This document shows, piece after piece, positions 1 through 64,000 of a DNA stretch of 64,000 nt (its first letter is position 1; the number at the start of each line of letters is the position of its first letter). The notes beneath the pieces were generated by a model. It was given only the letters and a program-made list of their open reading frames with translations, had not been told where the DNA came from and ran no database searches. The stretch is taken from the NCBI GenBank assembly GCA_000701625.1, contig JNJK01000015.1, forward strand, positions 1 to 64,000, written 5' to 3'. The position numbers and the translations under genes are program-made. Origin of the DNA: Lachnospiraceae bacterium MC2017 (lineage in GTDB: Bacteria; Bacillota; Clostridia; Lachnospirales; Lachnospiraceae).

Positions 1-40
1 CATTGTATACACGGTAATATATCCATGTCAATTTAGATGT

Positions 41-90
41 GAAAAAAGCATGAATTGTATCACATTTTGATCACAATTCATGCTTTCTCT
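41..90 (-). terminator. Rho-independent terminator of tex
   Basis: A 14-bp perfect inverted repeat (45-58 with 73-86) lies just past the tex stop codon. On the minus strand the stem is followed by a run of six T. The plus-strand side is also T-rich, so it may work in both directions. Confidence 0.8.
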
Positions 91-107
91 TTTGTTTCGT
101 TTTTTAA

Positions 108-2507
108 TTAGTGCTTCTGGTGAGCGAGGATGTAGCCGATGGTGCCGGGCTTGTATTCTTCCTGCTTTTCAGGGCGCTTGCCATTATTGGGCTTACGATG
201 GTTGTTGTTTCGCTTGCCGTTATTATTATTGTTGTTCGGACGTTTTTTATCCGTCTTTGCGCTGTCATTCCTCTTGTTCTCGGACTTTTCTGCGTTCTTG
301 CCGGACTTTCCGTCTGAGCCGCCGATCTTCATGGTGAGGGAAATTCTCTCTTTTTCCATGTCTACGTCAAGAACCTGTACGTCTACGATATCGCCTACTG
401 ATACTGCCTCAAGCGGATGCTTGATGAAGCGATCTGTCATCTGGGATACGTGTACGAGTCCATCCTGATGTACTCCTATATCTACGAATGCACCGAAGTC
501 GATTACGTTTCTTACTGTTCCCTTGAGTACCATTCCAGGTTTCAGGTCCTTGAGTTCAAGGACGTCTGAGCGGAGGATAGGCTTCGGCATGTCTTCACGA
601 GGGTCACGGGCGGGCTTTTCAAGCTCGTGAAGGATATCGATAAGTGTATACTCACCAACTCCGATCTCTTCTGCGAGAGATGCCTTATCCTTTATGCTGT
701 TCTCAAAGTCACGGATCTTTTGCTCATCACGGATCTCGCAGCCGATTTTTTCCAGAAGCTTTCGCGCTGCATCATAGGACTCGGGATGTACGCTTGTTGC
801 GTCGAGGGGCTCTTTTCCATCCATGATACGGATGAAACCTGCACACTGCTCAAATGCCTTGGGTCCGAGCTTCGGTACTTTTAAGAGTTCTTTACGGCTC
901 ACAAACTTTCCGTTTGCTTCACGGAATGCAACGATATTTTTTGCTACTGCTGCACTGATACCGGATATGTACTGAAGAAGTGCTGCTGATGCTGTATTTG
1001 CATCTACACCTACTTCATTAACCGCGTCTTCTACGACACCTGTGAGTTCTTCACCTAGCTTTTTCTGATCCATATCGTGCTGATACTGACCTACACCGAT
1101 GGACTTCGGATCGATCTTTACGAGTTCTGCCAGCGGATCCTGAACACGACGAGCGATGGATGTTGCACTTCTCTGTCCTACGTCAAAGTTCGGGAATTCT
1201 TCTGTTGCGAGCTTACTTGCTGAGTAAACAGATGCTCCTGCCTCGTTTGTGATGACGTACTGAACGTGTGCTTCCGGAATCTCATGCAGGAGTTCTACGA
1301 TAACCTTCTCGGATTCTCTGGATGCTGTTCCGTTACCTACGGAGATAAGTGTTACATTATACTTTTTGATAAGCTCTTTCAGGATCTTCTTTGATTTCTC
1401 TACATCATTCTGCGGTTCGGTCGGGTAGATAACTACTGTATCAAGGACTTTTCCTGTCGCATCTACGATAGCGAGCTTACATCCTGTACGGAATGCGGGG
1501 TCCCATCCAAGTACTGTCTGACCTGCGATAGGCGGCTGCATGAGGAGCTGCTTTAAGTTCTTTCCGAATACGTCAATTGCGCCGTCTTCTGCCTTTTCTG
1601 TGCTGTCGCTTCTAAGCTCTCTCTCGATCGCGGGCGCAATGAGTCTATTGTAGCTGTCAGCGATAGTACCTTTCAGAAATTCTGCTGTGTACTCGCTCTT
1701 TCCTGTGATTATCTGCTTTTCAAGATATCCGAGGATGCTTTCTGTAGGCGCAACTACGGATACTGTGAGGATTTTTTCCTTTTCACCACGGTTCATGGCA
1801 AGGATCCTGTGACCTGCAACCTTATTGATCGGCTCCTCATATTCGTAGTAATTTTCATATACAGATTTAGCCTCTGCATCCTTTGCAACAGAACGGATCT
1901 TTCCTTCATTAAAGGTTCTTTCACGGATCCATGTTCTGTAGTCAGGTTCGTCAGAGATCTTTTCTGCGATGATATCTGATGCTCCTGCGAGTGCCGCTGC
2001 CGCATCGAGCACTTCTTTATCCTTTGCTGCAACTTTGTCTGCCTTTGAATCACTTGCGGGTTCAACGGGACCTGTTACATACTTTTCTGCTTCTTTTTCA
2101 AGAGGCTCTACTGCATCCTGCTTCAGGATATATTCTGCCAGAGGTTCCAGTCCTCTTGCCTTTGCGGCTGATGCCCTTGTCTTCTTTTTCTGCTTGTAAG
2201 GACGATAGAGATCTTCGACTGTAACAAGCTTTTCAGCCTCTTCGATCTTCTTTCTGAGTTCGTCTGTAAGCTTTCCCTGCTCATCGATAGCGGAAAGAAC
2301 AGTCTGCTTCTTTTCCTCAAGCGAACGGAGATAAGTAAGACGCTCATCCAGATTTCTAAGCTGTTCATCATTTAATGAGCCCGTTACTTCCTTCCGGTAA
2401 CGTGAAATGAACGGGATGGTATTTCCTTCATCGATAAGCTTCACTGCTGCATCGACCTGTTCCCGTCTGATCTTAAGTTCCTCTGCGATCTTCGCGTTAA
2501 TTTCCAT
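108..2507 (-). CDS. tex: Tex family RNA-binding transcription accessory protein
   Basis: This is a full-length Tex protein of 799 residues, a cytoplasmic nucleic-acid-binding protein. Visible parts are the helical Tex N-domain (about 1-190), a YqgF/RNase H-like core (about 330-460), helix-hairpin-helix repeats (about 490-570, with the stretch KLGPKAFEQCAGFIRI) and an S1 RNA-binding domain (about 655-725, GTVRNVIDFGAFVDIG). The last 70 residues are an unusual tail rich in Asn, Lys and Arg, including a run of six Asn. The AGGAG site (2533-2537) is about 25 nt from the ATG, farther than usual. A GCGC/GCGC mini-hairpin between them (2519-2531) could bring them together. It is transcribed alone from its own promoter. 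Confidence 0.95.
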   Translation of the reverse strand: MEINAKIAEELKIRREQVDAAVKLIDEGNTIPFISRYRKEVTGSLNDEQLRNLDERLTYLRSLEEKKQTVLSAIDEQGKLTDELRKKIEEAEKLVTVEDLYRPYKQKKKTRASAAKARGLEPLAEYILKQDAVEPLEKEAEKYVTGPVEPASDSKADKVAAKDKEVLDAAAALAGASDIIAEKISDEPDYRTWIRERTFNEGKIRSVAKDAEAKSVYENYYEYEEPINKVAGHRILAMNRGEKEKILTVSVVAPTESILGYLEKQIITGKSEYTAEFLKGTIADSYNRLIAPAIERELRSDSTEKAEDGAIDVFGKNLKQLLMQPPIAGQTVLGWDPAFRTGCKLAIVDATGKVLDTVVIYPTEPQNDVEKSKKILKELIKKYNVTLISVGNGTASRESEKVIVELLHEIPEAHVQYVITNEAGASVYSASKLATEEFPNFDVGQRSATSIARRVQDPLAELVKIDPKSIGVGQYQHDMDQKKLGEELTGVVEDAVNEVGVDANTASAALLQYISGISAAVAKNIVAFREANGKFVSRKELLKVPKLGPKAFEQCAGFIRIMDGKEPLDATSVHPESYDAARKLLEKIGCEIRDEQKIRDFENSIKDKASLAEEIGVGEYTLIDILHELEKPARDPREDMPKPILRSDVLELKDLKPGMVLKGTVRNVIDFGAFVDIGVHQDGLVHVSQMTDRFIKHPLEAVSVGDIVDVQVLDVDMEKERISLTMKIGGSDGKSGKNAEKSENKRNDSAKTDKKRPNNNNNNGKRNNNHRKPNNGKRPEKQEEYKPGTIGYILAHQKH

Positions 2508-2570
2508 CAGTCTTTTTCGCGCTTTTTGCGCTCTCCTTTTTTTATCCGGTTTCCCGTAAACGTAAATTTT

Positions 2571-2599
2571 ATTATAATCTTTATTTCATTTTTTTACAA
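2571..2599 (-). promoter_or_regulatory. sigma-A-type promoter of tex
   Basis: On the minus strand TTGTAA (2594-2599) and a perfect TATAAT (2571-2576) are separated by exactly 17 bp. The predicted leader before the tex ATG is about 57 nt. Confidence 0.65.
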
Positions 2600-2600
2600 A

Positions 2601-2634
2601 TGTAATAAAGCCCGATGCAAAACTGCACCGGGCT
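2601..2634 (-). terminator. Terminator of the ACT-hom-lysC operon
   Basis: A 10-bp stem with one wobble pair (2610-2619 with 2624-2633) follows the lysC stop codon. A T-rich tract follows on the minus strand, and the tex promoter begins immediately after it. Confidence 0.65.
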
Positions 2635-2656
2635 CGGATTTTATAAATATATCTAC

Positions 2657-3865
2657 TTAGTCCTCAAGGCCAAAAGCTTCATGAGCTGCGTTCATTGCCC
2701 GCTCTGTATCCTTTTCGTCGATAAGAACTGTTACACGGATCTCGGAAGTGGAGATCATGTTGATATTGATGTCTGCATTGTAGAGGCACTCAAACATCTT
2801 TGCTGCTACGCCGGGAGTACTCATCATTCCGGCACCTACAACGGATACCTTTGCAACATTCTTTCTCATGTCGACTTTCTTTGCCTTAAGTACCTCAAGA
2901 TTGTCCTCAAGAAGCTTGTAGCACTCATCTGCCATATCTTCCGGTACTGTGAAAGAGATATCCTTTGAACCGTCGCGTCCGATAGACTGGAGGATCATAT
3001 CTACATTGATGTGTGCTTTCGCGATCATATTGAAGAGCTTGAAAGCTACACCCGGTCTGTCCTCAAGACCGACTACAGAGATACGAGTTGCATTTTTATC
3101 GGCTGCTACGCCGCTGACAAGCATTCCTTCCACTTTAACAACCTCCTTAATTGTTGTTCCTTCTGACTCATTTAAGCTGGAGCGTACCACTAAGGGCACG
3201 TTGTATTTCTTTGCAAGTTCTACTGAACGGTTATGAAGCACGCCTGCACCGAGTGTTGCGAGATCAAGCATCTCGTTATAGGTGATCTCTTCCATCTTAC
3301 GCGCTTTTTTTACGATTCTCGGGTCTGCTGTATATACGCCGTCTACGTCTGTGTAGATCTCACATTTGTCTGCATGAAGAGCTGCTGCAAGTGCTACTGC
3401 TGTTGTATCTGAGCCGCCTCTTCCGAGAGTTGTGAAGTCATCGTATTTATTTACTCCCTGGAAACCTGTAACAATGACGATCTTTCTGCCTTCCAGCTCA
3501 TGCTGTATACGTTCTGTGTCGATCCTCTTGAGTCGCGCATTTCCGTATACGCTTGTTGTGTGCATTGCTACCTGAAATGCGTTGAGAGAGATTGACGGTA
3601 TTCCCATTGTGGCAAATGCCATCGCCATGAGTGCTACAGATGTCTGCTCTCCTGTTGTGAGAAGCATATCCAGCTCTCTCTTTGGCGGATTGGGATTGAT
3701 CTCATGTGCCATATCGATCAGCACATCGGTCTGCTTTCCCATTGCGGAGAGTACCATTACTACGTCATTTCCTGCCTGGTACTCTTTTGCGCAACGGCGT
3801 GCTACATTAAAGATTCTTTCTGCGTTTCCGACGGATGTTCCGCCGAATTTTTTTACAACCAGCAT
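2657..3865 (-). CDS. lysC: Aspartate kinase
   Basis: It phosphorylates L-aspartate with ATP, the first step toward lysine, threonine and methionine. The N-terminal amino-acid-kinase domain begins with KKFGGTSVGNAER, the family signature. The FTTLGRGGSDTTAVALAAAL stretch is also typical. Two ACT regulatory domains occupy about residues 265-400 and would bind an end-product amino acid. At 402 residues it matches the monofunctional LysC class with no dehydrogenase fusion. It is the last gene of an ACT-protein/hom/lysC operon, 24 nt after hom, with a strong GGAGG ribosome site. Confidence 0.95.
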   Translation of the reverse strand: MLVVKKFGGTSVGNAERIFNVARRCAKEYQAGNDVVMVLSAMGKQTDVLIDMAHEINPNPPKRELDMLLTTGEQTSVALMAMAFATMGIPSISLNAFQVAMHTTSVYGNARLKRIDTERIQHELEGRKIVIVTGFQGVNKYDDFTTLGRGGSDTTAVALAAALHADKCEIYTDVDGVYTADPRIVKKARKMEEITYNEMLDLATLGAGVLHNRSVELAKKYNVPLVVRSSLNESEGTTIKEVVKVEGMLVSGVAADKNATRISVVGLEDRPGVAFKLFNMIAKAHINVDMILQSIGRDGSKDISFTVPEDMADECYKLLEDNLEVLKAKKVDMRKNVAKVSVVGAGMMSTPGVAAKMFECLYNADININMISTSEIRVTVLIDEKDTERAMNAAHEAFGLED

Positions 3866-3889
3866 TTATTTCTCCTCCAAGGTTCCGAT

Positions 3890-5110
3890 TCACTGATTTA
3901 TACGGATCCTACTGATAACATCACCAAAGGTCTCTGATCTATCTGCAAATTCCTTCTCTGTTAAAATACCTGTAACGATACCTACTTCATCGGGAAGTGT
4001 GTCTATTGTTATTGTTTTTTCTGCATTGAAAAGCTTTTCTGCTTCTTCTTTTCTGGATGCAGGTACGCGAAGGAAGAACGGTCTTGTCGCTGTATCATTG
4101 GGTGAAAGCTCGAGTTTTTCTGAATCCCAGAAGATACTGATATTTCTGTTTCCATGTCTTACTGCGTCTACGACATCTCCAACAACTGCACTGGCTGTCG
4201 GAAGGCTTCCGGCTCCGCTTCCATAGAACATTGCATCACCGAGCATATTTCCGTGAACGAATACTGCATTGAACACTCCGGTAACACTGTAAAGAGGATG
4301 ATCTTTACTTACAAGGAAAGGCGCTACCATTGCGTAGTAATTTGTCTTATCACCGTTTACAACCTTATGACCGCTTGCAAGGAGCTTTACAGCCATCTTT
4401 AGTTTCTTTGCGTAAAGGATATCTTCCGGAGAAATCTTTGTGATCCCTTCTGTATAAACATCTTCGTAACGTACTGTCTTTCCATATGCAAGGGAAGAAA
4501 GGATCGCGATCTTTCTGCAGGGATCATAGCCTTCTACATCTGCTTCAGGATTTCTCTCGGCGTATCCAAGTTCCTGTGCCTCTTTAAGGGCATCTGCGAA
4601 GTCTGCACCTTTTTCAGTCATCTCTGTAAGGATATAGTTTGTAGTTCCGTTCAGAATACCTGAAATCTCATCTATGTCATCTGCTGTAAGTGAACTGTTA
4701 AGGGGACGAATGATCGGAATACCGCCGCCGCAGCTTGCTTCAAAGAGGTAATTAACATTCTTTGATCTGGCAATGTCGAGAAGCTCTGATCCGTGAGCTG
4801 CAACCAATTCTTTATTTGATGTGCAAACACTCTTTCCTGCTTCCAGTGCTGCTTTTGTAAAGTCATATGCAGGTTTGAGACCGCCCATTACTTCTACTAC
4901 GACCTGCACTTCAGGATCGTTAAGGATTACATTAAAATCATGTACGATCTTGTCCTGAATGGGATCTCCCGGGAAATCCCTGAGATCAAGCACATACTTT
5001 ACACGTACTTCTGTACCGGATTTTTTATCAATAAGTTCCTGATTTGTGTTCAGTACCTGAACTACACCTGAACCTACTGTTCCATATCCAAGAACTGCGA
5101 TTTTTACCAT
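3890..5110 (-). CDS. hom: Homoserine dehydrogenase
   Basis: It reduces aspartate semialdehyde to homoserine with NAD(P)H, committing carbon to threonine and methionine. The Rossmann motif is GYGTVGSG near residue 8. The family stretch EASCGGGIPIIRPL and the motif GILNGTTNYILT lie in the catalytic part. The final 70 residues resemble a C-terminal ACT-like regulatory region. At 406 residues it is slightly shorter than Bacillus Hom. The start has an AAGGAG site 7 nt upstream. It lies between the ACT-domain gene and lysC, so the operon couples both branch-point enzymes. No thrB or thrC is adjacent. Confidence 0.95.
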   Translation of the reverse strand: MVKIAVLGYGTVGSGVVQVLNTNQELIDKKSGTEVRVKYVLDLRDFPGDPIQDKIVHDFNVILNDPEVQVVVEVMGGLKPAYDFTKAALEAGKSVCTSNKELVAAHGSELLDIARSKNVNYLFEASCGGGIPIIRPLNSSLTADDIDEISGILNGTTNYILTEMTEKGADFADALKEAQELGYAERNPEADVEGYDPCRKIAILSSLAYGKTVRYEDVYTEGITKISPEDILYAKKLKMAVKLLASGHKVVNGDKTNYYAMVAPFLVSKDHPLYSVTGVFNAVFVHGNMLGDAMFYGSGAGSLPTASAVVGDVVDAVRHGNRNISIFWDSEKLELSPNDTATRPFFLRVPASRKEEAEKLFNAEKTITIDTLPDEVGIVTGILTEKEFADRSETFGDVISRIRINQ

Positions 5111-5145
5111 TCTGCATCTCCTTTGATACTTCGGCTATTTGGGTT

Positions 5146-5592
5146 TTACTGCTCTTTACCTAAAATTTTTACAGACTGAACTCCTGCATGTGTACTCATT
5201 TCTTCGATCATTTCTGAGGGATCTCCGGAATTATCAAGTACCTGCAATGAAATCGTCAGCGATGCTACACCGTTCAACGGGATGGATTGATGAATCGTAA
5301 GGATATTGACTCTGAAGTCTGCTACGCTTTTTAATACGTCTGACAAGAGACCAGGTTCATCATCCATCTGAACGGACAACGTGATAGTCGTACCTTTGGT
5401 ACTGTCATGGAAAGGAAATATGTCATCCTTATATTTGTAAAATGAACTCCTGCTTATCCCAACCGCTTCAGTGGCTTCCTGCACACTTACCGCACGTCCT
5501 GAATCGAGAAGCTTTTTTGCATTTACAACTTTGATCAGAACATCAGGAATAGCTTTTTCAGTTACTACAAAAAATTTCTGCTGCTCATCCAT
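5146..5592 (-). CDS. ACT domain protein, UPF0735/PheB family
   Basis: This small cytoplasmic protein (148 residues) has an N-terminal helical, DNA-binding-like segment (VQEATEAVGISRSSFYKYKD). A C-terminal ACT domain follows (from about residue 70, TITLSVQMDDEPGLLSDVL). The family is commonly next to hom or phe genes and is thought to be an amino-acid-responsive regulator, though its exact role is not established. The frame opens 36 codons earlier, but only the ATG at 5592 has a good GGAG site, and the resulting length fits the family. It is first in the operon with hom and lysC. Confidence 0.85.
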   Translation of the reverse strand: MDEQQKFFVVTEKAIPDVLIKVVNAKKLLDSGRAVSVQEATEAVGISRSSFYKYKDDIFPFHDSTKGTTITLSVQMDDEPGLLSDVLKSVADFRVNILTIHQSIPLNGVASLTISLQVLDNSGDPSEMIEEMSTHAGVQSVKILGKEQ

Positions 5593-5659
5593 ACTTGTTT
5601 CTCCAGCTTCCATTGTTATATGTTCGTACCATAAACACAACTGTGCGTCAATGACAGAT

Positions 5660-5688
5660 ATGATACCACACCAATTTTCACAATGCAA
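5660..5688 (-). promoter_or_regulatory. Promoter of the ACT-hom-lysC operon
   Basis: On the minus strand TTGCAT (5683-5688) and TATCAT (5660-5665) are spaced by 17 bp. The leader would be about 60 nt. Its position supports the shorter start of the ACT gene, because the longer reading frame would begin upstream of the transcript. Confidence 0.5.
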
Positions 5689-5728
5689 GGCTTTAATCAA
5701 TTAAAGTGTTAAAAATTTAAATAAAGAA

Positions 5729-5768
5729 AAAAGCCGATGTACTCATATTTTAATAAATACATCGGCCT
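5729..5768 (-). terminator. Terminator of prfB
   Basis: A 9-bp stem (5733-5741 with 5758-5766) is followed on the minus strand by TTTTTTCTTT. It sits 24 bp past the prfB stop codon. Confidence 0.75.
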
Positions 5769-5791
5769 TAATTGTCTTGATTTTTACTTTA

Positions 5792-6922
5792 TCAATCGAT
5801 CTGATCCGGCATTTTGCCGCCGTTTGCTGTCCATACGAGATAGCCATTGATAAACGGATCGATATTTCCATCGAGGACACTGTCTGCCTGAGCTACTTCT
5901 ACTCCGGTTCTGAGATCCTTTACAAGCTGATAAGGCTGCAGGAAGTATGAACGGATCTGTGATCCCCATGCGTTGTCCTTTACTTCTCCACGGATCTCGG
6001 AAAGCTTCTCTGCATTATTTTCCTGCGCGAGCATTACGAGCTTACTCTTGAGCATCTGCATAGCCTTGTCCTTATTCTGGAACTGTGAACGCTCATTCTG
6101 ACAGGTTACTACGATACCTGTAGGGAAGTGAGTGATACGGATAGCTGATGATGTCTTATTGATATGCTGTCCGCCGGCTCCAGATGAACGATAGGTATCG
6201 ATACGGATATCATCAGGCTTGATCTCAACCTCGATATCCTCATCAAGTTCAGGCATTACATCAAGTGATACGAAGGATGTCTGACGCTTACCCTGAGCAT
6301 TGAAAGGACTGATACGTACGAGTCTGTGTACGCCCTTTTCAGACTTCATGTATCCGTAAGCATTTTCACCGTTGATCTGGAATGTTGCACTCTTGAGACC
6401 TGCTTCATCTCCGTCAAGCGAATCCAGAACTTCTATCTGGAATCCATGACGCTCTGCCCAACGGCTGTACATACGGAAGAGCATACCACACCAGTCACAG
6501 GACTCTGTACCACCAGCACCTGCATTGAGACGAAGGATGGCATTTTTCTTATCATATTCGCCAGAAAGGAGTGTCTTGAGTCTCAGTGTCTCATAGGACT
6601 CCGTAAAGTCAGCATATTCTGCACGAATATCCTCAAGCATGGTCTCATCATTTTCTTCATTTGCCATTTCGATGAGTCCAAACATATCCTCAAACTGACC
6701 TTCCAGCTTGTTATATGTATTTACATCGTCCTTGAGGCTTCCAAGCTCTTTACTCTGTTTTGCACTTGATTCCGGATCATTCCAGAAGTCCGGTTCTTCC
6801 ATCTTTCTGCTTAACTCATCGATCCTGTTTGACTTATTCTCAAGATCGAGTGAGCGATACAGATCCTTAAGCGGCTGACGGTATGTTTCAAGCTCTATTT
6901 TCAGATTATCTAATTCTAACAC
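5792..6922 (-). CDS. prfB: Peptide chain release factor 2, no programmed frameshift
   Basis: RF2 recognises UGA and UAA stop codons and triggers peptide release on the ribosome. Both defining motifs are visible: the stop-codon-reading tripeptide SPF (in VRISPFNAQGK) and the catalytic GGQ (in RSSGAGGQHINKTSSAIR). The protein is 376 residues, close to the usual RF2 length, and is read in one frame from a GTG start with an AGGA site. In many bacteria an in-frame UGA near codon 26 forces a +1 shift. Here the codons spanning the region (YRSLDLENK) run straight through with no stop. It lies downstream of secA, behind a terminator-like hairpin. Confidence 0.95.
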   Translation of the reverse strand: MLELDNLKIELETYRQPLKDLYRSLDLENKSNRIDELSRKMEEPDFWNDPESSAKQSKELGSLKDDVNTYNKLEGQFEDMFGLIEMANEENDETMLEDIRAEYADFTESYETLRLKTLLSGEYDKKNAILRLNAGAGGTESCDWCGMLFRMYSRWAERHGFQIEVLDSLDGDEAGLKSATFQINGENAYGYMKSEKGVHRLVRISPFNAQGKRQTSFVSLDVMPELDEDIEVEIKPDDIRIDTYRSSGAGGQHINKTSSAIRITHFPTGIVVTCQNERSQFQNKDKAMQMLKSKLVMLAQENNAEKLSEIRGEVKDNAWGSQIRSYFLQPYQLVKDLRTGVEVAQADSVLDGNIDPFINGYLVWTANGGKMPDQID

Positions 6923-6954
6923 TTATAAATCCTTTCTAAGCTTTGGGTGATTAC

Positions 6955-6990
6955 AGTCAAGAAACCATCCCCGGTAACCGGGAATGGTTT
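6955..6990 (-). terminator. Terminator-like hairpin between secA and prfB
   Basis: A 13-bp stem with one wobble pair and a 3-nt loop (6962-6990) lies 7 bp after the secA stop codon. Only a short T tract follows on the minus strand, so some read-through into prfB is plausible. No convincing separate prfB promoter was seen. Confidence 0.55.
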
Positions 6991-6996
6991 TATGTT

Positions 6997-9585
6997 TTAC
7001 GGAAGGGGATCTGCTCCCGGACGACCATGGCAGTTTTTATACTTCAAACCGCTTCCGCACGGGCAGAGATCATTTGGATAAACCTTCTGCTTTTCTCTCT
7101 GAACGGGTCCCTTCTGAAGAGAATCGTCCTTGTTTGTTCCTGTTACTTTTGCCACCTGTTCACGCTCAACCTTCTGTTCTACATGAACATGCATAAGGAG
7201 TCGGATCGTATCTTCCTTGATGCTGTTTGTCATCTGGTCGAACATTTCAAAACCGGTCGTACGATATTCAACTACCGGATTTTTCTGAGCGAATGCCTGC
7301 AGTCCGATACCCTGACGAAGCTGTTCCATATCATCGATATGCTGCATCCACTTACGGTCAATTACCTTAAGAAGTACAACTCGCTCAACTTCGCGGAGCT
7401 GCTCTGCCTCAGGGAACTCTGCTTCCTTGTCCTCATAAAGTTTTACTGCCTTTTCTTTGAGGTAATGCTTAAGCTCAGCTGTACGCATCTCCCTTATATC
7501 AGGGGTCTTTATAGGCTCCATAGGAATTATGGGAAGAAGAAGCTCATTAAGCTCTGTGAGATCCCATTCTTCTGTCTTCTGATCTTCTCCGATAACCATA
7601 TCAACAGCGCTCTCAACAATGTCTGTGATCATATGGTAGATGGAGTCACGCATGCTCTCACCATCGAGAACCTTACGGCGCTCTTCGTAGATGATCTCAC
7701 GCTGATCGTTATTTACAGCGTCATAGTCAAGGAGGTTCTTACGTATACCGAAGTTATTATCCTCGATCTTCATCTGAGCCTTCTCAACAGCGCGTGTGAG
7801 CATCTTATGCTCGATCTGCTCACCTTCCGGTATATTAAGTGTCTCAAATGCAGCCATAAGACGCTCTGAACCAAAGAGGCGCATCAGATCATCTTCAAGA
7901 GAGATGTAGAAGCGGGACTTACCCGGGTCACCCTGACGACCGGAACGTCCACGAAGCTGATTGTCGATACGACGTGATTCGTGACGCTCTGTACCGATAA
8001 CATAAAGTCCACCGGCTTCTTTTGACTCTTCATCAAGCTTGATATCGGTTCCTCGACCAGCCATGTTTGTAGCAATGGTAACCGCACCATGCTCACCTGC
8101 ATGAGATACGATCTCAGCTTCCATTTCATGGAACTTCGCATTCAGGACCTTATGCTCGATACCACGCTTTTTAAGGAGCTTTGACAGTTCCTCTGATGCT
8201 TCGATAGTAATAGTACCTACGAGAATCGGCTGTCCTGTCTTATGTACTTCTGCTATCTCATCAACAATAGCCTTGAGCTTTTCTTTCTTTGTCTTAAATA
8301 CCGCATCCTGCATATCGATACGTGCAATAGGGTTATTTGTAGGAATAGTGATAACGTCCATTGCATAGATCTCACGGAACTCTCGCTCCTCAGTGTATGC
8401 AGTACCGGTCATACCGGCTTTCTTCTTAAATTTATTAAAGAAGTTCTGGAATGTTATGGTTGCAAGAGTCTTACTCTCTCTCTTAACCTTTACATGCTCT
8501 TTTGCCTCGATCGCCTGATGAAGACCGTCTGAATAACGGCGTCCCGGCATGATACGTCCGGTAAACTCATCAACGATAAGTATCTCATCATCCTTTACTA
8601 CATAATCCTTATCCTTGAACATAAGGTTATTTGCGCGAAGAGCGAGGATGATACAATGCTGGATCTCAAGGTTTTCTGCATCGGCAAGGTTTTCAATATG
8701 GAAGAACTGCTCTACCTTATGCACACCCTGATCTGTAAGGTTTACGATCTTGTCTTTTTCATTAACGATGAAATCACCGGTCTCTTCGATCTCAACACCC
8801 ATGATCGCATCCATCTTTGTGAGCTCATCACTGGATGCCTCACCGCGCTGCATCTGCTTTGCGAGGATATCGCATGCCTGATAGATCGCAGTTGACTTTC
8901 CGCTCTGTCCTGAAATGATAAGCGGTGTACGTGCTTCATCAATAAGAACAGAGTCGACCTCATCGATGATACAGTAGTTAAGATCACGAAGAACCAGCTG
9001 ATTCTTGTAAATAACCATGTTATCACGAAGATAATCAAATCCAAGCTCGTTATTTGTTACATATGTGATATCGCAGGCATATGCCTTCTGACGCTCTTCA
9101 TTTGTAAGACCGTTAAGTACAACACCTACTGTAAGTCCCAAAAACTCATGTACCTGACCCATCCACTCTGAGTCACGCTTTGCAAGGTAATCATTAACTG
9201 TAACGATTTCAACACCCTTGCCTTCCAACGCATTAAGATATGCAGGAAGTGTGGAAACAAGTGTCTTACCTTCACCTGTTCTCATCTCGGCAATACGACC
9301 CTGATGAAGGATGATTCCACCAATGATCTGTACCGGGAAGTGTTCCATATGGAGAACTCTCCTGGCTGCCTCTCGTACCGTTGCATAAGCTTCCGGCAGA
9401 ATATCATCAAGAGTCTCACCGGCTTCCAGACGTTTTTTGAACTTATGTGTCTGTTCCTTCAACTCTTCATCGGACAGAGCCATCATCTCGTCTCTAAGTG
9501 AAAGTACCTTATTGACAATAGGCTTTATCTTTTTAAGTTCTCGTTCACTATGGGTTCCGAATACCTTATCAAAAATACTGCTCAT
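6997..9585 (-). CDS. secA: Preprotein translocase ATPase SecA
   Basis: SecA is the motor that drives secretory proteins through SecYEG. The 862-residue protein has the Walker A motif MRTGEGKT near residue 100 and the DEAD-type Walker B stretch [19 protein letters not shown] near 205. Later motifs are [10 protein letters not shown] and [20 protein letters not shown]-terminal zinc-binding SEC-C tail carries [14 protein letters not shown]. The length and the retained tail match the full-length housekeeping SecA. The start ATG has an AAAGG site. A short open frame upstream ends just before this site. Confidence 0.97.
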
Positions 9586-9699
9586 ATCAGCCTTTCATGC
9601 CAGCGCCTTTCGGCGGGCTCTATACTCCTCATTCTGCCTCACCATATACATGGCTGCAGTAGCCGCTTTGAACGCGCATTTGCGCAAAACAGCTATATT

Positions 9700-9728
9700 A
9701 TTCTAACAGAAAAGGACGACCGCGTAAA
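9700..9728 (-). promoter_or_regulatory. Candidate secA promoter inside the buk terminator
   Basis: On the minus strand TTTACG (9723-9728) and TAGAAT (9700-9705) are spaced by 17 bp. The -35 element lies in the loop side of the upstream terminator stem. Match to consensus is moderate. Confidence 0.4.
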
Positions 9729-9745
9729 GTGTACGCTGTCGTCCC
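9712..9745 (-). terminator. Terminator of ptb-buk
   Basis: Two stacked stems (9714-9720 with 9738-9744, and 9722-9726 with 9732-9736) make a long hairpin with a single mismatch. TTTTCTGTT follows on the minus strand. It lies about 60 bp after the buk stop codon. Confidence 0.7.
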
Positions 9746-9803
9746 TTTATTAAAACTTGATAAACTTGAATAACAAAGACCAAAATTTAGTACAAGTTAA
9801 AGA

Positions 9804-10874
9804 TTACTCGTAGATCTTTGCTTCCTCTTCTTTATTCATTACACGGAGAGCACCCTGTGCAAGAGCAAGAAGCTCGTCTTCTCCCTTGTAGATGGTTACA
9901 GGAGCGATAAAGCCAACTCTTTCCTTGATACCGTCTGTGATGTAGTTCTCGTAAGAGATACCACCTGTAAGAATGATCTGGTCAACATGGCCCTTAAGTA
10001 CAGCAGCCATTGCGCCGATGTTCTTTGCGATCTGATAGATGAATGCATTTACAACGAGCTCTGCTTTCTTGTCGCCGTCGTTCATCATCTTTTCACACTG
10101 CTGCATATCGTTGCAGTGGAGATAAGAATTGAGTCCGCCCTCTCCAACGAGCATCTTTCTTACCTCTGCCTCTGTGTACTTGCCAGAGAAGCAAAGCTTT
10201 ACAAGAGGACCTACCGGAACTCCGCCTGCTCTCTCAGGTGAGAATGCACCGTCACCGTCAAGTGCGTTGAATACGTCTACGATTCTTCCGTTGTGGTGAG
10301 CTCCGCAGGATACGCCGCCGCCCATGTGAACTACAATGAGATCCAGCTCGTCATACTTTTTGCCAACCTCTTTTGCATAGCGTCTTGCCATTGCCTTCTG
10401 GTTAAGCGGGTGAGAAATAGCTGTTCTCGGAATAGCCTCACATCCTGAAAGACGTGCGATAGGCTCCATCTCATCAACAGCTACCGGATCAACGATATAT
10501 GCCGGAACGCCAAGCTCATCACCGATCTCACGTGCAAGGATACCACCAAGGTTACTTGCGTGCTGACCCTGTACGCCAACCTCAAGATCCTTCTGAAGTG
10601 CGTCATTTACGATATATGTACCACCGGAAATAGGCTTTACAAGACCACCACGTCCTACGCATACGTTGAGGGACTTGATATCAAAATTCTGCTCCTTTAA
10701 GAAGTCAAGAATGATATTCTTTCTAAAATCCTTCTGAGCGATGATGGAATCGAACTGTGCGATCTCTTCATTTGTGTGACGAAGAGTCTTGTCGAAAAGC
10801 ATTGTCTCATCCTCAAAAACTGCGATTTTTGTGGATGTTGAACCCGGATTGATGATCAGTGATTTGATTGCCAT
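9804..10874 (-). CDS. buk: Butyrate kinase
   Basis: It converts butyryl phosphate and ADP to butyrate and ATP, the last step of the kinase route to butyrate. The acetokinase-fold N-terminus [17 protein letters not shown] is the phosphate-binding signature. [18 protein letters not shown] and the [11 protein letters not shown] stretch are typical of the family. The ATG at 10874 has a strong AAGGAGG site; an in-frame start 22 codons upstream has none. The 356-residue product matches known butyrate kinases. It follows ptb, separated by 91 bp that contain a hairpin. Confidence 0.95.
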
Positions 10875-10912
10875 GAAATACTTCCTCCTTGATATTGTCT
10901 TTATCAGTGTCA

Positions 10913-10959
10913 AAAGGTCATAATGCGACCGCGTTCCCACGACCGACAGTATGACCTTT
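10913..10959 (-). other. Intercistronic hairpin between ptb and buk
   Basis: A perfect 10-bp inverted repeat (10913-10922 with 10950-10959) encloses 27 nt and begins 6 bp past the ptb stop codon. The T tract after it is only four bases. It looks more like an RNA-processing or stability element, or a weak attenuator, than a full terminator. Confidence 0.6.
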
Positions 10960-10965
10960 CAGTGA

Positions 10966-11886
10966 TCAGTTCTGGTGCTTCAGATGCTCAGCAACTACAG
11001 ATGCAAGAGCGATGGAATTTACCTTTGTCTCAACAGAGTCTGAACGGCTTGTAAGGATCGCAGGTGCCTTTGTACCTGTAAGGATACAGCCATTCTTGAA
11101 TTCTGTAGTATGAACGATAAACTTATATGCGATGTTTCCTGCATGAATGTCCGGGAACAGAAGGATGTCAGCATCGCCTACGATCTTTCTGTCTGTTGCT
11201 CCCTTGTGCTTTGCAGCCTCAGGGAAGATAGCAAGATCTGCGGAAAGAGGTCCGTCTACGATACAGCCCTTGATCTTTCCTTCTTCGTTCATCTTTGTAA
11301 GCTCAGCAGCCTCAACAGTTACCGGCATCTTCTGATTTACTACCTCAACTGCTGCAAGAGGAGCTACCTTCGGCATTTCGATACCGCAGGCATTACATAC
11401 GTCTACAGTATTCTCAATGATATGAACTTTGTCCTCAAGTGTCGGATATGTCATGAATGCAACGTCTGTAAGGAACAGGAGCTGCTCAACGCCCTTGATC
11501 TCAAATACACATACATGTGAAAGAGTCTTTCCTGTACGAAGACCAACTTCCTTATCAAGGATGCTCTTAAGGAAATCCTTACTCTGGATAAGTCCCTTCA
11601 TATACATATCAGCTTCGCCGTCGTGTACAAGCTTAACTGCTGTATGTGCTGCCTGAATAGGATCTTTTTCGTCAATGATCTCATACTCATCCATGTTCAT
11701 GCCGAGCTTTGCGCCGATCTCACGGATCTTATCCTCGTCACCTACGAGAACTGCGTTTGCTATGCCGTCCTCACGTGCCTTTTTTACTGCCTCAAGAACG
11801 TTCTCATCCTCTGCTGCTGCAACAGACAGCTTCTTCATGGGAATCGCTTTTACCTGTGCGATGATGTCATCAAAATGCTTGCTCAT
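10966..11886 (-). CDS. ptb: Phosphate butyryltransferase
   Basis: It exchanges CoA of butyryl-CoA for phosphate, giving butyryl phosphate for Buk. The 306-residue protein belongs to the phosphate acetyl/butyryl transferase fold. Recognisable segments are MYMKGLIQSKDFLKSIL near residue 95, LTDVAFMTYPTLEDKV and the glycine-rich C-terminal segment GCILTGTKAPAILTSRSDS. An AGGAGG site lies 11 nt before the ATG. It is first in a two-gene operon with buk, behind a promoter that overlaps a Rex-like site. Confidence 0.95.
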   Translation of the reverse strand: MSKHFDDIIAQVKAIPMKKLSVAAAEDENVLEAVKKAREDGIANAVLVGDEDKIREIGAKLGMNMDEYEIIDEKDPIQAAHTAVKLVHDGEADMYMKGLIQSKDFLKSILDKEVGLRTGKTLSHVCVFEIKGVEQLLFLTDVAFMTYPTLEDKVHIIENTVDVCNACGIEMPKVAPLAAVEVVNQKMPVTVEAAELTKMNEEGKIKGCIVDGPLSADLAIFPEAAKHKGATDRKIVGDADILLFPDIHAGNIAYKFIVHTTEFKNGCILTGTKAPAILTSRSDSVETKVNSIALASVVAEHLKHQN

Positions 11887-11954
11887 CTCTATCAGATCCT
11901 CCTCTGAACCGAATCATTTGTGATATGCGTTTTAGAAAAACGCCCATTGTTAAA

Positions 11955-11983
11955 AAAATATCACATTGTTAATTCATTGTCAA
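11955..11983 (-). promoter_or_regulatory. Promoter of ptb-buk
   Basis: On the minus strand a perfect TTGACA (11978-11983) is 17 bp from TATTTT (11955-11960). A 12-bp palindrome, GTCAAGCTTGAC (11979-11990), overlaps the -35 element and could also bind a regulator. Confidence 0.6.
11966..11983 (-). promoter_or_regulatory. Rex-like redox operator at ptb-buk
   Basis: The minus strand reads TTGACAATGAATTAACAA, 12 of 14 matches to the known Rex operator TTGTTAA-N4-TTAACAA. It covers the -35 element and most of the spacer, where a repressor would block RNA polymerase. A second TTAACAA half-site follows downstream (plus-strand TTGTTAA at 11948-11954). Rex binding is an inference; the rex gene is not in the window. 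Confidence 0.45.
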
Positions 11984-12007
11984 GCTTGACTGTTTCCGTC
12001 AATCCTC

Positions 12008-13870
12008 TTATTCGCTAATTCTAACCTCTATATCCTCAGTGATCGGAGTGTCTTCTGTAATCTCTTCTCCGGTGTCTTTCCGTACCCAGTGTGTTCCTTC
12101 CTTCGCTCCATGCGGGAATGATGGAAGAGCTGTAAGTGTCTCACCTTTTATCACACCTATATATGGGTCTCTTTCTTCTCCGTCTCCAACGAAATGAGCC
12201 ACAACGATTTCCGCATCCTCGAGCCATATCTCGTCGCAAAACGCCATCCTGTCCTTCAGGAAATTCCGGACTTCTTCTGTATCCTCAGCAATGGATTCCG
12301 GGTTATCATGCCATCTGAATCCATCCATGTCGTTATTTGATGTGGTTATAGCTGCAAGCTCATCCAATTTGCCATCGAGAAGACTCTGCACATAAGGTCT
12401 GACTTTCTCCTTGTATGCCTTTTTTACAAGGGAACGAAATTCATCATTTTTCATATACAGATCATAAAAAAGCATCGTCTGCTGTTTATGATTTGTATTA
12501 AAGGTTATGGTACGTACAGCATCCACCGTATCATTTTGTCCATTAAGCAGGGTTTTGTCATAATCCCATGCGGGACCTGCAAAAATATGTGTATCAACCG
12601 AGTCCGCATCTTTATAGAAAAAGGAACTGGTCGATCCTGAAGCTTCGTTTTTTACAAATTCTTCCAGCACATATTTATCCGCAAAGCTCTGCATATCGAT
12701 AATATCTGATATTTTTGAATCTCCTGCCGATGCAAGATCTTCCATTTTCTGGAAAAGATCAGCTATATACTGCACTTCTGTCTTTGACGCATATGCAGGA
12801 CTTCTGACAACATATCGCTCTCCGCTCTCTGTCTTAAATCTGGAAGGTCTTGAGGAATACCTGTCCACATAGTTTCTCTCGATCAGATATCCGCCGGTAT
12901 AGTCTGCCGGTGTATTGTCGAGTTCCGCGTATGCTATTTCGCTTTCTCCTGTACCTTCTTCCTCTGTAGTCTCATAGGTTGCGGGATCTTTTAGGTTAAC
13001 TCTGCGGTTTTTGTCTTCAAGGTCTGTAATATTAAGACGCGCATCGTCTATTTCAACCTTTTCAGAAAGCTGATACATACCTGCATACTCACCGTTGAAA
13101 TATACATCTGTCATTACCGAGTCTGTTGTGCCTTTAAGCCCCTCAGCCTCCGCCATTCCATTCACGATCAGATTTCGTACTTTTGATACATCCAGAAGAT
13201 TTGCTATAAGTAACCAGCTTCGTGCTTTTGTCATCCCGAGAAGGGAACTTGATCTGTGAACTTTTATCTGATACGGGCGCTTTTCTAACCGCCAGGATGT
13301 ATTTCCATGGCCATGTATCATATCCAGAGCTCCGGTAAAATCCACTGTACCATCAGCAGTAAATATGGTCATCTCTCCCTTTTCAGTATTTTTCTTTGAG
13401 ATGTTCAGATGATCCATACTTCCTGTTTCTGTATAAATAAAGGCCGCCGGCAGATTATCTGACTGCTTGTATACTATCTTTCCGTCAGCCAGTATTTTTC
13501 CGCTTCCTGACATAAAACGTATCAGATATGTTTCATCTCTGTTTAAGCCTGTGAGGTAGCCTCCGTTCGGGATATTCTGCAAATTTCCATTTATATCCTC
13601 TATTTCCAGGTGATCCGCACCACTGAAATGTACAGGCGACTCAGACAATTCAGCGCAGGATGGCAGGAAAAAATACCATGCATCTGATGCGTGATTTTCG
13701 TCATAATATGCTTTTATGACAGATCCGCTTCCGTGTCCGTTGAGCTCAACCGACAATGATCGAAAGTATCCTGTGTCTTGTAATTCATCTGCATGATTCC
13801 AAATGATCAGGATAAGAGGGATAAACGCTGCAAGAAACAGCAGTATTATCCCCGTGCGTCTGCGGTTCAT
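12008..13870 (-). CDS. CotH-family surface protein kinase (cotH1)
   Basis: It is a 620-residue membrane-anchored protein with an N-terminal hydrophobic segment (residues 8-24) and most of the chain outside the cell. The CotH kinase domain starts with HGHGNTSW and the lysine motif KRPYQIKVH near residue 200. It continues through LLIANLLDVSKVRN to the metal-binding GPAWDYD near residue 415. CotH proteins are atypical kinases; Bacillus CotH phosphorylates spore-coat proteins. A short C-terminal beta-rich tail follows (from about 575). It overlaps the DUF4956 gene by 4 bp (ATGA) and resembles cotH2 across its length, so the two are likely an old duplication. Confidence 0.85.
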   Translation of the reverse strand: MNRRRTGIILLFLAAFIPLILIIWNHADELQDTGYFRSLSVELNGHGSGSVIKAYYDENHASDAWYFFLPSCAELSESPVHFSGADHLEIEDINGNLQNIPNGGYLTGLNRDETYLIRFMSGSGKILADGKIVYKQSDNLPAAFIYTETGSMDHLNISKKNTEKGEMTIFTADGTVDFTGALDMIHGHGNTSWRLEKRPYQIKVHRSSSLLGMTKARSWLLIANLLDVSKVRNLIVNGMAEAEGLKGTTDSVMTDVYFNGEYAGMYQLSEKVEIDDARLNITDLEDKNRRVNLKDPATYETTEEEGTGESEIAYAELDNTPADYTGGYLIERNYVDRYSSRPSRFKTESGERYVVRSPAYASKTEVQYIADLFQKMEDLASAGDSKISDIIDMQSFADKYVLEEFVKNEASGSTSSFFYKDADSVDTHIFAGPAWDYDKTLLNGQNDTVDAVRTITFNTNHKQQTMLFYDLYMKNDEFRSLVKKAYKEKVRPYVQSLLDGKLDELAAITTSNNDMDGFRWHDNPESIAEDTEEVRNFLKDRMAFCDEIWLEDAEIVVAHFVGDGEERDPYIGVIKGETLTALPSFPHGAKEGTHWVRKDTGEEITEDTPITEDIEVRISE

Positions 13871-14544
13871 AATGTTACTTCTCCGTCATGCTGCAGAACT
13901 GATGATGAATATACGCCTTCTACTCCTGCTACAGCCTTTGCAAGCGCTTTTTCATCCTTTGTACGTACTTCATATACTACATCTGTTCCGGATGCAGTAA
14001 TATTTCTGGACTTTACTTTTGAAAAAGCTGCATTGTTATTTATAGCGCTTTCAAGAGCCATTTCTGTTTCATCAGAATTCGCCATATTTACAACAAGGAT
14101 CATGGGAGCTTTTCCTACAGGAATAAACTCAAGAACGACAATCATTAATGTGATCACCAAAGACGATATGATCGCTACTTCCGTCATTCCTGCTCCACAC
14201 ATGATACCGATGCTTATTGACCAAAACATAAATGCGAGATCCATAGGTTCTTTAACCGCTGTACGGAAACGAACGATAGAAAGCGCACCTACCATACCGA
14301 GTGATACCACAAGACTGGACTGTATTGTAAGGATTATCGCTGCTGTGATCACAGCAACTGCGGATAATGAGATGTTGAAATTTTTAGAGTAAAATGTCTT
14401 TCTGGTCACTGCTCTATATACAAAGAAAATGTATAAAGATATGATACATGTCACTGCAAGTGCAATTATTATCTGTGTTGTTCCGATGTCCTGTCCTGAG
14501 AAACCCTGTAAAAATGAGTGTTTAAAAATGTCTCCGAATTTCAT
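13867..14544 (-). CDS. DUF4956 integral membrane protein
   Basis: This 225-residue protein has about four membrane segments in its first 150 residues and a soluble C-terminal domain of about 75. The strongly conserved centre GMVGALSIVRFRTAVKEP, followed by an LAFMFWSISIGI helix, is the hallmark of the DUF4956 family. Family function is unknown. Members are often found beside VTC-domain polyphosphate polymerases and CotH kinases, as here. The start has an AAAGG site, and the stop overlaps the start of cotH1, indicating coupled translation. Confidence 0.85.
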   Translation of the reverse strand: MKFGDIFKHSFLQGFSGQDIGTTQIIIALAVTCIISLYIFFVYRAVTRKTFYSKNFNISLSAVAVITAAIILTIQSSLVVSLGMVGALSIVRFRTAVKEPMDLAFMFWSISIGIMCGAGMTEVAIISSLVITLMIVVLEFIPVGKAPMILVVNMANSDETEMALESAINNNAAFSKVKSRNITASGTDVVYEVRTKDEKALAKAVAGVEGVYSSSVLQHDGEVTL

Positions 14545-14610
14545 GTTGTGCCTTTCTTATGTTTGATGTTGTATTCCTAAAAATCTTTATTCATTTAAGG
14601 TAACCACTTC

Positions 14611-15360
14611 TCACATCGGATCAAGTGAATATCTTCTGCAAAAATAGTACTTGGAAAAAGAAGTGTACCGAAGAGTATTGTTTTGAATGACGCTCTTAAT
14701 GCTGTCCGGAAGAAAGCCGTCGTATTTTACTTCCAGTAACGACTGACCTACCGGAAGAACCGGACGTACCGGCAATTTTTCAGAGAAGAAATCTTCAAAT
14801 CTTTCCGACGATGAAATCTTTCTGTCAAAAGTAATGCGCACGTTTCCTAATGTATATATAAACGGAAGACGCTCGTACTGGACAATCACCCTTGGTTTTA
14901 GTCCATCTGTCAGTCTTAAGAGCAATACCTTTCGAAGGAGAGGTTTTGTGTCTTTATCTGTGATCTTTTCAGCAGCACCTTTTCCTGTCATAAGGATCTG
15001 ATACTCTTCCAAAGTGATGCGCTCCGAGAGCTTCTTTGTCATGCCATTCTCTTTTATTTTGCATTCTAAAGATATGAAAGATTTATCGCAGTTATATGCT
15101 CTTATCCTAAATTTATGTCTGGGATCCAGTCCTTCTTCATTAGAATCAAAATAATGATCATCCATATCATCAAAATAAATGCTTCTTATGAGATATGTAC
15201 CATCCGGTCTGGTATGACCATCTTTCCTTAAAATACCCGAAAACCTTGCCTGTAGTATTCTCATTGACGCATCTGTGCCAAAATATTTTAATTCATGGCG
15301 CCAGCCGTGATCATCGGGATTCCTGCAATTTTTCCAGAACATTCCGGTCTTATCCTCCAT
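14611..15360 (-). CDS. VTC-domain (polyphosphate polymerase-like) protein
   Basis: This soluble 249-residue protein has the tunnel-fold VTC domain that in yeast Vtc4 makes polyphosphate from ATP. The expected charged strands are visible in order: RHELKY near residue 21, HKFRIRAYN near 83, SLECKIKENG near 95, VRITFDRKI near 173 and SLLEVKYDGF near 208. There are no membrane segments, so the neighbouring DUF4956 protein may supply the membrane part. The ATG lies 4 bp after the cotH2 stop. An alternative ATG at 15342 has a GGAGG placed 11 nt upstream and cannot be excluded. Confidence 0.85.
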   Translation of the reverse strand: MEDKTGMFWKNCRNPDDHGWRHELKYFGTDASMRILQARFSGILRKDGHTRPDGTYLIRSIYFDDMDDHYFDSNEEGLDPRHKFRIRAYNCDKSFISLECKIKENGMTKKLSERITLEEYQILMTGKGAAEKITDKDTKPLLRKVLLLRLTDGLKPRVIVQYERLPFIYTLGNVRITFDRKISSSERFEDFFSEKLPVRPVLPVGQSLLEVKYDGFLPDSIKSVIQNNTLRYTSFSKYYFCRRYSLDPM

Positions 15361-15364
15361 TCTT

Positions 15365-17242
15365 CTATTTTTGAACCAGAATCATATCCTTGTTGATCAC
15401 TGTTTTTTCGTCAACAATCTCTCCTGTTTCCTTATCTTTCCAAACCGTTGGATCATCAGCCTTGCCAAAATTCGGCATATTCGATATGGTCTCGCCTGCC
15501 GAGACTCCTATATACTGATTCTTGTCCTGATCCGGTATCTCATACTGTACTATGCATAAATTACCCTCTGACAACCATACCTTATCAAGAAAGGCTATAC
15601 GACGGACGAGAAAGTCGCGTATAGTTTCAACATCTTTTTCTTCTGCGCCACATTCCAGTCCCCAACGATATGAATTCATATCATCATCGTTTTCTACCAC
15701 TTCGAAATAGTCATCAAGACCTTCTTTTAAGAGTTTTTCAACATATGGACGTATTTCTTCTTTATAGAACCTTTTTGCTTCCTGACGGAAGGGCTCATGA
15801 TTTTTCCAGAGTTCATAAAAAATGTATGTATTCTCTGAATGGTTGGTGCAAAAATCCAGCGTTTCCGGATCGTTAAGCGACGGATAGAAGGTATTTCCCA
15901 TAGTCTGGTCATAGTCCCATATCGGACCTGCATATATCAATGGATCTACGTTGTCAGAATTCTTGTAAAAATATGAGCTTGTGACGCCTGCCCCCTCATT
16001 TTTTAGAAATTCTTCAAACACATATTTATCAGCAAAACTCTTCATATCTATAAGATCAGACATGTCTTCTCCGGAGTAAGCTTTGTCCTCGATCTTCTGA
16101 AAGATGTCAGCGATATATCCGACCTCATCAACAGAACTGTATGCCGGGCTTCTAAGCACGTATTTTTCACCACGCTTTGTAGTGAATTTGGTTGCCTCCG
16201 CTGCATACTTTGGACCGTAATCATGCTCAATCAAGTACCCTCCGGTTATATCTTCCGGCTGTACTTCAAGTTTTACTCCTACCTGCTCTGAACCGTCTTC
16301 TCCTGCTTTTGTAACTTTCTCCGCCGATTCTGCGGGTGTCCGGTTCATTTTGTCATTTTCGGATTCAAGATCAGTTATATTAACGCGGTTACGTCCGATC
16401 TCTGCCTTTTCGACAAATTGATAAAGACCTCGATATTCTCCATTTATATAGATTTCCGCATACCTTAATTCCGGTGAATACCCGGGCATCACAGAGTCTG
16501 CCATATCGTATGCGACAGCATTACGCATAAGTGATGCATCAAGGGCATTTGCCAGCATTATCCATTTTTTTGCAGAACTCATGCCAAGGATCGAGCTTTC
16601 TTTATGAAGAGTAATCTGATATGGACGCTTATCCTGAAGCCATGTTGAATTTCCATGGCCTCTAAGGCTGTCAAATCTGCCACTATAATTTAATTCTCCG
16701 TCTGCCTCGATTATTTTCAGCTTTCCGCCCTCGGAGTTTCCTTTTTCAGCATGAATATGATCCAGTGAACCACTTGCTGTAGTGATATATGCGGCAGCGA
16801 TATCCTTGCTTTTCTTAAATATCAGATTGCCCTTTTCGCGGACTTCACCGTTTTTATCACAAAATGATATCGTATACTGCTCATCAATCGAGATCTCCGG
16901 CAGTCTGTCACCACTGCTTATTCTTTTTTCCGTGCCGTCCGACTTTGTAAGAACTATATGATCTCTGTTTTCAAATGTCACGGATATACCACCATTATCT
17001 GCAAATGACGGCAGAAATGCATAGTATTCCGTCGGTGTTACACGGACATCTCCAAAACACTTCACAGACTCTGTCTGACCATGACCCGAGGCATAGAATA
17101 CGAGATGATCAAATACAGTTCCTTCTGAAATAGATGCCCTGTAATCTGCAAATTTCAATCCCGCAAGTATCGTGAAAAAAGCCGCTAAGAAGATCAGCAG
17201 CCCTAATATCAAAATATTTTCTTTTTTTCTTAAAATACGCAT
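15365..17242 (-). CDS. CotH-family surface protein kinase (cotH2)
   Basis: The first gene of the CotH/VTC/DUF4956/CotH cassette encodes 625 residues. It has one N-terminal membrane segment (about residues 9-28) and an extracytoplasmic CotH domain. Motifs match cotH1: RGHGNSTW and KRPYQITLH near residue 200, IMLANALDASLMRN, and AGPIWDYD near 415. Substrates are unknown; the organism's sporulation status is not shown by the sequence. The ATG lacks a ribosome site and sits 6 nt below an extended -10 element, suggesting a leaderless message. Confidence 0.85.
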   Translation of the reverse strand: MRILRKKENILILGLLIFLAAFFTILAGLKFADYRASISEGTVFDHLVFYASGHGQTESVKCFGDVRVTPTEYYAFLPSFADNGGISVTFENRDHIVLTKSDGTEKRISSGDRLPEISIDEQYTISFCDKNGEVREKGNLIFKKSKDIAAAYITTASGSLDHIHAEKGNSEGGKLKIIEADGELNYSGRFDSLRGHGNSTWLQDKRPYQITLHKESSILGMSSAKKWIMLANALDASLMRNAVAYDMADSVMPGYSPELRYAEIYINGEYRGLYQFVEKAEIGRNRVNITDLESENDKMNRTPAESAEKVTKAGEDGSEQVGVKLEVQPEDITGGYLIEHDYGPKYAAEATKFTTKRGEKYVLRSPAYSSVDEVGYIADIFQKIEDKAYSGEDMSDLIDMKSFADKYVFEEFLKNEGAGVTSSYFYKNSDNVDPLIYAGPIWDYDQTMGNTFYPSLNDPETLDFCTNHSENTYIFYELWKNHEPFRQEAKRFYKEEIRPYVEKLLKEGLDDYFEVVENDDDMNSYRWGLECGAEEKDVETIRDFLVRRIAFLDKVWLSEGNLCIVQYEIPDQDKNQYIGVSAGETISNMPNFGKADDPTVWKDKETGEIVDEKTVINKDMILVQK

Positions 17243-17248
17243 GGAGAA

Positions 17249-17257
17249 ATTATATCA
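17249..17257 (-). promoter_or_regulatory. Extended -10 promoter of the CotH/VTC cassette
   Basis: The minus strand reads TGATATAAT (TATAAT at 17249-17254) only 6 nt before the cotH2 ATG. A usual start point would fall on or next to the ATG. No good -35 element is visible, as expected for an extended -10 promoter. Confidence 0.5.
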
Positions 17258-17307
17258 CGAATCGTCAGATAGCACACATTAAAGAAACTATAAGAAAACT
17301 ATATACA

Positions 17308-17334
17308 GAAAAAGCAGGCGCGGATGCGCCTGCC
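17308..17334 (-). terminator. Terminator of the thl-etfA operon
   Basis: A perfect 8-bp GC-rich stem (17314-17321 with 17326-17333), a 4-nt loop and TTTTTCTG on the minus strand follow the etfA stop codon. Confidence 0.85.
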
Positions 17335-17379
17335 TGATCAACGTATGGACATTAATATTTATTAAGGTTTTGGCTTAAA

Positions 17380-18444
17380 TTAAGCGTTTGCCTTTGCTTC
17401 CTGCTCAGCCTTGATCTTCTTTGTGAGCTCAGGAACGATCTTGTTAAGATCACCTACGATACCGTAGTCAGCAACTTCGAAGATCGGAGCATTCTCATCC
17501 TTGTTGATAGCGATGATGATGTCAGACTCTTCCATACCAGCTACGTGCTGGATAGCTCCGGAAATACCGATTGCGAAGTATACGTGAGGACGTACAGTCT
17601 TACCTGTCTGACCTACCTGCATATCCTTCGGCATCCAGCCGGAATCAACTACTGCACGAGAGCAGGAAACCATACCGCCCTTGAAGAGAGCAGCGAGATC
17701 CTTCAGCATATCAAAGTTCTCCGGTGAGCCAACTCCACGTCCGCCGGATACAAGAACCTTTGCGTCCATGATGTTTGCTACGTTAGAAACTTCCTTAACA
17801 ACCTTCTCGATCGTTACATACTTGTCGTTCGGAGTGAAGCCAGGATTGTAGTTAACAACCTCAGCCTTTGCACCCTTCTTCGGCTCGATCTTCTGCATAA
17901 CACCAGGACGAACTGTTGCCATCTGCGGACGATAATCCGGGCAAGCGATAGTTGCGATAGTGTTACCACCGAAAGCAGGACGAGTCATGAGGAGCTGCTT
18001 ATGCTTCTGCTCATCTTCCTTACCAGGTACTGCTACGAGCGGGAAATCACCGATCTCAAGTACTGTACAGTCAGCTGTAAGACCTGTATGAACACGAGCT
18101 GATACTCTCGGGCCAAGGTCACGACCGATTGCTGTAGCACCTACGAGCATGATCTCAGGCTTATACTCGTTGATAGCAGATGCAAGTGCATGTGCGTAAG
18201 GCTCAGTTCTGTACTCCTTGAGTTCAGGATCGTCAATAACGATTACTCTGTCTGCACCGTACTCAGCGAGCTCATCTACAAGTCCGCCAACTTCGGAACC
18301 GATAAGAACTGCTGTTACAGTCTTGTCATCAAGGTTCTCAGCGAGGTCACGTGCCTTACCAAGAAGCTCCAATGCGATGCTGGATACTTCATTATCTACC
18401 TGCTGAGCGAAAATAAATACGCCCTTATATTCTTCTAATCCCAT
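17380..18444 (-). CDS. etfA: Electron transfer flavoprotein subunit alpha
   Basis: EtfA and EtfB form the FAD-binding partner of butyryl-CoA dehydrogenase, which couples crotonyl-CoA reduction to ferredoxin reduction by electron bifurcation. The C-terminal FAD-binding domain is clear: VLVSGGRGVGSPENFDMLK and then GCSRAVVDSGW-type and GQTGKTVRPHVYFAIGISGA-type segments. Typical closing motifs are IAINKDENAPIFEVADYGIVGD. The ATG at 18444 has a strong GGAGG site, giving 354 residues; a longer in-frame start runs into the upstream repeat and has no site. It is the last gene of the operon. Confidence 0.95.
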   Translation of the reverse strand: MGLEEYKGVFIFAQQVDNEVSSIALELLGKARDLAENLDDKTVTAVLIGSEVGGLVDELAEYGADRVIVIDDPELKEYRTEPYAHALASAINEYKPEIMLVGATAIGRDLGPRVSARVHTGLTADCTVLEIGDFPLVAVPGKEDEQKHKQLLMTRPAFGGNTIATIACPDYRPQMATVRPGVMQKIEPKKGAKAEVVNYNPGFTPNDKYVTIEKVVKEVSNVANIMDAKVLVSGGRGVGSPENFDMLKDLAALFKGGMVSCSRAVVDSGWMPKDMQVGQTGKTVRPHVYFAIGISGAIQHVAGMEESDIIIAINKDENAPIFEVADYGIVGDLNKIVPELTKKIKAEQEAKANA

Positions 18445-18481
18445 TTTAGTCCTCCAGGAAATTGCTTGCTTTACATTTACT

Positions 18482-18642
18482 TTTTCATAATACCACGGAT
18501 TACTTCGCACCTACGGTGCTCCCGTAACCCGCAAAACACTCACATTCCGCGCAACAGCGCTACATGTTCGTGTTTTGCGGGTTCCAAGTTCCAAATCCTC
18601 TTTGTGCAAGCACAATCGGATTTGTACCTTTGAACCCTGGTA
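18482..18642. repeat. Multi-hairpin repeat, copy 1 (161 bp)
   Basis: This is the first of two tandem copies lying between etfB and etfA. It contains three consecutive dyads. The first has a GCACC/GGTGC tip. The second has perfect 12-bp arms (18528-18539 with 18570-18581) enclosing GCGC/GCGC. The third is a long imperfect stem capped by TTGTGC/GCACAA. It has no convincing protein-coding role. Confidence 0.85.
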
Positions 18643-18802
18643 TTTTCATAATACCACGGATTACTTCGCACCTATGGTGCTCTCGTAATCCTAAAACACT
18701 CACATTCCGCGCAACAGCGCTACATGTTCGTGTTTTGCGGGTTCCAAGTTCCAAATCCTCTTTGTGCAAGCACAATCGGATTTGTACCTTTGAACCCTGG
18801 TA
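18643..18802. repeat. Multi-hairpin repeat, copy 2 (160 bp)
   Basis: This tandem copy differs from copy 1 at only a handful of bases and one 1-bp deletion, nearly all within its first 60 bp. Its first dyad is better formed (7-bp arms 18658-18664 with 18685-18691), while one arm of the second dyad has decayed. It ends 12 bp before the etfB stop codon. Confidence 0.85.
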
Positions 18803-18813
18803 TTATCATATTA

Positions 18814-19608
18814 TTAGATCACGTGCTTCTCTGTGAGCTTTCCTACGATGTAGTTTACTGCTTCAGCCGGAGAATCCGGAGTAACTACTTCGCCCTTACC
18901 CTTAGCAACCTTATCGGAAGCCTTAGCGATAACTGTCGGTGAACCAGCCTTACCGATGTTCTCATCAGCAACGTCCAGCTTATCTCTTCCCCAAACAGTT
19001 ACTTCCTTCTTGAAAGCATCAAAGATTCCGCCCGGAGTCATGTAACGGGGCTCATTAAGCTCGGAAAGAGCAGTAACGAGGCAAGGCATCTTTGCTGTAA
19101 GGATGTGATATCTATCATCAAACTGACGCTTAACTGTTACAGTCTTAGCTGCACGGTCAACCTTAAGCTCCTCTGCGTAGGAGATTACCGGGATATCAAG
19201 GTGCTCGGAGATCTGAGGACCAACCTGAGCTGTATCACCATCGATAGCCTGACGACCTGTGATGATGAGATCATACTCCATGTTCTTCAGAGCGCCTGCG
19301 ATCGTGGAAGATGTAGCCCAAGTATCAGCACCACCGAGTACACGGTCTGTGATCAGAAGACCTTCATCAGCGCCCATAGCGAGTGCCTCGCGAAGAACTT
19401 CATCAGCCTTCGGAAGACCCATTGTTACAACAGTAACTGTTGTGTTCTCAGGATCTTCGTCCTTGATGCGAAGGGCAGCCTCAAGGCCAGCCTTGTCATC
19501 CGGGTTCATAATTGCAAGCATTGCTGCTCTATCAAGTGTTCCATCGGGCTTAAACTTTACTCCACCCTTTGTATCAGGAACCTGCTTTACACATACAACG
19601 ATTTTCAT
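18814..19608 (-). CDS. etfB: Electron transfer flavoprotein subunit beta
   Basis: This 264-residue subunit pairs with EtfA. The N-terminus KIVVCVKQVPDTKGG, the nucleotide-binding GLPKADEVLREALAMGADE stretch and the ETF-beta signature region (around YDLIITGRQAIDGDTAQVGP) are all present. In the bifurcating EtfBs of Clostridia this last region contacts the second FAD. An AAAGGAG site precedes the ATG. It follows bcd by 112 bp that hold a 7-bp dyad, and is separated from etfA by the tandem repeat. Confidence 0.95.
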   Translation of the reverse strand: MKIVVCVKQVPDTKGGVKFKPDGTLDRAAMLAIMNPDDKAGLEAALRIKDEDPENTTVTVVTMGLPKADEVLREALAMGADEGLLITDRVLGGADTWATSSTIAGALKNMEYDLIITGRQAIDGDTAQVGPQISEHLDIPVISYAEELKVDRAAKTVTVKRQFDDRYHILTAKMPCLVTALSELNEPRYMTPGGIFDAFKKEVTVWGRDKLDVADENIGKAGSPTVIAKASDKVAKGKGEVVTPDSPAEAVNYIVGKLTEKHVI

Positions 19609-19652
19609 GTATTTGCTCCTTTATAATCAAACTAAAATGCTAAGTATAAGAA

Positions 19653-19677
19653 GTTCTGATCACTTCGTTCTCAGAAC
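19653..19677 (-). other. Small dyad between bcd and etfB
   Basis: A 7-bp inverted repeat (19653-19659 with 19671-19677) with an 11-nt loop lies in the bcd-etfB space. There is no T tract, so an RNA stability role is more likely than termination. Confidence 0.35.
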
Positions 19678-19720
19678 AAAGTTCACACTAAACTCGAAAA
19701 AACCTCGTTAAGTGTTCACT

Positions 19721-20881
19721 TTACTTAAGCAGTGCGCCGGAAATAACCATTCTCTGAACTTCTGATGTTCCTTCGTAGATCTCTGTGATCTTAGCATCTC
19801 TCATCATACGCTCTACTTCGTACTCTCTGATGTAGCCGTAACCGCCATGGAGCTGTACAGCCTTAGTTGTAACATCCATAGCAACCTCTGCTGCGAAAAG
19901 CTTAGCCTTAGCAGCTTCTACACCATAGTAACTCTTGTTTGCCTTAGCGTCTGCTGCCTGATATACAAGAAGTCTTGCAGCTTCACACTGAGTAGCCATG
20001 TTTGCAAGCTGGAACTGAGTATTCTGGAAAGCACCGATTGCTCTGCCGAACTGCTTTCTCTCCTTAACGTATGCAACAGTTCTGTCAAGAGCACCCTCAG
20101 CGATACCAAGAGCCTGAGCAGCGATACCGATACGTCCGCCGTCAAGTGTGTGCATTGCAACTGCGAATCCCTTGCCTCTCTGACCAAGAAGGTTCTCAGC
20201 CGGAATATGGCAATCCTGGAAGATAAGCTCGTATGTGGAAGAACCACAGATACCCATCTTATTCTCCTTTGTTCCGAATGTGAAACCAGGAGTATCCTTC
20301 TCAACGATGAATGCAGAGAACTTCTTCTGCTTTCTGCCTCTCTTATCCTCTACGATATCTGTGTAAGCGATGATGATATAAACATCAGCTTCCTTACCGT
20401 TTGTGATGAAGCACTTGGAACCGTTAAGGATCCACTCTTTTCCATCCTCAGAAAGAACAGCCTTTGTCTGAACACCCTGAGCATCTGTACCTGCGCCAGG
20501 CTCAGTAAGACCGAAAGCACCAAGCTTCTCACCCTTTGCAAGGGGAACAAGGTACTTCTGCTTCTGCTCTTCTGTACCGTATGTCATGATAGGGTCGCAG
20601 CAAAGTGATGTATGTGCAGATACGATAACTGCTGTAGTACCGCAAACCTTTGCAAGCTCTTCTACGCACATAGCGTATGTAAGCGGATCACAACCCTGTC
20701 CGCCGTACTCCTTCGGGATCGGAATACCCATGAAACCGTACTTCTGCATCTTCTTTACAGTTTCTCTGGGGAACTCATGTGTTTCATCAACTTCGATTGC
20801 GAGCGGCTTAACTTCCTTCTCTGCAAACGCTCTGAAAAGGTCACGAGCCATCTGATGCTCTTTACTTAACTGAAAATCCAT
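19721..20881 (-). CDS. bcd: Butyryl-CoA dehydrogenase
   Basis: This FAD enzyme reduces crotonyl-CoA to butyryl-CoA with EtfAB. The 386-residue protein shows the acyl-CoA dehydrogenase signatures GAFGLTEPGAGTDA near residue 130 and LNGSKCFITNG near 155. Near the C-terminus, QLHGGYGYIREYEVERMMRD precedes the catalytic base glutamate in ITEIYEGTSEVQ. The length matches short-chain members. A GGAGG site lies 7 nt before the ATG. It sits between hbd and etfB, as expected for the butyryl-CoA operon. Confidence 0.96.
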   Translation of the reverse strand: MDFQLSKEHQMARDLFRAFAEKEVKPLAIEVDETHEFPRETVKKMQKYGFMGIPIPKEYGGQGCDPLTYAMCVEELAKVCGTTAVIVSAHTSLCCDPIMTYGTEEQKQKYLVPLAKGEKLGAFGLTEPGAGTDAQGVQTKAVLSEDGKEWILNGSKCFITNGKEADVYIIIAYTDIVEDKRGRKQKKFSAFIVEKDTPGFTFGTKENKMGICGSSTYELIFQDCHIPAENLLGQRGKGFAVAMHTLDGGRIGIAAQALGIAEGALDRTVAYVKERKQFGRAIGAFQNTQFQLANMATQCEAARLLVYQAADAKANKSYYGVEAAKAKLFAAEVAMDVTTKAVQLHGGYGYIREYEVERMMRDAKITEIYEGTSEVQRMVISGALLK

Positions 20882-20909
20882 TATATTTCCTCCATATATA
20901 AAGTCGGAA

Positions 20910-20942
20910 GCCGACTGCCATGATAATTCGCCGGCAGTCGGC
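20910..20942 (-). other. Intercistronic hairpin between hbd and bcd
   Basis: Perfect 10-bp GC-rich arms (20910-20919 with 20933-20942) enclose 13 nt. It lies 22 bp past the hbd stop codon and lacks a T run, so the message likely continues. It may protect or divide the transcript. Confidence 0.6.
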
Positions 20943-20964
20943 GCCGAATGTTCTTTTTATAAAA

Positions 20965-21843
20965 TTAAAGCTTGTCTACCGGAGTCTTTGTACGATCTTC
21001 GTTGTACTTGTAGAAACCGATGCCTGTCTTTACGCCAAGCTTCTTTCCGCGAACCATCTTGCGGAGAAGCGGGCATGCGCGATACTTGCTGTCGCCTGTC
21101 TCCTTGTAGAGAACATCCATGATAGCAAGAACGATATCAAGACCGATGTAATCACCGAGCTCAAGGGGTCCCATCGGGTGGTTGCAGCCGAGCTTCATTG
21201 CTGTATCGATACCCTCGATATCAGAAATGCCCTCGCTGTATACGAAGATACCTTCGTTGATCATCGGAACAAGGATTCTGTTTACAACGAAACCAGGAGC
21301 CTCGTTAACCTGTACCGGGATCTTTCCAAGAGCCTTGGAGATCTCAACAACCTTCTCAGTTGTCTCCTTCGGTGTGTTTGCACCGGAGATAACCTCGATG
21401 AGCTTCATTACAGGAGCCGGATTGAAGAAGTGCATGCCGATGATAGGCTTTGAAAGTCCGGAACCGATCTCTGTAATGGAAAGTGAAGAAGTATTTGATG
21501 CATAGATGCAGTCAGGATTCTTAACGATCTCATCCTGAAGCTCCTTGAATGTAGCCTTCTTGATATCCATAACTTCAAGAGCTGCCTCAACTACGAGATC
21601 AGGATCTGTAGCCTGAGAGTTAAGACCTGTAGAGATCTTTGCGAGATAGCTGTCAGCTGTCTCCTGTGTGATCTTCTCCTTCTTTACGAGTCTGGAAAGA
21701 TTCTTTTCGATCTTAGCCTTTCCGCCATCAGCGAACTCCTGCTTAATATCGCAAAGATAAACCTTCTCAACCTCACCGCACTGTGCAAATGCCTGTGCGA
21801 TACCGCTTCCCATTGTGCCGGCACCGATAACTGCTACCTTCAT
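20965..21843 (-). CDS. hbd: 3-hydroxybutyryl-CoA dehydrogenase
   Basis: It reduces acetoacetyl-CoA to 3-hydroxybutyryl-CoA with NAD(P)H. The Rossmann motif GAGTMGSGIAQAFA is at the N-terminus. The catalytic His-Glu region appears as GMHFFNPAPVMKLIEVI near residue 140, and NEAPGFVVNRIL marks the start of the C-terminal helical domain. The 292-residue length is close to that of the clostridial enzyme. An AGGAGG site precedes the ATG. It lies between crt and bcd. Confidence 0.96.
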   Translation of the reverse strand: MKVAVIGAGTMGSGIAQAFAQCGEVEKVYLCDIKQEFADGGKAKIEKNLSRLVKKEKITQETADSYLAKISTGLNSQATDPDLVVEAALEVMDIKKATFKELQDEIVKNPDCIYASNTSSLSITEIGSGLSKPIIGMHFFNPAPVMKLIEVISGANTPKETTEKVVEISKALGKIPVQVNEAPGFVVNRILVPMINEGIFVYSEGISDIEGIDTAMKLGCNHPMGPLELGDYIGLDIVLAIMDVLYKETGDSKYRACPLLRKMVRGKKLGVKTGIGFYKYNEDRTKTPVDKL

Positions 21844-21922
21844 TTGTATTTCCTCCTGTTTATTCTTACGGGATATTTAGCCGGTCCCGTCTCCGGAATC
21901 TATCAAAAAATGTTAAAGTCAA

Positions 21923-22717
21923 TTACTCGTTCTTGAACTCAACGTGCTTAACCTTAGCCGGATCATCCTTCTTTCTAAGGAAGTTTGCCATACCCTCTTT
22001 CTGATCGTATGACTCGAAGCATGAACCGAAAAGCTTCTCTTCGATAACGAGAGCATCGTCGATATTTGTCTGCATGCCATCGTTGATAGCCTTCTTGCAG
22101 GCACGTACAGCGATAGGAGCATTCTGAGCGATGGTATTTGCCATCTTCTCAGCTGTTGCCATAAGTTCCTCAGCCGGAACTACCTGATTTACGAGACCGA
22201 TTCTCAGAGCCTCATCAGCCTTGATATTTCTTGCAGTGTAGATCATCTGCTTAGCCATACCCATGCCTACGAGACGAGCAAGTCTCTGTGTTCCGCCAAA
22301 GCCCGGTGTGATTCCGAGACCAACCTCAGGCTGACCAAATACTGCATTCTCAGATGCGATCCTGATATCACAGCTCATGGAGATCTCACAGCCACCGCCA
22401 AGTGCGAAGCCATTGATAGCTGCGATCACAGGAATCGGGAATGCTTCGATCTTACGGAAAACATCATTTCCCTTCTTACCGAAAGCTTCGCCCTCTGCCT
22501 TTGTAAGTGTGCTCATCTCTCCGATGTCAGCACCAGCTACGAAGGATTTGTCGCCTGCACCTGTAAGAACAAGGCAGCGAACAGCGTTTGTGTCAACACT
22601 GTCAAGAACAGCGTTAAGATCATCAAGAACCTGAGAATTAAGTGCATTGAGAGCCTTCTCACGGTTAATTGTCATAACTGCGATCTGACCCTTAACTTCA
22701 TAATCAACGAATCCCAT
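21923..22717 (-). CDS. crt: 3-hydroxybutyryl-CoA dehydratase (crotonase)
   Basis: It dehydrates 3-hydroxybutyryl-CoA to crotonyl-CoA. The oxyanion-hole segments of the crotonase fold are present: SFVAGADIGEM near residue 62 and NGFALGGGCEISMSCDIRIA near 105. The two catalytic glutamates lie in GGGCEI and in FGQPEVGLGITPGFGG. At 264 residues it is typical. A GAGGA site is placed 9 nt before the ATG. It lies second in the operon, after thl, from which a hairpin separates it. Confidence 0.95.
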   Translation of the reverse strand: MGFVDYEVKGQIAVMTINREKALNALNSQVLDDLNAVLDSVDTNAVRCLVLTGAGDKSFVAGADIGEMSTLTKAEGEAFGKKGNDVFRKIEAFPIPVIAAINGFALGGGCEISMSCDIRIASENAVFGQPEVGLGITPGFGGTQRLARLVGMGMAKQMIYTARNIKADEALRIGLVNQVVPAEELMATAEKMANTIAQNAPIAVRACKKAINDGMQTNIDDALVIEEKLFGSCFESYDQKEGMANFLRKKDDPAKVKHVEFKNE

Positions 22718-22753
22718 TTAATTGGTTCCTCGCTTTCATTTTATTTTTGTAAA

Positions 22754-22775
22754 AGGGGAAGTAACCACTTCCCCT
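22754..22775 (-). other. Terminator-like hairpin between thl and crt
   Basis: A perfect 9-bp stem (22754-22762 with 22767-22775) with a 4-nt loop is followed on the minus strand by TTTTACAAAAAT. It could be a leaky terminator that makes thl more abundant than the downstream genes. Confidence 0.55.
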
Positions 22776-22800
22776 CTTTAGTTACATGCTTTAATAAAGA

Positions 22801-23985
22801 TTACTCTTCGTAAGCCTTAACAACTGTTGAGCAGCCCATACCACCACCGATACACAGTGTAGCAAGACCTGTCTTTGCACCAGTTCTCTCCATGTTGTGA
22901 AGAAGAGTAACAAGGATACGGCATCCTGAAGCTCCTACCGGATGTCCAAGAGCGATAGCACCACCTGTTACGTTGAGCTTGTTGAGATCGAAGCCAAGAT
23001 CCTTACCTACTGCAACAGACTGTGCTGCAAATGCCTCGTTTGCCTCATAGATATCGAAGTCTTCGATAGTCATGTTGAGCTTCTTCATAACCTTCTTTGT
23101 GGAAGCTACAGGTCCTACACCCATGATGGAAGGATCTACGCCGCCGAGAGCTCCGCCAACCCATGTAGCCATAGGCTTAACACCAAGCTCCTTAGCCTTC
23201 TCCTCAGACATAACAACAACTGCTGCTGCACCGTCGTTGATACCTGAAGCATTACCAGCTGTAACAACACCATCCGGATTGATAGCACGAAGCTTGCTAA
23301 GAGACTCAGCTGTTGTACCAGCACGAGGGCCCTCGTCTGTATCAACAACGATAGTCTGCTTCTTCTGCTTAACTTCTACAGGAACGATCTCCTTCTTGAA
23401 GTAGCCCTTCTCGATAGCGTCAACAGCCTTCTGCTGGCTCTTTGCAGCGAACTCATCAAGTTCTTCACGAGTAAGTCCCCACTGCTCAGCTACATTATCA
23501 GCTGTCTTGATCATGTGATAATCATTGAATGCATCCCAAAGAGCATCCTTGATCATTGTATCAATAAGTGTATTGTTGCCCATTCTGTAACCAAAACGAG
23601 CCTTATCAAGTGCGAAAGGAGCCATGGACATATTTTCCATACCGCCTGCAACTACGATATCAGCATCGCCTGCCTCGATCATCTGAGCAGCCATATTTAC
23701 GCTGTCAAGACCTGAACCGCAAACTACGTTTACTGTAACAGCAGTTGTCTCGATCGGAAGACCTGCCTTAAGAGTTGCCTGACGTGCAACGTTCTGGCCA
23801 AGACCTGCCTGGATTACGCATCCCATATATACATGATCTACCTGCTCTGCAGGAACGCCTGCTCTCTTAAGAGCTTCTTTGATGACGATTGCGCCAAGGT
23901 CAACTGCAGGAGTTGTGGAAAGTGCGCCGCCCATTTTGCCGATTGCAGTACGGCATGCGCCTGCAAGTACGATCTTCTTTGCCAT
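22801..23985 (-). CDS. thl: Acetyl-CoA acetyltransferase (thiolase)
   Basis: It condenses two acetyl-CoA into acetoacetyl-CoA, the entry step of butyrate synthesis. The nucleophilic cysteine is in [14 protein letters not shown] near residue 89. The second active-site motifs are NEAFAAQ and [14 protein letters not shown]. The catalytic base cysteine lies in CIGGGMG near residue 380. At 394 residues it is a standard tetrameric biosynthetic thiolase. An AAGGAGG site lies 8 nt before the ATG. It is the promoter-proximal gene of the thl-crt-hbd-bcd-etfB-etfA operon. Confidence 0.96.
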
Positions 23986-24122
23986 TGAATTGCCTCCTTA
24001 ATTTATACATTTGTTTTAATTTACTGTATAACCTGTCTTGCTTTTTTCCTGACATTCATCATTTCTTTTGTATGATTGCACAACCAGGAGCAAGATTGTT
24101 ATTTTTTTCACAGCCATCTACG

Positions 24123-24151
24123 ATAATAGCACACGTATGCGGCTTTTGCAA
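24123..24151 (-). promoter_or_regulatory. Promoter of the thl operon
   Basis: On the minus strand TTGCAA (24146-24151) and TATTAT (24123-24128) are spaced by 17 bp. The leader before thl would be about 130 nt. Confidence 0.55.
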
Positions 24152-24156
24152 GAAAT

Positions 24157-24174
24157 ATGTTAAAGTTTTGACGA
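24157..24174. promoter_or_regulatory. Rex-like redox operator upstream of thl
   Basis: ATGTTAA-AGTT-TTGACGA matches the Rex operator at 11 of 14 positions and lies 6 bp upstream of the -35 element. It is weaker than the ptb site. Together the two sites suggest shared NADH-responsive control, by analogy with Rex control of thl/crt in clostridia. Confidence 0.3.
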
Positions 24175-24189
24175 AAAATGTATTTAGGC

Positions 24190-24220
24190 AAAAACTTAGC
24201 CGGGAGCAGATGCTCCCGGC
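24190..24220 (-). terminator. Terminator of hpf
   Basis: A perfect 9-bp GC-rich stem (24199-24207 with 24212-24220), a 4-nt loop, and TTTTT four bases after the stem on the minus strand follow the hpf stop codon. Confidence 0.8.
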
Positions 24221-24270
24221 CTCATTAACCCCTTTTCCCCTTTCACGGCGTCCCCTTCAGACGCGTTTTC

Positions 24271-24801
24271 TTAATTCTCAGGTTCGATCAGACCGTATGT
24301 GTTTCCTTTTCTCTTGTAAACAACATTTACTTCATCTGTTTCCGCATTACGGAATACATAGAAATTGTGTCCAAGGAGTTCCATCTGCACGCATGCATCT
24401 TCGGGATACATGGGTTTGAAGCCAAACTTCTTTGACTTTACGATCTTAATCTCGTCATCTTCCTCATATTCGCGATCAACATACTCTTTCGCAAAAGAAC
24501 CGCTATTCTGCTTGCGATCTACGATCTTATTCTTGTACTTCTTCATCTGTTTCTCGATCGTCTCCTCCACGAGATCGATAGAAACATACATATCATTAGT
24601 AACCTGCTCTGAGCGGATTATACTTCCTTTCACAGGGATCGTTACCTCGATTTTCTGGCGATCCTTCTTCTCAACGCTCAGTGTGACGTCAACTTCAGTA
24701 TCCGGTGCAAAGTACTTCTCAAGTTTACCGATTTTCTCCTCTACCGCTGTTCTAAGGCCTGGAGTAACATCAATATTCTTTCCAGCAATTGCAAAACGCA
24801 T
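24271..24801 (-). CDS. hpf: Ribosome hibernation promoting factor, long form
   Basis: Long HPF binds the 30S subunit and dimerises 70S ribosomes into inactive 100S particles in stationary phase. The 176-residue protein has the N-terminal S30AE domain (residues 1-100, RFAIAGKNIDVTPGLRTAVE). The C-terminal dimerisation domain (about 120-176) contains SKKFGFKPMYPEDACVQMELLGHNF. The ATG at 24801 has a better-placed AGGA site than the GTG three codons upstream. It is monocistronic, with its own promoter and terminator. Confidence 0.93.
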   Translation of the reverse strand: MRFAIAGKNIDVTPGLRTAVEEKIGKLEKYFAPDTEVDVTLSVEKKDRQKIEVTIPVKGSIIRSEQVTNDMYVSIDLVEETIEKQMKKYKNKIVDRKQNSGSFAKEYVDREYEEDDEIKIVKSKKFGFKPMYPEDACVQMELLGHNFYVFRNAETDEVNVVYKRKGNTYGLIEPEN

Positions 24802-24916
24802 ACAGACCACATCCTTTACTTTTGTATTTGACCGTCAGTCATATGCCGTTTACGTATGAACTGTAACACGACATTCACAATTTTTTAACATCTAGCACGG
24901 TCATCTTTGTGCAAAT

Positions 24917-24945
24917 ATTATAACACGGTGTTTTTGGTCATGCAA
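24917..24945 (-). promoter_or_regulatory. Promoter of hpf
   Basis: On the minus strand TTGCAT (24940-24945) and a perfect TATAAT (24917-24922) are spaced by 17 bp. The leader is about 110 nt and contains the decamer TGTTACAGTT (24859-24868), also seen in two other leaders. No firm promoter for the divergent plus-strand FkbH operon was found in 24950-25126. Confidence 0.6.
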
Positions 24946-25126
24946 TAAAAATATATAAAGACTTTTGTCTGACCATACCGCCGTTATCTCCGCGTTTCAC
25001 TATCCACTTTTCGTTTTACTTTTTTATTGACTCATCACCAAACGTCTCGATGTTAACAATCATTTGTTCATTATTCGAATATGGTGTATTGTAATTGTAC
25101 ATATTAAACCTTTGAAAGGAATTTTT

Positions 25127-26926
25127 ATGCGAGAACTCGAATATCCCTTTGACGGAAATTACATTATAAAAAAGAAAAAATCTCTGCGTCGTCAGCTTTT
25201 GAGTGAGGAAGGTGTCCGTTTTACACCTCTCCGTATCGCGATCCTCGGCGGCGAAACAACTAACGATATCAAAAACGTTATGGAGCTTTTTCTCCTGAAC
25301 AACAAGATCCAACCGGAATTTTATGAATCCGAGTATAACCGTTATTACGAAGATGCAATGTTTCCTAACGAGGAACTGGAATCTTTTAAGCCGGAACTCA
25401 TTTTTTTCTGTACCTGTAACAGAAACATTGCCGAGTTTCCGGAAATCACAGATAGTAATGAACTTGTCGAAAGCAAACTCCAAAGCACATACGAAAGATT
25501 TCAGGCAATGTGGGACCATGTTTCCACGACTTATAACTGTCCGATCATCCAGAACAATTTTGATCCCCCTATGTTCCGTCTCATGGGAAACCGTGATTCA
25601 TGGGACATTCACGGACGAACAAATTTCATCAACAGACTTAACCAGCTTTTTGCGGAATATGCTGCAGCGCATGAGAATTTTTACATACACGACATCAATT
25701 ATGAAGCTTCAGTGATCGGTCTTTCTAACTGGTCCGATTCTTCGTACTGGCACATGTATAAATATGGTGTATCTGTTCCCGCGATCCCTTTTTTCTCATT
25801 TAACGTATCTAATATCGTCAAGTCAATAATAGGAAAAAACAAAAAAGTGCTCATGCTCGACATGGATAATACGCTTTGGGGCGGAGTCATCGGTGATGAT
25901 GGAGCAGATAATATAGAAATCGGACAGGAAACTGCCATGAGCCAGGTCTACAGCGAGTTCCAGAGCTATGTGAAATCTCTTAAGTCTCTGGGCGTCCTTC
26001 TGACCGTTAATTCTAAAAATGATCATGATACGGCTGTTAAGGGATTGGAACGACCTGATTCTATCCTCCATCCCGACGACTTTGTCTCCATGAAGATAAA
26101 CTGGGATCCAAAGAGCAGAAATCTCGTAGATACCGCTGCTGAACTTAATCTCCTGCCTGAAAGTTTTGTCTTTGCCGATGATAATCCGGCAGAACGAGAG
26201 ATCATCAGACAGGAAGTTCCCGGAGCCTCTGTTCCAGAAATTGGCAACAGCCCCGAGCACTATATCGAGATCCTTGACCGTTCGGGATTTTTCGAAACTA
26301 CAAACCTTTCTGCCGATGACCTCAAACGCAATGAAATGTATCAGGCTAATGCAGCAAGAAGTGCTGCCAAGGCTTCTTTCCAAGATTATGATGATTATCT
26401 GAAATCTCTACAGATGAATGGTGAGATACAGGGCTTTGTCCCTGCATATATGGCACGTATCGCCCAGCTCACAAATAAGAGCAATCAGTTTAATCTCACC
26501 ACAAAGAGATATACTCAAAGCGAGATCGAGGCTGTTTCTGCTGATCCGTCCTACATTGATATATATGGAAAACTTACTGACAAATTCGGGGACAACGGTG
26601 TAGTTAGTGTGGTTATTGGAAATGTCCGCAATAACGAGTGTCACATTGATCTCTGGATCATGAGCTGCCGTGTTTTAAAGCGCCAGATGGAAAATGCTAT
26701 GATGGACGCACTGGTTCACGAATGTAAGGCACGGGGATTACAAAAAATTGTTGGTTACTATTACCCTACAGCCAAGAACAATATGGTCAGAGAGTTTTTC
26801 GCTGATCGAGGTTTTAATAAGATCAGCGAAGACACCGATGGTAATACCGTTTGGGAATTTGATCTGACTGCCGATTACACATTACAGAACACTGTTATTA
26901 GCGTTAATAAGACGGAGGATTGTTGA
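25127..26926 (+). CDS. FkbH-like HAD-superfamily enzyme (HAD-IIIC)
   Basis: FkbH proteins take the glyceryl group from 1,3-bisphosphoglycerate, dephosphorylate it and load it on an acyl carrier protein. The 599-residue chain has an N-terminal SGNH-like segment (about 35-220) and the HAD core. The core shows the nucleophile motif LMLDMDNTLWGGVIGDDG near residue 245, LLTVNSKND, MKINWDPKSRN and FVFADDNPAERE. A C-terminal GNAT-like domain follows (about 430-590). The ATG at 25127 has an AAAGGA site; the frame opens 21 codons earlier without one. It heads a plus-strand operon of four genes, 1 bp before the VOC gene, ending with a carrier protein. The true acyl group is not shown by sequence. Confidence 0.85.
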   Translation: MRELEYPFDGNYIIKKKKSLRRQLLSEEGVRFTPLRIAILGGETTNDIKNVMELFLLNNKIQPEFYESEYNRYYEDAMFPNEELESFKPELIFFCTCNRNIAEFPEITDSNELVESKLQSTYERFQAMWDHVSTTYNCPIIQNNFDPPMFRLMGNRDSWDIHGRTNFINRLNQLFAEYAAAHENFYIHDINYEASVIGLSNWSDSSYWHMYKYGVSVPAIPFFSFNVSNIVKSIIGKNKKVLMLDMDNTLWGGVIGDDGADNIEIGQETAMSQVYSEFQSYVKSLKSLGVLLTVNSKNDHDTAVKGLERPDSILHPDDFVSMKINWDPKSRNLVDTAAELNLLPESFVFADDNPAEREIIRQEVPGASVPEIGNSPEHYIEILDRSGFFETTNLSADDLKRNEMYQANAARSAAKASFQDYDDYLKSLQMNGEIQGFVPAYMARIAQLTNKSNQFNLTTKRYTQSEIEAVSADPSYIDIYGKLTDKFGDNGVVSVVIGNVRNNECHIDLWIMSCRVLKRQMENAMMDALVHECKARGLQKIVGYYYPTAKNNMVREFFADRGFNKISEDTDGNTVWEFDLTADYTLQNTVISVNKTEDC

Positions 26927-26927
26927 T

Positions 26928-27326
26928 TTGTCTTTGAAAGTGCACCACATCGGATATATGATAAAGAAGATTTCCCGTTCTCTGCCACAGTTCCTTGAAC
27001 TCGGATATGCGGTAGAAATCCCGGAATTTTCTGACGAAAGTCGTAAATGCGATTTCTGTTTTTTGATAAAAGATGGTTACAGGGTTGAACTTATCAGCCC
27101 ATGGAGTGAGGAGTCTTCTCTTTTTCCGATGCTTAAACATCACAAAAATATGATGTATCACATCTGCTACGAGACTGATGATATTCAGGCAGAGATCGAC
27201 CGGCTCACCGGACTTCATTATGCTCTTATAGAGCCGCCAGCAGCTGCCCCCGCGATTTCCGGCACTGCTATTGTTGCTTTCCTCATGCACAAGGATCTTG
27301 GGATGATCGAACTCGTGAAGGAATGA
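26928..27326 (+). CDS. VOC-fold (glyoxalase/epimerase-like) protein
   Basis: This 132-residue protein has the vicinal-oxygen-chelate fold, closest in pattern to methylmalonyl-CoA epimerase-like members. The N-terminal metal-ligand histidine is in VHHIGYMIKKI, a glutamate in RVELISPW, another histidine in MYHICYET, and a C-terminal glutamate in GMIELV. The start is TTG with a GGAGG site 9 nt upstream. It is 1 bp from the FkbH stop, so it is surely co-translated. It may act on an intermediate bound to the carrier protein; substrate unknown. Confidence 0.75.
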   Translation: MSLKVHHIGYMIKKISRSLPQFLELGYAVEIPEFSDESRKCDFCFLIKDGYRVELISPWSEESSLFPMLKHHKNMMYHICYETDDIQAEIDRLTGLHYALIEPPAAAPAISGTAIVAFLMHKDLGMIELVKE

Positions 27327-27353
27327 GTCAAAATATTTATATAAGGAGTTATT

Positions 27354-28253
27354 ATGCCGAAACTAACTGACAAGCTTATCGCAGATATTTCAGAAAAGAA
27401 TCCTTTACAGAAGATGTATCTAAAGGAACTTTTCGAAAATGATATCCTGGATGAAGAAATAACCGATCTTGAGAATATACTGGAACTTCTCTGCAATGAA
27501 CACACTATTGAGGAACTTGCAGATGCATATCTTCTTCTGGTAGGGGATACAATGGAAGAAACCGCCTTTTTCATTCGGAACGGTCACTACCGCTACTCTA
27601 CTCTTGCTGAAGTTAATGAAAAGGTTTATCAAAACACAGAGTACATGAGTAAATATATGCTCGGTCTCATGCTTTCAGGTTATCTCTGGAAAAACCATCT
27701 TGCGATCAACAGGTATTTTAAGAAGGCCATTTCTACTTTCAGGGGAAAGAATTATCTGGAAATCGGACCGGGGCACGGCAGATATTTTCTCGAAGCTATC
27801 AATATCGGTGCTTTTGATCATTACACAGGAGTTGATCTTTCTCCCAGTTCCATCGAGCTGGCTCGGAGCTTTATTGAATTAGGCAAAGTATCTGATGCGA
27901 AACCTTATGATCTTATCTGTGCCGATATAAATAAGTATGAATTTGATTCACTTTTTGATGGTGTTAGTATCAGCGAGGTTTTGGAACATGTGGAGGATCC
28001 TCGTTCTCTATTAAAACGGATACATGAGATTACAAAAGAAGGGGCTGATGTTTACGTTTCCGTACCGATCAATGCACCCGAGATCGATCACATCTATCTT
28101 TTTAAGAGTAACGAAGAGGTCTTCAGGATGGTTGAAGAAGAGAATTTTGCCATTAAGGATTCTTTTTATGTTACATCCAACGGTGTTTCTTATGAAAAGG
28201 CGCAGAAAAAGCGCATAGCTGTTAATCTTGCAATGCACCTCATTCGCAAGTAA
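27354..28253 (+). CDS. SAM-dependent methyltransferase
   Basis: The 299-residue protein has an N-terminal helical domain (about 1-125) and a class I methyltransferase core. The SAM-binding motif I is NYLEIGPGHGRYFLEA near residue 135, followed by the acidic motif YTGVDLSPSSIELA. SEVLEHVEDPRSLLKRIHE is the usual post-motif. Its place between the VOC gene and the carrier protein suggests methylation of the carrier-bound glyceryl-type unit, as FkbG does in methoxymalonyl-ACP synthesis. That role is inferred from context only. An AAGGAG site precedes the ATG. Confidence 0.8.
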   Translation: MPKLTDKLIADISEKNPLQKMYLKELFENDILDEEITDLENILELLCNEHTIEELADAYLLLVGDTMEETAFFIRNGHYRYSTLAEVNEKVYQNTEYMSKYMLGLMLSGYLWKNHLAINRYFKKAISTFRGKNYLEIGPGHGRYFLEAINIGAFDHYTGVDLSPSSIELARSFIELGKVSDAKPYDLICADINKYEFDSLFDGVSISEVLEHVEDPRSLLKRIHEITKEGADVYVSVPINAPEIDHIYLFKSNEEVFRMVEEENFAIKDSFYVTSNGVSYEKAQKKRIAVNLAMHLIRK

Positions 28254-28307
28254 AATAGTACAGGCAGTAACATTTTGATTTCGTATATTAATGAAATGGA
28301 GATAATA

Positions 28308-28547
28308 ATGACAAAAGAAGAGGTTTTTAGCCGTCTTACAGAGGTTTTCAGAGATGTTTTTGATGATGAGAGCATCGAGATTTCCGAAAGCACTACTTCT
28401 GCTGATATTCCCGATTGGGATTCTTTCGAACACATTAATCTGATCCTTGCTGTTGAGACAGAGTTTGGTGTTAAGATTCCTATGGGAAAGGCCGTTACGC
28501 TGAAGAATGTCGGCGAGCTGGCTGAGACTATTATTTCTATGCTGTAA
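28308..28547 (+). CDS. Acyl carrier protein (FkbH operon)
   Basis: A 79-residue carrier protein. The phosphopantetheine-attachment serine lies in IPDWDSFEHINLI near residue 40, followed by the usual helix-rich end (VKIPMGKAVTLKNVGELAETI). The ATG at 28308 has a GGAG site; the frame continues 11 codons upstream without one. It is the last gene of the FkbH-VOC-methyltransferase operon, directly before a strong terminator. It is the likely acceptor of the group loaded by FkbH. Confidence 0.88.
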   Translation: MTKEEVFSRLTEVFRDVFDDESIEISESTTSADIPDWDSFEHINLILAVETEFGVKIPMGKAVTLKNVGELAETIISML

Positions 28548-28554
28548 AAAATAA

Positions 28555-28589
28555 GAGAGCCGCTACGTTGTGTAGCGGTTCTCTTTTTT
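28555..28589 (+). terminator. Terminator of the FkbH operon
   Basis: An 11-bp stem with one wobble (28556-28566 with 28572-28582), a 5-nt loop and a run of seven T lie 8 bp past the carrier-protein stop codon. Confidence 0.9.
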
Positions 28590-28602
28590 GTGTGGTAGTG
28601 AC

Positions 28603-28834
28603 GTCCGCAGGCGAATGTTGACCGCTCAGAAGCCCGGCGGGATTTGCCGAATCCCGGTCACGACTCGCTAGCCGCTCGCCCTTAGCACGGGCTCGCGGAG
28701 CGATTCGGACAGTGTATCCGTCAAATCCCAAACGCCTCCAGATGCTTCCTCAGGTCAGCATTTCGCCTGCGGACTGTCGCTTCGCTCAGTCCTTGACAGA
28801 GAATGTGACTTTTCGAAATTCTCAGCGCAAGCGC
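28603..28834. repeat. GC-rich nested-hairpin element
   Basis: This gene-free stretch is visibly richer in GC than its surroundings. Outer arms 28603-28623 and 28753-28774 pair almost perfectly over 21 bp. Inside are gggattt/aaatccc (28639-28645 with 28723-28729), ccgaatc/gattcgg (28647-28653 with 28702-28708) and an inner stem at 28672-28698. Three further hairpins follow (28771-28792, 28799-28823, 28825-28834). It may be a palindromic mobile repeat or a structured RNA. Confidence 0.6.
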
Positions 28835-28862
28835 AGAAGTCGCAGGTTCTTTCTATAAGTTA

Positions 28863-28906
28863 AAGAAGGTCGTCTGATGAAAAACATCTGGACGACCTTC
28901 TTTTTT
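28863..28906. terminator. Bidirectional terminator
   Basis: A 12-bp perfect stem (28863-28874 with 28891-28902) is followed by a T run on the plus strand and a shorter one on the minus strand. It lies directly beyond the stop of the minus-strand SGNH gene and also faces any transcript leaving the GC-rich element. Confidence 0.75.
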
Positions 28907-30191
28907 AGTCTGCTTTCATATATATCTTTCCATTATAGTCATACTGGAAGTATTGTTTTGCGGCGAATTCACCGTCGGATTTTCTTCTGACTTCTATTTT
29001 CATGTCGTAGTTTCCGGTTGTTTCCTGTTCGGGATCTTCTATTACCTCTACTTCAAAGTTTTCCAGGCAGTAATCCATGGCGTACTGGGTTTGAAGCAGA
29101 GTTTTGTCTGTTACATATATTGTATATTTGTAATCTTCTCCACCAAGCCAGTTCATATAGGATACTGCATCAACCTGTTCTGCGACGCGTTTTAGCCGCT
29201 GTGCTTTGTATTTCTGCACATCTTCTGTCCATGGCTCTGCATATACCGGATCATTCCTGTGATCCCCGATCTTGAGATCATTTGTCATATACTCTGCCAG
29301 CTTATCAGCTGTTTTATTTCCACCAAGATAGTTCAAATGGACCGAATCTCCAAAGTCATAGTCGTAGTCTATATCAATGTCTGCATCTTTTTCATTTAAG
29401 CCCATATATGCTCCGCCATGTTCTTTTGTAAGTTTTTTCAGAGCATTCATGCGACGCTGGCGTTTTTCATTGAACATATGTCCCGGAACCGGAACATCTA
29501 CAAGGACACATCTGATACCCTTTTCCTTGCACAGATCAAGGATTTTTGTGAGATATACTGTTCCGTCTCCTCCTTTTAGTGTTTCTGATTCATCTGTATA
29601 CTCAGAAATACCTTCAACCTGACGAAACGTGCTAAGCATATATGCGCCCTTGTCATAATTATAGTTTGCGACAAAGTCATCTTTTGTCAGATTTTCATAG
29701 CGATTATGATATGCATAGAGTGGAGAAATAAAGGCCAGCATGCCTCCGTCAAAAAACTTTCCTGCATATTTTATTGCTTCAAGCTTATTCTCATTTAACG
29801 GCAGAGCATCAATGGATTGATGAACATAGCCATAACCGCAATTTATATCATCTTTTACGTCACCAATTATTGCAGAATCAACAAATACAACTTTGGGATT
29901 GCTGTGCTCCAATGCTTCTCTTACTACAAAATATGTAACCTGGATCGATTCTCCTGCTGATGCAAGATTATATGAAGAAATTCCATAGTTATTCCAAATA
30001 TATATAGGATCGATCGCTTCATGCATCCGGCTCGCACCGAAGTATAATGCGTCGAATTCCGTTTTTGCATTAAAGAATTCACTTTTTCCGTTTCTACTGG
30101 TCTTGTCCCGAAGCAAATTTGAAAGAGATACTGTCACAAGTGCAACCAATAGAAGAAAAGCGATAGTTGATATAGCTTTTTTCATCCTCAT
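28905..30191 (-). CDS. Membrane-anchored SGNH-like protein, MBOAT partner
   Basis: The 428-residue protein has one N-terminal membrane segment (about residues 6-24) and an extracytoplasmic domain. The SGNH/GDSL-type motifs are YFGASRMHEAIDP near residue 50 (serine) and DSVHLNYLGGNKTA near 285 (Asp-x-x-His). Such proteins (DltD, AlgX/AlgJ, PatB types) complete O-acyl transfer started by an MBOAT protein. The MBOAT gene abuts it directly upstream. It shares the DHRND motif with the three larger SGNH proteins in this window, near the end of the catalytic domain. The exact acyl group and glycan are unknown. Confidence 0.75.
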   Translation of the reverse strand: MRMKKAISTIAFLLLVALVTVSLSNLLRDKTSRNGKSEFFNAKTEFDALYFGASRMHEAIDPIYIWNNYGISSYNLASAGESIQVTYFVVREALEHSNPKVVFVDSAIIGDVKDDINCGYGYVHQSIDALPLNENKLEAIKYAGKFFDGGMLAFISPLYAYHNRYENLTKDDFVANYNYDKGAYMLSTFRQVEGISEYTDESETLKGGDGTVYLTKILDLCKEKGIRCVLVDVPVPGHMFNEKRQRRMNALKKLTKEHGGAYMGLNEKDADIDIDYDYDFGDSVHLNYLGGNKTADKLAEYMTNDLKIGDHRNDPVYAEPWTEDVQKYKAQRLKRVAEQVDAVSYMNWLGGEDYKYTIYVTDKTLLQTQYAMDYCLENFEVEVIEDPEQETTGNYDMKIEVRRKSDGEFAAKQYFQYDYNGKIYMKAD

Positions 30192-31754
30192 TTAAAACCC
30201 CGCGTAAATGAAATCTGCCGAATGGTATCCCGGACCGTACTCGCCGTATACTATAACGCATGCAAACAATGCGATCCAAATGATCCATCTGAATACAAGT
30301 CCCTGCTCTGCGATCCAGTTTCTTGCATAACCATATTTTTCACGCAAAACTGCTGCAAATATAAGGATGACGATTCCCGCAAGTATAATTGTAAAGTCAA
30401 ACTTCGTAAGCCCAGCCTTGTAAAGACTTCCATCTGTAAAAATCCATAAATTTGCAGCAGATGGCATCAGAGCACCAAACATCCGCCTGATCATCTTTAC
30501 AGCTTCGGATATTCCATCAGACCTAAAAAACACCATCGATAACGTATAAACAATATATGTTCTGATGCGTCTGAACATTATCCATCCAAAGCTTTCTTCT
30601 TTGATATGGAGAATACTATTTAGTCTGCTTAACACAGGACCGAGGATTTCATATGATATCATTACAAACCAATACCATATACTGCATCCGACGATGAATT
30701 TATAATTTCCATGCCATACACCCATTACGAACCATGTACAAAAGACACCTATCGCAAGAGAAGCTATCTTTGAGGCACGTTTTCCATATTTCTTCTTTAC
30801 GGATTTTGTAAGTGCTACTACTCTTTTTGATTTGAGCACAGGATACATAATATAATCCTTTGCCCAGTTTCCGAGAGACATATGCCATCTCTGCCAAAAT
30901 TCCTGTGAAGTCTGCGAAAAAAACGGGTTATTGAAATTTTCCGGGAGTGTGATCCCAAATAGTTCTGCCGCACCTAACACAACATCAACGCTTCCCGAGA
31001 AATCTGTATAAATCTGTACCGGATAAAGAAGTGCTGCAACCCATGTCCACAATCCTGTGTAAGAAGCCGGATCACCGTAGACTGTATTTACTACTATCGA
31101 AACTCGTTCTGCGATTACCAGCTTTTTGAAAAAGCCCCAGAGGATCCTTTGCGAACCTCTGGCAATCCTGTCTATTGAAAATCTTACTCCTGTATAAAAC
31201 TGAGGCGCAAGCGCCGAATGGCGGCTTATCGGTCCCGTGGTCAGCTGAGGAAAGAATGCAAGAAACAGAAACAGCTTCCCAAAGTTCTTTTCGGGCTTTG
31301 CCGTCCCCCAGCTGCAATCAATGATATACCCTATGGTCTGACAAGTGTAATAACCCATACCAAAAGCTGCTGCAAGAGGAACAGCCTTCATTTCCGGAAA
31401 AAACGAAAATTTTGCATGAAGCCACGCAGAAAGCTGGATCCAGTATGCACTTCCCTTCATTACGAACCAAACAGCAATATTTAACACTATTGCTATCGTT
31501 ATGACCGCTGTTGTTTTTTTATTAAATCCGTTCAGCGCATCTCCGTTTTCCGGATCTGACATAATAATTCCTGAAAAATATGCCAGGCCTGCCGAAAACA
31601 GTAAAAAAAGTATTGTATATGGTGTCGCCGCAAGGCAATAAAAAACAATGCTCAGAATAAGCATTGTCACCCATTGCATTTTTCCGGGAGTAAGGTAATA
31701 GATCAATACTGCCGCCAATAAAAACAGTATAAACCCCAATGATATTATGTTCAT
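30192..31754 (-). CDS. MBOAT-family O-acyltransferase (MBOAT1)
   Basis: This polytopic membrane protein of 520 residues has about ten hydrophobic segments. The two MBOAT signatures are SQEFWQRWHMSLGNW near residue 300 and the catalytic histidine in FVMGVWHGNYKF near 365. The family (AlgI, DltB, PatA) moves acyl groups across the membrane to surface polymers. The ATG at 31754 has an AGGAGG site; the longer frame starts before the promoter. The SGNH gene follows with no gap, forming an AlgI-AlgJ-like pair. Confidence 0.92.
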   Translation of the reverse strand: MNIISLGFILFLLAAVLIYYLTPGKMQWVTMLILSIVFYCLAATPYTILFLLFSAGLAYFSGIIMSDPENGDALNGFNKKTTAVITIAIVLNIAVWFVMKGSAYWIQLSAWLHAKFSFFPEMKAVPLAAAFGMGYYTCQTIGYIIDCSWGTAKPEKNFGKLFLFLAFFPQLTTGPISRHSALAPQFYTGVRFSIDRIARGSQRILWGFFKKLVIAERVSIVVNTVYGDPASYTGLWTWVAALLYPVQIYTDFSGSVDVVLGAAELFGITLPENFNNPFFSQTSQEFWQRWHMSLGNWAKDYIMYPVLKSKRVVALTKSVKKKYGKRASKIASLAIGVFCTWFVMGVWHGNYKFIVGCSIWYWFVMISYEILGPVLSRLNSILHIKEESFGWIMFRRIRTYIVYTLSMVFFRSDGISEAVKMIRRMFGALMPSAANLWIFTDGSLYKAGLTKFDFTIILAGIVILIFAAVLREKYGYARNWIAEQGLVFRWIIWIALFACVIVYGEYGPGYHSADFIYAGF

Positions 31755-31785
31755 GTAAATCCTCCTGCTACCTGTGAACTGTAAC

Positions 31786-31814
31786 ATTATACCCAAATAG
31801 GAATTTAGATACAA
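31786..31814 (-). promoter_or_regulatory. Promoter of MBOAT1-SGNH
   Basis: A perfect TATAAT (31786-31791) with TTGTAT (31809-31814) 17 bp upstream on the minus strand. The decamer TGTTACAGTT overlaps the start-point region (31777-31786). Confidence 0.55.
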
Positions 31815-31856
31815 CCTCAAAAAGTTCTTCATTTGAACGGTCTTTCGCTAATACAA

Positions 31857-31886
31857 AAGGAGGCAGGTTATTACACCTGCCCCCCT
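31857..31886 (-). terminator. Terminator of the secreted-protein gene
   Basis: A GC-rich stem (core GGCAGGT/ACCTGCC, from 31859 to 31885) is followed by CTTTTGTATT on the minus strand, 27 bp past the stop codon at 31913. Confidence 0.75.
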
Positions 31887-31912
31887 TAAAAAGGATAAAA
31901 CCGTATTTTTAA

Positions 31913-33355
31913 TTACTTTTTGATGTTCTTAGCAACACCACGGTAAGAACCGTTTCCAGTGAAGTTTACTGATCCATCAGAATTTACAGACCAAAGAAGA
32001 TCTCCAACGATCTGTCCCTTTGCATCTGTCTTAAATGTATTGGAATCAACACGCTTTGCAAGCTTCAGAGCCTTACTTCTCTTCATGGTACGAACATTGA
32101 AAGTGCCTTTCTTCATCTTCCAGTTCTGCCATGCGATATTTGCCCTAAGCTTATTTCCATCAGAAGAAGGAGAAAGCTTACTTATATAATATGCATTTGC
32201 CTTCTTTTTATCTGTAGTAAAGAGGTCTGTAGAAATCTTCTTAGGCTCGATAGTGAAATAAAACTTTGTATTCTTGAGAAGCTTTCTAAGCGCATTTCTG
32301 TCTGATCTGCTGAGAACGCCGTCGTCTGTATTTCTGAAAGATACAGAAAGTGTGAAGTACGGTGCCTTATTTGCGCTTGCAGACGCAACAGCCTTACCAT
32401 TCTTGATAACAGCCTTCTTGATCGTGATACCATTCTGGTCTTTCCAATAGTAATCACCATAGCTGTCACCCTTTACAGGGTAATAAAGACCATTTGAACT
32501 AAGCTTTGTAAATCTTACAGATATACCGATAGCACCGTCAATAGTTCCATCTACATCACTGTCATTTATACGATGAGTATTTGCTGTTATGCGTGCTCCT
32601 CTGTATTCGCATGCACCATCGTATTCAACTTCCATAAATGTCTTTGCACCATTTATAGAACCGATCTCAAGACGTCTTGTTACAACTTCACCTGCATTTG
32701 CCTCATGCACAAATACTTCACCTGTAACTCCATCTGCCGGTGTAAACGTAATATTCTTCTGGTTATCAAGATTTGCAAGCTTTAAGGTGAATACAACTGT
32801 CTGATTTCCTGTTACACCGGAAAGAATACCATTCTTTACTTCAACAGTTTTTGAAGTTGTTTTTCCAAAGTCCTTGATAGCATATGAAATGATAATGTTT
32901 GATGAAAGGCTGTCAGAAATCTTCTTTCCGTCAGTGATCGCCCATCTCTCTTCACCTGTAGTATTATCAGATATAAATCTGTATGTTGCTCCGTTATTTT
33001 CTAAACTTGTGTGCTCCAAAATCTCTGCACGGATGATACTTTCCGGCAATGTATTATCAGACAGAACTTTGAGGTCGTCCATCTGATCATCACTTACCGT
33101 CATAACCGTATTTCCGCTCAAAAGCTCATCTGCCGGATTTTTTGTGTCAGGTGCAATTTCAGCAATTTCCGAATCCTTGATCTCGGTATACTCTGATACT
33201 TCCTCAAATTCGTCATCACCAAAAATCTGCTCTGCCATTCCTATTCCATTTGCAGCGCTGCCATTAGTTTCCTTAGCAAAAGCGGCGGTATTTATAGAAA
33301 ATACCATAGACGCTGCAAGAATCATAGAAATGATCTTTCTTGTTCTTTCTCTCAT
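31913..33355 (-). CDS. Secreted protein of unknown function
   Basis: I do not recognise this 480-residue protein. It has a clear signal peptide (residues 1-27, cleavage near AAFAKE). An acidic segment follows (about 45-75). Beyond that is a long Thr/Asn/Gly-rich, beta-predicted region with no catalytic motif I can name. The last 130 residues are basic and contain several short Lys-rich turns, for example NWKMKKGTFNVRTMKRSKAL. No LPXTG or other sorting signal is present, so it is probably released or loosely wall-bound. It is transcribed alone between the second carrier-protein gene and MBOAT1. A surface-matrix or adhesin role is only a guess. Confidence 0.7.
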   Translation of the reverse strand: MRERTRKIISMILAASMVFSINTAAFAKETNGSAANGIGMAEQIFGDDEFEEVSEYTEIKDSEIAEIAPDTKNPADELLSGNTVMTVSDDQMDDLKVLSDNTLPESIIRAEILEHTSLENNGATYRFISDNTTGEERWAITDGKKISDSLSSNIIISYAIKDFGKTTSKTVEVKNGILSGVTGNQTVVFTLKLANLDNQKNITFTPADGVTGEVFVHEANAGEVVTRRLEIGSINGAKTFMEVEYDGACEYRGARITANTHRINDSDVDGTIDGAIGISVRFTKLSSNGLYYPVKGDSYGDYYWKDQNGITIKKAVIKNGKAVASASANKAPYFTLSVSFRNTDDGVLSRSDRNALRKLLKNTKFYFTIEPKKISTDLFTTDKKKANAYYISKLSPSSDGNKLRANIAWQNWKMKKGTFNVRTMKRSKALKLAKRVDSNTFKTDAKGQIVGDLLWSVNSDGSVNFTGNGSYRGVAKNIKK

Positions 33356-33469
33356 GTCTACTCTCCCATCCTAAATAATATTTACTGTATGTTCCTGTAA
33401 ACTGTAACAAACGGTTTAAGTTAAACACACACTTACAACGTGTATACATCTTTTTGTACCACGTTTTCT

Positions 33470-33498
33470 ATTATAACCAAAAAGACCGACTCCTTCAA
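33470..33498 (-). promoter_or_regulatory. Promoter of the secreted-protein gene, overlapping a terminator
   Basis: On the minus strand TTGAAG (33493-33498) and a perfect TATAAT (33470-33475) are 17 bp apart. The -35 element forms the loop and part of the stem of the upstream terminator. The leader is about 105 nt. Confidence 0.5.
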
Positions 33499-33509
33499 GG
33501 AATCGGTCT
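33478..33509 (-). terminator. Terminator of the second carrier-protein gene
   Basis: A 12-bp stem with one wobble (33483-33509) and a short loop is followed by TTTTT on the minus strand, 41 bp past the stop codon at 33550. Confidence 0.75.
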
Positions 33510-33549
33510 CTTAAGACTTTTTTAATATTGTAATAATATAAGATTATAC

Positions 33550-33777
33550 TTACTCATTCCGAAGCTTCTGGATAAGATCCCACATAGCTTCTACTGTATT
33601 AAAGTTCTCCGGCATCAGATCATTGACATTAATGTCAATATCAAACTGATCATTTATTTCTCCAACGATAGAGATAATATCAAAGGAATCAAGTATCTCG
33701 TCGTCAATAAGTGCCTCTTCATTCTGAAAATCCACATCCGGTCTGATCTCAGACAGGAGATTTAATAATTCGTCCAT
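33550..33777 (-). CDS. DltC-like acyl carrier protein
   Basis: A 75-residue carrier protein. The phosphopantetheine serine is in DDEILDSFDIISIVGEI near residue 31, a pattern closer to DltC (GLLDSM-type) than to fatty-acid ACP. It lies 170 bp downstream of MBOAT2 on the same strand, with its own promoter, and an AGGA site precedes the ATG. This makes a DltB/DltC-like pair. No DltA (D-alanine-activating enzyme) lies nearby, so the acyl group may not be D-alanine. Confidence 0.85.
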   Translation of the reverse strand: MDELLNLLSEIRPDVDFQNEEALIDDEILDSFDIISIVGEINDQFDIDINVNDLMPENFNTVEAMWDLIQKLRNE

Positions 33778-33835
33778 TTTGTCCTCTCTTTCACTTCATT
33801 CGGGATTCAAAGGCAGACCGCCTTTTCTTTCGTAC

Positions 33836-33864
33836 ATTTTAACAGTGTAAGCATCACTGTGCAA
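33836..33864 (-). promoter_or_regulatory. Promoter of the DltC-like gene
   Basis: On the minus strand TTGCAC (33859-33864) and TAAAAT (33836-33841) are spaced by 17 bp. An AT-only 9-bp dyad (33895-33903 with 33912-33920) between this and MBOAT2 may act as a weak terminator. Confidence 0.45.
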
Positions 33865-33947
33865 TATATTGTAACGATGTTCGATATTTTTTCAAGATTT
33901 TTTTCACAACCAAAAAATCTTTTTATGCACACACATTCGTTTTTATC

Positions 33948-35564
33948 TTAGAAATTCTGATAAATGAATGACGATGCATCATATCCGGCACCATATATAC
34001 CAAATATAAGTACTGCAAAAATCGCTGCGTAATAGACGATCCATCTTGCCGGAAATACCATTCCCGCAATACGATTACGTATAACTACACCCTTTTCATT
34101 AAAGTAGTCAACAACCATCAGGAACACTATCATCACTATAAGAAGATTCCAGTTTTTCTGATCAAGTCCCATATTCAGAAGGCTGTTATCGGAAAACACC
34201 CATAAATTGAATGACGAGAACATTGCTCTTATCATGCGGACCGCATCCATCGCAGATGTCCCTCTGGAAAAGAAACGACCTACAAGAACGATCATTGTTG
34301 TTCTCAATACCTGAAAAGAACTATACCAGAAACTCTTATCATCTATTTTTAGCTTTGTCCTGATATCCATATACAGCTGCTCAAATAGTGTATTAGATGA
34401 AACAAATGTCGCCATAAAAATACCATAGACAACATACTTCCACTCGGCGCCATGCCATATACCTACGATCAGGAATGCTATAAAAGATGCAAATGTCGGA
34501 ACCAGTACTCTTCCATAATGATTTCCAAATTTCTTTTTAAGGCTTTTCTGAGCCCTTGCCGCACGCTTTGACAGACAGATCGGATAGAATACGTAGTCTT
34601 TCATCCATCCGCCGAGCGTCATATGCCATCTCTGCCAGAACTCGGATACGCTCTTAGCAAAATACGGCTGACGGAAGTTCTCTGTAAGATGGATTCCAAG
34701 CATATCAGATGCTCCGAATACGATATCCATTCCTCCGGAAAAATCCGCATAAATCTGAAAACCATAAAGAAGTGCCGCTATAAAAATGACAAATCCCTGA
34801 TATCCGGCTGAATCATAATTTGAAAATACTTCATTAACAAAGATTCCTGCTCTCTCTGCAATGACCATTTTCTTAAAGTATCCCCAAAGAAGTCTCATAA
34901 AACCGGTTCGGAATCCAAAATCATCCCAATAATGAGGTTCTTCCAGCTGTTTCGCCATGTCATTATAGCGACCGATCGGTCCCTGTATGATCTGCGGAAA
35001 ATATGCCGTAAACAGGGCGAAATGGAAAAACTTATGATCAGCCGCGTATTTGCCTCTATATATATCAATAAGATATCCCATTGTAATGAAAGTGTAGAAA
35101 GATATTCCAAGAGGAAGAATAAAACTTGTCTCCGGTATTCTGCCACCCATTCCAAATGCGGTCATCGCAGCATCTATATTATCGATTACGAAATTTCCAT
35201 ACTTTAAAACAATGAGTATGCCAAAATTAAGCAACAAACCTGCTATAAGATATACCCTCTTCTGCTTTACGGATTCGTTTTTCAGTCCGTTTTTTTCATC
35301 AGAAGAAAGCTTTTTACCTGATGCCTTTGCTTCATCAAGCTTTGCCTGATAAGCAAGCTGTATCTTCTCGATCTTTCGTGCCGCTAAATAGGTCGTGATG
35401 GTGGTGACCAGAATAAATACAACACCTTTCCATCCTGTTCCATAGCAGTAAAAAAAATAACTCGCAATGAGAAGTACTGCCCACTGAATCTTTTTAGGCA
35501 CGATGTAATATACCAGGATCGTAAGAAGTAAAAAAACAAAAAATGTTAACGAAAAAAGTGTCAT
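33948..35564 (-). CDS. MBOAT-family O-acyltransferase (MBOAT2)
   Basis: A 538-residue polytopic membrane protein. The MBOAT motifs are SEFWQRWHMTLGGWMKDYVFYP near residue 310 (19-residue core) and the catalytic histidine in LIVGIWHGAEWKY near 365. A charged cytoplasmic loop (about residues 65-105, rich in Lys and Glu) is inserted after the second helix; MBOAT1 lacks it. Its start overlaps the stop of the large SGNH gene upstream by 4 bp (ATGA), and a DltC-like carrier gene follows. The set resembles DltD-DltB-DltC in order and type. Confidence 0.92.
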   Translation of the reverse strand: MTLFSLTFFVFLLLTILVYYIVPKKIQWAVLLIASYFFYCYGTGWKGVVFILVTTITTYLAARKIEKIQLAYQAKLDEAKASGKKLSSDEKNGLKNESVKQKRVYLIAGLLLNFGILIVLKYGNFVIDNIDAAMTAFGMGGRIPETSFILPLGISFYTFITMGYLIDIYRGKYAADHKFFHFALFTAYFPQIIQGPIGRYNDMAKQLEEPHYWDDFGFRTGFMRLLWGYFKKMVIAERAGIFVNEVFSNYDSAGYQGFVIFIAALLYGFQIYADFSGGMDIVFGASDMLGIHLTENFRQPYFAKSVSEFWQRWHMTLGGWMKDYVFYPICLSKRAARAQKSLKKKFGNHYGRVLVPTFASFIAFLIVGIWHGAEWKYVVYGIFMATFVSSNTLFEQLYMDIRTKLKIDDKSFWYSSFQVLRTTMIVLVGRFFSRGTSAMDAVRMIRAMFSSFNLWVFSDNSLLNMGLDQKNWNLLIVMIVFLMVVDYFNEKGVVIRNRIAGMVFPARWIVYYAAIFAVLIFGIYGAGYDASSFIYQNF

Positions 35565-37522
35565 GCTGCGCCTTGTTCCTTTCCTTTGCCGTGTTCCGAT
35601 CTTAATTCAAAACACTTACTCTCATCCCCATATTCTGCTGTAAGCACATAATTTCCGCTTCTGTCCACAGCAAGATATTTATCTGCAAACAATGACAATA
35701 TACGCATGTTGCCGTTACTATCCGTAAATACCGTCCATTGCTGAGATGCAAGTCCGGTTTCTTCCTGCATTGTGACAGGTGTTCTTTCTGCATTATCAAA
35801 GTTTTCCGGTGTAAGCACCATTCCGCTTTCGATATCCTTGATCATATAACATCCATCATCAGTAGAAACAAATTTAAGATTTTTCTTATTTCCATTTGTT
35901 ATGAGAACACCATTTTCTATTTTAGTTTTTTCGGATTCAGTATTGTTTCTCAACCGATCTTCTGCATCGCCATCCGGAACATGATCTTCAAAACAAAGTT
36001 TCCCTTTATCATCAAGTCCAAAAGCTGACCTTGAAATCACCTTTCCGTCAGACCTGTCGATCACTACCATGTTTATTCCGGGGAAATCGCAGGTATACTC
36101 TCGTCCATCAACCTCAAGAATACTCTCTTTACCTGATGTTGCCCCCGAGCTTACGATATGGTACGAATGCTTTTCTCCGTCTTTGGAAACAAAGCTTCCT
36201 AAAAGCTCCTCTTTTCTATAGCTTGTCCTTGAAAAAATATCTCCATCCCGGTCCGCAACAGCGACCACTGACTTCTGTGATTCCGGATTTATACCATTTT
36301 CAAAACCCATTCTTTGAAACAGTTCATCCATCCCGGTATCATAGAAGGCCTCCGCGTCCTGATACACCATGAGCAAAACAATGTACTTATCTGTATGATC
36401 TGCAACATCACTTAAATATCTGTATATTTTTTGACGAGGATACAGGCAGTCATATACCGTTGATCTCTCCCATTTCAGATACGTATCTGCCGTTTCATTC
36501 CATATTCCATCCGTCGAACGGTGATCCGTAAATATATTCATGGATTTAAGATAACCCGCAAACCAATGTGAGGTTTTTGCGTTACCAACATAATTCAGAT
36601 GATAGCCGTTATCATGAGTGTCTGTATCCCAGTCAAACTTAAGTCCATCCTGATCTAGCATATTTTCTATTTTATTAGCACCACGATCAGCGAGATATGC
36701 ATTGATCTTATCCGTCCATTCACTATTCCAGTGCCTTGTGGGGCACTTTACCGGAATCATCTGTATATCATTTTCATTACAGTAAGCAATAATCTTTTCA
36801 AGATATGATGCCGCGTCACTGCTTATGTCCATGTGTGCCTCAGAATAACTTTGTGTCCCGTCAGTCTCAAGAACAGTTTTTTCCGTAGTCCTTATACCGA
36901 CCTCATCTGATGCATATTCATTGGAGGAATAAAATCTAAGGGCGGATCCCCTGAGATAGTAATTGCTTTCATTTACTCCCTGAAAGCTTTCACGATTCAG
37001 ATCAGTCCATCGATCATGAAAATTATACAGGGGAAAAAGCGCTGAATAGACGGTATCCATATCCGGACTACAGTCAAATATCGCATGGAACTTTGTTATA
37101 GAAGGCTTCATTGCAAGGAGTTCTTTTAATATAAGAGAACTTGAGTCCTTATCAGCTATCAGCGACGATACATCAACAAATACAGCTTTGAGTTTATGTT
37201 TCTTTCCGGCTTCCAATACCCAATAGTACGAACAGGACATATTTTGCTGTTCACCTGCCAGCACATAGCCCGTATATCCTGTTTCTTCATATATCTGCAT
37301 AGGATTTACGGCATAGTTCGCATGACTTGTCCCAACAACTATATAATCCAACGTATTATCCGGAAGCTTATAGAAATCACGATAACGTGTACCTTCACCC
37401 GCATCATCTCTGTCCATGGTATAAGTCCATTTCGGAACCATAACATCAGTAAGGCGCACTATCAGAAATATTCCTATTGCACAAAAAAATATCAGCATTA
37501 ATGCTGATTTTAATTTCTTCAA
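35561..37522 (-). CDS. SGNH-like protein with ILEI-like and ricin-type domains
   Basis: The 653-residue protein has one N-terminal membrane segment (about 7-27). The SGNH-like domain shows VVGTSHANYAVNP near residue 63 and HDNGYHLNYVGNAKTSHW near 305. The shared DHRS motif follows. A middle region resembles the ILEI/PANDER fold (GINMVVIDRSDGKVISRSAFG, about 475-495). The end is a ricin-type beta-trefoil-like domain (about 540-640, with SQQWTV), likely sugar-binding. The start is TTG, with an AAAGGG site. Coupled to MBOAT2, it is probably the extracellular transferase or esterase partner. Domain names are by eye. Confidence 0.75.
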   Translation of the reverse strand: MKKLKSALMLIFFCAIGIFLIVRLTDVMVPKWTYTMDRDDAGEGTRYRDFYKLPDNTLDYIVVGTSHANYAVNPMQIYEETGYTGYVLAGEQQNMSCSYYWVLEAGKKHKLKAVFVDVSSLIADKDSSSLILKELLAMKPSITKFHAIFDCSPDMDTVYSALFPLYNFHDRWTDLNRESFQGVNESNYYLRGSALRFYSSNEYASDEVGIRTTEKTVLETDGTQSYSEAHMDISSDAASYLEKIIAYCNENDIQMIPVKCPTRHWNSEWTDKINAYLADRGANKIENMLDQDGLKFDWDTDTHDNGYHLNYVGNAKTSHWFAGYLKSMNIFTDHRSTDGIWNETADTYLKWERSTVYDCLYPRQKIYRYLSDVADHTDKYIVLLMVYQDAEAFYDTGMDELFQRMGFENGINPESQKSVVAVADRDGDIFSRTSYRKEELLGSFVSKDGEKHSYHIVSSGATSGKESILEVDGREYTCDFPGINMVVIDRSDGKVISRSAFGLDDKGKLCFEDHVPDGDAEDRLRNNTESEKTKIENGVLITNGNKKNLKFVSTDDGCYMIKDIESGMVLTPENFDNAERTPVTMQEETGLASQQWTVFTDSNGNMRILSLFADKYLAVDRSGNYVLTAEYGDESKCFELRSEHGKGKEQGAA

Positions 37523-37558
37523 AACAGATTACCCTTTCTTTTGCCGAACAACGCCAAT

Positions 37559-37587
37559 ATTATAACCTTTTGCCTAATATGACGCAA
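37559..37587 (-). promoter_or_regulatory. Promoter of SGNH-MBOAT2
   Basis: A perfect TATAAT (37559-37564) and TTGCGT (37582-37587), 17 bp apart, on the minus strand. The divergent plus-strand gene at 37694 must have its promoter within the remaining 100 bp, which is AT-rich. Confidence 0.5.
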
Positions 37588-37693
37588 TAGTCGTAGTCTA
37601 ATGGATTAAATTACCATAATATGCTATTTTTATAAAATGATGTATGCGTCAAAAGAAAATGCCTAAGGCAAACGATCAATAAAGGAGCAACAA

Positions 37694-38566
37694 ATGAATT
37701 TTCCACAACTTCTTGGATACTATCACGAGAAACTCACCCCTCCATTTCTATACCCTCATGAACTTAAACGCTGGTATAAAAAGTGTACCGGTCGTGAGTT
37801 GGACCTTGAACATCCAGAGACTTTTAATGAAAAATTGCAGTGGATAAAACTCTATTACAAAAATCCACTAATGACCACTCTTTCAGATAAATTGCTTGTC
37901 CGTGACTGGATAAGCAGCAAGATCGGCGATGAATATCTGGTACCTCTGATCGGAGCATGGAAAAACTTTGACGATATTGATTTTTCTTCATTCCCCGATA
38001 AATTTGTTCTTAAAGCCAATCATGGTTCTAAGATGAATATCATCGTAAATGACAAAAGTCTTTTTGATAAAAATGCTGCACGAAAAAGTTTCAAACGCTG
38101 GCTAAAGCAGGATTTTTCCTTTTATTTCGGTTTTCAGCTTCATTACGGTCCTATTAAGCCTATGATAGTAGCCGAAGAAATGATCCCAAACAATGGAAAT
38201 CTCTTTGACTACAAGATTCTTGTTTTTGATGGCAAAGCCCGATATATCTGGATCGACAGCGATCGTTATACAGAACATCACAGAAATATATATGATTTCG
38301 ACTGGAATCCTGCTCCTTTTGAAATAGAATTCCCAAAAAGAAAAGAGGAACTTCCGCCTCCGGTAAACCTTGCAAAGATGAAAGAACTCGCAGAAAAGCT
38401 CGCAGAAGGATTTCCTGAAGTCAGGGTCGACTTTTACGAGGTAGACGGTAAACTTCTTTTCGGAGAGATGACATTCACATCCGGAAGCGGTCAGGAAAAG
38501 ATCACCCCTTATGAATACGATAAAATTCTCGGAGATATGATAACATTACCTCCTGCAAAACACTAA
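37694..38566 (+). CDS. TupA-like ATP-grasp protein
   Basis: A soluble protein of 290 residues from the ATP-grasp TupA family, named after a teichuronopeptide-synthesis protein and often found in polysaccharide loci. Characteristic segments are ETFNEKLQWIKLYYKNPL near residue 42, LSDKLLVRDWI, DKFVLKANHGSKMNIIV near 103 and EVRVDFYEVDGKLLFGEMTF near 255. These fit an ATP-binding ligase fold. The family may join amino acids or sugars to surface polymers; the substrate here is unknown. It stands alone on the plus strand with an AAAGGAG site and its own terminator, amid minus-strand acylation genes. Confidence 0.85.
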   Translation: MNFPQLLGYYHEKLTPPFLYPHELKRWYKKCTGRELDLEHPETFNEKLQWIKLYYKNPLMTTLSDKLLVRDWISSKIGDEYLVPLIGAWKNFDDIDFSSFPDKFVLKANHGSKMNIIVNDKSLFDKNAARKSFKRWLKQDFSFYFGFQLHYGPIKPMIVAEEMIPNNGNLFDYKILVFDGKARYIWIDSDRYTEHHRNIYDFDWNPAPFEIEFPKRKEELPPPVNLAKMKELAEKLAEGFPEVRVDFYEVDGKLLFGEMTFTSGSGQEKITPYEYDKILGDMITLPPAKH

Positions 38567-38589
38567 ATTTCTTCAAACAGAGGTATTTC

Positions 38590-38625
38590 GGCTCACGCAT
38601 TATTATAGTGCGTGAGCCTTTTTTC
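38590..38625 (+). terminator. Terminator of the TupA-like gene
   Basis: A perfect 10-bp stem (38590-38599 with 38609-38618), a 9-nt loop and a six-T run lie 23 bp past the stop codon. Confidence 0.9.
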
Positions 38626-38815
38626 GCGAAAAATCAGGCTTTGCCGGATTCTTTGTGCCATATTTTGTACATTCGAAAACGTTTATTGTATAAACAATTG
38701 TACCGTCAAGGCTTTTTAATTTATTTCTCCTATGGCACATGTTATTTATGAAATACTAACAAAACAGTTTTTCGTTTTTATTTCTAAACAAACAGTGTAT
38801 GCCTGTAAGTACATT

Positions 38816-38898
38816 TGTGGATAAAGTGAATAACTTGGTGTATAAGTGCTTTTATGCGGTGTTCCCACTGTGCGTTTGTGGATAATTTTTGTGGACAA
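38816..38898 (+). promoter_or_regulatory. DnaA-box cluster in AT-rich gene-free DNA
   Basis: Two perfect DnaA boxes TGTGGATAA (38816-38824, 38877-38885) and one with a single change, TGTGGACAA (38890-38898), share one orientation within 83 bp. A further 8-of-9 match, TTATCCATA, is at 38976-38984. The gene-free interval (38626-39116) is AT-rich. There is no dnaA, dnaN or rpmH nearby, so a DnaA-binding or titration site is more likely than the main origin. Confidence 0.5.
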
Positions 38899-39116
38899 CT
38901 TCACTTTATTAATGAATACACCATACTATTAACACTATTTTGTGCATTTTTAAGAATGTACTATACCTGTATTCATTATCCATATTTTTCCCTGTCTGTC
39001 ATTTTTTTATATCTACCATTTCATTCAGTCGTTATTGTGTATTGTATGCAAGTGTGAGATTATCTTTTACCACTTTTTATTTTGTATACAATATTATTTA
39101 TCCCTTTAAATGAACA

Positions 39117-39141
39117 AAGAATCCGGTTTTACCGGATTCTT
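39117..39141. terminator. Terminator-like hairpin
   Basis: A perfect 11-bp stem (39117-39127 with 39131-39141) with a 3-nt loop. The same AAGAATCCGG stem is used at 54124-54150, and a decayed relative lies at 38630-38653. It has only a weak T tract and may be a second barrier behind the NlpC/P60 terminator. Confidence 0.5.
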
Positions 39142-39164
39142 CGCGCAAGCGTGAGGTAATAAGT

Positions 39165-39200
39165 TAAAAAATGGCTGTCCTTCAAAAGAAGGACAGCCAT
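39165..39200 (-). terminator. Terminator of the NlpC/P60 gene
   Basis: A perfect 12-bp stem (39171-39182 with 39189-39200), a 6-nt loop and a six-T run on the minus strand lie 22 bp past the stop codon. Confidence 0.9.
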
Positions 39201-39222
39201 AATATTATCTGTATATCTTAAA

Positions 39223-40773
39223 TTAGAATATTCTTCTGACAGCAACCGGTGTTCTGTAATTTGCGCTTGAAACTTTAATACCTGTCTTTGCTGTAGATGC
39301 ATGTACGATCTGACCATTACCAATGTAGATCGCAACGTGACCAGAATAACATACAATATCACCAGCCTGTGCATTTGCAAGTCCGCCTGATACAGCAGAT
39401 CCTACGCTACGGTCAGCACCAGAACTATGCGGCAGTGAAATACCGAAGTTTCTGTAAACACTCATAACGAATCCGGAGCAGTCAGCACCGTTTGTAAGAG
39501 ATGTTCCACCATATACATACGGATTTCCAACAAACTGAAGTGCATAGTTGGCAACTGATGAACCTGAACCGCTTCCGCTTGCTGAGTAAGAACTTCCGCC
39601 TGAGGAAGAACCGCCTCTACCAGAAGAAGAACTGCTCTTTCCTGATGAAGAATTACCCTTCTTAGAGCTGTTGTTCTTTGCCGACTTCCTAGCAGCTTCT
39701 TCAGCAGCCTTTCTGGCAGCTTCTCTCTCTGCTTCCTCACGAGCCAGACGAGCTTCCTCTTCTGCCTTTGATTCAGCATATACGTACTCTGTAAAGAGAT
39801 GAACGAACTGTGTATTCACATATCCTTCACCTTCCTCGATGGAAACCTTTGCCCATCCGTCATCAGTCTCATCAAGAACCGTCAGCTCATCATCCATCGG
39901 TACCATACCGAGAACTTCAGCCTCTGTGGAAGAATCCTGTCTAACATAAAGTGTTGTTGTGGTAACACGTGCTGTTCTGGTTCCAACTTTTTTAGCAAGT
40001 TCCTTAGCCTTATCACCTGTTACGACAAACTCACTCTTAACATAACCCTCGGTATTTCCAGAGCGGATCTTTATCCAATCGCCCTCTGTTCCAAGGTTTT
40101 CACCAACTGAATTAGCATACAGCTTTCCGGCAACCTCTGAATCCTCTGAAGCCTCTGTACGAACATTTACAAAATTATCAACCTGAGCAACAACAAGATT
40201 TTCGTATTGCTCTTCTTTTTCGTTTTCAGCCTTTGTAACCGCATCAACGAGATTCATATCACCATCGTTGTCATCGTCTGTCTTTACTTCTGTTCCCGCT
40301 CCTGCTGAAATGCTTTCAGCTTCATCGGACTTAACAGATGTTTTAGATTTTTCATCCTTCTTTTTGGAATCTGAATCAGACGATTCCTCCGGATCATTTG
40401 ATGTTGCCTGTGTACTGCTGGTTGCAAGATCTCCGTCTGTTTCTGTTTCGTAATTTCCTGCACCTGCAGACGGCGTCTCTGATGATTCTTCTGTAGTGCT
40501 CTTGCTTTCCTTAGATTCCGTTGCTTCTTTTTCAACAGATTCCTCAGCAACAGTTGTTACTGCTGAAATATCAGATGCATCAACCTTTCCGGTCGCTAAT
40601 ACTTTTTCTGCTCTGAGAGCCTTTACTGATTTTCCCTCACTTAGCGCTCTCGCTGCCCCTGCCGCAGGAAGCTCTGAATTAAGAACACTTGCACCTGCAT
40701 AGTAGGGTGAACTGGTTGCGAGCATGACGCCTACAAGACACCCTGCCGCAAACTTGACTGCTACTTTTTTCAT
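39223..40773 (-). CDS. Secreted SH3b/NlpC-P60 peptidoglycan hydrolase
   Basis: A 516-residue wall hydrolase that would cut peptide stems of peptidoglycan. Order: a signal peptide (1-29), a Ser/Glu/Asp-rich spacer (about 75-185), two bacterial SH3 domains (about 200-255, FVNVRTEASEDSEVAGKL, and 270-330, LYVRQDSSTEAEVLG), an Ala/Glu/Arg coiled coil (about 335-370) and a Ser/Gly linker. The NlpC/P60 domain comes last (about 410-516). The catalytic cysteine is in NGADCSGFVMSVY and the histidine in SGHVAIYIG. It is monocistronic, with a strong promoter and a leader of about 185 nt. Confidence 0.93.
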   Translation of the reverse strand: MKKVAVKFAAGCLVGVMLATSSPYYAGASVLNSELPAAGAARALSEGKSVKALRAEKVLATGKVDASDISAVTTVAEESVEKEATESKESKSTTEESSETPSAGAGNYETETDGDLATSSTQATSNDPEESSDSDSKKKDEKSKTSVKSDEAESISAGAGTEVKTDDDNDGDMNLVDAVTKAENEKEEQYENLVVAQVDNFVNVRTEASEDSEVAGKLYANSVGENLGTEGDWIKIRSGNTEGYVKSEFVVTGDKAKELAKKVGTRTARVTTTTLYVRQDSSTEAEVLGMVPMDDELTVLDETDDGWAKVSIEEGEGYVNTQFVHLFTEYVYAESKAEEEARLAREEAEREAARKAAEEAARKSAKNNSSKKGNSSSGKSSSSSGRGGSSSGGSSYSASGSGSGSSVANYALQFVGNPYVYGGTSLTNGADCSGFVMSVYRNFGISLPHSSGADRSVGSAVSGGLANAQAGDIVCYSGHVAIYIGNGQIVHASTAKTGIKVSSANYRTPVAVRRIF

Positions 40774-40959
40774 GTGATTGAATCCTCTTTACCTACCAAT
40801 TCTCTTGATCGCTGCACACGGTTCTCCCTACCGTCTCAGCAATACCTTCTCTCCCTTAACACCTTATGATAATTCTAACAACGAGATCATTATTCTGCCT
40901 TCTTGGCATCCTATGATATCTTAGCCCAACCGAAATATTACAATTTTGTTAAGGCTACG
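40774..40959 (-). promoter_or_regulatory. Long structured leader of the NlpC/P60 gene
   Basis: The 185-nt untranslated leader contains short dyads, for example TGCC/GGCA (about 40895-40907), and purine-rich segments such as ACGGTAGGGAGAACCGT near 40820. Wall-hydrolase genes often carry a c-di-AMP (ydaO) riboswitch, but I could not match its conserved core. The leader may hold another RNA regulator or none. Confidence 0.3.
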
Positions 40960-40965
40960 ATTGAA

Positions 40966-40994
40966 ATATTAACACTTTACGTAACATCTGTCAA
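40966..40994 (-). promoter_or_regulatory. Promoter of the NlpC/P60 gene
   Basis: A perfect TTGACA (40989-40994) and TAATAT (40966-40971) are 17 bp apart on the minus strand. Confidence 0.55.
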
Positions 40995-41016
40995 TTCACG
41001 CATCGTTTACGACCAT

Positions 41017-42960
41017 TCAGTTACCGTTTACGTATGAACACACAAACTTTTGCTCTGAACAGTCTTTATACTCTCTCTGAACAAGTTCACCATTTTCTTC
41101 CGAAAGATACAGACCACTGTAAAGTGAGAGTATCCTCCATGTTCCATCATCCATTTTGAGAGGGATCCATTTCTGCATTGCTGTATCATTTATCGTCCCA
41201 AAACCAACGTTATCTCCATCGTTATTACCTCCTGAAGTCGCCTCCATGGCGGCATTTTCTTCAGGATTTAGCAGAAGAATTGTTCCTCCATTTGAAGATC
41301 TTGCAGATAATTTATGTTCAAGATCACCTGTTACAGATGACAATATCACCTGTCCTTCCAAGGTCAATCCCTGCTGATATTCAGCAAGGCGGCTGTCTGC
41401 CTCTGCTGAAAGCGTATTTTGGCGAAAAAGAAGGCTTCCGTTAGAGTCAACACCTACAAATGCCTTTGACAGAACAGTTCCATCCTTTCTGTCTACAACC
41501 AGTATATTTATCCCATCTTTATCATTGTAGGAATAATCTTCACCGTCAAAAAAGATCGTACTTTCATCACCACTGGAATATGAAGAACTGATCATTTCTA
41601 TCGTATGTACAGAACCATCCTCCGCTGTGTAATTTCCTTTATAAGATGACTTTCTGTATTCATCATATAAAAGAGATGTCTCTCCTCCATCTACCATTGC
41701 CAGCATAGATTCCTGTGGCTCTACCTTAATGATATCCGTAAATCCGCTCTGTCCAATAAGATCATCAAGACAATTATCCGACACGCTTCTCGGATCATGC
41801 ATAGAAGAATACAATACGAGATATTTGTCCTTATTTAGAGAAATCATATCAAAATAGCGATACACATTTTCTTTCGGATTTAATCCGGATGCTATTTTTC
41901 CATATTCCCAATCTTTGTACTTTGCAAGATCCTGATCCCATTCTTCATAGGAGGCCTGATTTCTGTGATCAGTTAAAATGCCAAGTCCTTTAAGATATTC
42001 GGATAAAAACTGCGATGACTTAACACTTCCGAAGTAATTAACGTGTCCACCCTCATCATGAGTATCTTTCATCCAATCTATCTTTACCTTTTCAGTATCG
42101 GTAAGATCTAAAAGCGTCATATTTCTTTCTGCAAGATATTCATTGACTTTTTCGCTCCAAACAGGATTCCATCTGGTAGTAGGACATTTTATAGGAATAC
42201 ATACGATTCCGTTCTCATCGCAAAAATCAATGATCTTCCCAAAATATTCCAGTTCTTCCTCGCTTATTCCTCTGTATTCTGTATTTATCTCCGTATCACC
42301 GGCATCATTCTGCACGATACAGTCTAATTCTCCTGCTCTAAGTTCATTATTTATAGATTGGTTATCTATACTAAATCTCTCTGTTGCTCCTTTAGTATAA
42401 TACTCACTGTCATTTGCCCCTGAATAGTCCTCTGTATCCAATTCTTCCCATCTCTCATGAAATCTGTACAGCGGAAATAATGCAGCATAAAGAGTCTCTT
42501 TTTTCGGAGAACAATCACGAATTGCCATAAGCTTATTTACTGATGGTTTCATAAGAATCAGGTTTTTCAATATCTGCTCATTATTCTGAACATCCTTGAT
42601 TATAGAAGATACATCAATAAAAACACATTTTATATTCTGCGTCTTTACTGCTTCCTTTAACCAGTAATATGACACACTCTGCGGCTGAAAAGGGCTTCCA
42701 AGGTCGTACCCTGTATATCCTGTATCTGCATAGATCTGCATAGGATTCACCGCAAAAAAGGAATGACTCACACCTATTACCACATAGTCCAGCGTATTTT
42801 CCTTTAATTTATAGAAGGAACGATATCTGCTTCCTTCTCCATAATCTTTTTCGGAATATGTCCACTTAGGAGTAAAAATCCCGGTAACAACAGACAAAAG
42901 TGATACTCCTATAACAAAAAACATAACAAAGTTCAAAATACGCTTAAACACCTGTTTCAA
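41017..42960 (-). CDS. SGNH-like protein with ILEI-like and ricin-type domains (paralogue)
   Basis: This 647-residue paralogue of the protein at 35561-37522 has the same layout: an N-terminal membrane segment (about 8-30), SGNH-like domain, ILEI-like region and C-terminal trefoil. Key motifs are VIGVSHSFFAVNP near residue 62, THDEGGHVNYFG near 300, DHRNQ after it, GINILVVDRKDGTVLSKAF near 480 and MQKWIPL near 605. The start is TTG, overlapping the stop of the CotH gene (TTGA), with a GAGGA site. It is the last gene of the nonulosonate operon. Unlike its paralogue it has no adjacent MBOAT gene and may share MBOAT1 or MBOAT2. Confidence 0.75.
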   Translation of the reverse strand: MKQVFKRILNFVMFFVIGVSLLSVVTGIFTPKWTYSEKDYGEGSRYRSFYKLKENTLDYVVIGVSHSFFAVNPMQIYADTGYTGYDLGSPFQPQSVSYYWLKEAVKTQNIKCVFIDVSSIIKDVQNNEQILKNLILMKPSVNKLMAIRDCSPKKETLYAALFPLYRFHERWEELDTEDYSGANDSEYYTKGATERFSIDNQSINNELRAGELDCIVQNDAGDTEINTEYRGISEEELEYFGKIIDFCDENGIVCIPIKCPTTRWNPVWSEKVNEYLAERNMTLLDLTDTEKVKIDWMKDTHDEGGHVNYFGSVKSSQFLSEYLKGLGILTDHRNQASYEEWDQDLAKYKDWEYGKIASGLNPKENVYRYFDMISLNKDKYLVLYSSMHDPRSVSDNCLDDLIGQSGFTDIIKVEPQESMLAMVDGGETSLLYDEYRKSSYKGNYTAEDGSVHTIEMISSSYSSGDESTIFFDGEDYSYNDKDGINILVVDRKDGTVLSKAFVGVDSNGSLLFRQNTLSAEADSRLAEYQQGLTLEGQVILSSVTGDLEHKLSARSSNGGTILLLNPEENAAMEATSGGNNDGDNVGFGTINDTAMQKWIPLKMDDGTWRILSLYSGLYLSEENGELVQREYKDCSEQKFVCSYVNGN

Positions 42961-45230
42961 GTCAGTTCCTCCAGAAATCTATTCATCCACGTCTGTCGTT
43001 CATTAAAGAATCCAAAAATTTCATTCATCCTCTTCCTGAAATATCCTTCATCAGCATTGCTTCCATACCAACGTTTTTCGCTGTTTATTGCTGCATTTTC
43101 TGTCATTTCCGATATACCATCGATAACACTTTTGACATTTGAAGGCTCATATACCGTAGCCATGATCTCCTTCATTCTCTTGGCAAATTTTCTGCGAAAG
43201 CCCTCGTTTTGCATACAGGAAGCAAACATATCTCCACTTGACGAGACAATATCGATCATATTTTTGCTTACCGAAGACTGAAGCATATTAAGATTATTGT
43301 CAAACATCAAAAAGCGCCATTTTCCATCCTCATAAGGCAGATCCGTGGCCTCTCTCGATCTCCAAAAGGCCACATTTGAACCTGGCCAGTCTGCTCCGGA
43401 TTCGATGTAGATCCTTGCTGCATAATAATCAATCATACTGTCTATATCAACAATTTTCTTAAAACCCTCATAGACGTTATCATCAGCAAAATCATCACCA
43501 TAGGTATATAAATAATGCTTCAAGTCGTTATAGAGTTCCTGATCTTCAGCTGTTCCTTCTGCAAGAGCGCCATTCTTTACCATTACAACATCATCCGCTT
43601 TTACTCCGTAATGCTTTGCAATGTATTCCGCATTCTGTCTTTCAGCGACTTCATATGCGCCCCAGTACTCACCGTTTAGAAATACATAGTAAATCGGTCC
43701 ATACTCGATCGTTCCAAATTCAAGGTTCTTTGTAAGCTCCGATACTATCCGATCCTTTGTCTTTGTTCTTTCATCATTCGCGCCTGTATAAAGTGTTATG
43801 CTGCGTTCTCCCTCATCTCCATCAAGAAACGGAACCTTGAAGGTGTCCTGTCCATAAGCGCTCCTCGCAAACAGATTAAAACTCTTTTGGGCATTGTTTC
43901 TCGTACGGTTTCCTTTTATACGAAGGCCAACGGTCTGCTCCATGATAAGAGCCCTGTCTTCAGATCCAAAAACCGATACTTCGGTCTCTCGCTCCCATTC
44001 AGGACCTCTCTCAGTATAATTTGACGGAGTCCAGTCATTTAATGTTATTCCGCATATACTAACCGTCCCATCAAGCGGAACTTCAGGATTTTCAGAAATA
44101 TATTTCATCGCATCACTGCTAAGAGATACCTGCTTCTTGAAATAATCCTCACCGATCTTACCAACAACATATATCCCGTTATCATGACTAAAAAGATTAT
44201 CCGGATCGGTAACAAGCGAAATTATTCCATGATCATCGTAAGCAGATCTATCCTGAAATCCGACAAAATAAGAAGCAGTTGCTATCTTACTGTACTTTCC
44301 GCTTTCATCAAATACGACCGCGCGAACTACAGTACATTTATCAACCGGTTTATCCGGAAGCTGCCACTCCGACTTTGCATATGATAAAAAATCCACTGAA
44401 ATATCTTTTATACCGGCATACAGGTTTTCATCTTTGGATCTGTCACTGATCAAAATCGGTCCCGTATAGAGTTCCGAAGTCTCTGTCGGTACGCTTCCAT
44501 CTAGTGTGTAACGAATTTCGGAGCCTTCCATAGATGTGATCGATAACTCAAAAGCATTATCGTAGAATCCGCTTTTTTTCGAGAATACCGGTTCTGCCAG
44601 CGTGGTTTCATCTGTTTTTTCTGCACCATTGTTGCTGCTTCCGGGAGACGGTATCATTTCTATCATTTCATTTCCGCCATCTGTATTTCGTCCCCAGGAT
44701 GCATTATATTTCATTTCCGGAATCTCGACTGTATCTACAAGGCTTCTCGACCTGTCCGAAAGATACAATCTTTCTCCTTTAGACGTCAGCGTAAATGGAA
44801 GATGTATTTCCGTGGTATCAACTAAAGATATACTTCCTCTTCCGGTCATTATGTAATTTTTCAGACTGAATGACGCATCAGGATCTTCTTCGTTTTTACT
44901 TTTCGTGCCATCTGCAAAAAGAAGAAGATAGCCATTTGCTGATATTGTCACATCCGGAAATACATACTTCCTGAGCTTTTTCCCCGAATTTGAGATGCTC
45001 CACCCCTCAAGCGAGATATCATGATCTTCCGGATTATATAATTCGATCCAATCCGGATATTTCTCATTTTTGTCCTGTATGACCGAAAGGTTTGATGAAC
45101 ATACTTCGTTGATCAGGATCTTGTCCCTTTCGCCGGTAAATCCCGCCGCAGACGCAAAAAAGGCAGCAACGACGAGAAAAAGCACAATTCCTGCGATTCT
45201 GATCATATTTTCAGAAATTAGTCTTCTCAA
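42957..45230 (-). CDS. Lamin-tail and CotH-domain surface protein (cotH3)
   Basis: A 757-residue surface protein with an N-terminal membrane segment (about 10-30). A lamin-tail-like domain follows (about 38-185, ILINEVCSSNLSVIQDKNEK, WIELYNPEDHDISLEGW). A chitobiase-like beta domain comes next (about 210-330, SEIRYTLDGSVPT). The CotH kinase-like domain lies at about 420-700, with GLRIKGNRTRNNAQKSFNLF near 425 and FLNGEYWGAYEVAERQ. The usual Asp-x-Asp metal motif reads MFDNNLNM here, with Asn in place of the second Asp. The start is TTG with an AGGA site. It lies between WbpP-like and SGNH genes. Confidence 0.82.
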   Translation of the reverse strand: MRRLISENMIRIAGIVLFLVVAAFFASAAGFTGERDKILINEVCSSNLSVIQDKNEKYPDWIELYNPEDHDISLEGWSISNSGKKLRKYVFPDVTISANGYLLLFADGTKSKNEEDPDASFSLKNYIMTGRGSISLVDTTEIHLPFTLTSKGERLYLSDRSRSLVDTVEIPEMKYNASWGRNTDGGNEMIEMIPSPGSSNNGAEKTDETTLAEPVFSKKSGFYDNAFELSITSMEGSEIRYTLDGSVPTETSELYTGPILISDRSKDENLYAGIKDISVDFLSYAKSEWQLPDKPVDKCTVVRAVVFDESGKYSKIATASYFVGFQDRSAYDDHGIISLVTDPDNLFSHDNGIYVVGKIGEDYFKKQVSLSSDAMKYISENPEVPLDGTVSICGITLNDWTPSNYTERGPEWERETEVSVFGSEDRALIMEQTVGLRIKGNRTRNNAQKSFNLFARSAYGQDTFKVPFLDGDEGERSITLYTGANDERTKTKDRIVSELTKNLEFGTIEYGPIYYVFLNGEYWGAYEVAERQNAEYIAKHYGVKADDVVMVKNGALAEGTAEDQELYNDLKHYLYTYGDDFADDNVYEGFKKIVDIDSMIDYYAARIYIESGADWPGSNVAFWRSREATDLPYEDGKWRFLMFDNNLNMLQSSVSKNMIDIVSSSGDMFASCMQNEGFRRKFAKRMKEIMATVYEPSNVKSVIDGISEMTENAAINSEKRWYGSNADEGYFRKRMNEIFGFFNERQTWMNRFLEELT

Positions 45231-45248
45231 TTCGTTCCTGCCTTATGT

Positions 45249-46226
45249 TTAAAGATTATTTTTGTACCAGTCTATTGCTTCTGTGATTCCCCGCTCAAAG
45301 TCATACTCAGGATGATACCCGAGAAGCTCTTCAGCTTTGCTTATATCTGCATTACTATGACGTATATCCCCTGCACGCGGAGGTCCAAAGATCGGCTCGA
45401 CATCGCCTTTGCCAAGAGCTTCTGCCAGACGATGATAGATATCGATCAGATACTCCCGACCACCTGCAGCAATATTATATGCCTGACCGCCTGCTTCATG
45501 AGACGCCTTGCAGGCTTTCAGATTACCCTCGATAACATTCTCTATATAGGTAAAATCACGGCTCTGCTTTCCGTCACCGTTAATAGTCGGCACTTCACCA
45601 TTAAGCAGCTGCTTAATGAACTTTGGTATCACCGCTGCATATGCGCCGTTAGGATCCTGACGTCTGCCAAATACATTGAAATAACGCAGACCGTAAGTAT
45701 CAAGACCATAAAGTTTATAATAAAGCTTTCCGTACTCTTCATCAACTCTCTTTGTCAATGCATACGGCGAAAGCAGATTTCCTTCCTGTCCCTCTTTCTT
45801 CGGAAGTACCGGGTGATCACCATACACCGAAGAACTGGATGCGTATACAAATTTCTTTACTCCGTTCTGTCTGGACGCTTCCATCATATTAAGTGTACCG
45901 CGGATATTGTTTTCTTCATAGAAAAGCGGCATCTCTATACTTCTGGGAACCGATCCCCACGCAGCCTGATTAAGGACATATGTTACGCCCTCTGTGGCTT
46001 TCATACAGGTATCAAGGTCTTTTATATCTCCCTTTATAAAAGTGTAATTGGGATCATTTATGAACAGATCTACGTTCTCCTGCTTTCCTGTTGAAAGGTC
46101 ATCTAAACCACGGACCTTATGACCTCTTTTTAAGAGTGCTTCCACAAGATTTGAACCAATAAATCCTGCCGCACCGGTTACAAGAAATACGTCTTCCGTA
46201 TCAAATTTAATTTCTGAATATGACAT
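45249..46226 (-). CDS. UDP-GlcNAc(A) C4-epimerase, WbpP/TviC type
   Basis: This 325-residue short-chain dehydrogenase-fold enzyme interconverts gluco and galacto forms of UDP-N-acetyl sugars or their uronates. The NAD motif is VTGAAGFIGSNL near residue 17, the catalytic serine lies in YASSSSVYG and the Tyr-Lys pair in YALTK near 152. GLRYFNVFGRRQDPNGAYAA is typical of the WbpP/TviC group. With the TviB-like dehydrogenase of the same operon it would make UDP-GalNAcA, as in Vi-antigen synthesis. A GGAGG site precedes the ATG. Confidence 0.85.
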   Translation of the reverse strand: MSYSEIKFDTEDVFLVTGAAGFIGSNLVEALLKRGHKVRGLDDLSTGKQENVDLFINDPNYTFIKGDIKDLDTCMKATEGVTYVLNQAAWGSVPRSIEMPLFYEENNIRGTLNMMEASRQNGVKKFVYASSSSVYGDHPVLPKKEGQEGNLLSPYALTKRVDEEYGKLYYKLYGLDTYGLRYFNVFGRRQDPNGAYAAVIPKFIKQLLNGEVPTINGDGKQSRDFTYIENVIEGNLKACKASHEAGGQAYNIAAGGREYLIDIYHRLAEALGKGDVEPIFGPPRAGDIRHSNADISKAEELLGYHPEYDFERGITEAIDWYKNNL

Positions 46227-46249
46227 TTACTGTGCCTCCGATAAAACAT

Positions 46250-46951
46250 TTATTTCTGTCTGCTCTTTAGAATACACTCTGCAAGAAAAAGATCGAAGGG
46301 CTTATCTATGTCCACAGAATCCTCTTCCTCCATTACATATGGCAGGCAACGGGTTCCGTAAAGACTTCCCGTCTTTCTGTAAACATCTGTATAAACTGCA
46401 TATATCGCAGCTCCATTCCTCGCGTACAGATGAGGCAACGCCTGTCTTGTCGTATATTTTTCGCCATCTTCCTGATAAAACTTCAATGCCCCGCTATCAT
46501 CCATCTTCATTATCTTCATAGGAAGATATTGATGCGGCATATCCATAACACTTACTATCGCATCTGCAGTCTCATCCTCAGTGAGAAGCTTCAGTGCCTC
46601 ATCAATATGCTGTGATGTTCGAAGCGGCGATGTGGGCTGCAGTAAAATAAATATATCAGGTGTATATCCTTTTTCTGCCAGACGATCCAGATGATAATTT
46701 ATCACATCTTTCATAACAGCTGTGTCTGTTGCAAGTTCTGCAGGACGCATTTCTACGTCAATGCCCTGACTCCTGCCGAATTCAGCAAATTTTTCATCAT
46801 CTGTTGAAAGCAGTATCCGGTCTATGAATTTACTTTCTTTTGCTGCATCGAAGGTGTACTGCATAAGAGGCTTTCCATTCAGGTCAACCATATTTTTCCC
46901 TGGAATTCCCTTTGATCCGCCTCTTGCAGGTACAATGGCCAGAATATTCAT
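46250..46951 (-). CDS. neuA: CMP-nonulosonate synthetase (NeuA-like)
   Basis: It activates a nine-carbon acid sugar with CTP. The nucleotide-binding loop is IVPARGGSKGIPGKNM at residues 5-20, and LLQPTSPLRTSQHIDEAL near 105 is the other family signature. At 233 residues it is a single-domain enzyme. The start overlaps the neuC stop by one base (TAATG). The sugar could be N-acetylneuraminate or legionaminate; sequence reading alone does not decide. Confidence 0.88.
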   Translation of the reverse strand: MNILAIVPARGGSKGIPGKNMVDLNGKPLMQYTFDAAKESKFIDRILLSTDDEKFAEFGRSQGIDVEMRPAELATDTAVMKDVINYHLDRLAEKGYTPDIFILLQPTSPLRTSQHIDEALKLLTEDETADAIVSVMDMPHQYLPMKIMKMDDSGALKFYQEDGEKYTTRQALPHLYARNGAAIYAVYTDVYRKTGSLYGTRCLPYVMEEEDSVDIDKPFDLFLAECILKSRQK

Positions 46952-48105
46952 TAGTAAACTATCCTCTTCTGAACAGGAACTTCTACTTTGCTAAGGATCT
47001 CTGCGATCCGCTCACCGGCATGACCATCACCGTAAATCGGCTCTGATACATACGGACCATGCTCAAGCTGCTTTTTAATAGCCTCATATACTGCATTCTC
47101 TTCATCCGGAGCATCGATAACGTTCTGACCTCTCTCACGGCCGTTCTGTCTTGTTCCTACATTTACAACCGGTGTTCCGATAAATGCACCCTCACGGATA
47201 CCGCTTGATGAATTACCAACAAGGCATGCTGTATTCTTCATCAGACGTACATATATGCTGATTGGAAGATTCTTAAACACGTGGATCTTTGCATCAGGAT
47301 TGAATTCACGATAAGTTCTGATACCCTTTGAGATACCTTCTGATCCTGCATCCGCATTCGGCCAGAGCATAATGATATTAAGTCCTGTCTTCATAGCAGC
47401 CTTGATAGTTGCTGTGATCTGCTTCTTCGCTTCAGAATACTCTGTTGTAACAGGATGCTGGGAGATAAGGATAAAAGGTTCATTTAAGTCAAAAGCAGGA
47501 CCTACGCCGCCCTGAGTCTGATAAATATCCATAGGCATTGATGAATCTTCATCAAGAATTCTCTTAACGTTATCGATTCTCGGGCATCCAACAACAAAAA
47601 CGTCTTCCGGTCTCTCTCCAAGCTTTTCTATTCTCTCGCCAGCCTCTTTATTTGCCGGGAAATGAACGTGAGCGAACTTTGTGATGGCATGACGGATACT
47701 TTCATCAATAGTACCTGTTACCTCACCACCCATTGTATGTGCTACACGGATATTCATATATGCAGCTGCAATCGTAGCTGCCATTACTTCATAACGGTCT
47801 CCGATAACGATAACAAAATCGGGCTGAAGTCGTTCAAATACATCTGCAAGTCCGAGCATTCCGAGGCCTGCTGTCTTTACCATGGCATTAGGCTTATCAC
47901 CTTCAACCTGCATGTATACTTTCTCATCGATGTTGAATCCATCAGCTACAAGGATCTTTTCAAGGTTACCAAACTTATCGACAAGACCTGAGCCACCGAG
48001 AACAACCTGAAGCTCAAGTTCAGGATGCTTCTGGATTGCCTGCATGGCAGACTTTATTGAACTGTAATTTGCTCTGCCTCCGATAAAAACACAGATTTTT
48101 CTCAT
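46951..48105 (-). CDS. neuC: Hydrolysing UDP-GlcNAc 2-epimerase (NeuC-like)
   Basis: It converts UDP-GlcNAc (or a dideoxy relative) to ManNAc (or relative) and UDP, feeding NeuB. The 384-residue protein has the two-Rossmann GT-B-like fold. Signature parts are VIVIGDRYEVMAATIAA near residue 97, HTMGGEVTGTIDESIRHAI near 122 and LVGNSSSGIREGAFIGTPVV near 300. It lies directly after neuB and before neuA. An AAGGG site precedes the ATG. Confidence 0.9.
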   Translation of the reverse strand: MRKICVFIGGRANYSSIKSAMQAIQKHPELELQVVLGGSGLVDKFGNLEKILVADGFNIDEKVYMQVEGDKPNAMVKTAGLGMLGLADVFERLQPDFVIVIGDRYEVMAATIAAAYMNIRVAHTMGGEVTGTIDESIRHAITKFAHVHFPANKEAGERIEKLGERPEDVFVVGCPRIDNVKRILDEDSSMPMDIYQTQGGVGPAFDLNEPFILISQHPVTTEYSEAKKQITATIKAAMKTGLNIIMLWPNADAGSEGISKGIRTYREFNPDAKIHVFKNLPISIYVRLMKNTACLVGNSSSGIREGAFIGTPVVNVGTRQNGRERGQNVIDAPDEENAVYEAIKKQLEHGPYVSEPIYGDGHAGERIAEILSKVEVPVQKRIVY

Positions 48106-48151
48106 AATTTTCCCTTCTAAATGAAACGGCTGACTTTCTTCTCCGCCTCTC

Positions 48152-49159
48152 TTACCAGTTAATATCCTCTTTTTTTATAATGTCATCAAAGTGAAGATCT
48201 CTTTTTGCTGTATGGCCAAGGATCTCCTTGTAATATTTTGTAGGAAGTCCTGTTCCCGGCTTTTTATATCCAAGCATGTGCGCTTCAATAGGTGTTCCTG
48301 CCGGTATGTCGGTGATGGATACGATACTCTTTTGGAATATCTCCTTCATGTTAGAAAACTCATCGGCACTTGTTTTATCCACCGGATTTGCAAGTGCGAT
48401 CTCCAGGTTCTTAACCGAATCACAAAGCTGTGTCATCTCATCCGGCTCCATGGACATCTTTGCATCAGGGCCGTACATTTTTTTGCTAAGAGTAAAATGT
48501 TTCTCTATGAGATGCGCACCCTTCTGGAATGCTGCGATCGCTGCCCATTCACCTGATGAATGATCTGAAAAACCAAGAGGAACTCCCGGATACTTCTCCT
48601 TAAAGAGGTCAATTATATTGAGTCCGACATGCTTCGGATCACACGGATACTCCGATGTACACTGCATCAGAGCTACATTGCAGTTTTTCTTTAAGAAGAT
48701 CTGCATGCATTCGTCCAGTTCTTCCAGGCTGCTCATGCCGCTGGAAACGATCACCGGTACATTAGCATCAGCAAGATGCTCAAGATACGGGATATTAGTG
48801 ATCTCACCGCTCGGAACCTTAAAGCAGTCTATACCAAGTTCCAGAAGGAAATCAATCGCCTCAATAGAGAACGGAGAAGAAATAAACTCTACATTGTTCT
48901 CTGCAGCACATTCCTTTAAGGTCTTCCACTGATCCATATTAAACGCAGTACGCTTAAAATATTCATATCTTGGTTCTGCCTTAAAATAAGGCGGCTGCGG
49001 AGCATTCCGAATAGTCTCCGCTTCTGAGATATGTGTCTGCAGTTTTACTGCGTCCACTCCACATTCTGCGGCCGCAATTATCATTGCCATGGCTTCTCCA
49101 AGACTTCCGTCATGAGTCATACCAAGTTCGGCAATTATCTTTCTTTTATTAAAATCCAT
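48152..49159 (-). CDS. neuB: Nonulosonate synthase (NeuB-like)
   Basis: It condenses phosphoenolpyruvate with ManNAc (or a relative) to the nine-carbon acid. The 335-residue protein has the TIM-barrel domain with IIAELGMTHDGSLGEA at the start, VDAVKLQTH, DCFKVPSGEITNIPYLEHL near 115, LGFSDHSSG and LIEKHFTL near 215. A C-terminal antifreeze-like SAF domain follows (about 275-330). A GAGG site precedes the ATG. neuB, neuC and neuA are consecutive. Confidence 0.92.
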   Translation of the reverse strand: MDFNKRKIIAELGMTHDGSLGEAMAMIIAAAECGVDAVKLQTHISEAETIRNAPQPPYFKAEPRYEYFKRTAFNMDQWKTLKECAAENNVEFISSPFSIEAIDFLLELGIDCFKVPSGEITNIPYLEHLADANVPVIVSSGMSSLEELDECMQIFLKKNCNVALMQCTSEYPCDPKHVGLNIIDLFKEKYPGVPLGFSDHSSGEWAAIAAFQKGAHLIEKHFTLSKKMYGPDAKMSMEPDEMTQLCDSVKNLEIALANPVDKTSADEFSNMKEIFQKSIVSITDIPAGTPIEAHMLGYKKPGTGLPTKYYKEILGHTAKRDLHFDDIIKKEDINW

Positions 49160-49169
49160 TCTTTGTGCC

Positions 49170-50693
49170 TCAATATTTTACTGCTGTGAGAGGTTTAGCC
49201 TTTTCCGGCTGTTCAACCGTAAATTCACCCATATGTACATAATCGCCATTCGTACTGTCGATCACATATGTCTTAACATCCCAGGGATTTTCTTTTGCAT
49301 CCAATGTGTCTTCCAGAATATCCTGCTCAACTCCATCTACCATTAAGGACGCTTTACCGTTTTCTTTCAGACCAAATGAAACTTTTCTTCCATCGAGTTC
49401 GATTGAAATGCCCTCTTTCGTAGGTGTATAAGCCTCAAATGAACCTGATGGATTATCCGTAACAAAAAGAACACCGCCGGTTATGTCTTGAGGAACAATA
49501 TCTGACGATACTGTATACGCCTCATTAGCACGTTTCGCAGAAACATCAGCTCTGTGACGAAGCGTGTTTCGTAAAAGCTTCAGCATTCTCTCATCCTGAA
49601 GAACCGGCGAATCTTCTCTTACATAGATCATCGAGCTATAATTCCAATCCGCAAGCTGGCTCAAGTATACATCAAGCTCCGGCTGCTGAACTATACGTCC
49701 TGTTTTATATGTATAATACTTATCCCAGTATTCTGTCCAGTTAGTATATGCAGGATCATTTCGGTGATCTTCCAAATGATAGTTTGCATTTATAAAATCA
49801 CCTATATACTCCGTTGTCTTTCTGGCACCGGCTTCATTGAGATGGCCTCTCAGATCCTTCATGTCGATAGTATAATCGACCACTCCCGGAATATGTGAAA
49901 AATCAAGATAATCTACACCATATTCATCCGCAATATCCTTTATTGCGTTTGCATACATCTGCCTGTCGGCCTTTGCAGGAAACGGCAGATTTGTGAGAAG
50001 AATAGTTATTCCTCTCTCCTGGCACATCTCAATAGACTTTCTTATATAGTATTCTGAAAGATCCGCAGGCTCTGTCTTTGCATCTTCACTTGTTTCTTCA
50101 TGAAGTTCCGGCTCGGACACAAACATTTCCTCGATGGTATCATGGTATGCCCCATTATCCATATATGGCTTGTAGTATCCAAAGTCATCCTTTGTCAGCT
50201 CATTCCATCTGGAATGATACTTCACGATCGGGAATAACAAACCTGCCCGTACCGTCCAATCCTCCTCCAGATCCATCGCCATTTCATACTTAGTCCTGCT
50301 TAGAGGAAAAAGATCAAATGTCTCAAGCGCAAGATCCGATACACCCTTATAATTCACGTCCGAACGGGTACAATCCATAACAACGACCTTTGGATCTGTG
50401 TAGTCAAGTGCATTTCTCATGACCCAATAAATAGTGGGGATCGTATTACCTGCACATCCCATATTGTAAGCAGTCATTCCATGATCCTGCCATAATTCCA
50501 GCGGATATATACCATATTCAACATGACTTACTCCAAAGAACAGAACATCCGTCTGCTCTGAGGCTTCAAAAAATCGTGTTAATTTCTGTCTGCTTTTTTT
50601 AAGAGAAACAACGTATGTCGCACAATAAAAAAATCCGGCCAAAATTGAAATAAATACTACAGCGCAAACAGCTCTACGTATTTTTGATGTCAT
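49170..50693 (-). CDS. Membrane-anchored SGNH-like protein (fourth paralogue)
   Basis: A 507-residue protein with one N-terminal membrane segment (about 7-29) and an extracytoplasmic SGNH-like domain. The serine motif is FFGVSHVEYGIYP near residue 53, and the histidine motif KDLRGHLNEAGARKT near 280. LEDHRNDPAYTNW near 305 is almost identical to the motif in the protein at 28905-30191. The C-terminal 130 residues are beta-rich and unlike the trefoils of the two larger paralogues. It lies between the TviB-like gene and neuB, which suggests it modifies the nonulosonate-containing glycan. Confidence 0.72.
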   Translation of the reverse strand: MTSKIRRAVCAVVFISILAGFFYCATYVVSLKKSRQKLTRFFEASEQTDVLFFGVSHVEYGIYPLELWQDHGMTAYNMGCAGNTIPTIYWVMRNALDYTDPKVVVMDCTRSDVNYKGVSDLALETFDLFPLSRTKYEMAMDLEEDWTVRAGLLFPIVKYHSRWNELTKDDFGYYKPYMDNGAYHDTIEEMFVSEPELHEETSEDAKTEPADLSEYYIRKSIEMCQERGITILLTNLPFPAKADRQMYANAIKDIADEYGVDYLDFSHIPGVVDYTIDMKDLRGHLNEAGARKTTEYIGDFINANYHLEDHRNDPAYTNWTEYWDKYYTYKTGRIVQQPELDVYLSQLADWNYSSMIYVREDSPVLQDERMLKLLRNTLRHRADVSAKRANEAYTVSSDIVPQDITGGVLFVTDNPSGSFEAYTPTKEGISIELDGRKVSFGLKENGKASLMVDGVEQDILEDTLDAKENPWDVKTYVIDSTNGDYVHMGEFTVEQPEKAKPLTAVKY

Positions 50694-50696
50694 GTC

Positions 50697-52013
50697 TTAC
50701 AGTCTCCAGTAAATGTATCCTGCGTTTTCATATGTCTTACGATCAAGTATGCCCTTTACGTCAGAAAGGATTTTTGAGTGATCATTCTCTCCGTACATCT
50801 TATCAAAGTCCGCAGGTGTAAGATCAGCAAATACATCATGCTGAACTGCAAGGATAACTGCGTCACAATCCTTAACATTCTTGATATCAGTAAACTTAAC
50901 GCCATAAAGCATCTCTGCTTCCTGTGCGTCCGCCTCAGGATCTGCGATCAAGGGATCGATCCCATACTCACGAAGCTCATTTACTATATCAATAACCTTT
51001 GTATTTCTCGTATCAGGACAGTTTTCCTTAAATGTAAATCCAAGGATAGCGACACGTGCATTTCGTACAGGAGCTTCTGCCTTTATCAGATTCTTAACAA
51101 GGCTCTCTGCCACATACTTGCCCATATCATCATTAATACGGCGTCCTGACAGGATTATCTGACTATGATATCCAAGCTGTTCTGCCTTATATGTCAGATA
51201 ATACGGATCGACACCGATACAATGACCACCCACAAGTCCCGGGAAGAAATGCAGGAAATTCCATTTTGTTCCCGCTGCCTTAAGTACCGCCTGTGTATCG
51301 ATACCCATCCTGTTAAAGATCATCGAAAGCTCATTCATGAAAGCTATGTTGATATCTCTCTGGCTGTTCTCGATAACCTTTGCAGCCTCAGCGACCTTTA
51401 TGGACTCTGCTCTGTAAACACCTGCTGCTACAACAAGACTGTAAGTATTTGCGATCTCCTCAAGAACTTCATCATTCATTCCGGAAACTATCTTTGTGAT
51501 AGTCTCAAGACGATGAACCTTGTCACCGGGATTTATTCTCTCGGGAGAATATCCGACAAAGAAATCTTCTCCGCATTTCATTCCTGATTCCTTTTCAAGG
51601 ATAGGCACACAGATATCTTCTGTAACTCCCGGATAAACTGTTGACTCATATACTACGATCGAGCCCCTTGTGAGATTTCTTCCGAGTGTATGGCTTGCGC
51701 CCTCTACCGGTCTGAGATCGGGTGTATGATCGGAATTTACAGGTGTCGGAACAGCTACGATATGGAACTTTGCTTCTTTAAGTCTTTCCTCATCCGATGT
51801 AAAGTCAACCGCAGAATTCTTAATACCATCGTTTCCAACTTCATTAGTTGGATCAATACCTGCTTTATATTTTTCAATCTTGTCTTTGTTTATATCAAAA
51901 CCGATCACATCGATATGCTTTGAAAATGAAACTGCGATCGGCATACCGACATATCCCAGTCCAACCAGTGATAATTTAGTTCTGTGATTTACCAGATCTT
52001 CATAAACAGACAT
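50697..52013 (-). CDS. UDP-N-acetylglucosamine 6-dehydrogenase (TviB/WbpO-like)
   Basis: This 438-residue UDP-sugar dehydrogenase oxidises C6 of a UDP-N-acetylhexosamine to the uronate with two NAD. The NAD loop is LSLVGLGYVGMPIAVSF near residue 15, VAVPTPVN follows, and the catalytic cysteine lies in LVGGHCIGVDPYYLTYKAE near 255. The C-terminal domain begins with ILGFTFKENCPDTRNTK. The ATG at 52013 with a GGAAGG site fits the family better than a TTG eight codons upstream. With the C4-epimerase in this operon it would yield UDP-GalNAcA. Confidence 0.88.
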   Translation of the reverse strand: MSVYEDLVNHRTKLSLVGLGYVGMPIAVSFSKHIDVIGFDINKDKIEKYKAGIDPTNEVGNDGIKNSAVDFTSDEERLKEAKFHIVAVPTPVNSDHTPDLRPVEGASHTLGRNLTRGSIVVYESTVYPGVTEDICVPILEKESGMKCGEDFFVGYSPERINPGDKVHRLETITKIVSGMNDEVLEEIANTYSLVVAAGVYRAESIKVAEAAKVIENSQRDINIAFMNELSMIFNRMGIDTQAVLKAAGTKWNFLHFFPGLVGGHCIGVDPYYLTYKAEQLGYHSQIILSGRRINDDMGKYVAESLVKNLIKAEAPVRNARVAILGFTFKENCPDTRNTKVIDIVNELREYGIDPLIADPEADAQEAEMLYGVKFTDIKNVKDCDAVILAVQHDVFADLTPADFDKMYGENDHSKILSDVKGILDRKTYENAGYIYWRL

Positions 52014-52077
52014 AATTTCCTTCCATTCCGGAATCAACCATGACTCCGCCTCTTATTTATTTACAAAAACCAATTCA

Positions 52078-53151
52078 TTATACACTCTTAGGTGTTAAAT
52101 GGCAAAACAGTTTTAGTGTCCTGCCAACCCGAGATCTCCAAAAATTAAATCTTGCAAGCACGATCATATTTTTTATTTTATCCGTGCCCAATACAGGGCT
52201 GCCCTTCATTGAACCCTCTTTTACAAGCTTTCTGTATACTTCTGAACGATAATCTTCTCCAGGCATTTTTTCCGGAAAAGGAGACTCATCGAGTATGACC
52301 GACTTTTTTTCTGTTCTGTCATACATTATAGTCAACGTACGAAATGTGTTATCTTCGGTGTCATATTCCACCATTAAGCCATAGTCGCAGAGATTTTTTA
52401 TTTCAGACGGAAACTGCTTGTCATACCCATCTCTCTGTCCTGCAAAATAAAAATTTCCCAATGAGTAAAAGACAGGTTTTCCATGCCTTATTTCATACGG
52501 CTGAGGACAGTGCGTATGATGTCCGATCACCATTTTCACCTGATCTATCTCACAGAGTTTATCAGCAAGTTCTATATCAAACGGCATAGGATACATACTG
52601 TACTCAAATCCCCAGTGCATTACAGGAATGATCCTCGTGTCCGGATTTTCTTTGGTAAATCTCCGTATTATCGTTAATATGAGCTCATTATCCCTTGGCG
52701 CACATCCACCGCTTCGTTCACTGGCATACACAGTCTCCTCTTCTTTCCAGCCAAAATTAAATATTGCTGTGTCACCATTTTTTTCTTTTATTATTGCAGG
52801 ACAGCAGGCTTCCTCCAGATTTTTCCCGGCTCCGGCGGTCTTTATACCAGCATTATCAAGCGCTGCAATAGTATCCCTCAGTCCATTTTCTCCATAATCC
52901 ATGGTATGGTTATTTGAAAGCATGACAGCCACTGTTCCAAGTTCTGTTAATATACCTATGCTTTTAGGATTTTGTGCCAATCTGACTCCACGCTTCTTTA
53001 TTGGTCTATATGAAGCATCCGGTGCATAAACCCCTTCATAATTTATAACCGGACAATATTTCTTTTCTTTGAAATAAGCGGCAATCGCTTTTATGTCTTC
53101 ATTTTGATCCGCATGATCATAAAAGAAATCTCCGGTGAATAATAATTTCAT
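52078..53151 (-). CDS. CapA/PgsA-like metallophosphatase-fold protein
   Basis: The 357-residue protein matches the PGA_cap family named after poly-gamma-glutamate capsule proteins. The metal-binding segments are LLFTGDFFYDHADQ at the N-terminus, NYEGVYAP, MLSNNHTMDYGENGL near residue 82, VMHWGFEYSMYP and VIGHHTHCPQPYEI near 215. It has no signal peptide, so it probably acts in the cytoplasm, unlike membrane-bound CapA. The ATG at 53151 has a GGGAG site. It is first in the minus-strand operon and may process a sugar or peptide precursor. Confidence 0.82.
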   Translation of the reverse strand: MKLLFTGDFFYDHADQNEDIKAIAAYFKEKKYCPVINYEGVYAPDASYRPIKKRGVRLAQNPKSIGILTELGTVAVMLSNNHTMDYGENGLRDTIAALDNAGIKTAGAGKNLEEACCPAIIKEKNGDTAIFNFGWKEEETVYASERSGGCAPRDNELILTIIRRFTKENPDTRIIPVMHWGFEYSMYPMPFDIELADKLCEIDQVKMVIGHHTHCPQPYEIRHGKPVFYSLGNFYFAGQRDGYDKQFPSEIKNLCDYGLMVEYDTEDNTFRTLTIMYDRTEKKSVILDESPFPEKMPGEDYRSEVYRKLVKEGSMKGSPVLGTDKIKNMIVLARFNFWRSRVGRTLKLFCHLTPKSV

Positions 53152-53177
53152 AACTTTTACTCCCAATTTCAGCACAG

Positions 53178-53206
53178 TTGATAATTACTGATTTTCAAAC
53201 TATAAT
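53178..53206 (+). promoter_or_regulatory. Promoter of the radical SAM gene
   Basis: TTGATA (53178-53183), 17 bp, and a perfect TATAAT (53201-53206) precede the gene at 53248. The divergent minus-strand operon shares this 96-bp space; a TATAAT at 53216-53221 on the minus strand may serve it, but its -35 element is poor. Confidence 0.6.
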
Positions 53207-53247
53207 GAATTCTTAATTATACACGTAACGAGAAAGGCACAAAAATA

Positions 53248-54120
53248 ATGAGCACATATTTTGAGAGAATCTTTAAGCCCTGTTTTAATGAGCTTATGAA
53301 CATCATCCCAGGCAAAAAAAGCCTCTCGCAGTACATTCGTATGATGAGTAACCTGATCCTTCCGGGTAAAACTATATACCCTGATATAGTAATGGTCATC
53401 ACCACTCGCTGCTCTCTGAAATGCAAAAATTGCAATAATCTGATGCCATGCTACGATACACCATATCATATCGATGCCGATCAGGTCATAAGCGACATTG
53501 ACCGCCTTTTGGAAAATACCGATATGATAATAAAATTCGGACTTATAGGCGGCGAACCTTTTGTTTATCCCGAGCTTTCAAAGGTACTGACTCACGTACT
53601 GAACAGCGACAAAATAATGTACGTTTCTTTGACAACAAACGGAACAGTTATTCCGAACAATGACCTCTTAAAGCTCATGGAAAATCCAAAGGTCATCGTT
53701 GAACTCAGCGACTATGGATTAAAGACACAGAAGATCGATGAAATGATGCGAATACTTGCCGAACACAAGATCAAATGTGTTCCCGATAAGGTTTCAATGT
53801 GGGTAAGCCCGGGCGGTACCGAATTCAGAGGTAAGGACAAAGCGCAGCTCGCAAAGGAATATCAGAACTGTTATTCATCAAAATACTGTCACACAGTCCT
53901 TAATGGCAAAGTCTTCCTTTGCGCACGCGGTGCCCATCTGTATGATCTTGGATTTATGAAGAGCGACCATGATTATTTTGATATACGTACTCCCCGTTCA
54001 AAGAAAGATTTTAACAAGAAACTTCAAAGTTTCCTTTTGAGCGATTATGCAGATGCCTGCAACTACTGTGATCATGCGCTGAAAATACCGGTCAAACCCG
54101 GCGAACAAAAAGAAGATTGA
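53248..54120 (+). CDS. Radical SAM protein with extra C-terminal cysteines
   Basis: A 290-residue radical SAM enzyme. The iron-sulfur motif is Cys55-x3-Cys59-x2-Cys62 in TTRCSLKCKNC, followed by the GGEPFVYPEL motif near residue 104. C-terminal cysteines (in CYSSKYCHTVLNGKVFLCARG, about 218-237, and ACNYCDHAL near 275) suggest a SPASM/twitch-type auxiliary cluster. No small peptide substrate gene is visible nearby. It stands alone on the plus strand between two minus-strand glycan operons, so a sugar or surface-polymer substrate is possible. The ATG has an AAAGG site. Confidence 0.82.
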   Translation: MSTYFERIFKPCFNELMNIIPGKKSLSQYIRMMSNLILPGKTIYPDIVMVITTRCSLKCKNCNNLMPCYDTPYHIDADQVISDIDRLLENTDMIIKFGLIGGEPFVYPELSKVLTHVLNSDKIMYVSLTTNGTVIPNNDLLKLMENPKVIVELSDYGLKTQKIDEMMRILAEHKIKCVPDKVSMWVSPGGTEFRGKDKAQLAKEYQNCYSSKYCHTVLNGKVFLCARGAHLYDLGFMKSDHDYFDIRTPRSKKDFNKKLQSFLLSDYADACNYCDHALKIPVKPGEQKED

Positions 54121-54123
54121 TAC

Positions 54124-54155
54124 AAAGAATCCGGCAAAGCCGGATTCTTTTTTAT
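54124..54155. terminator. Bidirectional terminator
   Basis: A perfect 12-bp stem (54124-54135 with 54139-54150) and a 3-nt loop lie between two converging genes. The plus strand has the better T run. The stem core AAGAATCCGG repeats that at 39117-39141. Confidence 0.85.
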
Positions 54156-55087
54156 TTTCTTCTTTTTTTTATTTCATGCTCTATTCTGTACTTTCCCTGT
54201 ATCAGAAACCACTGTGGAGATATAAACAGAGATCTGACGTAATGCCCTAATGCGCATATAAGGATCTTCAGGCTTTTTTCCTGAGATGCACCTTCTCTCA
54301 TGTAATGGGCAATGTGAAATTCCACATTGAAACGGGCATCCCGGTCCTTAATTATATCTTCTCTATATTTCTTATACAGAAGCCTGTGCGCTTCAACATT
54401 TTTTCTCCAGTTAAGTGTTATCTGTCCTGCATCGTGCGCCTTATGGTACTGATATAGTCCCTCCGGTACTCCTATTACAGGAAAACTTCTGCTGATCCGG
54501 AGCCACATCTCATAATCCTGTCTTGCAGGCATATCTGTGTCAAACATTCCAACTTTTTCAAAAGTTGCCGCAGGGATCATTGCCTGAGATGTCGTACCTA
54601 TCCGATCCTCATGGAGCAGTTCGCGATACGTAGCATTTGGGACAAAATTATGTCCATGAATAATACCTCTTACCGGCGGATCTGTCCTCTCATCTATCCT
54701 GTACCCATCCGAATAACAAAGACCGGCTTCGGGATTAGCTTTTAGACACTTAACCTGTTTTTCTACTTTTTCAGGAAGCCACTCATCATCATCATCGAGA
54801 AATGCTATATACTTTCCCCTGGCATGACGTATTCCGGTATTTCTCGCATACTGGGCTCCGTGACCTCCTTCTGTAGGGATCACCTGTATTTTTTCAGACA
54901 GTTCCTTAACTTCCAGAAGTCCCTTTGAGAACAGCTCGCTTCCTTCTCCACGATTATCATCGATTATCAATATCTCTGTCACAGGACACGTTTGGGAAAG
55001 AATGCTCTTTACTGCCCTTCCTACAGTGTCCTTATCTCTTTTATAACTGGTTATCACTGCGCTGACGAGCGCTTTTTCATCTGACAC
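54152..55087 (-). CDS. GT2-family glycosyltransferase
   Basis: A 311-residue GT-A fold enzyme. The N-terminus VSAVITSYKRDKDTVGRAV, the nucleotide-binding LIIDDNRGEGSE and the acidic motif YIAFLDDDDEWLPEKVE near residue 95 are standard. MPARQDYEMWLRISR near 190 is the acceptor-side ED-like motif. The start is GTG, abutting the stop of the preceding membrane protein, with an AAAGG site. It is the last gene of the second glycan run, before the terminator. Donor and acceptor are unknown. Confidence 0.88.
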   Translation of the reverse strand: MSDEKALVSAVITSYKRDKDTVGRAVKSILSQTCPVTEILIIDDNRGEGSELFSKGLLEVKELSEKIQVIPTEGGHGAQYARNTGIRHARGKYIAFLDDDDEWLPEKVEKQVKCLKANPEAGLCYSDGYRIDERTDPPVRGIIHGHNFVPNATYRELLHEDRIGTTSQAMIPAATFEKVGMFDTDMPARQDYEMWLRISRSFPVIGVPEGLYQYHKAHDAGQITLNWRKNVEAHRLLYKKYREDIIKDRDARFNVEFHIAHYMREGASQEKSLKILICALGHYVRSLFISPQWFLIQGKYRIEHEIKKRRK

Positions 55088-56686
55088 TTAATTCTGCCTT
55101 TCAAATACATATAATCCGATATTCTTATCGAAAGATGTCTGCTCCCACTCTTTACCGAGTAGTTCTGTATAAACATCGGGTTTACCGCTCATTACCTGAT
55201 AGATGTATATCTTATCAGCCGCATCGAATCGTTCTTTGATGTCATCATCTCCATTTGACACCACATGGAGTTCCTCGCCTTTTCCACCATATTCCATGTA
55301 ATACTCTTCAAATCCGTCCGCATTTGCCCGATTGGCATTAATTGCCACGACTGTGCTTCCGCTCTTTATAGAATCAACAGCATTCTCAGAAGACAGTATC
55401 TCATCTCTTACATTTCCATAAGTATTGTCATATGGTGCACTTACTTCTTCCTTTACGTCATAGTAGTAATTGGGTGCTCCTATAAAGAAAAGGATCATAA
55501 GCACTACTGAACTATATATCATAAACTGGGTATAGCTTATCTGTAGTCCGTCTTTTGCTACTTTTTCAGAATCAGTAAATACATCGCTTCTGATACTTAC
55601 GCGTATCACAAATTCAATGATATCCTGCATTATCAGACTCACCGTAAGAAGTGCCGCAGGTACAACCGACAAAAAATAACGTATAACAAAAATGCCGCCA
55701 TTTGATGCTATATGAGCACTGTATATATAATCTCCTATGACAAATGCAAGAGGCATCATTGCAAACCCCAGTCGAATAAAGCCCTTATAAAAATCAGGTC
55801 TTAACTGAAGAACTCTCCAAACTGATGCCATCACTGCCGCGATCATTCCAAGTATCAGAAAAACATATATCGGCTTATCGTTACTTACAAGAAACATTAA
55901 TGCAGTCGGTATTGATTCAAATGTTGGTGTTTTCGGCCAAAACTCCGAAAGATTCATTGTTCTCCGGATAAGCATCAGTATAAACCAGGGAAGAAGCGTA
56001 CCTCCGGCGATCACATATGAAAAAATCGTGCAGATACGGATCCTCTTTGCTATAAGAAATACCACATCCATAAGAAAAAGGTAAACGATCATTATGCATC
56101 CAAAATAGTGTGACCATGCAAGTCCTGTCATGGCAAGTCCAAGCACTATTACGCTTTTTAAGGATTCCCGTCCCTGCTCTTTCTGTCTTTTTATATAATA
56201 AAAAAGAACCATTGCAGTAAACAGCATCCAGAATGCATGCACACGAAAAGTTAATCCGCATTTCTGCATGATGGTTGCCGAGCTGCACGATAGTACAGCC
56301 ATGATATAACCTGTGTACTCATCGCCTATGGCAACAGCCATCTTTATCAGAAAAATTATCGCACCTGTTGTGAGAAGAACGGTTAAAAACCTCATCCACC
56401 CTTCTCCATATGGAACTACTCTATACCAGACAGCCGCAAGCAGCGGAAACAACGGGAGATTTGTTACCTCACTTGTCAGATAATAATCGAGTATCCCTCC
56501 AACGCCCAGTTTTTTTGCTATAAATCCTATCTGTGATACTTCATCAAGATTAAAATACTGTCTTCCCATGAAGTGAACCGAAAACATGAACTGGATAAAG
56601 ACAAATATCCCGCAAATAAGCCAAAAATGATGCTTTTTAATTGGTGTCAGTATGGTTGTTTCCTTTTTTGCTCTTCTCTCAGTCAT
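55088..56686 (-). CDS. GT-C type membrane glycosyltransferase
   Basis: A 532-residue membrane protein with about ten hydrophobic segments. The first external loop carries GRQYFNLDEVSQIGFI (about 43-58), the acidic catalytic motif of the PMT/ArnT-like GT39 group. Such enzymes use lipid-linked sugars on the outer face of the membrane. The last 110 residues are a soluble extracytoplasmic domain. Its start overlaps the preceding GT2 gene by 8 bp, with no separate ribosome site, so it is translationally coupled. Confidence 0.78.
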   Translation of the reverse strand: MTERRAKKETTILTPIKKHHFWLICGIFVFIQFMFSVHFMGRQYFNLDEVSQIGFIAKKLGVGGILDYYLTSEVTNLPLFPLLAAVWYRVVPYGEGWMRFLTVLLTTGAIIFLIKMAVAIGDEYTGYIMAVLSCSSATIMQKCGLTFRVHAFWMLFTAMVLFYYIKRQKEQGRESLKSVIVLGLAMTGLAWSHYFGCIMIVYLFLMDVVFLIAKRIRICTIFSYVIAGGTLLPWFILMLIRRTMNLSEFWPKTPTFESIPTALMFLVSNDKPIYVFLILGMIAAVMASVWRVLQLRPDFYKGFIRLGFAMMPLAFVIGDYIYSAHIASNGGIFVIRYFLSVVPAALLTVSLIMQDIIEFVIRVSIRSDVFTDSEKVAKDGLQISYTQFMIYSSVVLMILFFIGAPNYYYDVKEEVSAPYDNTYGNVRDEILSSENAVDSIKSGSTVVAINANRANADGFEEYYMEYGGKGEELHVVSNGDDDIKERFDAADKIYIYQVMSGKPDVYTELLGKEWEQTSFDKNIGLYVFERQN

Positions 56687-57734
56687 ATTTCCGTACCACT
56701 GTATTCCTTAAAATATTCTCCATTTTTCTCACCATAAAGAGAAACCCTATCTTCTTTTTACGGATCAAATGCAGCTGCAGACGGTCAAACAATCCCATTC
56801 CGGATGCATCTACATTTTCAATGGCTTCTCTGTACGGTTCTCTCTCTATAAGTCTGTGAAAGCCGGTAATCCTGGTTCTTTCAGATTCCTTATTTAAGGG
56901 ATGTGTATAAAAAAGTTCCTGATACTCTCCTGTCAGAACCTTATAGTACTTTCGATTAACAGCATTTATAAACCGACTGTCCTTTTCATACTTCTCAGTA
57001 AATTTCTTATACTCGGAAAGCGTCTTTTCCATGATATCCACGATTTCAGGGTTAAACCTCTTACTCACCGAGCTTCCCGATATCCTGTAATGATATCCGA
57101 GATACGGATAATACCTAAATTTACTGCTGTGTTCCATGAGATGCAGTACGAATACCGTATCCTGTCCTTTTTTTAATCCAGGAGTATATCTAACGTGACC
57201 ATCCTCTATGGTCTGTCTCCTGATAAGTTTTCCCCATGGAGCGCCAACCTCTACCGGTCCCAGCAGAGGATTTCCTTCAAGCACGGCGAGTTCCAGTGTT
57301 TCTCGATTCCACAGACGTTCATCCGGATCCTGAAGCACCCTGTTCATTTCACGATTTGTATAACTCGTTGCATATCCAAAAAACAGTATATCAGCCGGAT
57401 CCCGTTCCATTTCAGTGAGAATGTTTTTTAGACAATCTCCCGATATCCAGTCATCTCCGTCTACAAAGAGAACATATTCACCGGAAGCATTATCAAGCCC
57501 CGTATTTCTCGCAACAGAGGTTCCGCCGTTTTCCTGATGAATGACTCTGAGGCACGTATTTTTATTCTGAAGCTCATCCAGTACCGCAGCTGTTTCAGCT
57601 TTTGACCCGTCATCTACGGCTATCACTTCAAAACTGCCTTTTTCCATTCCGCTCTGTGTTTCGAGGCTGTCGATACATTTTTCGAGATATTCTTTTTTTA
57701 TGTTATATACCGGAATAATTACTGATATCTTCAT
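56679..57734 (-). CDS. GT2-family glycosyltransferase (EpsJ-like)
   Basis: A 351-residue GT2 enzyme. KISVIIPVYNIKKEYLEKCI starts the fold, VIAVDDGSKAETA binds the nucleotide and YVLFVDGDDWISGDCL near residue 90 holds the DxD-like metal motif. PWGKLIRRQTIED near 165 is typical of EpsJ/EpsH-like enzymes of exopolysaccharide loci. The C-terminal third is helical and basic, so it may sit on the membrane. It overlaps the downstream GT-C gene by 8 bp. Confidence 0.88.
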   Translation of the reverse strand: MKISVIIPVYNIKKEYLEKCIDSLETQSGMEKGSFEVIAVDDGSKAETAAVLDELQNKNTCLRVIHQENGGTSVARNTGLDNASGEYVLFVDGDDWISGDCLKNILTEMERDPADILFFGYATSYTNREMNRVLQDPDERLWNRETLELAVLEGNPLLGPVEVGAPWGKLIRRQTIEDGHVRYTPGLKKGQDTVFVLHLMEHSSKFRYYPYLGYHYRISGSSVSKRFNPEIVDIMEKTLSEYKKFTEKYEKDSRFINAVNRKYYKVLTGEYQELFYTHPLNKESERTRITGFHRLIEREPYREAIENVDASGMGLFDRLQLHLIRKKKIGFLFMVRKMENILRNTVVRKYD

Positions 57735-57744
57735 CTCTCTGCTT

Positions 57745-58761
57745 TCACATCGTCCTGTTAGTTTTACACTTAAGCGAATCCTGATTTGCCTTTCTTATAA
57801 ACCATTCATATGCCAAACGGAATAAACGGATAAATACTGAACGCGGTATCTTTCTGTACAGCACCTTTTCAAATTTTAAGACAATACCTGTATCTGCAGG
57901 CATCTTTCTGTAGCCCCTCCAGGGTGACAAGGCGATATATTTATCAAAAAGCGCATTGTCAGGATGCACATTGTCCTTATGCCACGGAAACTCTCCGACA
58001 AATCTGAAAAAATGAAAGATCACAGGTTTACGGAGTGCATCATGCAGTTCATCGGGACTGTAAAAGCCTCTGCTTCCGAAAGTTCTGAAATAATCTCTCA
58101 GGGAAAAAGCAAGATATGCAGGTTCGATATTGTACTCTGCCGGCAGTCTCATGATCTCGCCCTTAAGAACGACATTTAAGAGATCCTGATCAGGTGACGG
58201 ATACCATGCACGTACATTTTTTACGTGATTTGCGATCCTTTCCGAACAGCGGTCACTCCTCCATTTCTTCATGTCAAAGAGGATCACGCCGGAATTGTAA
58301 TAATAGTCATCTTTAGAAAAGCCGAGTCGACTCTTATGGAGACGAACAAGAGAATCCAGTGACATCGCCAGCGGATGTCCCTCCATATCGAGGCTGTTTA
58401 ACTCATCCAGTGACCCGTTTACGATAGTATCTGCGTCCAGATACAGCAAACGTTCCACATCATCATCGAGGAGCCACGACAGAAAAAGTCTCATATTCGC
58501 AGCATAAGAGCCGCGGTACTTCGGCATATTCATCTGTTTCATGCGAAATACAAGTTCCTTTGTATCGATAAAGCACAAACAGCGGTGATAACCGGCAGCC
58601 AGGGATCTGAGTTTTGCTTCCGATTCCGGAGAAAGATTTTCTCCAAGGATAAATACTCTGATCCTGTCTGCATGACGGTTATTTTCAAATAGTGACGTAA
58701 TGCTGGCACCGGCATACGGCGCATATTTCTCATTAAACTGATATAGTACATCAAGTTTCAT
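57745..58761 (-). CDS. GT8-family glycosyltransferase
   Basis: A 338-residue retaining glycosyltransferase. The N-terminal LDVLYQFNEKYAPYAGASI and the DxD motif RLLYLDADTIVNGSLDEL near residue 105 define GT8 (UDP-glucose or UDP-galactose users). NSGVILFDMKKW near 155 and HFFRFVGEFPWHKDN near 260 match the later family motifs. The ATG at 58761 has an AAGGA site and overlaps the upstream GT2 by 11 bp; the longer frame does not look like the family. Confidence 0.87.
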   Translation of the reverse strand: MKLDVLYQFNEKYAPYAGASITSLFENNRHADRIRVFILGENLSPESEAKLRSLAAGYHRCLCFIDTKELVFRMKQMNMPKYRGSYAANMRLFLSWLLDDDVERLLYLDADTIVNGSLDELNSLDMEGHPLAMSLDSLVRLHKSRLGFSKDDYYYNSGVILFDMKKWRSDRCSERIANHVKNVRAWYPSPDQDLLNVVLKGEIMRLPAEYNIEPAYLAFSLRDYFRTFGSRGFYSPDELHDALRKPVIFHFFRFVGEFPWHKDNVHPDNALFDKYIALSPWRGYRKMPADTGIVLKFEKVLYRKIPRSVFIRLFRLAYEWFIRKANQDSLKCKTNRTM

Positions 58762-59761
58762 GCTCTGTTGATCCTTCCTCCGATGATCCATCCGTCTCCG
58801 CCGTGTCCTTATCAAAGTTCAGACGTCTTTCCTCAACCACCAATGGACGATGCATGATTCGTGTATTGATATTAAGGATATATTCGCCCATAAATCCTAT
58901 GAAAAACAGCTGCAATGAGCCAAGCAGGAATACACCGATAACCATAGGCGCATAACCTGCTGAAAATTCATGCCAATGTGTAAGCTTCATTACAAGATAC
59001 ACAAGTGCAACTACAAAGCTCGCTGCAGACGCCATAAAACCTGCAAAAGTAGCCAGTCTGAGTCCAACTTTTGTGTAGGATGTTATGGAAAGCATGGCTG
59101 CATCGTAAAGAAGATAAAAATTGTTGCTTGTTTTTCCCGCCCGACGCTTTGGCTGAGTAAACGGAATCTCTTTTCTCTTGAAATTATATTCCGCAACGAT
59201 ACCTCTAAGGAACGGGATAGGATCATCAAGCTGACGCAGAAGGTTTATAAAAGATTTATCATATAGTCCAGTACCGGTAAAGTTCTCGATAAGCTTTACC
59301 GTGGACATATTTCTGATCATCTTGTAATAGCATGTCCTAAGAAAATAGATAAGCTTATTTTCTTTACTGGTAGTCTTTATGGCACTTACGATCTTGTAAC
59401 CTTCTTCCCACCATTTTACAAATTCCGGTATAAGCTCCGGCGGATCCTGGAAATCACATGCCATAGAGATAGTTGCATCTCCTGTAGTCTGGCACATTCC
59501 ATAAAATGGCGAATTGAACTGACCAAAATTCGTTACGTTAAGGATCGCACGGATATGGCTGTTTCCCTCACAAAGTTCTTCCAGTTTTTCACGTGTGCCA
59601 TCTTCTGAGCAGTTATCGATGAACAGTAGCTCCCAGTCATAGCTTGAAAGCTGCTCTGTCATGATCTTTGTGATCGCTTCGCTTATAGGTCCTACATTTT
59701 CGATCTCGTTGTAGCACGGGATCATAATACTTATCTTTTTCTTACGACTTTTTTCTTTCAT
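58751..59761 (-). CDS. Polyprenyl-phosphate glycosyltransferase (GtrB/ArnC-like)
   Basis: A 336-residue GT2 enzyme that would put a sugar on undecaprenyl phosphate. The N-terminus SIMIPCYNEIENVGPI, LLFIDNCSEDGTRE and MACDFQDPPELIPEF near residue 102 are typical of the GtrB group. Two membrane helices lie at about 235-260 and 275-300, ending in GEYILNINTRIMHRP, a common GtrB ending. The lipid-linked sugar it makes could be the donor for the GT-C protein of the same run. Confidence 0.9.
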   Translation of the reverse strand: MKEKSRKKKISIMIPCYNEIENVGPISEAITKIMTEQLSSYDWELLFIDNCSEDGTREKLEELCEGNSHIRAILNVTNFGQFNSPFYGMCQTTGDATISMACDFQDPPELIPEFVKWWEEGYKIVSAIKTTSKENKLIYFLRTCYYKMIRNMSTVKLIENFTGTGLYDKSFINLLRQLDDPIPFLRGIVAEYNFKRKEIPFTQPKRRAGKTSNNFYLLYDAAMLSITSYTKVGLRLATFAGFMASAASFVVALVYLVMKLTHWHEFSAGYAPMVIGVFLLGSLQLFFIGFMGEYILNINTRIMHRPLVVEERRLNFDKDTAETDGSSEEGSTEHET

Positions 59762-59790
59762 GTTTCTTTCCTAATCAAGGTTAATGCGGT

Positions 59791-61599
59791 TCAGATGTTC
59801 TGTGCTTCTTCACGGATCTTTTTATACTCTTCTTCCGGAAGGAACGGGAACATATCATCAAGCGGCGGAGACACGATGGTTCCGTCAGGATTTACCTTTG
59901 AAGAAAGCTTGGGTTCAAAGTTCTGATCCGGATCAACAAATACCTCACAGATAACCGGGCCTGTGCTGTTTAACACCTCATCAATCTTTTTACCGGCATC
60001 CTTTAGTGAATCTATCTTTGAGTATTCAAGTCCAAAAGCGGATGCGATCTTCTTAAATGACGGGAAACTAACACCATTTCCATCGCTTATTCCAACAAGC
60101 GCACGTCCCTTAAAGAGATTTGTCTGGGTCTGACGGATCGAATGATATCCGTTATTGTTAAGGATAAATATCTTCAGATTCAGATTATTATATACTGCGG
60201 TCTGAAGCTCCTGGATATTCATCATAAAGCTTCCGTCACCGTCAATGCAGATGGTTCTCTTCTTTCCTCTGGCAACCGCTGCTCCAAGAGCTGCAGGGAA
60301 ACCAAATCCCATAGCAGCTGAGCCGGAGTTTGTAAATATCCTTACGCCCTTACGTACCTTAAATGCCTGGAATGTCTGTACGCATGCTGCACCATTTCCG
60401 CAGATGACCACGTCATTTTCTTTCATGTGATCTGAAAGTTCTTCAAGAAAAGGATACGGATTCATGGGCTTTGGAACTTCACTGTACTCAGGCAGATTAG
60501 GTGAATATTTCTTATAAATGTTTCTGCACCACTTGAGCCACTCCTGATGATCACCAACTTCATCGGTGGATGCGTGTGCAAGCTCTGACAGTACTTCCTT
60601 TACATCTGCATGGATAGGCATATCGATATTTACCGTAGGCTTATGAAGCTCATTTTCATCGATATCTACCTGTATCTTATATGCGTCTTTTGCAAACTGA
60701 TGCTTATTGTAGCTGATGATACGTATATTCATGCGGCATCCGAGCACAAGCAGAAGATCAGCGTTCTGTACTATGAAGTTTGCTCCTCGCTGTCCTACTG
60801 TTCCCGGAATACCTACATAATACGGATTTGCATCCCATAAGAGATCCTGTGCATTCCATGCTGTAAGGATAGGAATACTGAGCGCGTGTGTTGCTTCCAG
60901 GAACTCCGGATAAGCATCACCCAGACGGATTCCCTCTCCCGCAAGGATAACCGGTCTCCTTGCAGCTTCTATATGCTCAAGGATCTTATCTGCGTCTGTT
61001 TTTCTAAATACAGGCTGTTCTTTCTTTTTTGTATTATCAGGTGAAAAACCTGTGAGATCATCTGTGTCAATGATAGCAGCCTGAATATCAAGCGGCACAT
61101 CGATCCAGACAGGGCCTTTTCTGCCGTGATTTGCAAGATACCATGCTTTTTCCAGCTGATAGCGAATCTCATTCGGATTTGTGATCATTACAGCAAATTT
61201 GGTAATGGATCTTACCATTTCTGTAATGTTGCCCTCCTGGTCACCAAGCTGACGGAGCGGCACGTCTGTTGACCACATGGTAGTTTCACGCTTTACCTGA
61301 CCTGAGATCACAAACATAGGGACAGAATCTACCCAGCAGTCAAATGCTCCTGTTATGGCATTTGTTCCTCCGGGACCGCTTGTTACACATACCGCTGCGA
61401 TCTTTCCGGTAAGTCTGGTATAACCCTCTGCAGCTATAGCCGATCCCTGCTCATGGTGATTGTACACACAGTGAAGATCATCATGATGACCGAATGCATC
61501 ATTTAAATGCATGGCACCGCCGCCTGTAACGGTAAAGACGGTATCTACGCCATGAGACGCGAGAAAATCTGCTATATACTGAGCTATCTTGACCTTCAT
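59791..61599 (-). CDS. Thiamine-diphosphate enzyme, acetolactate synthase-like
   Basis: A 602-residue ThDP enzyme with the three acetolactate-synthase domains. The catalytic glutamate is in NHHEQGSAIAAEGYTR near residue 50, CVTSGPGGTNAITGAFDCW follows, and the ThDP/Mg motif starts with DGDGSFMMNIQELQTAVYN near 440. No small regulatory subunit or ilvC is adjacent, and the gene lies in a glycosyltransferase run. A role in making a sugar branch or acyl unit (compare YerE, which adds a two-carbon unit to a sugar) is possible. Housekeeping acetolactate synthase cannot be excluded. A GGAG site precedes the ATG. Confidence 0.85.
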   Translation of the reverse strand: MKVKIAQYIADFLASHGVDTVFTVTGGGAMHLNDAFGHHDDLHCVYNHHEQGSAIAAEGYTRLTGKIAAVCVTSGPGGTNAITGAFDCWVDSVPMFVISGQVKRETTMWSTDVPLRQLGDQEGNITEMVRSITKFAVMITNPNEIRYQLEKAWYLANHGRKGPVWIDVPLDIQAAIIDTDDLTGFSPDNTKKKEQPVFRKTDADKILEHIEAARRPVILAGEGIRLGDAYPEFLEATHALSIPILTAWNAQDLLWDANPYYVGIPGTVGQRGANFIVQNADLLLVLGCRMNIRIISYNKHQFAKDAYKIQVDIDENELHKPTVNIDMPIHADVKEVLSELAHASTDEVGDHQEWLKWCRNIYKKYSPNLPEYSEVPKPMNPYPFLEELSDHMKENDVVICGNGAACVQTFQAFKVRKGVRIFTNSGSAAMGFGFPAALGAAVARGKKRTICIDGDGSFMMNIQELQTAVYNNLNLKIFILNNNGYHSIRQTQTNLFKGRALVGISDGNGVSFPSFKKIASAFGLEYSKIDSLKDAGKKIDEVLNSTGPVICEVFVDPDQNFEPKLSSKVNPDGTIVSPPLDDMFPFLPEEEYKKIREEAQNI

Positions 61600-61711
61600 A
61601 ATTAATCTATCTCCTCTAAAACGCTAAATTTTTTGACAAATTATTGTCGAATGTATTTTCCGTTTTAATCACATCTTGCAGCAACTTTCAGAATACCACA
61701 TATTTCATCTG

Positions 61712-64000
61712 TTACTGCCTTTTTCTCAAATTTTTAATAATTCCTATATTAAAGATCCCTATCAAAATGACAACTATTACAGCCACAACTCCGCCTATCA
61801 GTCCAGCCCGTACATATGGTGTTTCATAATGAAGTTCTATTTTATGACTTCCGGGTTTAAGCTCCAGTGCCATAAAGAACACATTTGCAGGAATGATCTC
61901 TGTTTCAGTTCCATCAACATATGCTTTCCACCCTTTCATATAAGGGATCGACAAAACAAGAGCCTTCGGCTTTGTAACCGTTATTTTTCCGGAAAGGCAG
62001 TTGACACCTTCCTCTATATCTGTCAGTACTTCCTGTCCGAACTTATCCTGTGCATCCAGGACATTGGATAAAGGCGACGCAACTACATCAAATTTTTCAA
62101 ACGTATAGGTTCCGGGATTACGAAATGTTACGGTAATCTCCTCAGGAGCAGAATCGCTATAGCCTATATTTGCCAAAAAGTCATGCCGTCCACTGTAAAC
62201 ATCGCTATTAGCCGTAAGAATTCCTACTATACTCTGCCTTTCCCCATCATTAAAGAGTATCGTACTTTCTTTATCTGACGTATAAAAGGCATCCTCTGCA
62301 TAGACCTTTTGTTTTTCATATGCGGTAAGCTGAGACCATGCGCCGGCATCATATGTATCCTTCTGTCTCATGCCTTTAAATTTCAGATTTTTAAATAATA
62401 CATGGAGCTCTGCGTCTTTGGCACTCTTTAATTTAAGGGTCAGCGAACCTCCATGACGGATCACAAAAGAATTCTCAGTAACTTCTGCATTTCCTTTTGT
62501 TACAACATCCTCTAATACCGACACCGCATCATCCTTAACCGATGCCTCAGGAAGACTGCTATGTTCCATGACGGCACCTGTCAATAAAGCTGCTTCTCTC
62601 TCTGTTTCCGACATCTCGGAAAACTTATCATAAGGTATATAGCTGTCACAGGTAAAGCCGACCGGAAGCGCATCAGGATTCTTCCACACCGTAACATGAC
62701 CTACTGATGTATCTCCCTCTGCCGCTTTTTCCTTAAAGAGCGGCGGAACCATTTTTTCAGAATCTTCATTTGAGAGATAATACTTTACACCAGTCAGAAG
62801 TTCTAAAAGACTTCTGCGCTCCACTCCATCATAATGCCACTCCTCTGTAACATTAAAATAGAGCTTATTTAAGAAATCGGAGCTTGATGCATCTGTTAAT
62901 GAAAAATACAAACGGTTTGTGTACTTTTTCCTTAAGATCGATGAGTTTATGGTAATCGGTAATGATGATTCATCTATCCTGTAAAAGCTGCTATCGTTAA
63001 CTTCGTTTAATACCTCATCCGCATTTTCTTCAAGAAGATTTTTGTCTGCAGCATTGAAGTCAAAATAATTTCCCAACGAATCATTCTCTACTACAGAATA
63101 CCGGTATTTACCATTTGCAGCTATTGATACCATCAGCAGTATCATCAGGATCATCGTACGAGCGGTATTATCTTTCCAAAGACCGATGTTCGCCATCATT
63201 AATGCAGCAGCACATATCAGTATCAGAAAACAGGTAATGCTTTCTGCATTTCTTGTAATGGAAAAGGATAAAAGCAACACAGACAGACATATTGATGTGA
63301 TAAGTATCCTCTTTTTTTCTGTTTCACTTATCTTGTCCAGATCAGGAAGAACCTTTGCAGCGATCATCCCGACTATCATCGAATATCCCCATGTCCACCT
63401 ATTCGTAACATATGAAAAGCCAGTGAGTGCAAAGGCACACGCCGGAATCATAAGCATTGCTGTTCCAATAATGAAGATAGCCCTGTAACTTTGCCACTTT
63501 TTTTCTTTATGAAAAAACAGAGTTATTACAGCGAGCATTCCTATCGCCGTATAGCCCATAAGTGTCCAGTATCCCGGACGCTGAGTATTCATGAAATTTG
63601 AAAAAAACTTTACATAGTATGAAAGGTCATATAGTAACGGAACTGCATGCTTTGAGTTGAATCTTCCTGAGTTAAGCGTTGCCAGTATAAGCGGCAGCAT
63701 TATTGGAAGTGACAGCATCACGCCCACAATTCCCGCACCTGTAAATCTTCCAATAACAGGTATCAGTTCCCTAATATTTATCTTTTTATAGATCGTTATA
63801 TAACGGAATACACAGTAAATAACCAGCAGAACTGCCTGCATGTAAAAGAAATAATAGTTACTTATCGCGGCTATCCCTACTGCCAATATAAACGGAATCG
63901 GATTTTTCTTTTGGAAGATCCGCTCAGCTCCATATAAGATCCATGGAAACCATGCTACAGGAAGCAGGAAACATGAATGCATTATGCCAAGTACCATTGG
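61712..64000 (-). CDS. YfhO-family membrane protein, partial (N-terminus off window)
   Basis: The reading frame runs off the window end; 762 codons are visible. The first 330 residues are polytopic. A long extracytoplasmic region follows (about 330-715). A final helix (about 725-745) comes after the closing motif of the YfhO family (ALVLSIPYMKGWKAYVDG and LKPGSHKIELHYETPYV). YfhO proteins are linked to glycosylation of lipoteichoic acid and other surface polymers and often use lipid-linked sugars. It precedes the ThDP gene by 113 bp. The true start and length cannot be told. Confidence 0.85.
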   Translation of the reverse strand, partial: PMVLGIMHSCFLLPVAWFPWILYGAERIFQKKNPIPFILAVGIAAISNYYFFYMQAVLLVIYCVFRYITIYKKINIRELIPVIGRFTGAGIVGVMLSLPIMLPLILATLNSGRFNSKHAVPLLYDLSYYVKFFSNFMNTQRPGYWTLMGYTAIGMLAVITLFFHKEKKWQSYRAIFIIGTAMLMIPACAFALTGFSYVTNRWTWGYSMIVGMIAAKVLPDLDKISETEKKRILITSICLSVLLLSFSITRNAESITCFLILICAAALMMANIGLWKDNTARTMILMILLMVSIAANGKYRYSVVENDSLGNYFDFNAADKNLLEENADEVLNEVNDSSFYRIDESSLPITINSSILRKKYTNRLYFSLTDASSSDFLNKLYFNVTEEWHYDGVERRSLLELLTGVKYYLSNEDSEKMVPPLFKEKAAEGDTSVGHVTVWKNPDALPVGFTCDSYIPYDKFSEMSETEREAALLTGAVMEHSSLPEASVKDDAVSVLEDVVTKGNAEVTENSFVIRHGGSLTLKLKSAKDAELHVLFKNLKFKGMRQKDTYDAGAWSQLTAYEKQKVYAEDAFYTSDKESTILFNDGERQSIVGILTANSDVYSGRHDFLANIGYSDSAPEEITVTFRNPGTYTFEKFDVVASPLSNVLDAQDKFGQEVLTDIEEGVNCLSGKITVTKPKALVLSIPYMKGWKAYVDGTETEIIPANVFFMALELKPGSHKIELHYETPYVRAGLIGGVVAVIVVILIGIFNIGIIKNLRKRQ

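What the first reader, a model, noticed from the sequence alone, without database searches (positions are those of the whole stretch)
25127..37522. Possible Dlt-like glycan acylation system charged by an FkbH enzyme instead of DltA
Seen: SGNH protein, MBOAT2 and a DltC-like carrier lie in the order SGNH-MBOAT-carrier, with a 4-bp overlap between the first two. No DltA lies in the window. About 6 kb away is an FkbH-VOC-methyltransferase-carrier operon, and between them a second MBOAT-SGNH pair. Known: FkbH loads a glyceryl group from 1,3-bisphosphoglycerate on a carrier protein; DltB-type MBOATs take acyl groups from a carrier. Inference: the cell may decorate its surface glycan with a glyceryl or O-methylglyceryl ester by this route. 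No polyketide synthase is present to use a methoxymalonyl unit.
Basis: partly seen in the sequence, partly recalled or inferred. Interest (0 to 1): 0.78.

Follow-up and report, generated by a model that had tools for sequence, protein, structure and literature searches.

The report
FkbH-charged surface-glycan acylation system
A bacterium appears to decorate its surface sugars with a small acid taken from sugar breakdown, using a loading enzyme known from antibiotic pathways in place of the usual amino-acid loader; similar gene sets recur in related bacteria.

Summary
The genes are as described. The core idea, an FkbH enzyme charging a carrier that feeds an MBOAT/SGNH pair, is well supported by comparative genomics.

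FkbH orthologs lie within 5 kb of an MBOAT in 13 of 15 family genomes other than the window, against 3 of 60 flippases in the same genomes plus the window's (4 of 85 with weak matches). A later set gave 17 of 20. MBOAT P0006 (30192-31754, minus) and carrier P0004 (28308-28547) group with FkbH-linked relatives; carrier P0008 and MBOAT P0009 group with DltA-linked ones. One contig, L086, has orthologs of five window genes in line. The genome has a DltA-like operon elsewhere whose carrier is 45% identical to P0008.

Best reading: FkbH loads glyceryl on P0004, VOC and methyltransferase modify it, P0006 and P0005 transfer it to a surface glycan. P0008-P0010 is a separate dlt-type set, probably charged in trans. 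The chemistry is untested. A new variant of MBOAT-SGNH glycan acylation.

The parts
25127..26926 (+). FkbH-type HAD-IIIC enzyme (P0001 from its ATG, 599 aa): predicted loader of a glyceryl group on the carrier
   Evidence: TIGR01686 289 bits over cut-off 147; DxDxT D245/D247/T249 and Cys514 in 'SCR' invariant in alignments of 16 and of 20 relatives
26928..27326 (+). VOC-fold protein (P0002), methylmalonyl-CoA-epimerase-like; possible epimerase of the carrier-bound acyl group
   Evidence: Glyoxalase_4, TIGR03081 39 bits, below its cut-off of 115; H7/E54/H78/E128 invariant in 28 of 28 VOC proteins compared, window included
27354..28253 (+). SAM methyltransferase (P0003), possible O-methyltransferase of the acyl group
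   Evidence: Methyltransf_23; 42% identical over 248 aa to the methyltransferase in L086
28308..28547 (+). Carrier protein of the FkbH class (P0004 from its ATG, 79 aa), phosphopantetheine Ser in 'DSF'
   Evidence: PP-binding; groups with FkbH-linked carriers, 70% identical to L086
28553..28585 (+). Terminator-like hairpin that ends the FkbH unit
   Evidence: 15 pairs then a T run
28905..30191 (-). SGNH-type protein with hydrophobic N-terminus (P0005), predicted last-step transferase to the glycan
   Evidence: Invariant G52, S54, H285, N287 in 20 aligned; 53% identical to the SGNH of L086
30192..31754 (-). MBOAT acyltransferase (P0006), predicted partner of FkbH and P0004 (longest ORF starts at 31832)
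   Evidence: TIGR04091 DltB 121 bits, below its cut-off; WHG His and C-terminal FIYAGF shuttle motif; nested among FkbH-linked MBOATs; 6 of its 10 best non-self family hits FkbH-linked
31913..33355 (-). Protein of unknown function (P0007) between the two MBOAT sets; role not assigned
   Evidence: Signal-like N-terminus by eye; no Pfam match
33550..33777 (-). DltC-like carrier (P0008) of the DltA class; separate system
   Evidence: 69% identical to the DltA-linked carrier of L166; 45% identical to the C1 DltC-like carrier; no similarity to P0004
33948..35564 (-). MBOAT (P0009) of the DltA class; separate system
   Evidence: Groups with DltA-linked L166, 52% identical, SH-aLRT 99
35561..37522 (-). 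SGNH-type protein with C-terminal ricin-type domain (P0010); separate system, 4-bp overlap with P0009
   Evidence: RicinB_lectin_2; GTSH and HLN motifs

Best explanation
Window 25127-31754 encodes an FkbH-charged, carrier-fed MBOAT-SGNH system that esterifies a surface glycan. Proposed steps: (1) FkbH P0001 takes D-glyceryl from 1,3-bisphosphoglycerate and loads it on the phosphopantetheine of P0004. (2) The methyltransferase P0003 O-methylates it, and the VOC protein P0002 epimerises or otherwise adjusts it, on the carrier. (3) MBOAT P0006 moves the acyl group through the membrane to the Tyr of its C-terminal FIYAGF motif. (4) P0005 passes it to the glycan made by the adjoining polysaccharide locus. 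P0008-P0010 is a second, dlt-type set charged in trans, most likely by the DltA-like enzyme on contig C1. Shown here: gene identities, conserved candidate catalytic residues, recurrent linkage, matching phylogenies and a co-linear ortholog. Inferred: the acyl group, every reaction, and the acceptor.
For: Linkage: MBOAT within 5 kb of FkbH in 14 of 16 genomes including the window (13 of 15 without it) against 3 of 60 flippases, or 4 of 85 with weak matches; Fisher p 4e-10 for 13 of 15 against 3 of 60. 58 of 80 named loci, 34 of 48 with at least 5 kb on both sides. Later set 17 of 20, 14 of 15 with both flanks. A carrier lies near in 15 of 15, 73 of 80 and 18 of 20 of these sets; DltA-like in 0 of 15, 1 of 80 and 2 of 20. 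Pairing: P0006 sits in a 14-row set with 13 FkbH-linked MBOATs (SH-aLRT 95), and 6 of its 10 best non-self family hits are FkbH-linked. P0004 sits in an 8-row set with 7 FkbH-linked carriers (99). L086 has MBOAT (57%), SGNH (53%, abutting the MBOAT as in the window), FkbH (65%), methyltransferase (42%) and carrier (70%) in one direction. L095 has the window's convergent arrangement of the two halves, without the methyltransferase and with carrier before VOC. The own genome has a second FkbH-carrier-MBOAT operon on C2. Catalytic motifs are conserved.
Against: 14 of 48 named loci with full flanks lack an MBOAT within 5 kb; four of these have one at about 6 kb. In five L090-type loci that share a neighbourhood, FkbH-carrier is followed by a phosphofructokinase gene, and L158 has an Antibiotic_NAT-type protein and DUF4910 instead. 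More distant FkbH have an MBOAT in only 5 of 16. In the window the two halves are separate, convergent transcription units. Eight of 69 FkbH-linked MBOATs, including the own C2 one, lack the FxYxxF match. The non-FkbH rows of the MBOAT tree were mostly taken from hits of P0009 and P0006, so its sampling is not even.
Confidence: 0.72

Rival explanations
1. One reading: FkbH charges the DltC-like carrier P0008 and the group goes through MBOAT P0009 and SGNH P0010.
For: Proximity in the window: P0008 lies 6.6 kb from FkbH; no AMP-binding gene on the contig.
Against: P0008 is nearest to DltA-linked carriers and unlike P0004. P0009 groups with DltA-linked MBOATs: 15 of the 20 examined best hits lie with DltA-like genes, 0 with FkbH. 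In L166, the nearest relative, an AMP-binding gene lies between MBOAT and carrier. A DltA-like enzyme with a P0008-like carrier is on C1.
Confidence: 0.07
2. The FkbH unit makes a glyceryl-type acyl group for a cytoplasmic acyltransferase that acts on an activated sugar, as may be the case for the dimethylglyceroyl pseudaminic acid of Campylobacter flagellin; P0006/P0005 merely acetylate from acetyl-CoA.
For: Campylobacter jejuni carries di-O-methylglyceroyl pseudaminic acid (PMC3068675 passages) and has an fkbH-domain gene in the flagellar glycosylation locus (PMC7099621 passages). The window has a NeuB/NeuC/cytidylyltransferase set. L159 has FkbH near NeuB, and L158 has it beside an Antibiotic_NAT-type protein; neither has an MBOAT within 5 kb.
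Against: Strong linkage and matching phylogeny of FkbH, carrier and MBOAT, and the co-linear L086 contig.
Confidence: 0.15
3. A methoxymalonyl-carrier unit for a polyketide.
For: FkbH, carrier and O-methyltransferase are three of the five genes of that pathway (PMC7489565 passages).
Against: No FkbI/FkbK-type dehydrogenase in the unit (the nearby dehydrogenases belong to a thl-crt-hbd-bcd-etf set); one FabF-size synthase and no PKS found.
Confidence: 0.02

Closest known systems
Dlt pathway (DltA-DltC-DltX-DltB-DltD, teichoic acid D-alanylation)
   Same: Carrier, MBOAT of the DltB kind (TIGR04091 match below its cut-off; DltB among solved structures), SGNH partner, Tyr shuttle motif
   Different: Charger is FkbH, not an adenylating DltA; carrier is ACP-like rather than DltC-like; shuttle motif is fused to the MBOAT rather than in a separate DltX (mechanism from PMC12148441, passages)
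MBOAT-SGNH acetylation systems (PatAB, AlgIJFX, WssHIFG)
   Same: MBOAT with WHG His and C-terminal FxYxxF motif, SGNH partner
   Different: A dedicated carrier and charger are linked; [quoted passage not shown]
Glyceryl-ACP branch of tetronate and methoxymalonyl polyketides (FkbH-like Mad7 and Mad14 with their ACPs)
   Same: FkbH-like enzyme with a free-standing ACP, in one branch with an O-methyltransferase (PMC7489565 passages)
   Different: No FabH-like tetronate synthase or FkbI/FkbK in the unit, no PKS found in the genome
Dimethylglyceroyl-pseudaminic acid of Campylobacter jejuni flagellin
   Same: Glyceric-acid-type acyl on a glycan, fkbH-domain gene in the locus (PMC3068675, PMC7099621 passages)
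   Different: No MBOAT/SGNH in the passages that I saw; the acceptor there is a flagellin nonulosonic acid

Membership tests
FkbH family | Whole-domain match over the curated cut-off | tested here: met
   TIGR01686 288.8 bits, cut-off 146.65
FkbH family | HAD Asp box and conserved Cys | tested here: met
   Pattern match DxDxT in 109 of 112 and 'SCR' Cys in 111 of 112 FkbH proteins of 500 aa or more, window included; that this Cys carries glyceryl is recalled
FkbH family | Loads glyceryl from 1,3-bisphosphoglycerate on a carrier | not testable with these tools
   Needs an enzyme assay
Dlt (D-alanylation) pathway | DltA-type adenylating enzyme in the set | tested here: not met
   None on the contig; 0 of 15 family orthologs
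Dlt (D-alanylation) pathway | DltC-type carrier in the FkbH unit | tested here: not met
   P0004 matches 11 ACP models, all below cut-off, none of them DltC
Dlt (D-alanylation) pathway | DltB equivalog MBOAT | tested here: not met
   P0006 121 bits, P0009 156 bits, cut-off 375
Bacterial MBOAT-SGNH acyltransferases | Catalytic His and C-terminal FxYxxF Tyr in the MBOAT | tested here: met
   Motifs present in both window MBOATs
Bacterial MBOAT-SGNH acyltransferases | Adjacent SGNH protein with Ser and Asp/His | tested here: met
   P0005 abuts P0006; G52, S54, H285, N287 invariant in 20 aligned, D279 nearly so; no direct Pfam match of P0005 above cut-off
Bacterial MBOAT-SGNH acyltransferases | Acylates an envelope glycan | not testable with these tools
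   Only the neighbourhood (glycosyltransferases, NeuB/NeuC, UDP-sugar dehydrogenase) points to it
Methoxymalonyl-ACP pathway | FkbI and FkbK dehydrogenases plus a PKS | tested here: not met
Methylmalonyl-CoA epimerase (VOC P0002) | Equivalog cut-off | tested here: not met
   39 bits against 114.95
Methylmalonyl-CoA epimerase (VOC P0002) | Metal-binding residues | tested here: inconclusive
   H7, E54, H78, E128 invariant in 28 of 28; that they are the metal ligands is recalled

The most novel reading that the evidence does not exclude
FkbH-carrier-MBOAT-SGNH is a widespread second kind of carrier-fed glycan acylation in Clostridia, drawing activated acyl directly from glycolysis without an adenylating step, with interchangeable on-carrier tailoring sets (VOC, MaoC with or without SDR, methyltransferase, split transketolase) that yield a family of unusual surface esters. 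VOC and MaoC never occur together in the 113 loci examined (27 and 23 loci, 0 with both; Fisher p 0.0017; related loci are not independent).
Probability: 0.5. Interest if true: 0.82.

Novelty: new variant of a known kind. Interest (0 to 1): 0.72.

Why it matters
In what I read there is one carrier-fed MBOAT-SGNH route, Dlt, and the others are taken to use acyl-CoA (PMC12148441, passages). A second carrier-fed route charged from 1,3-bisphosphoglycerate would tie surface decoration to glycolytic state and predict base-labile glyceryl or methylglyceryl esters on glycans of Clostridia. It would also give a function to many FkbH genes outside polyketide clusters, and it is directly testable with a few small proteins.

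Tried and rejected
Methoxymalonyl/polyketide reading: rejected. Structure prediction of P0005 could not be run. Sequence searches of solved structures gave DltB for P0006, an uncharacterised protein 3slr for FkbH, with one sequence and with a profile, two glyoxalase-like entries for VOC, and for the SGNH profile only a weak match to TOP7, taken as chance. Search for a DltX-like small ORF near the C2 operon: none with FxYxxF of 25-110 aa; in the window region one 80-aa frame antisense to P0005 has the pattern and is taken as chance. Paper searches: all ten used; none listed a paper that I could see to join FkbH with MBOAT in glycan acylation (one search listed 40 of 45). Only open-licence papers are held, and I read passages of six papers (PMC7099621, PMC12148441, PMC3068675, PMC13122637, PMC12144888, PMC7489565), no whole text.

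Limits and rows dropped: one search used the first 60 flippase rows; the other 25 (24 below the cut-off) were added and give 4 of 85. Contig ends were not corrected for in that control. In some searches, 20 of the top 21 non-self P0009 hits were fetched (G014:C368 left out), and of P0006 hits 20 without FkbH linkage. In one search all 17 same-class hits outside the family, one from the phylum search and two of four new family hits were fetched (G471, G503 left out). The MBOAT tree took the nearest MBOAT of at least 400 aa per FkbH locus; the carrier tree has few columns. One search kept 80 of at least 593 relatives, the closest ones, so those counts concern close FkbH relatives; many are metagenome bins with unsure names. 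The Fisher value for VOC and MaoC was first computed on 114 loci and mended to 113 (still 0.0017).
Full report
OBSERVATION. The window is G000:C14:1-64000 of a 4.26 Mb genome. The reported genes are there, including the 4-bp overlap of P0010 and P0009. On the + strand FkbH, VOC, methyltransferase and carrier follow each other with gaps of 1, 27 and 54 bases and end in a 15-pair terminator-like hairpin. On the - strand run SGNH-ricin, MBOAT, DltC-like carrier, a protein of unknown function with a signal-like start, MBOAT and SGNH. The region adjoins a glycan locus with glycosyltransferases, NeuB, NeuC-type epimerase, cytidylyltransferase and UDP-sugar dehydrogenase.

OWN GENOME. There are eight MBOAT matches and two FkbH. 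The second FkbH, on C2, stands in an overlapping FkbH-carrier-MBOAT operon beside a gene that matches my SGNH profile. A DltA-like gene on C1 stands in SGNH-MBOAT-DltA-carrier-decarboxylase order. It passes the general amino-acid adenylation model but not the DltA equivalog. Its carrier is 45% identical to P0008. P0004 and P0008 show no similarity to each other, whereas P0004 is 48% identical to the C2 carrier over 67 residues.

LINKAGE OF FkbH AND MBOAT. P0001 has a match in 31 of 150 family genomes, the window's own included; 15 others are orthologs of 46-62% identity. Of these 15, 13 have an MBOAT within 5 kb, 15 a carrier, 0 a DltA-like gene. Control in the same 16 genomes: 14 of 16 FkbH (window included) against 3 of 60 flippases lie within 5 kb of an MBOAT; with 25 weaker flippase rows it is 4 of 85. 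In 80 named loci from the genome collection, the best of at least 593 relatives and largely titled Lachnospiraceae, Oscillospiraceae or Clostridia, 58 have it, or 34 of 48 with full flanks. After the hypothesis was formed, 20 further orthologs, 18 of them outside the family, gave 17 of 20 (15 of the 18). More distant FkbH show it less, 5 of 16. So the link belongs mainly to this FkbH branch, though the own C2 FkbH, 36% identical, has it too.

WHICH PARTNER. Searched without regard to FkbH, P0006's three best family hits and 6 of its best 10 are FkbH-linked. Of P0009's best hits 20 of the top 21 were examined: 15 lie with a DltA-like gene (one a weak match of 57 bits), none with FkbH. In a tree of 117 MBOATs, P0006 nests among FkbH-linked ones and P0009 pairs with DltA-linked L166. 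The carriers follow suit, though that tree has few columns. L086, an 8-kb Lachnospiraceae contig, has MBOAT, SGNH, FkbH, methyltransferase, MaoC, SDR and carrier in one direction within about 7 kb, five of them orthologous to the window's genes. L095 has the window's convergent arrangement of the two halves. I conclude that P0001-P0004 and P0005/P0006 are one system. In L166 an AMP-binding gene lies between MBOAT and carrier; the window has none there, so P0008-P0010 looks like a dlt-type set that relies on a charger elsewhere. That last point is inference.

MECHANISM. [quoted passage not shown] DltB takes its group from a carrier, and MBOATs without DltX bear the Tyr shuttle motif at their C-terminus (PMC12148441 passages). 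P0006 ends in FIYAGF; 61 of 69 FkbH-linked MBOATs carry the motif and 68 of 69 the His motif, and so do most DltA-linked and other ones (23 and 33 of 33; 11 and 13 of 13), so the motifs mark the fold and route, not the FkbH link. The methyltransferase lies within 4 kb of FkbH in 4 of 113 loci, window included, and VOC in 27, never with MaoC (23). I read VOC as an epimerase of the acyl alpha-carbon and the methyltransferase as an O-methylase; both are inference. Glyceric-acid acyls on glycans are known from Campylobacter flagellin, where an fkbH-domain gene lies in the locus (PMC3068675 and PMC7099621 passages).

AGAINST. Fourteen of 48 full-flank named loci lack an MBOAT within 5 kb, four of them having one at about 6 kb. 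Five loci share a neighbourhood in which FkbH-carrier is followed by phosphofructokinase, and L158 has FkbH beside DUF4910 and Antibiotic_NAT-type proteins. A DltA-like gene lies near FkbH in 1 of 80 and 2 of 20 loci. The own C2 MBOAT lacks the shuttle motif. No chemistry could be tested and no structure predicted.

VERDICT. It works like Dlt but is not a member: the DltA, DltC and DltB-equivalog tests were not met. I rate it a new variant of MBOAT-SGNH glycan acylation. None of my ten paper searches listed a paper that I could see to join FkbH and MBOAT in this way. Two papers hold both words; the one I read in passages proposes separate steps for them (PMC13122637), the other (PMC10143770) I saw in the listing only.

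Noticed in passing
L020:6164-11791 (G000 contig C1): DltA-like operon with a diaminopimelate-decarboxylase-like gene next to the carrier; the decarboxylase recurs beside the carrier in a number of DltA-linked relatives, which suggests decarboxylation of a carrier-bound amino acid before MBOAT transfer (inference).
   Followed up: partly
L019:8192-12571 (G000 contig C2): Second FkbH-carrier-MBOAT operon, beside an SGNH-type gene, with galU/galE-like genes (named by eye) downstream; its MBOAT lacks FxYxxF and no small shuttle ORF was found.
   Followed up: partly
L087, L088, L091, L107, L113: Split transketolase-like genes (N and C halves apart) near FkbH.
   Followed up: no
L059, L075, L086 and others: MaoC-type dehydratase and FabG-like SDR near FkbH and carrier; MaoC never together with VOC in 113 loci.
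   Followed up: partly
window 41017-42960: SGNH-ricin relative of P0010 without an MBOAT beside it, next to a CotH-like gene.
   Followed up: no
window 59791-61599: Acetolactate-synthase-like TPP enzyme, below the equivalog cut-off, inside the glycan locus.
   Followed up: no
window 17380-23985: Thiolase, crotonase, hydroxybutyryl-CoA dehydrogenase, acyl-CoA dehydrogenase and ETF genes next to FkbH; could be mistaken for FkbI/FkbK.
   Followed up: yes
L158:7818-9976: FkbH ortholog preceded by DUF4910 and Antibiotic_NAT-type genes instead of an MBOAT; that DUF4910 is the Cj1295 kind is recalled. It may point to a second use of the same acyl group.
   Followed up: partly
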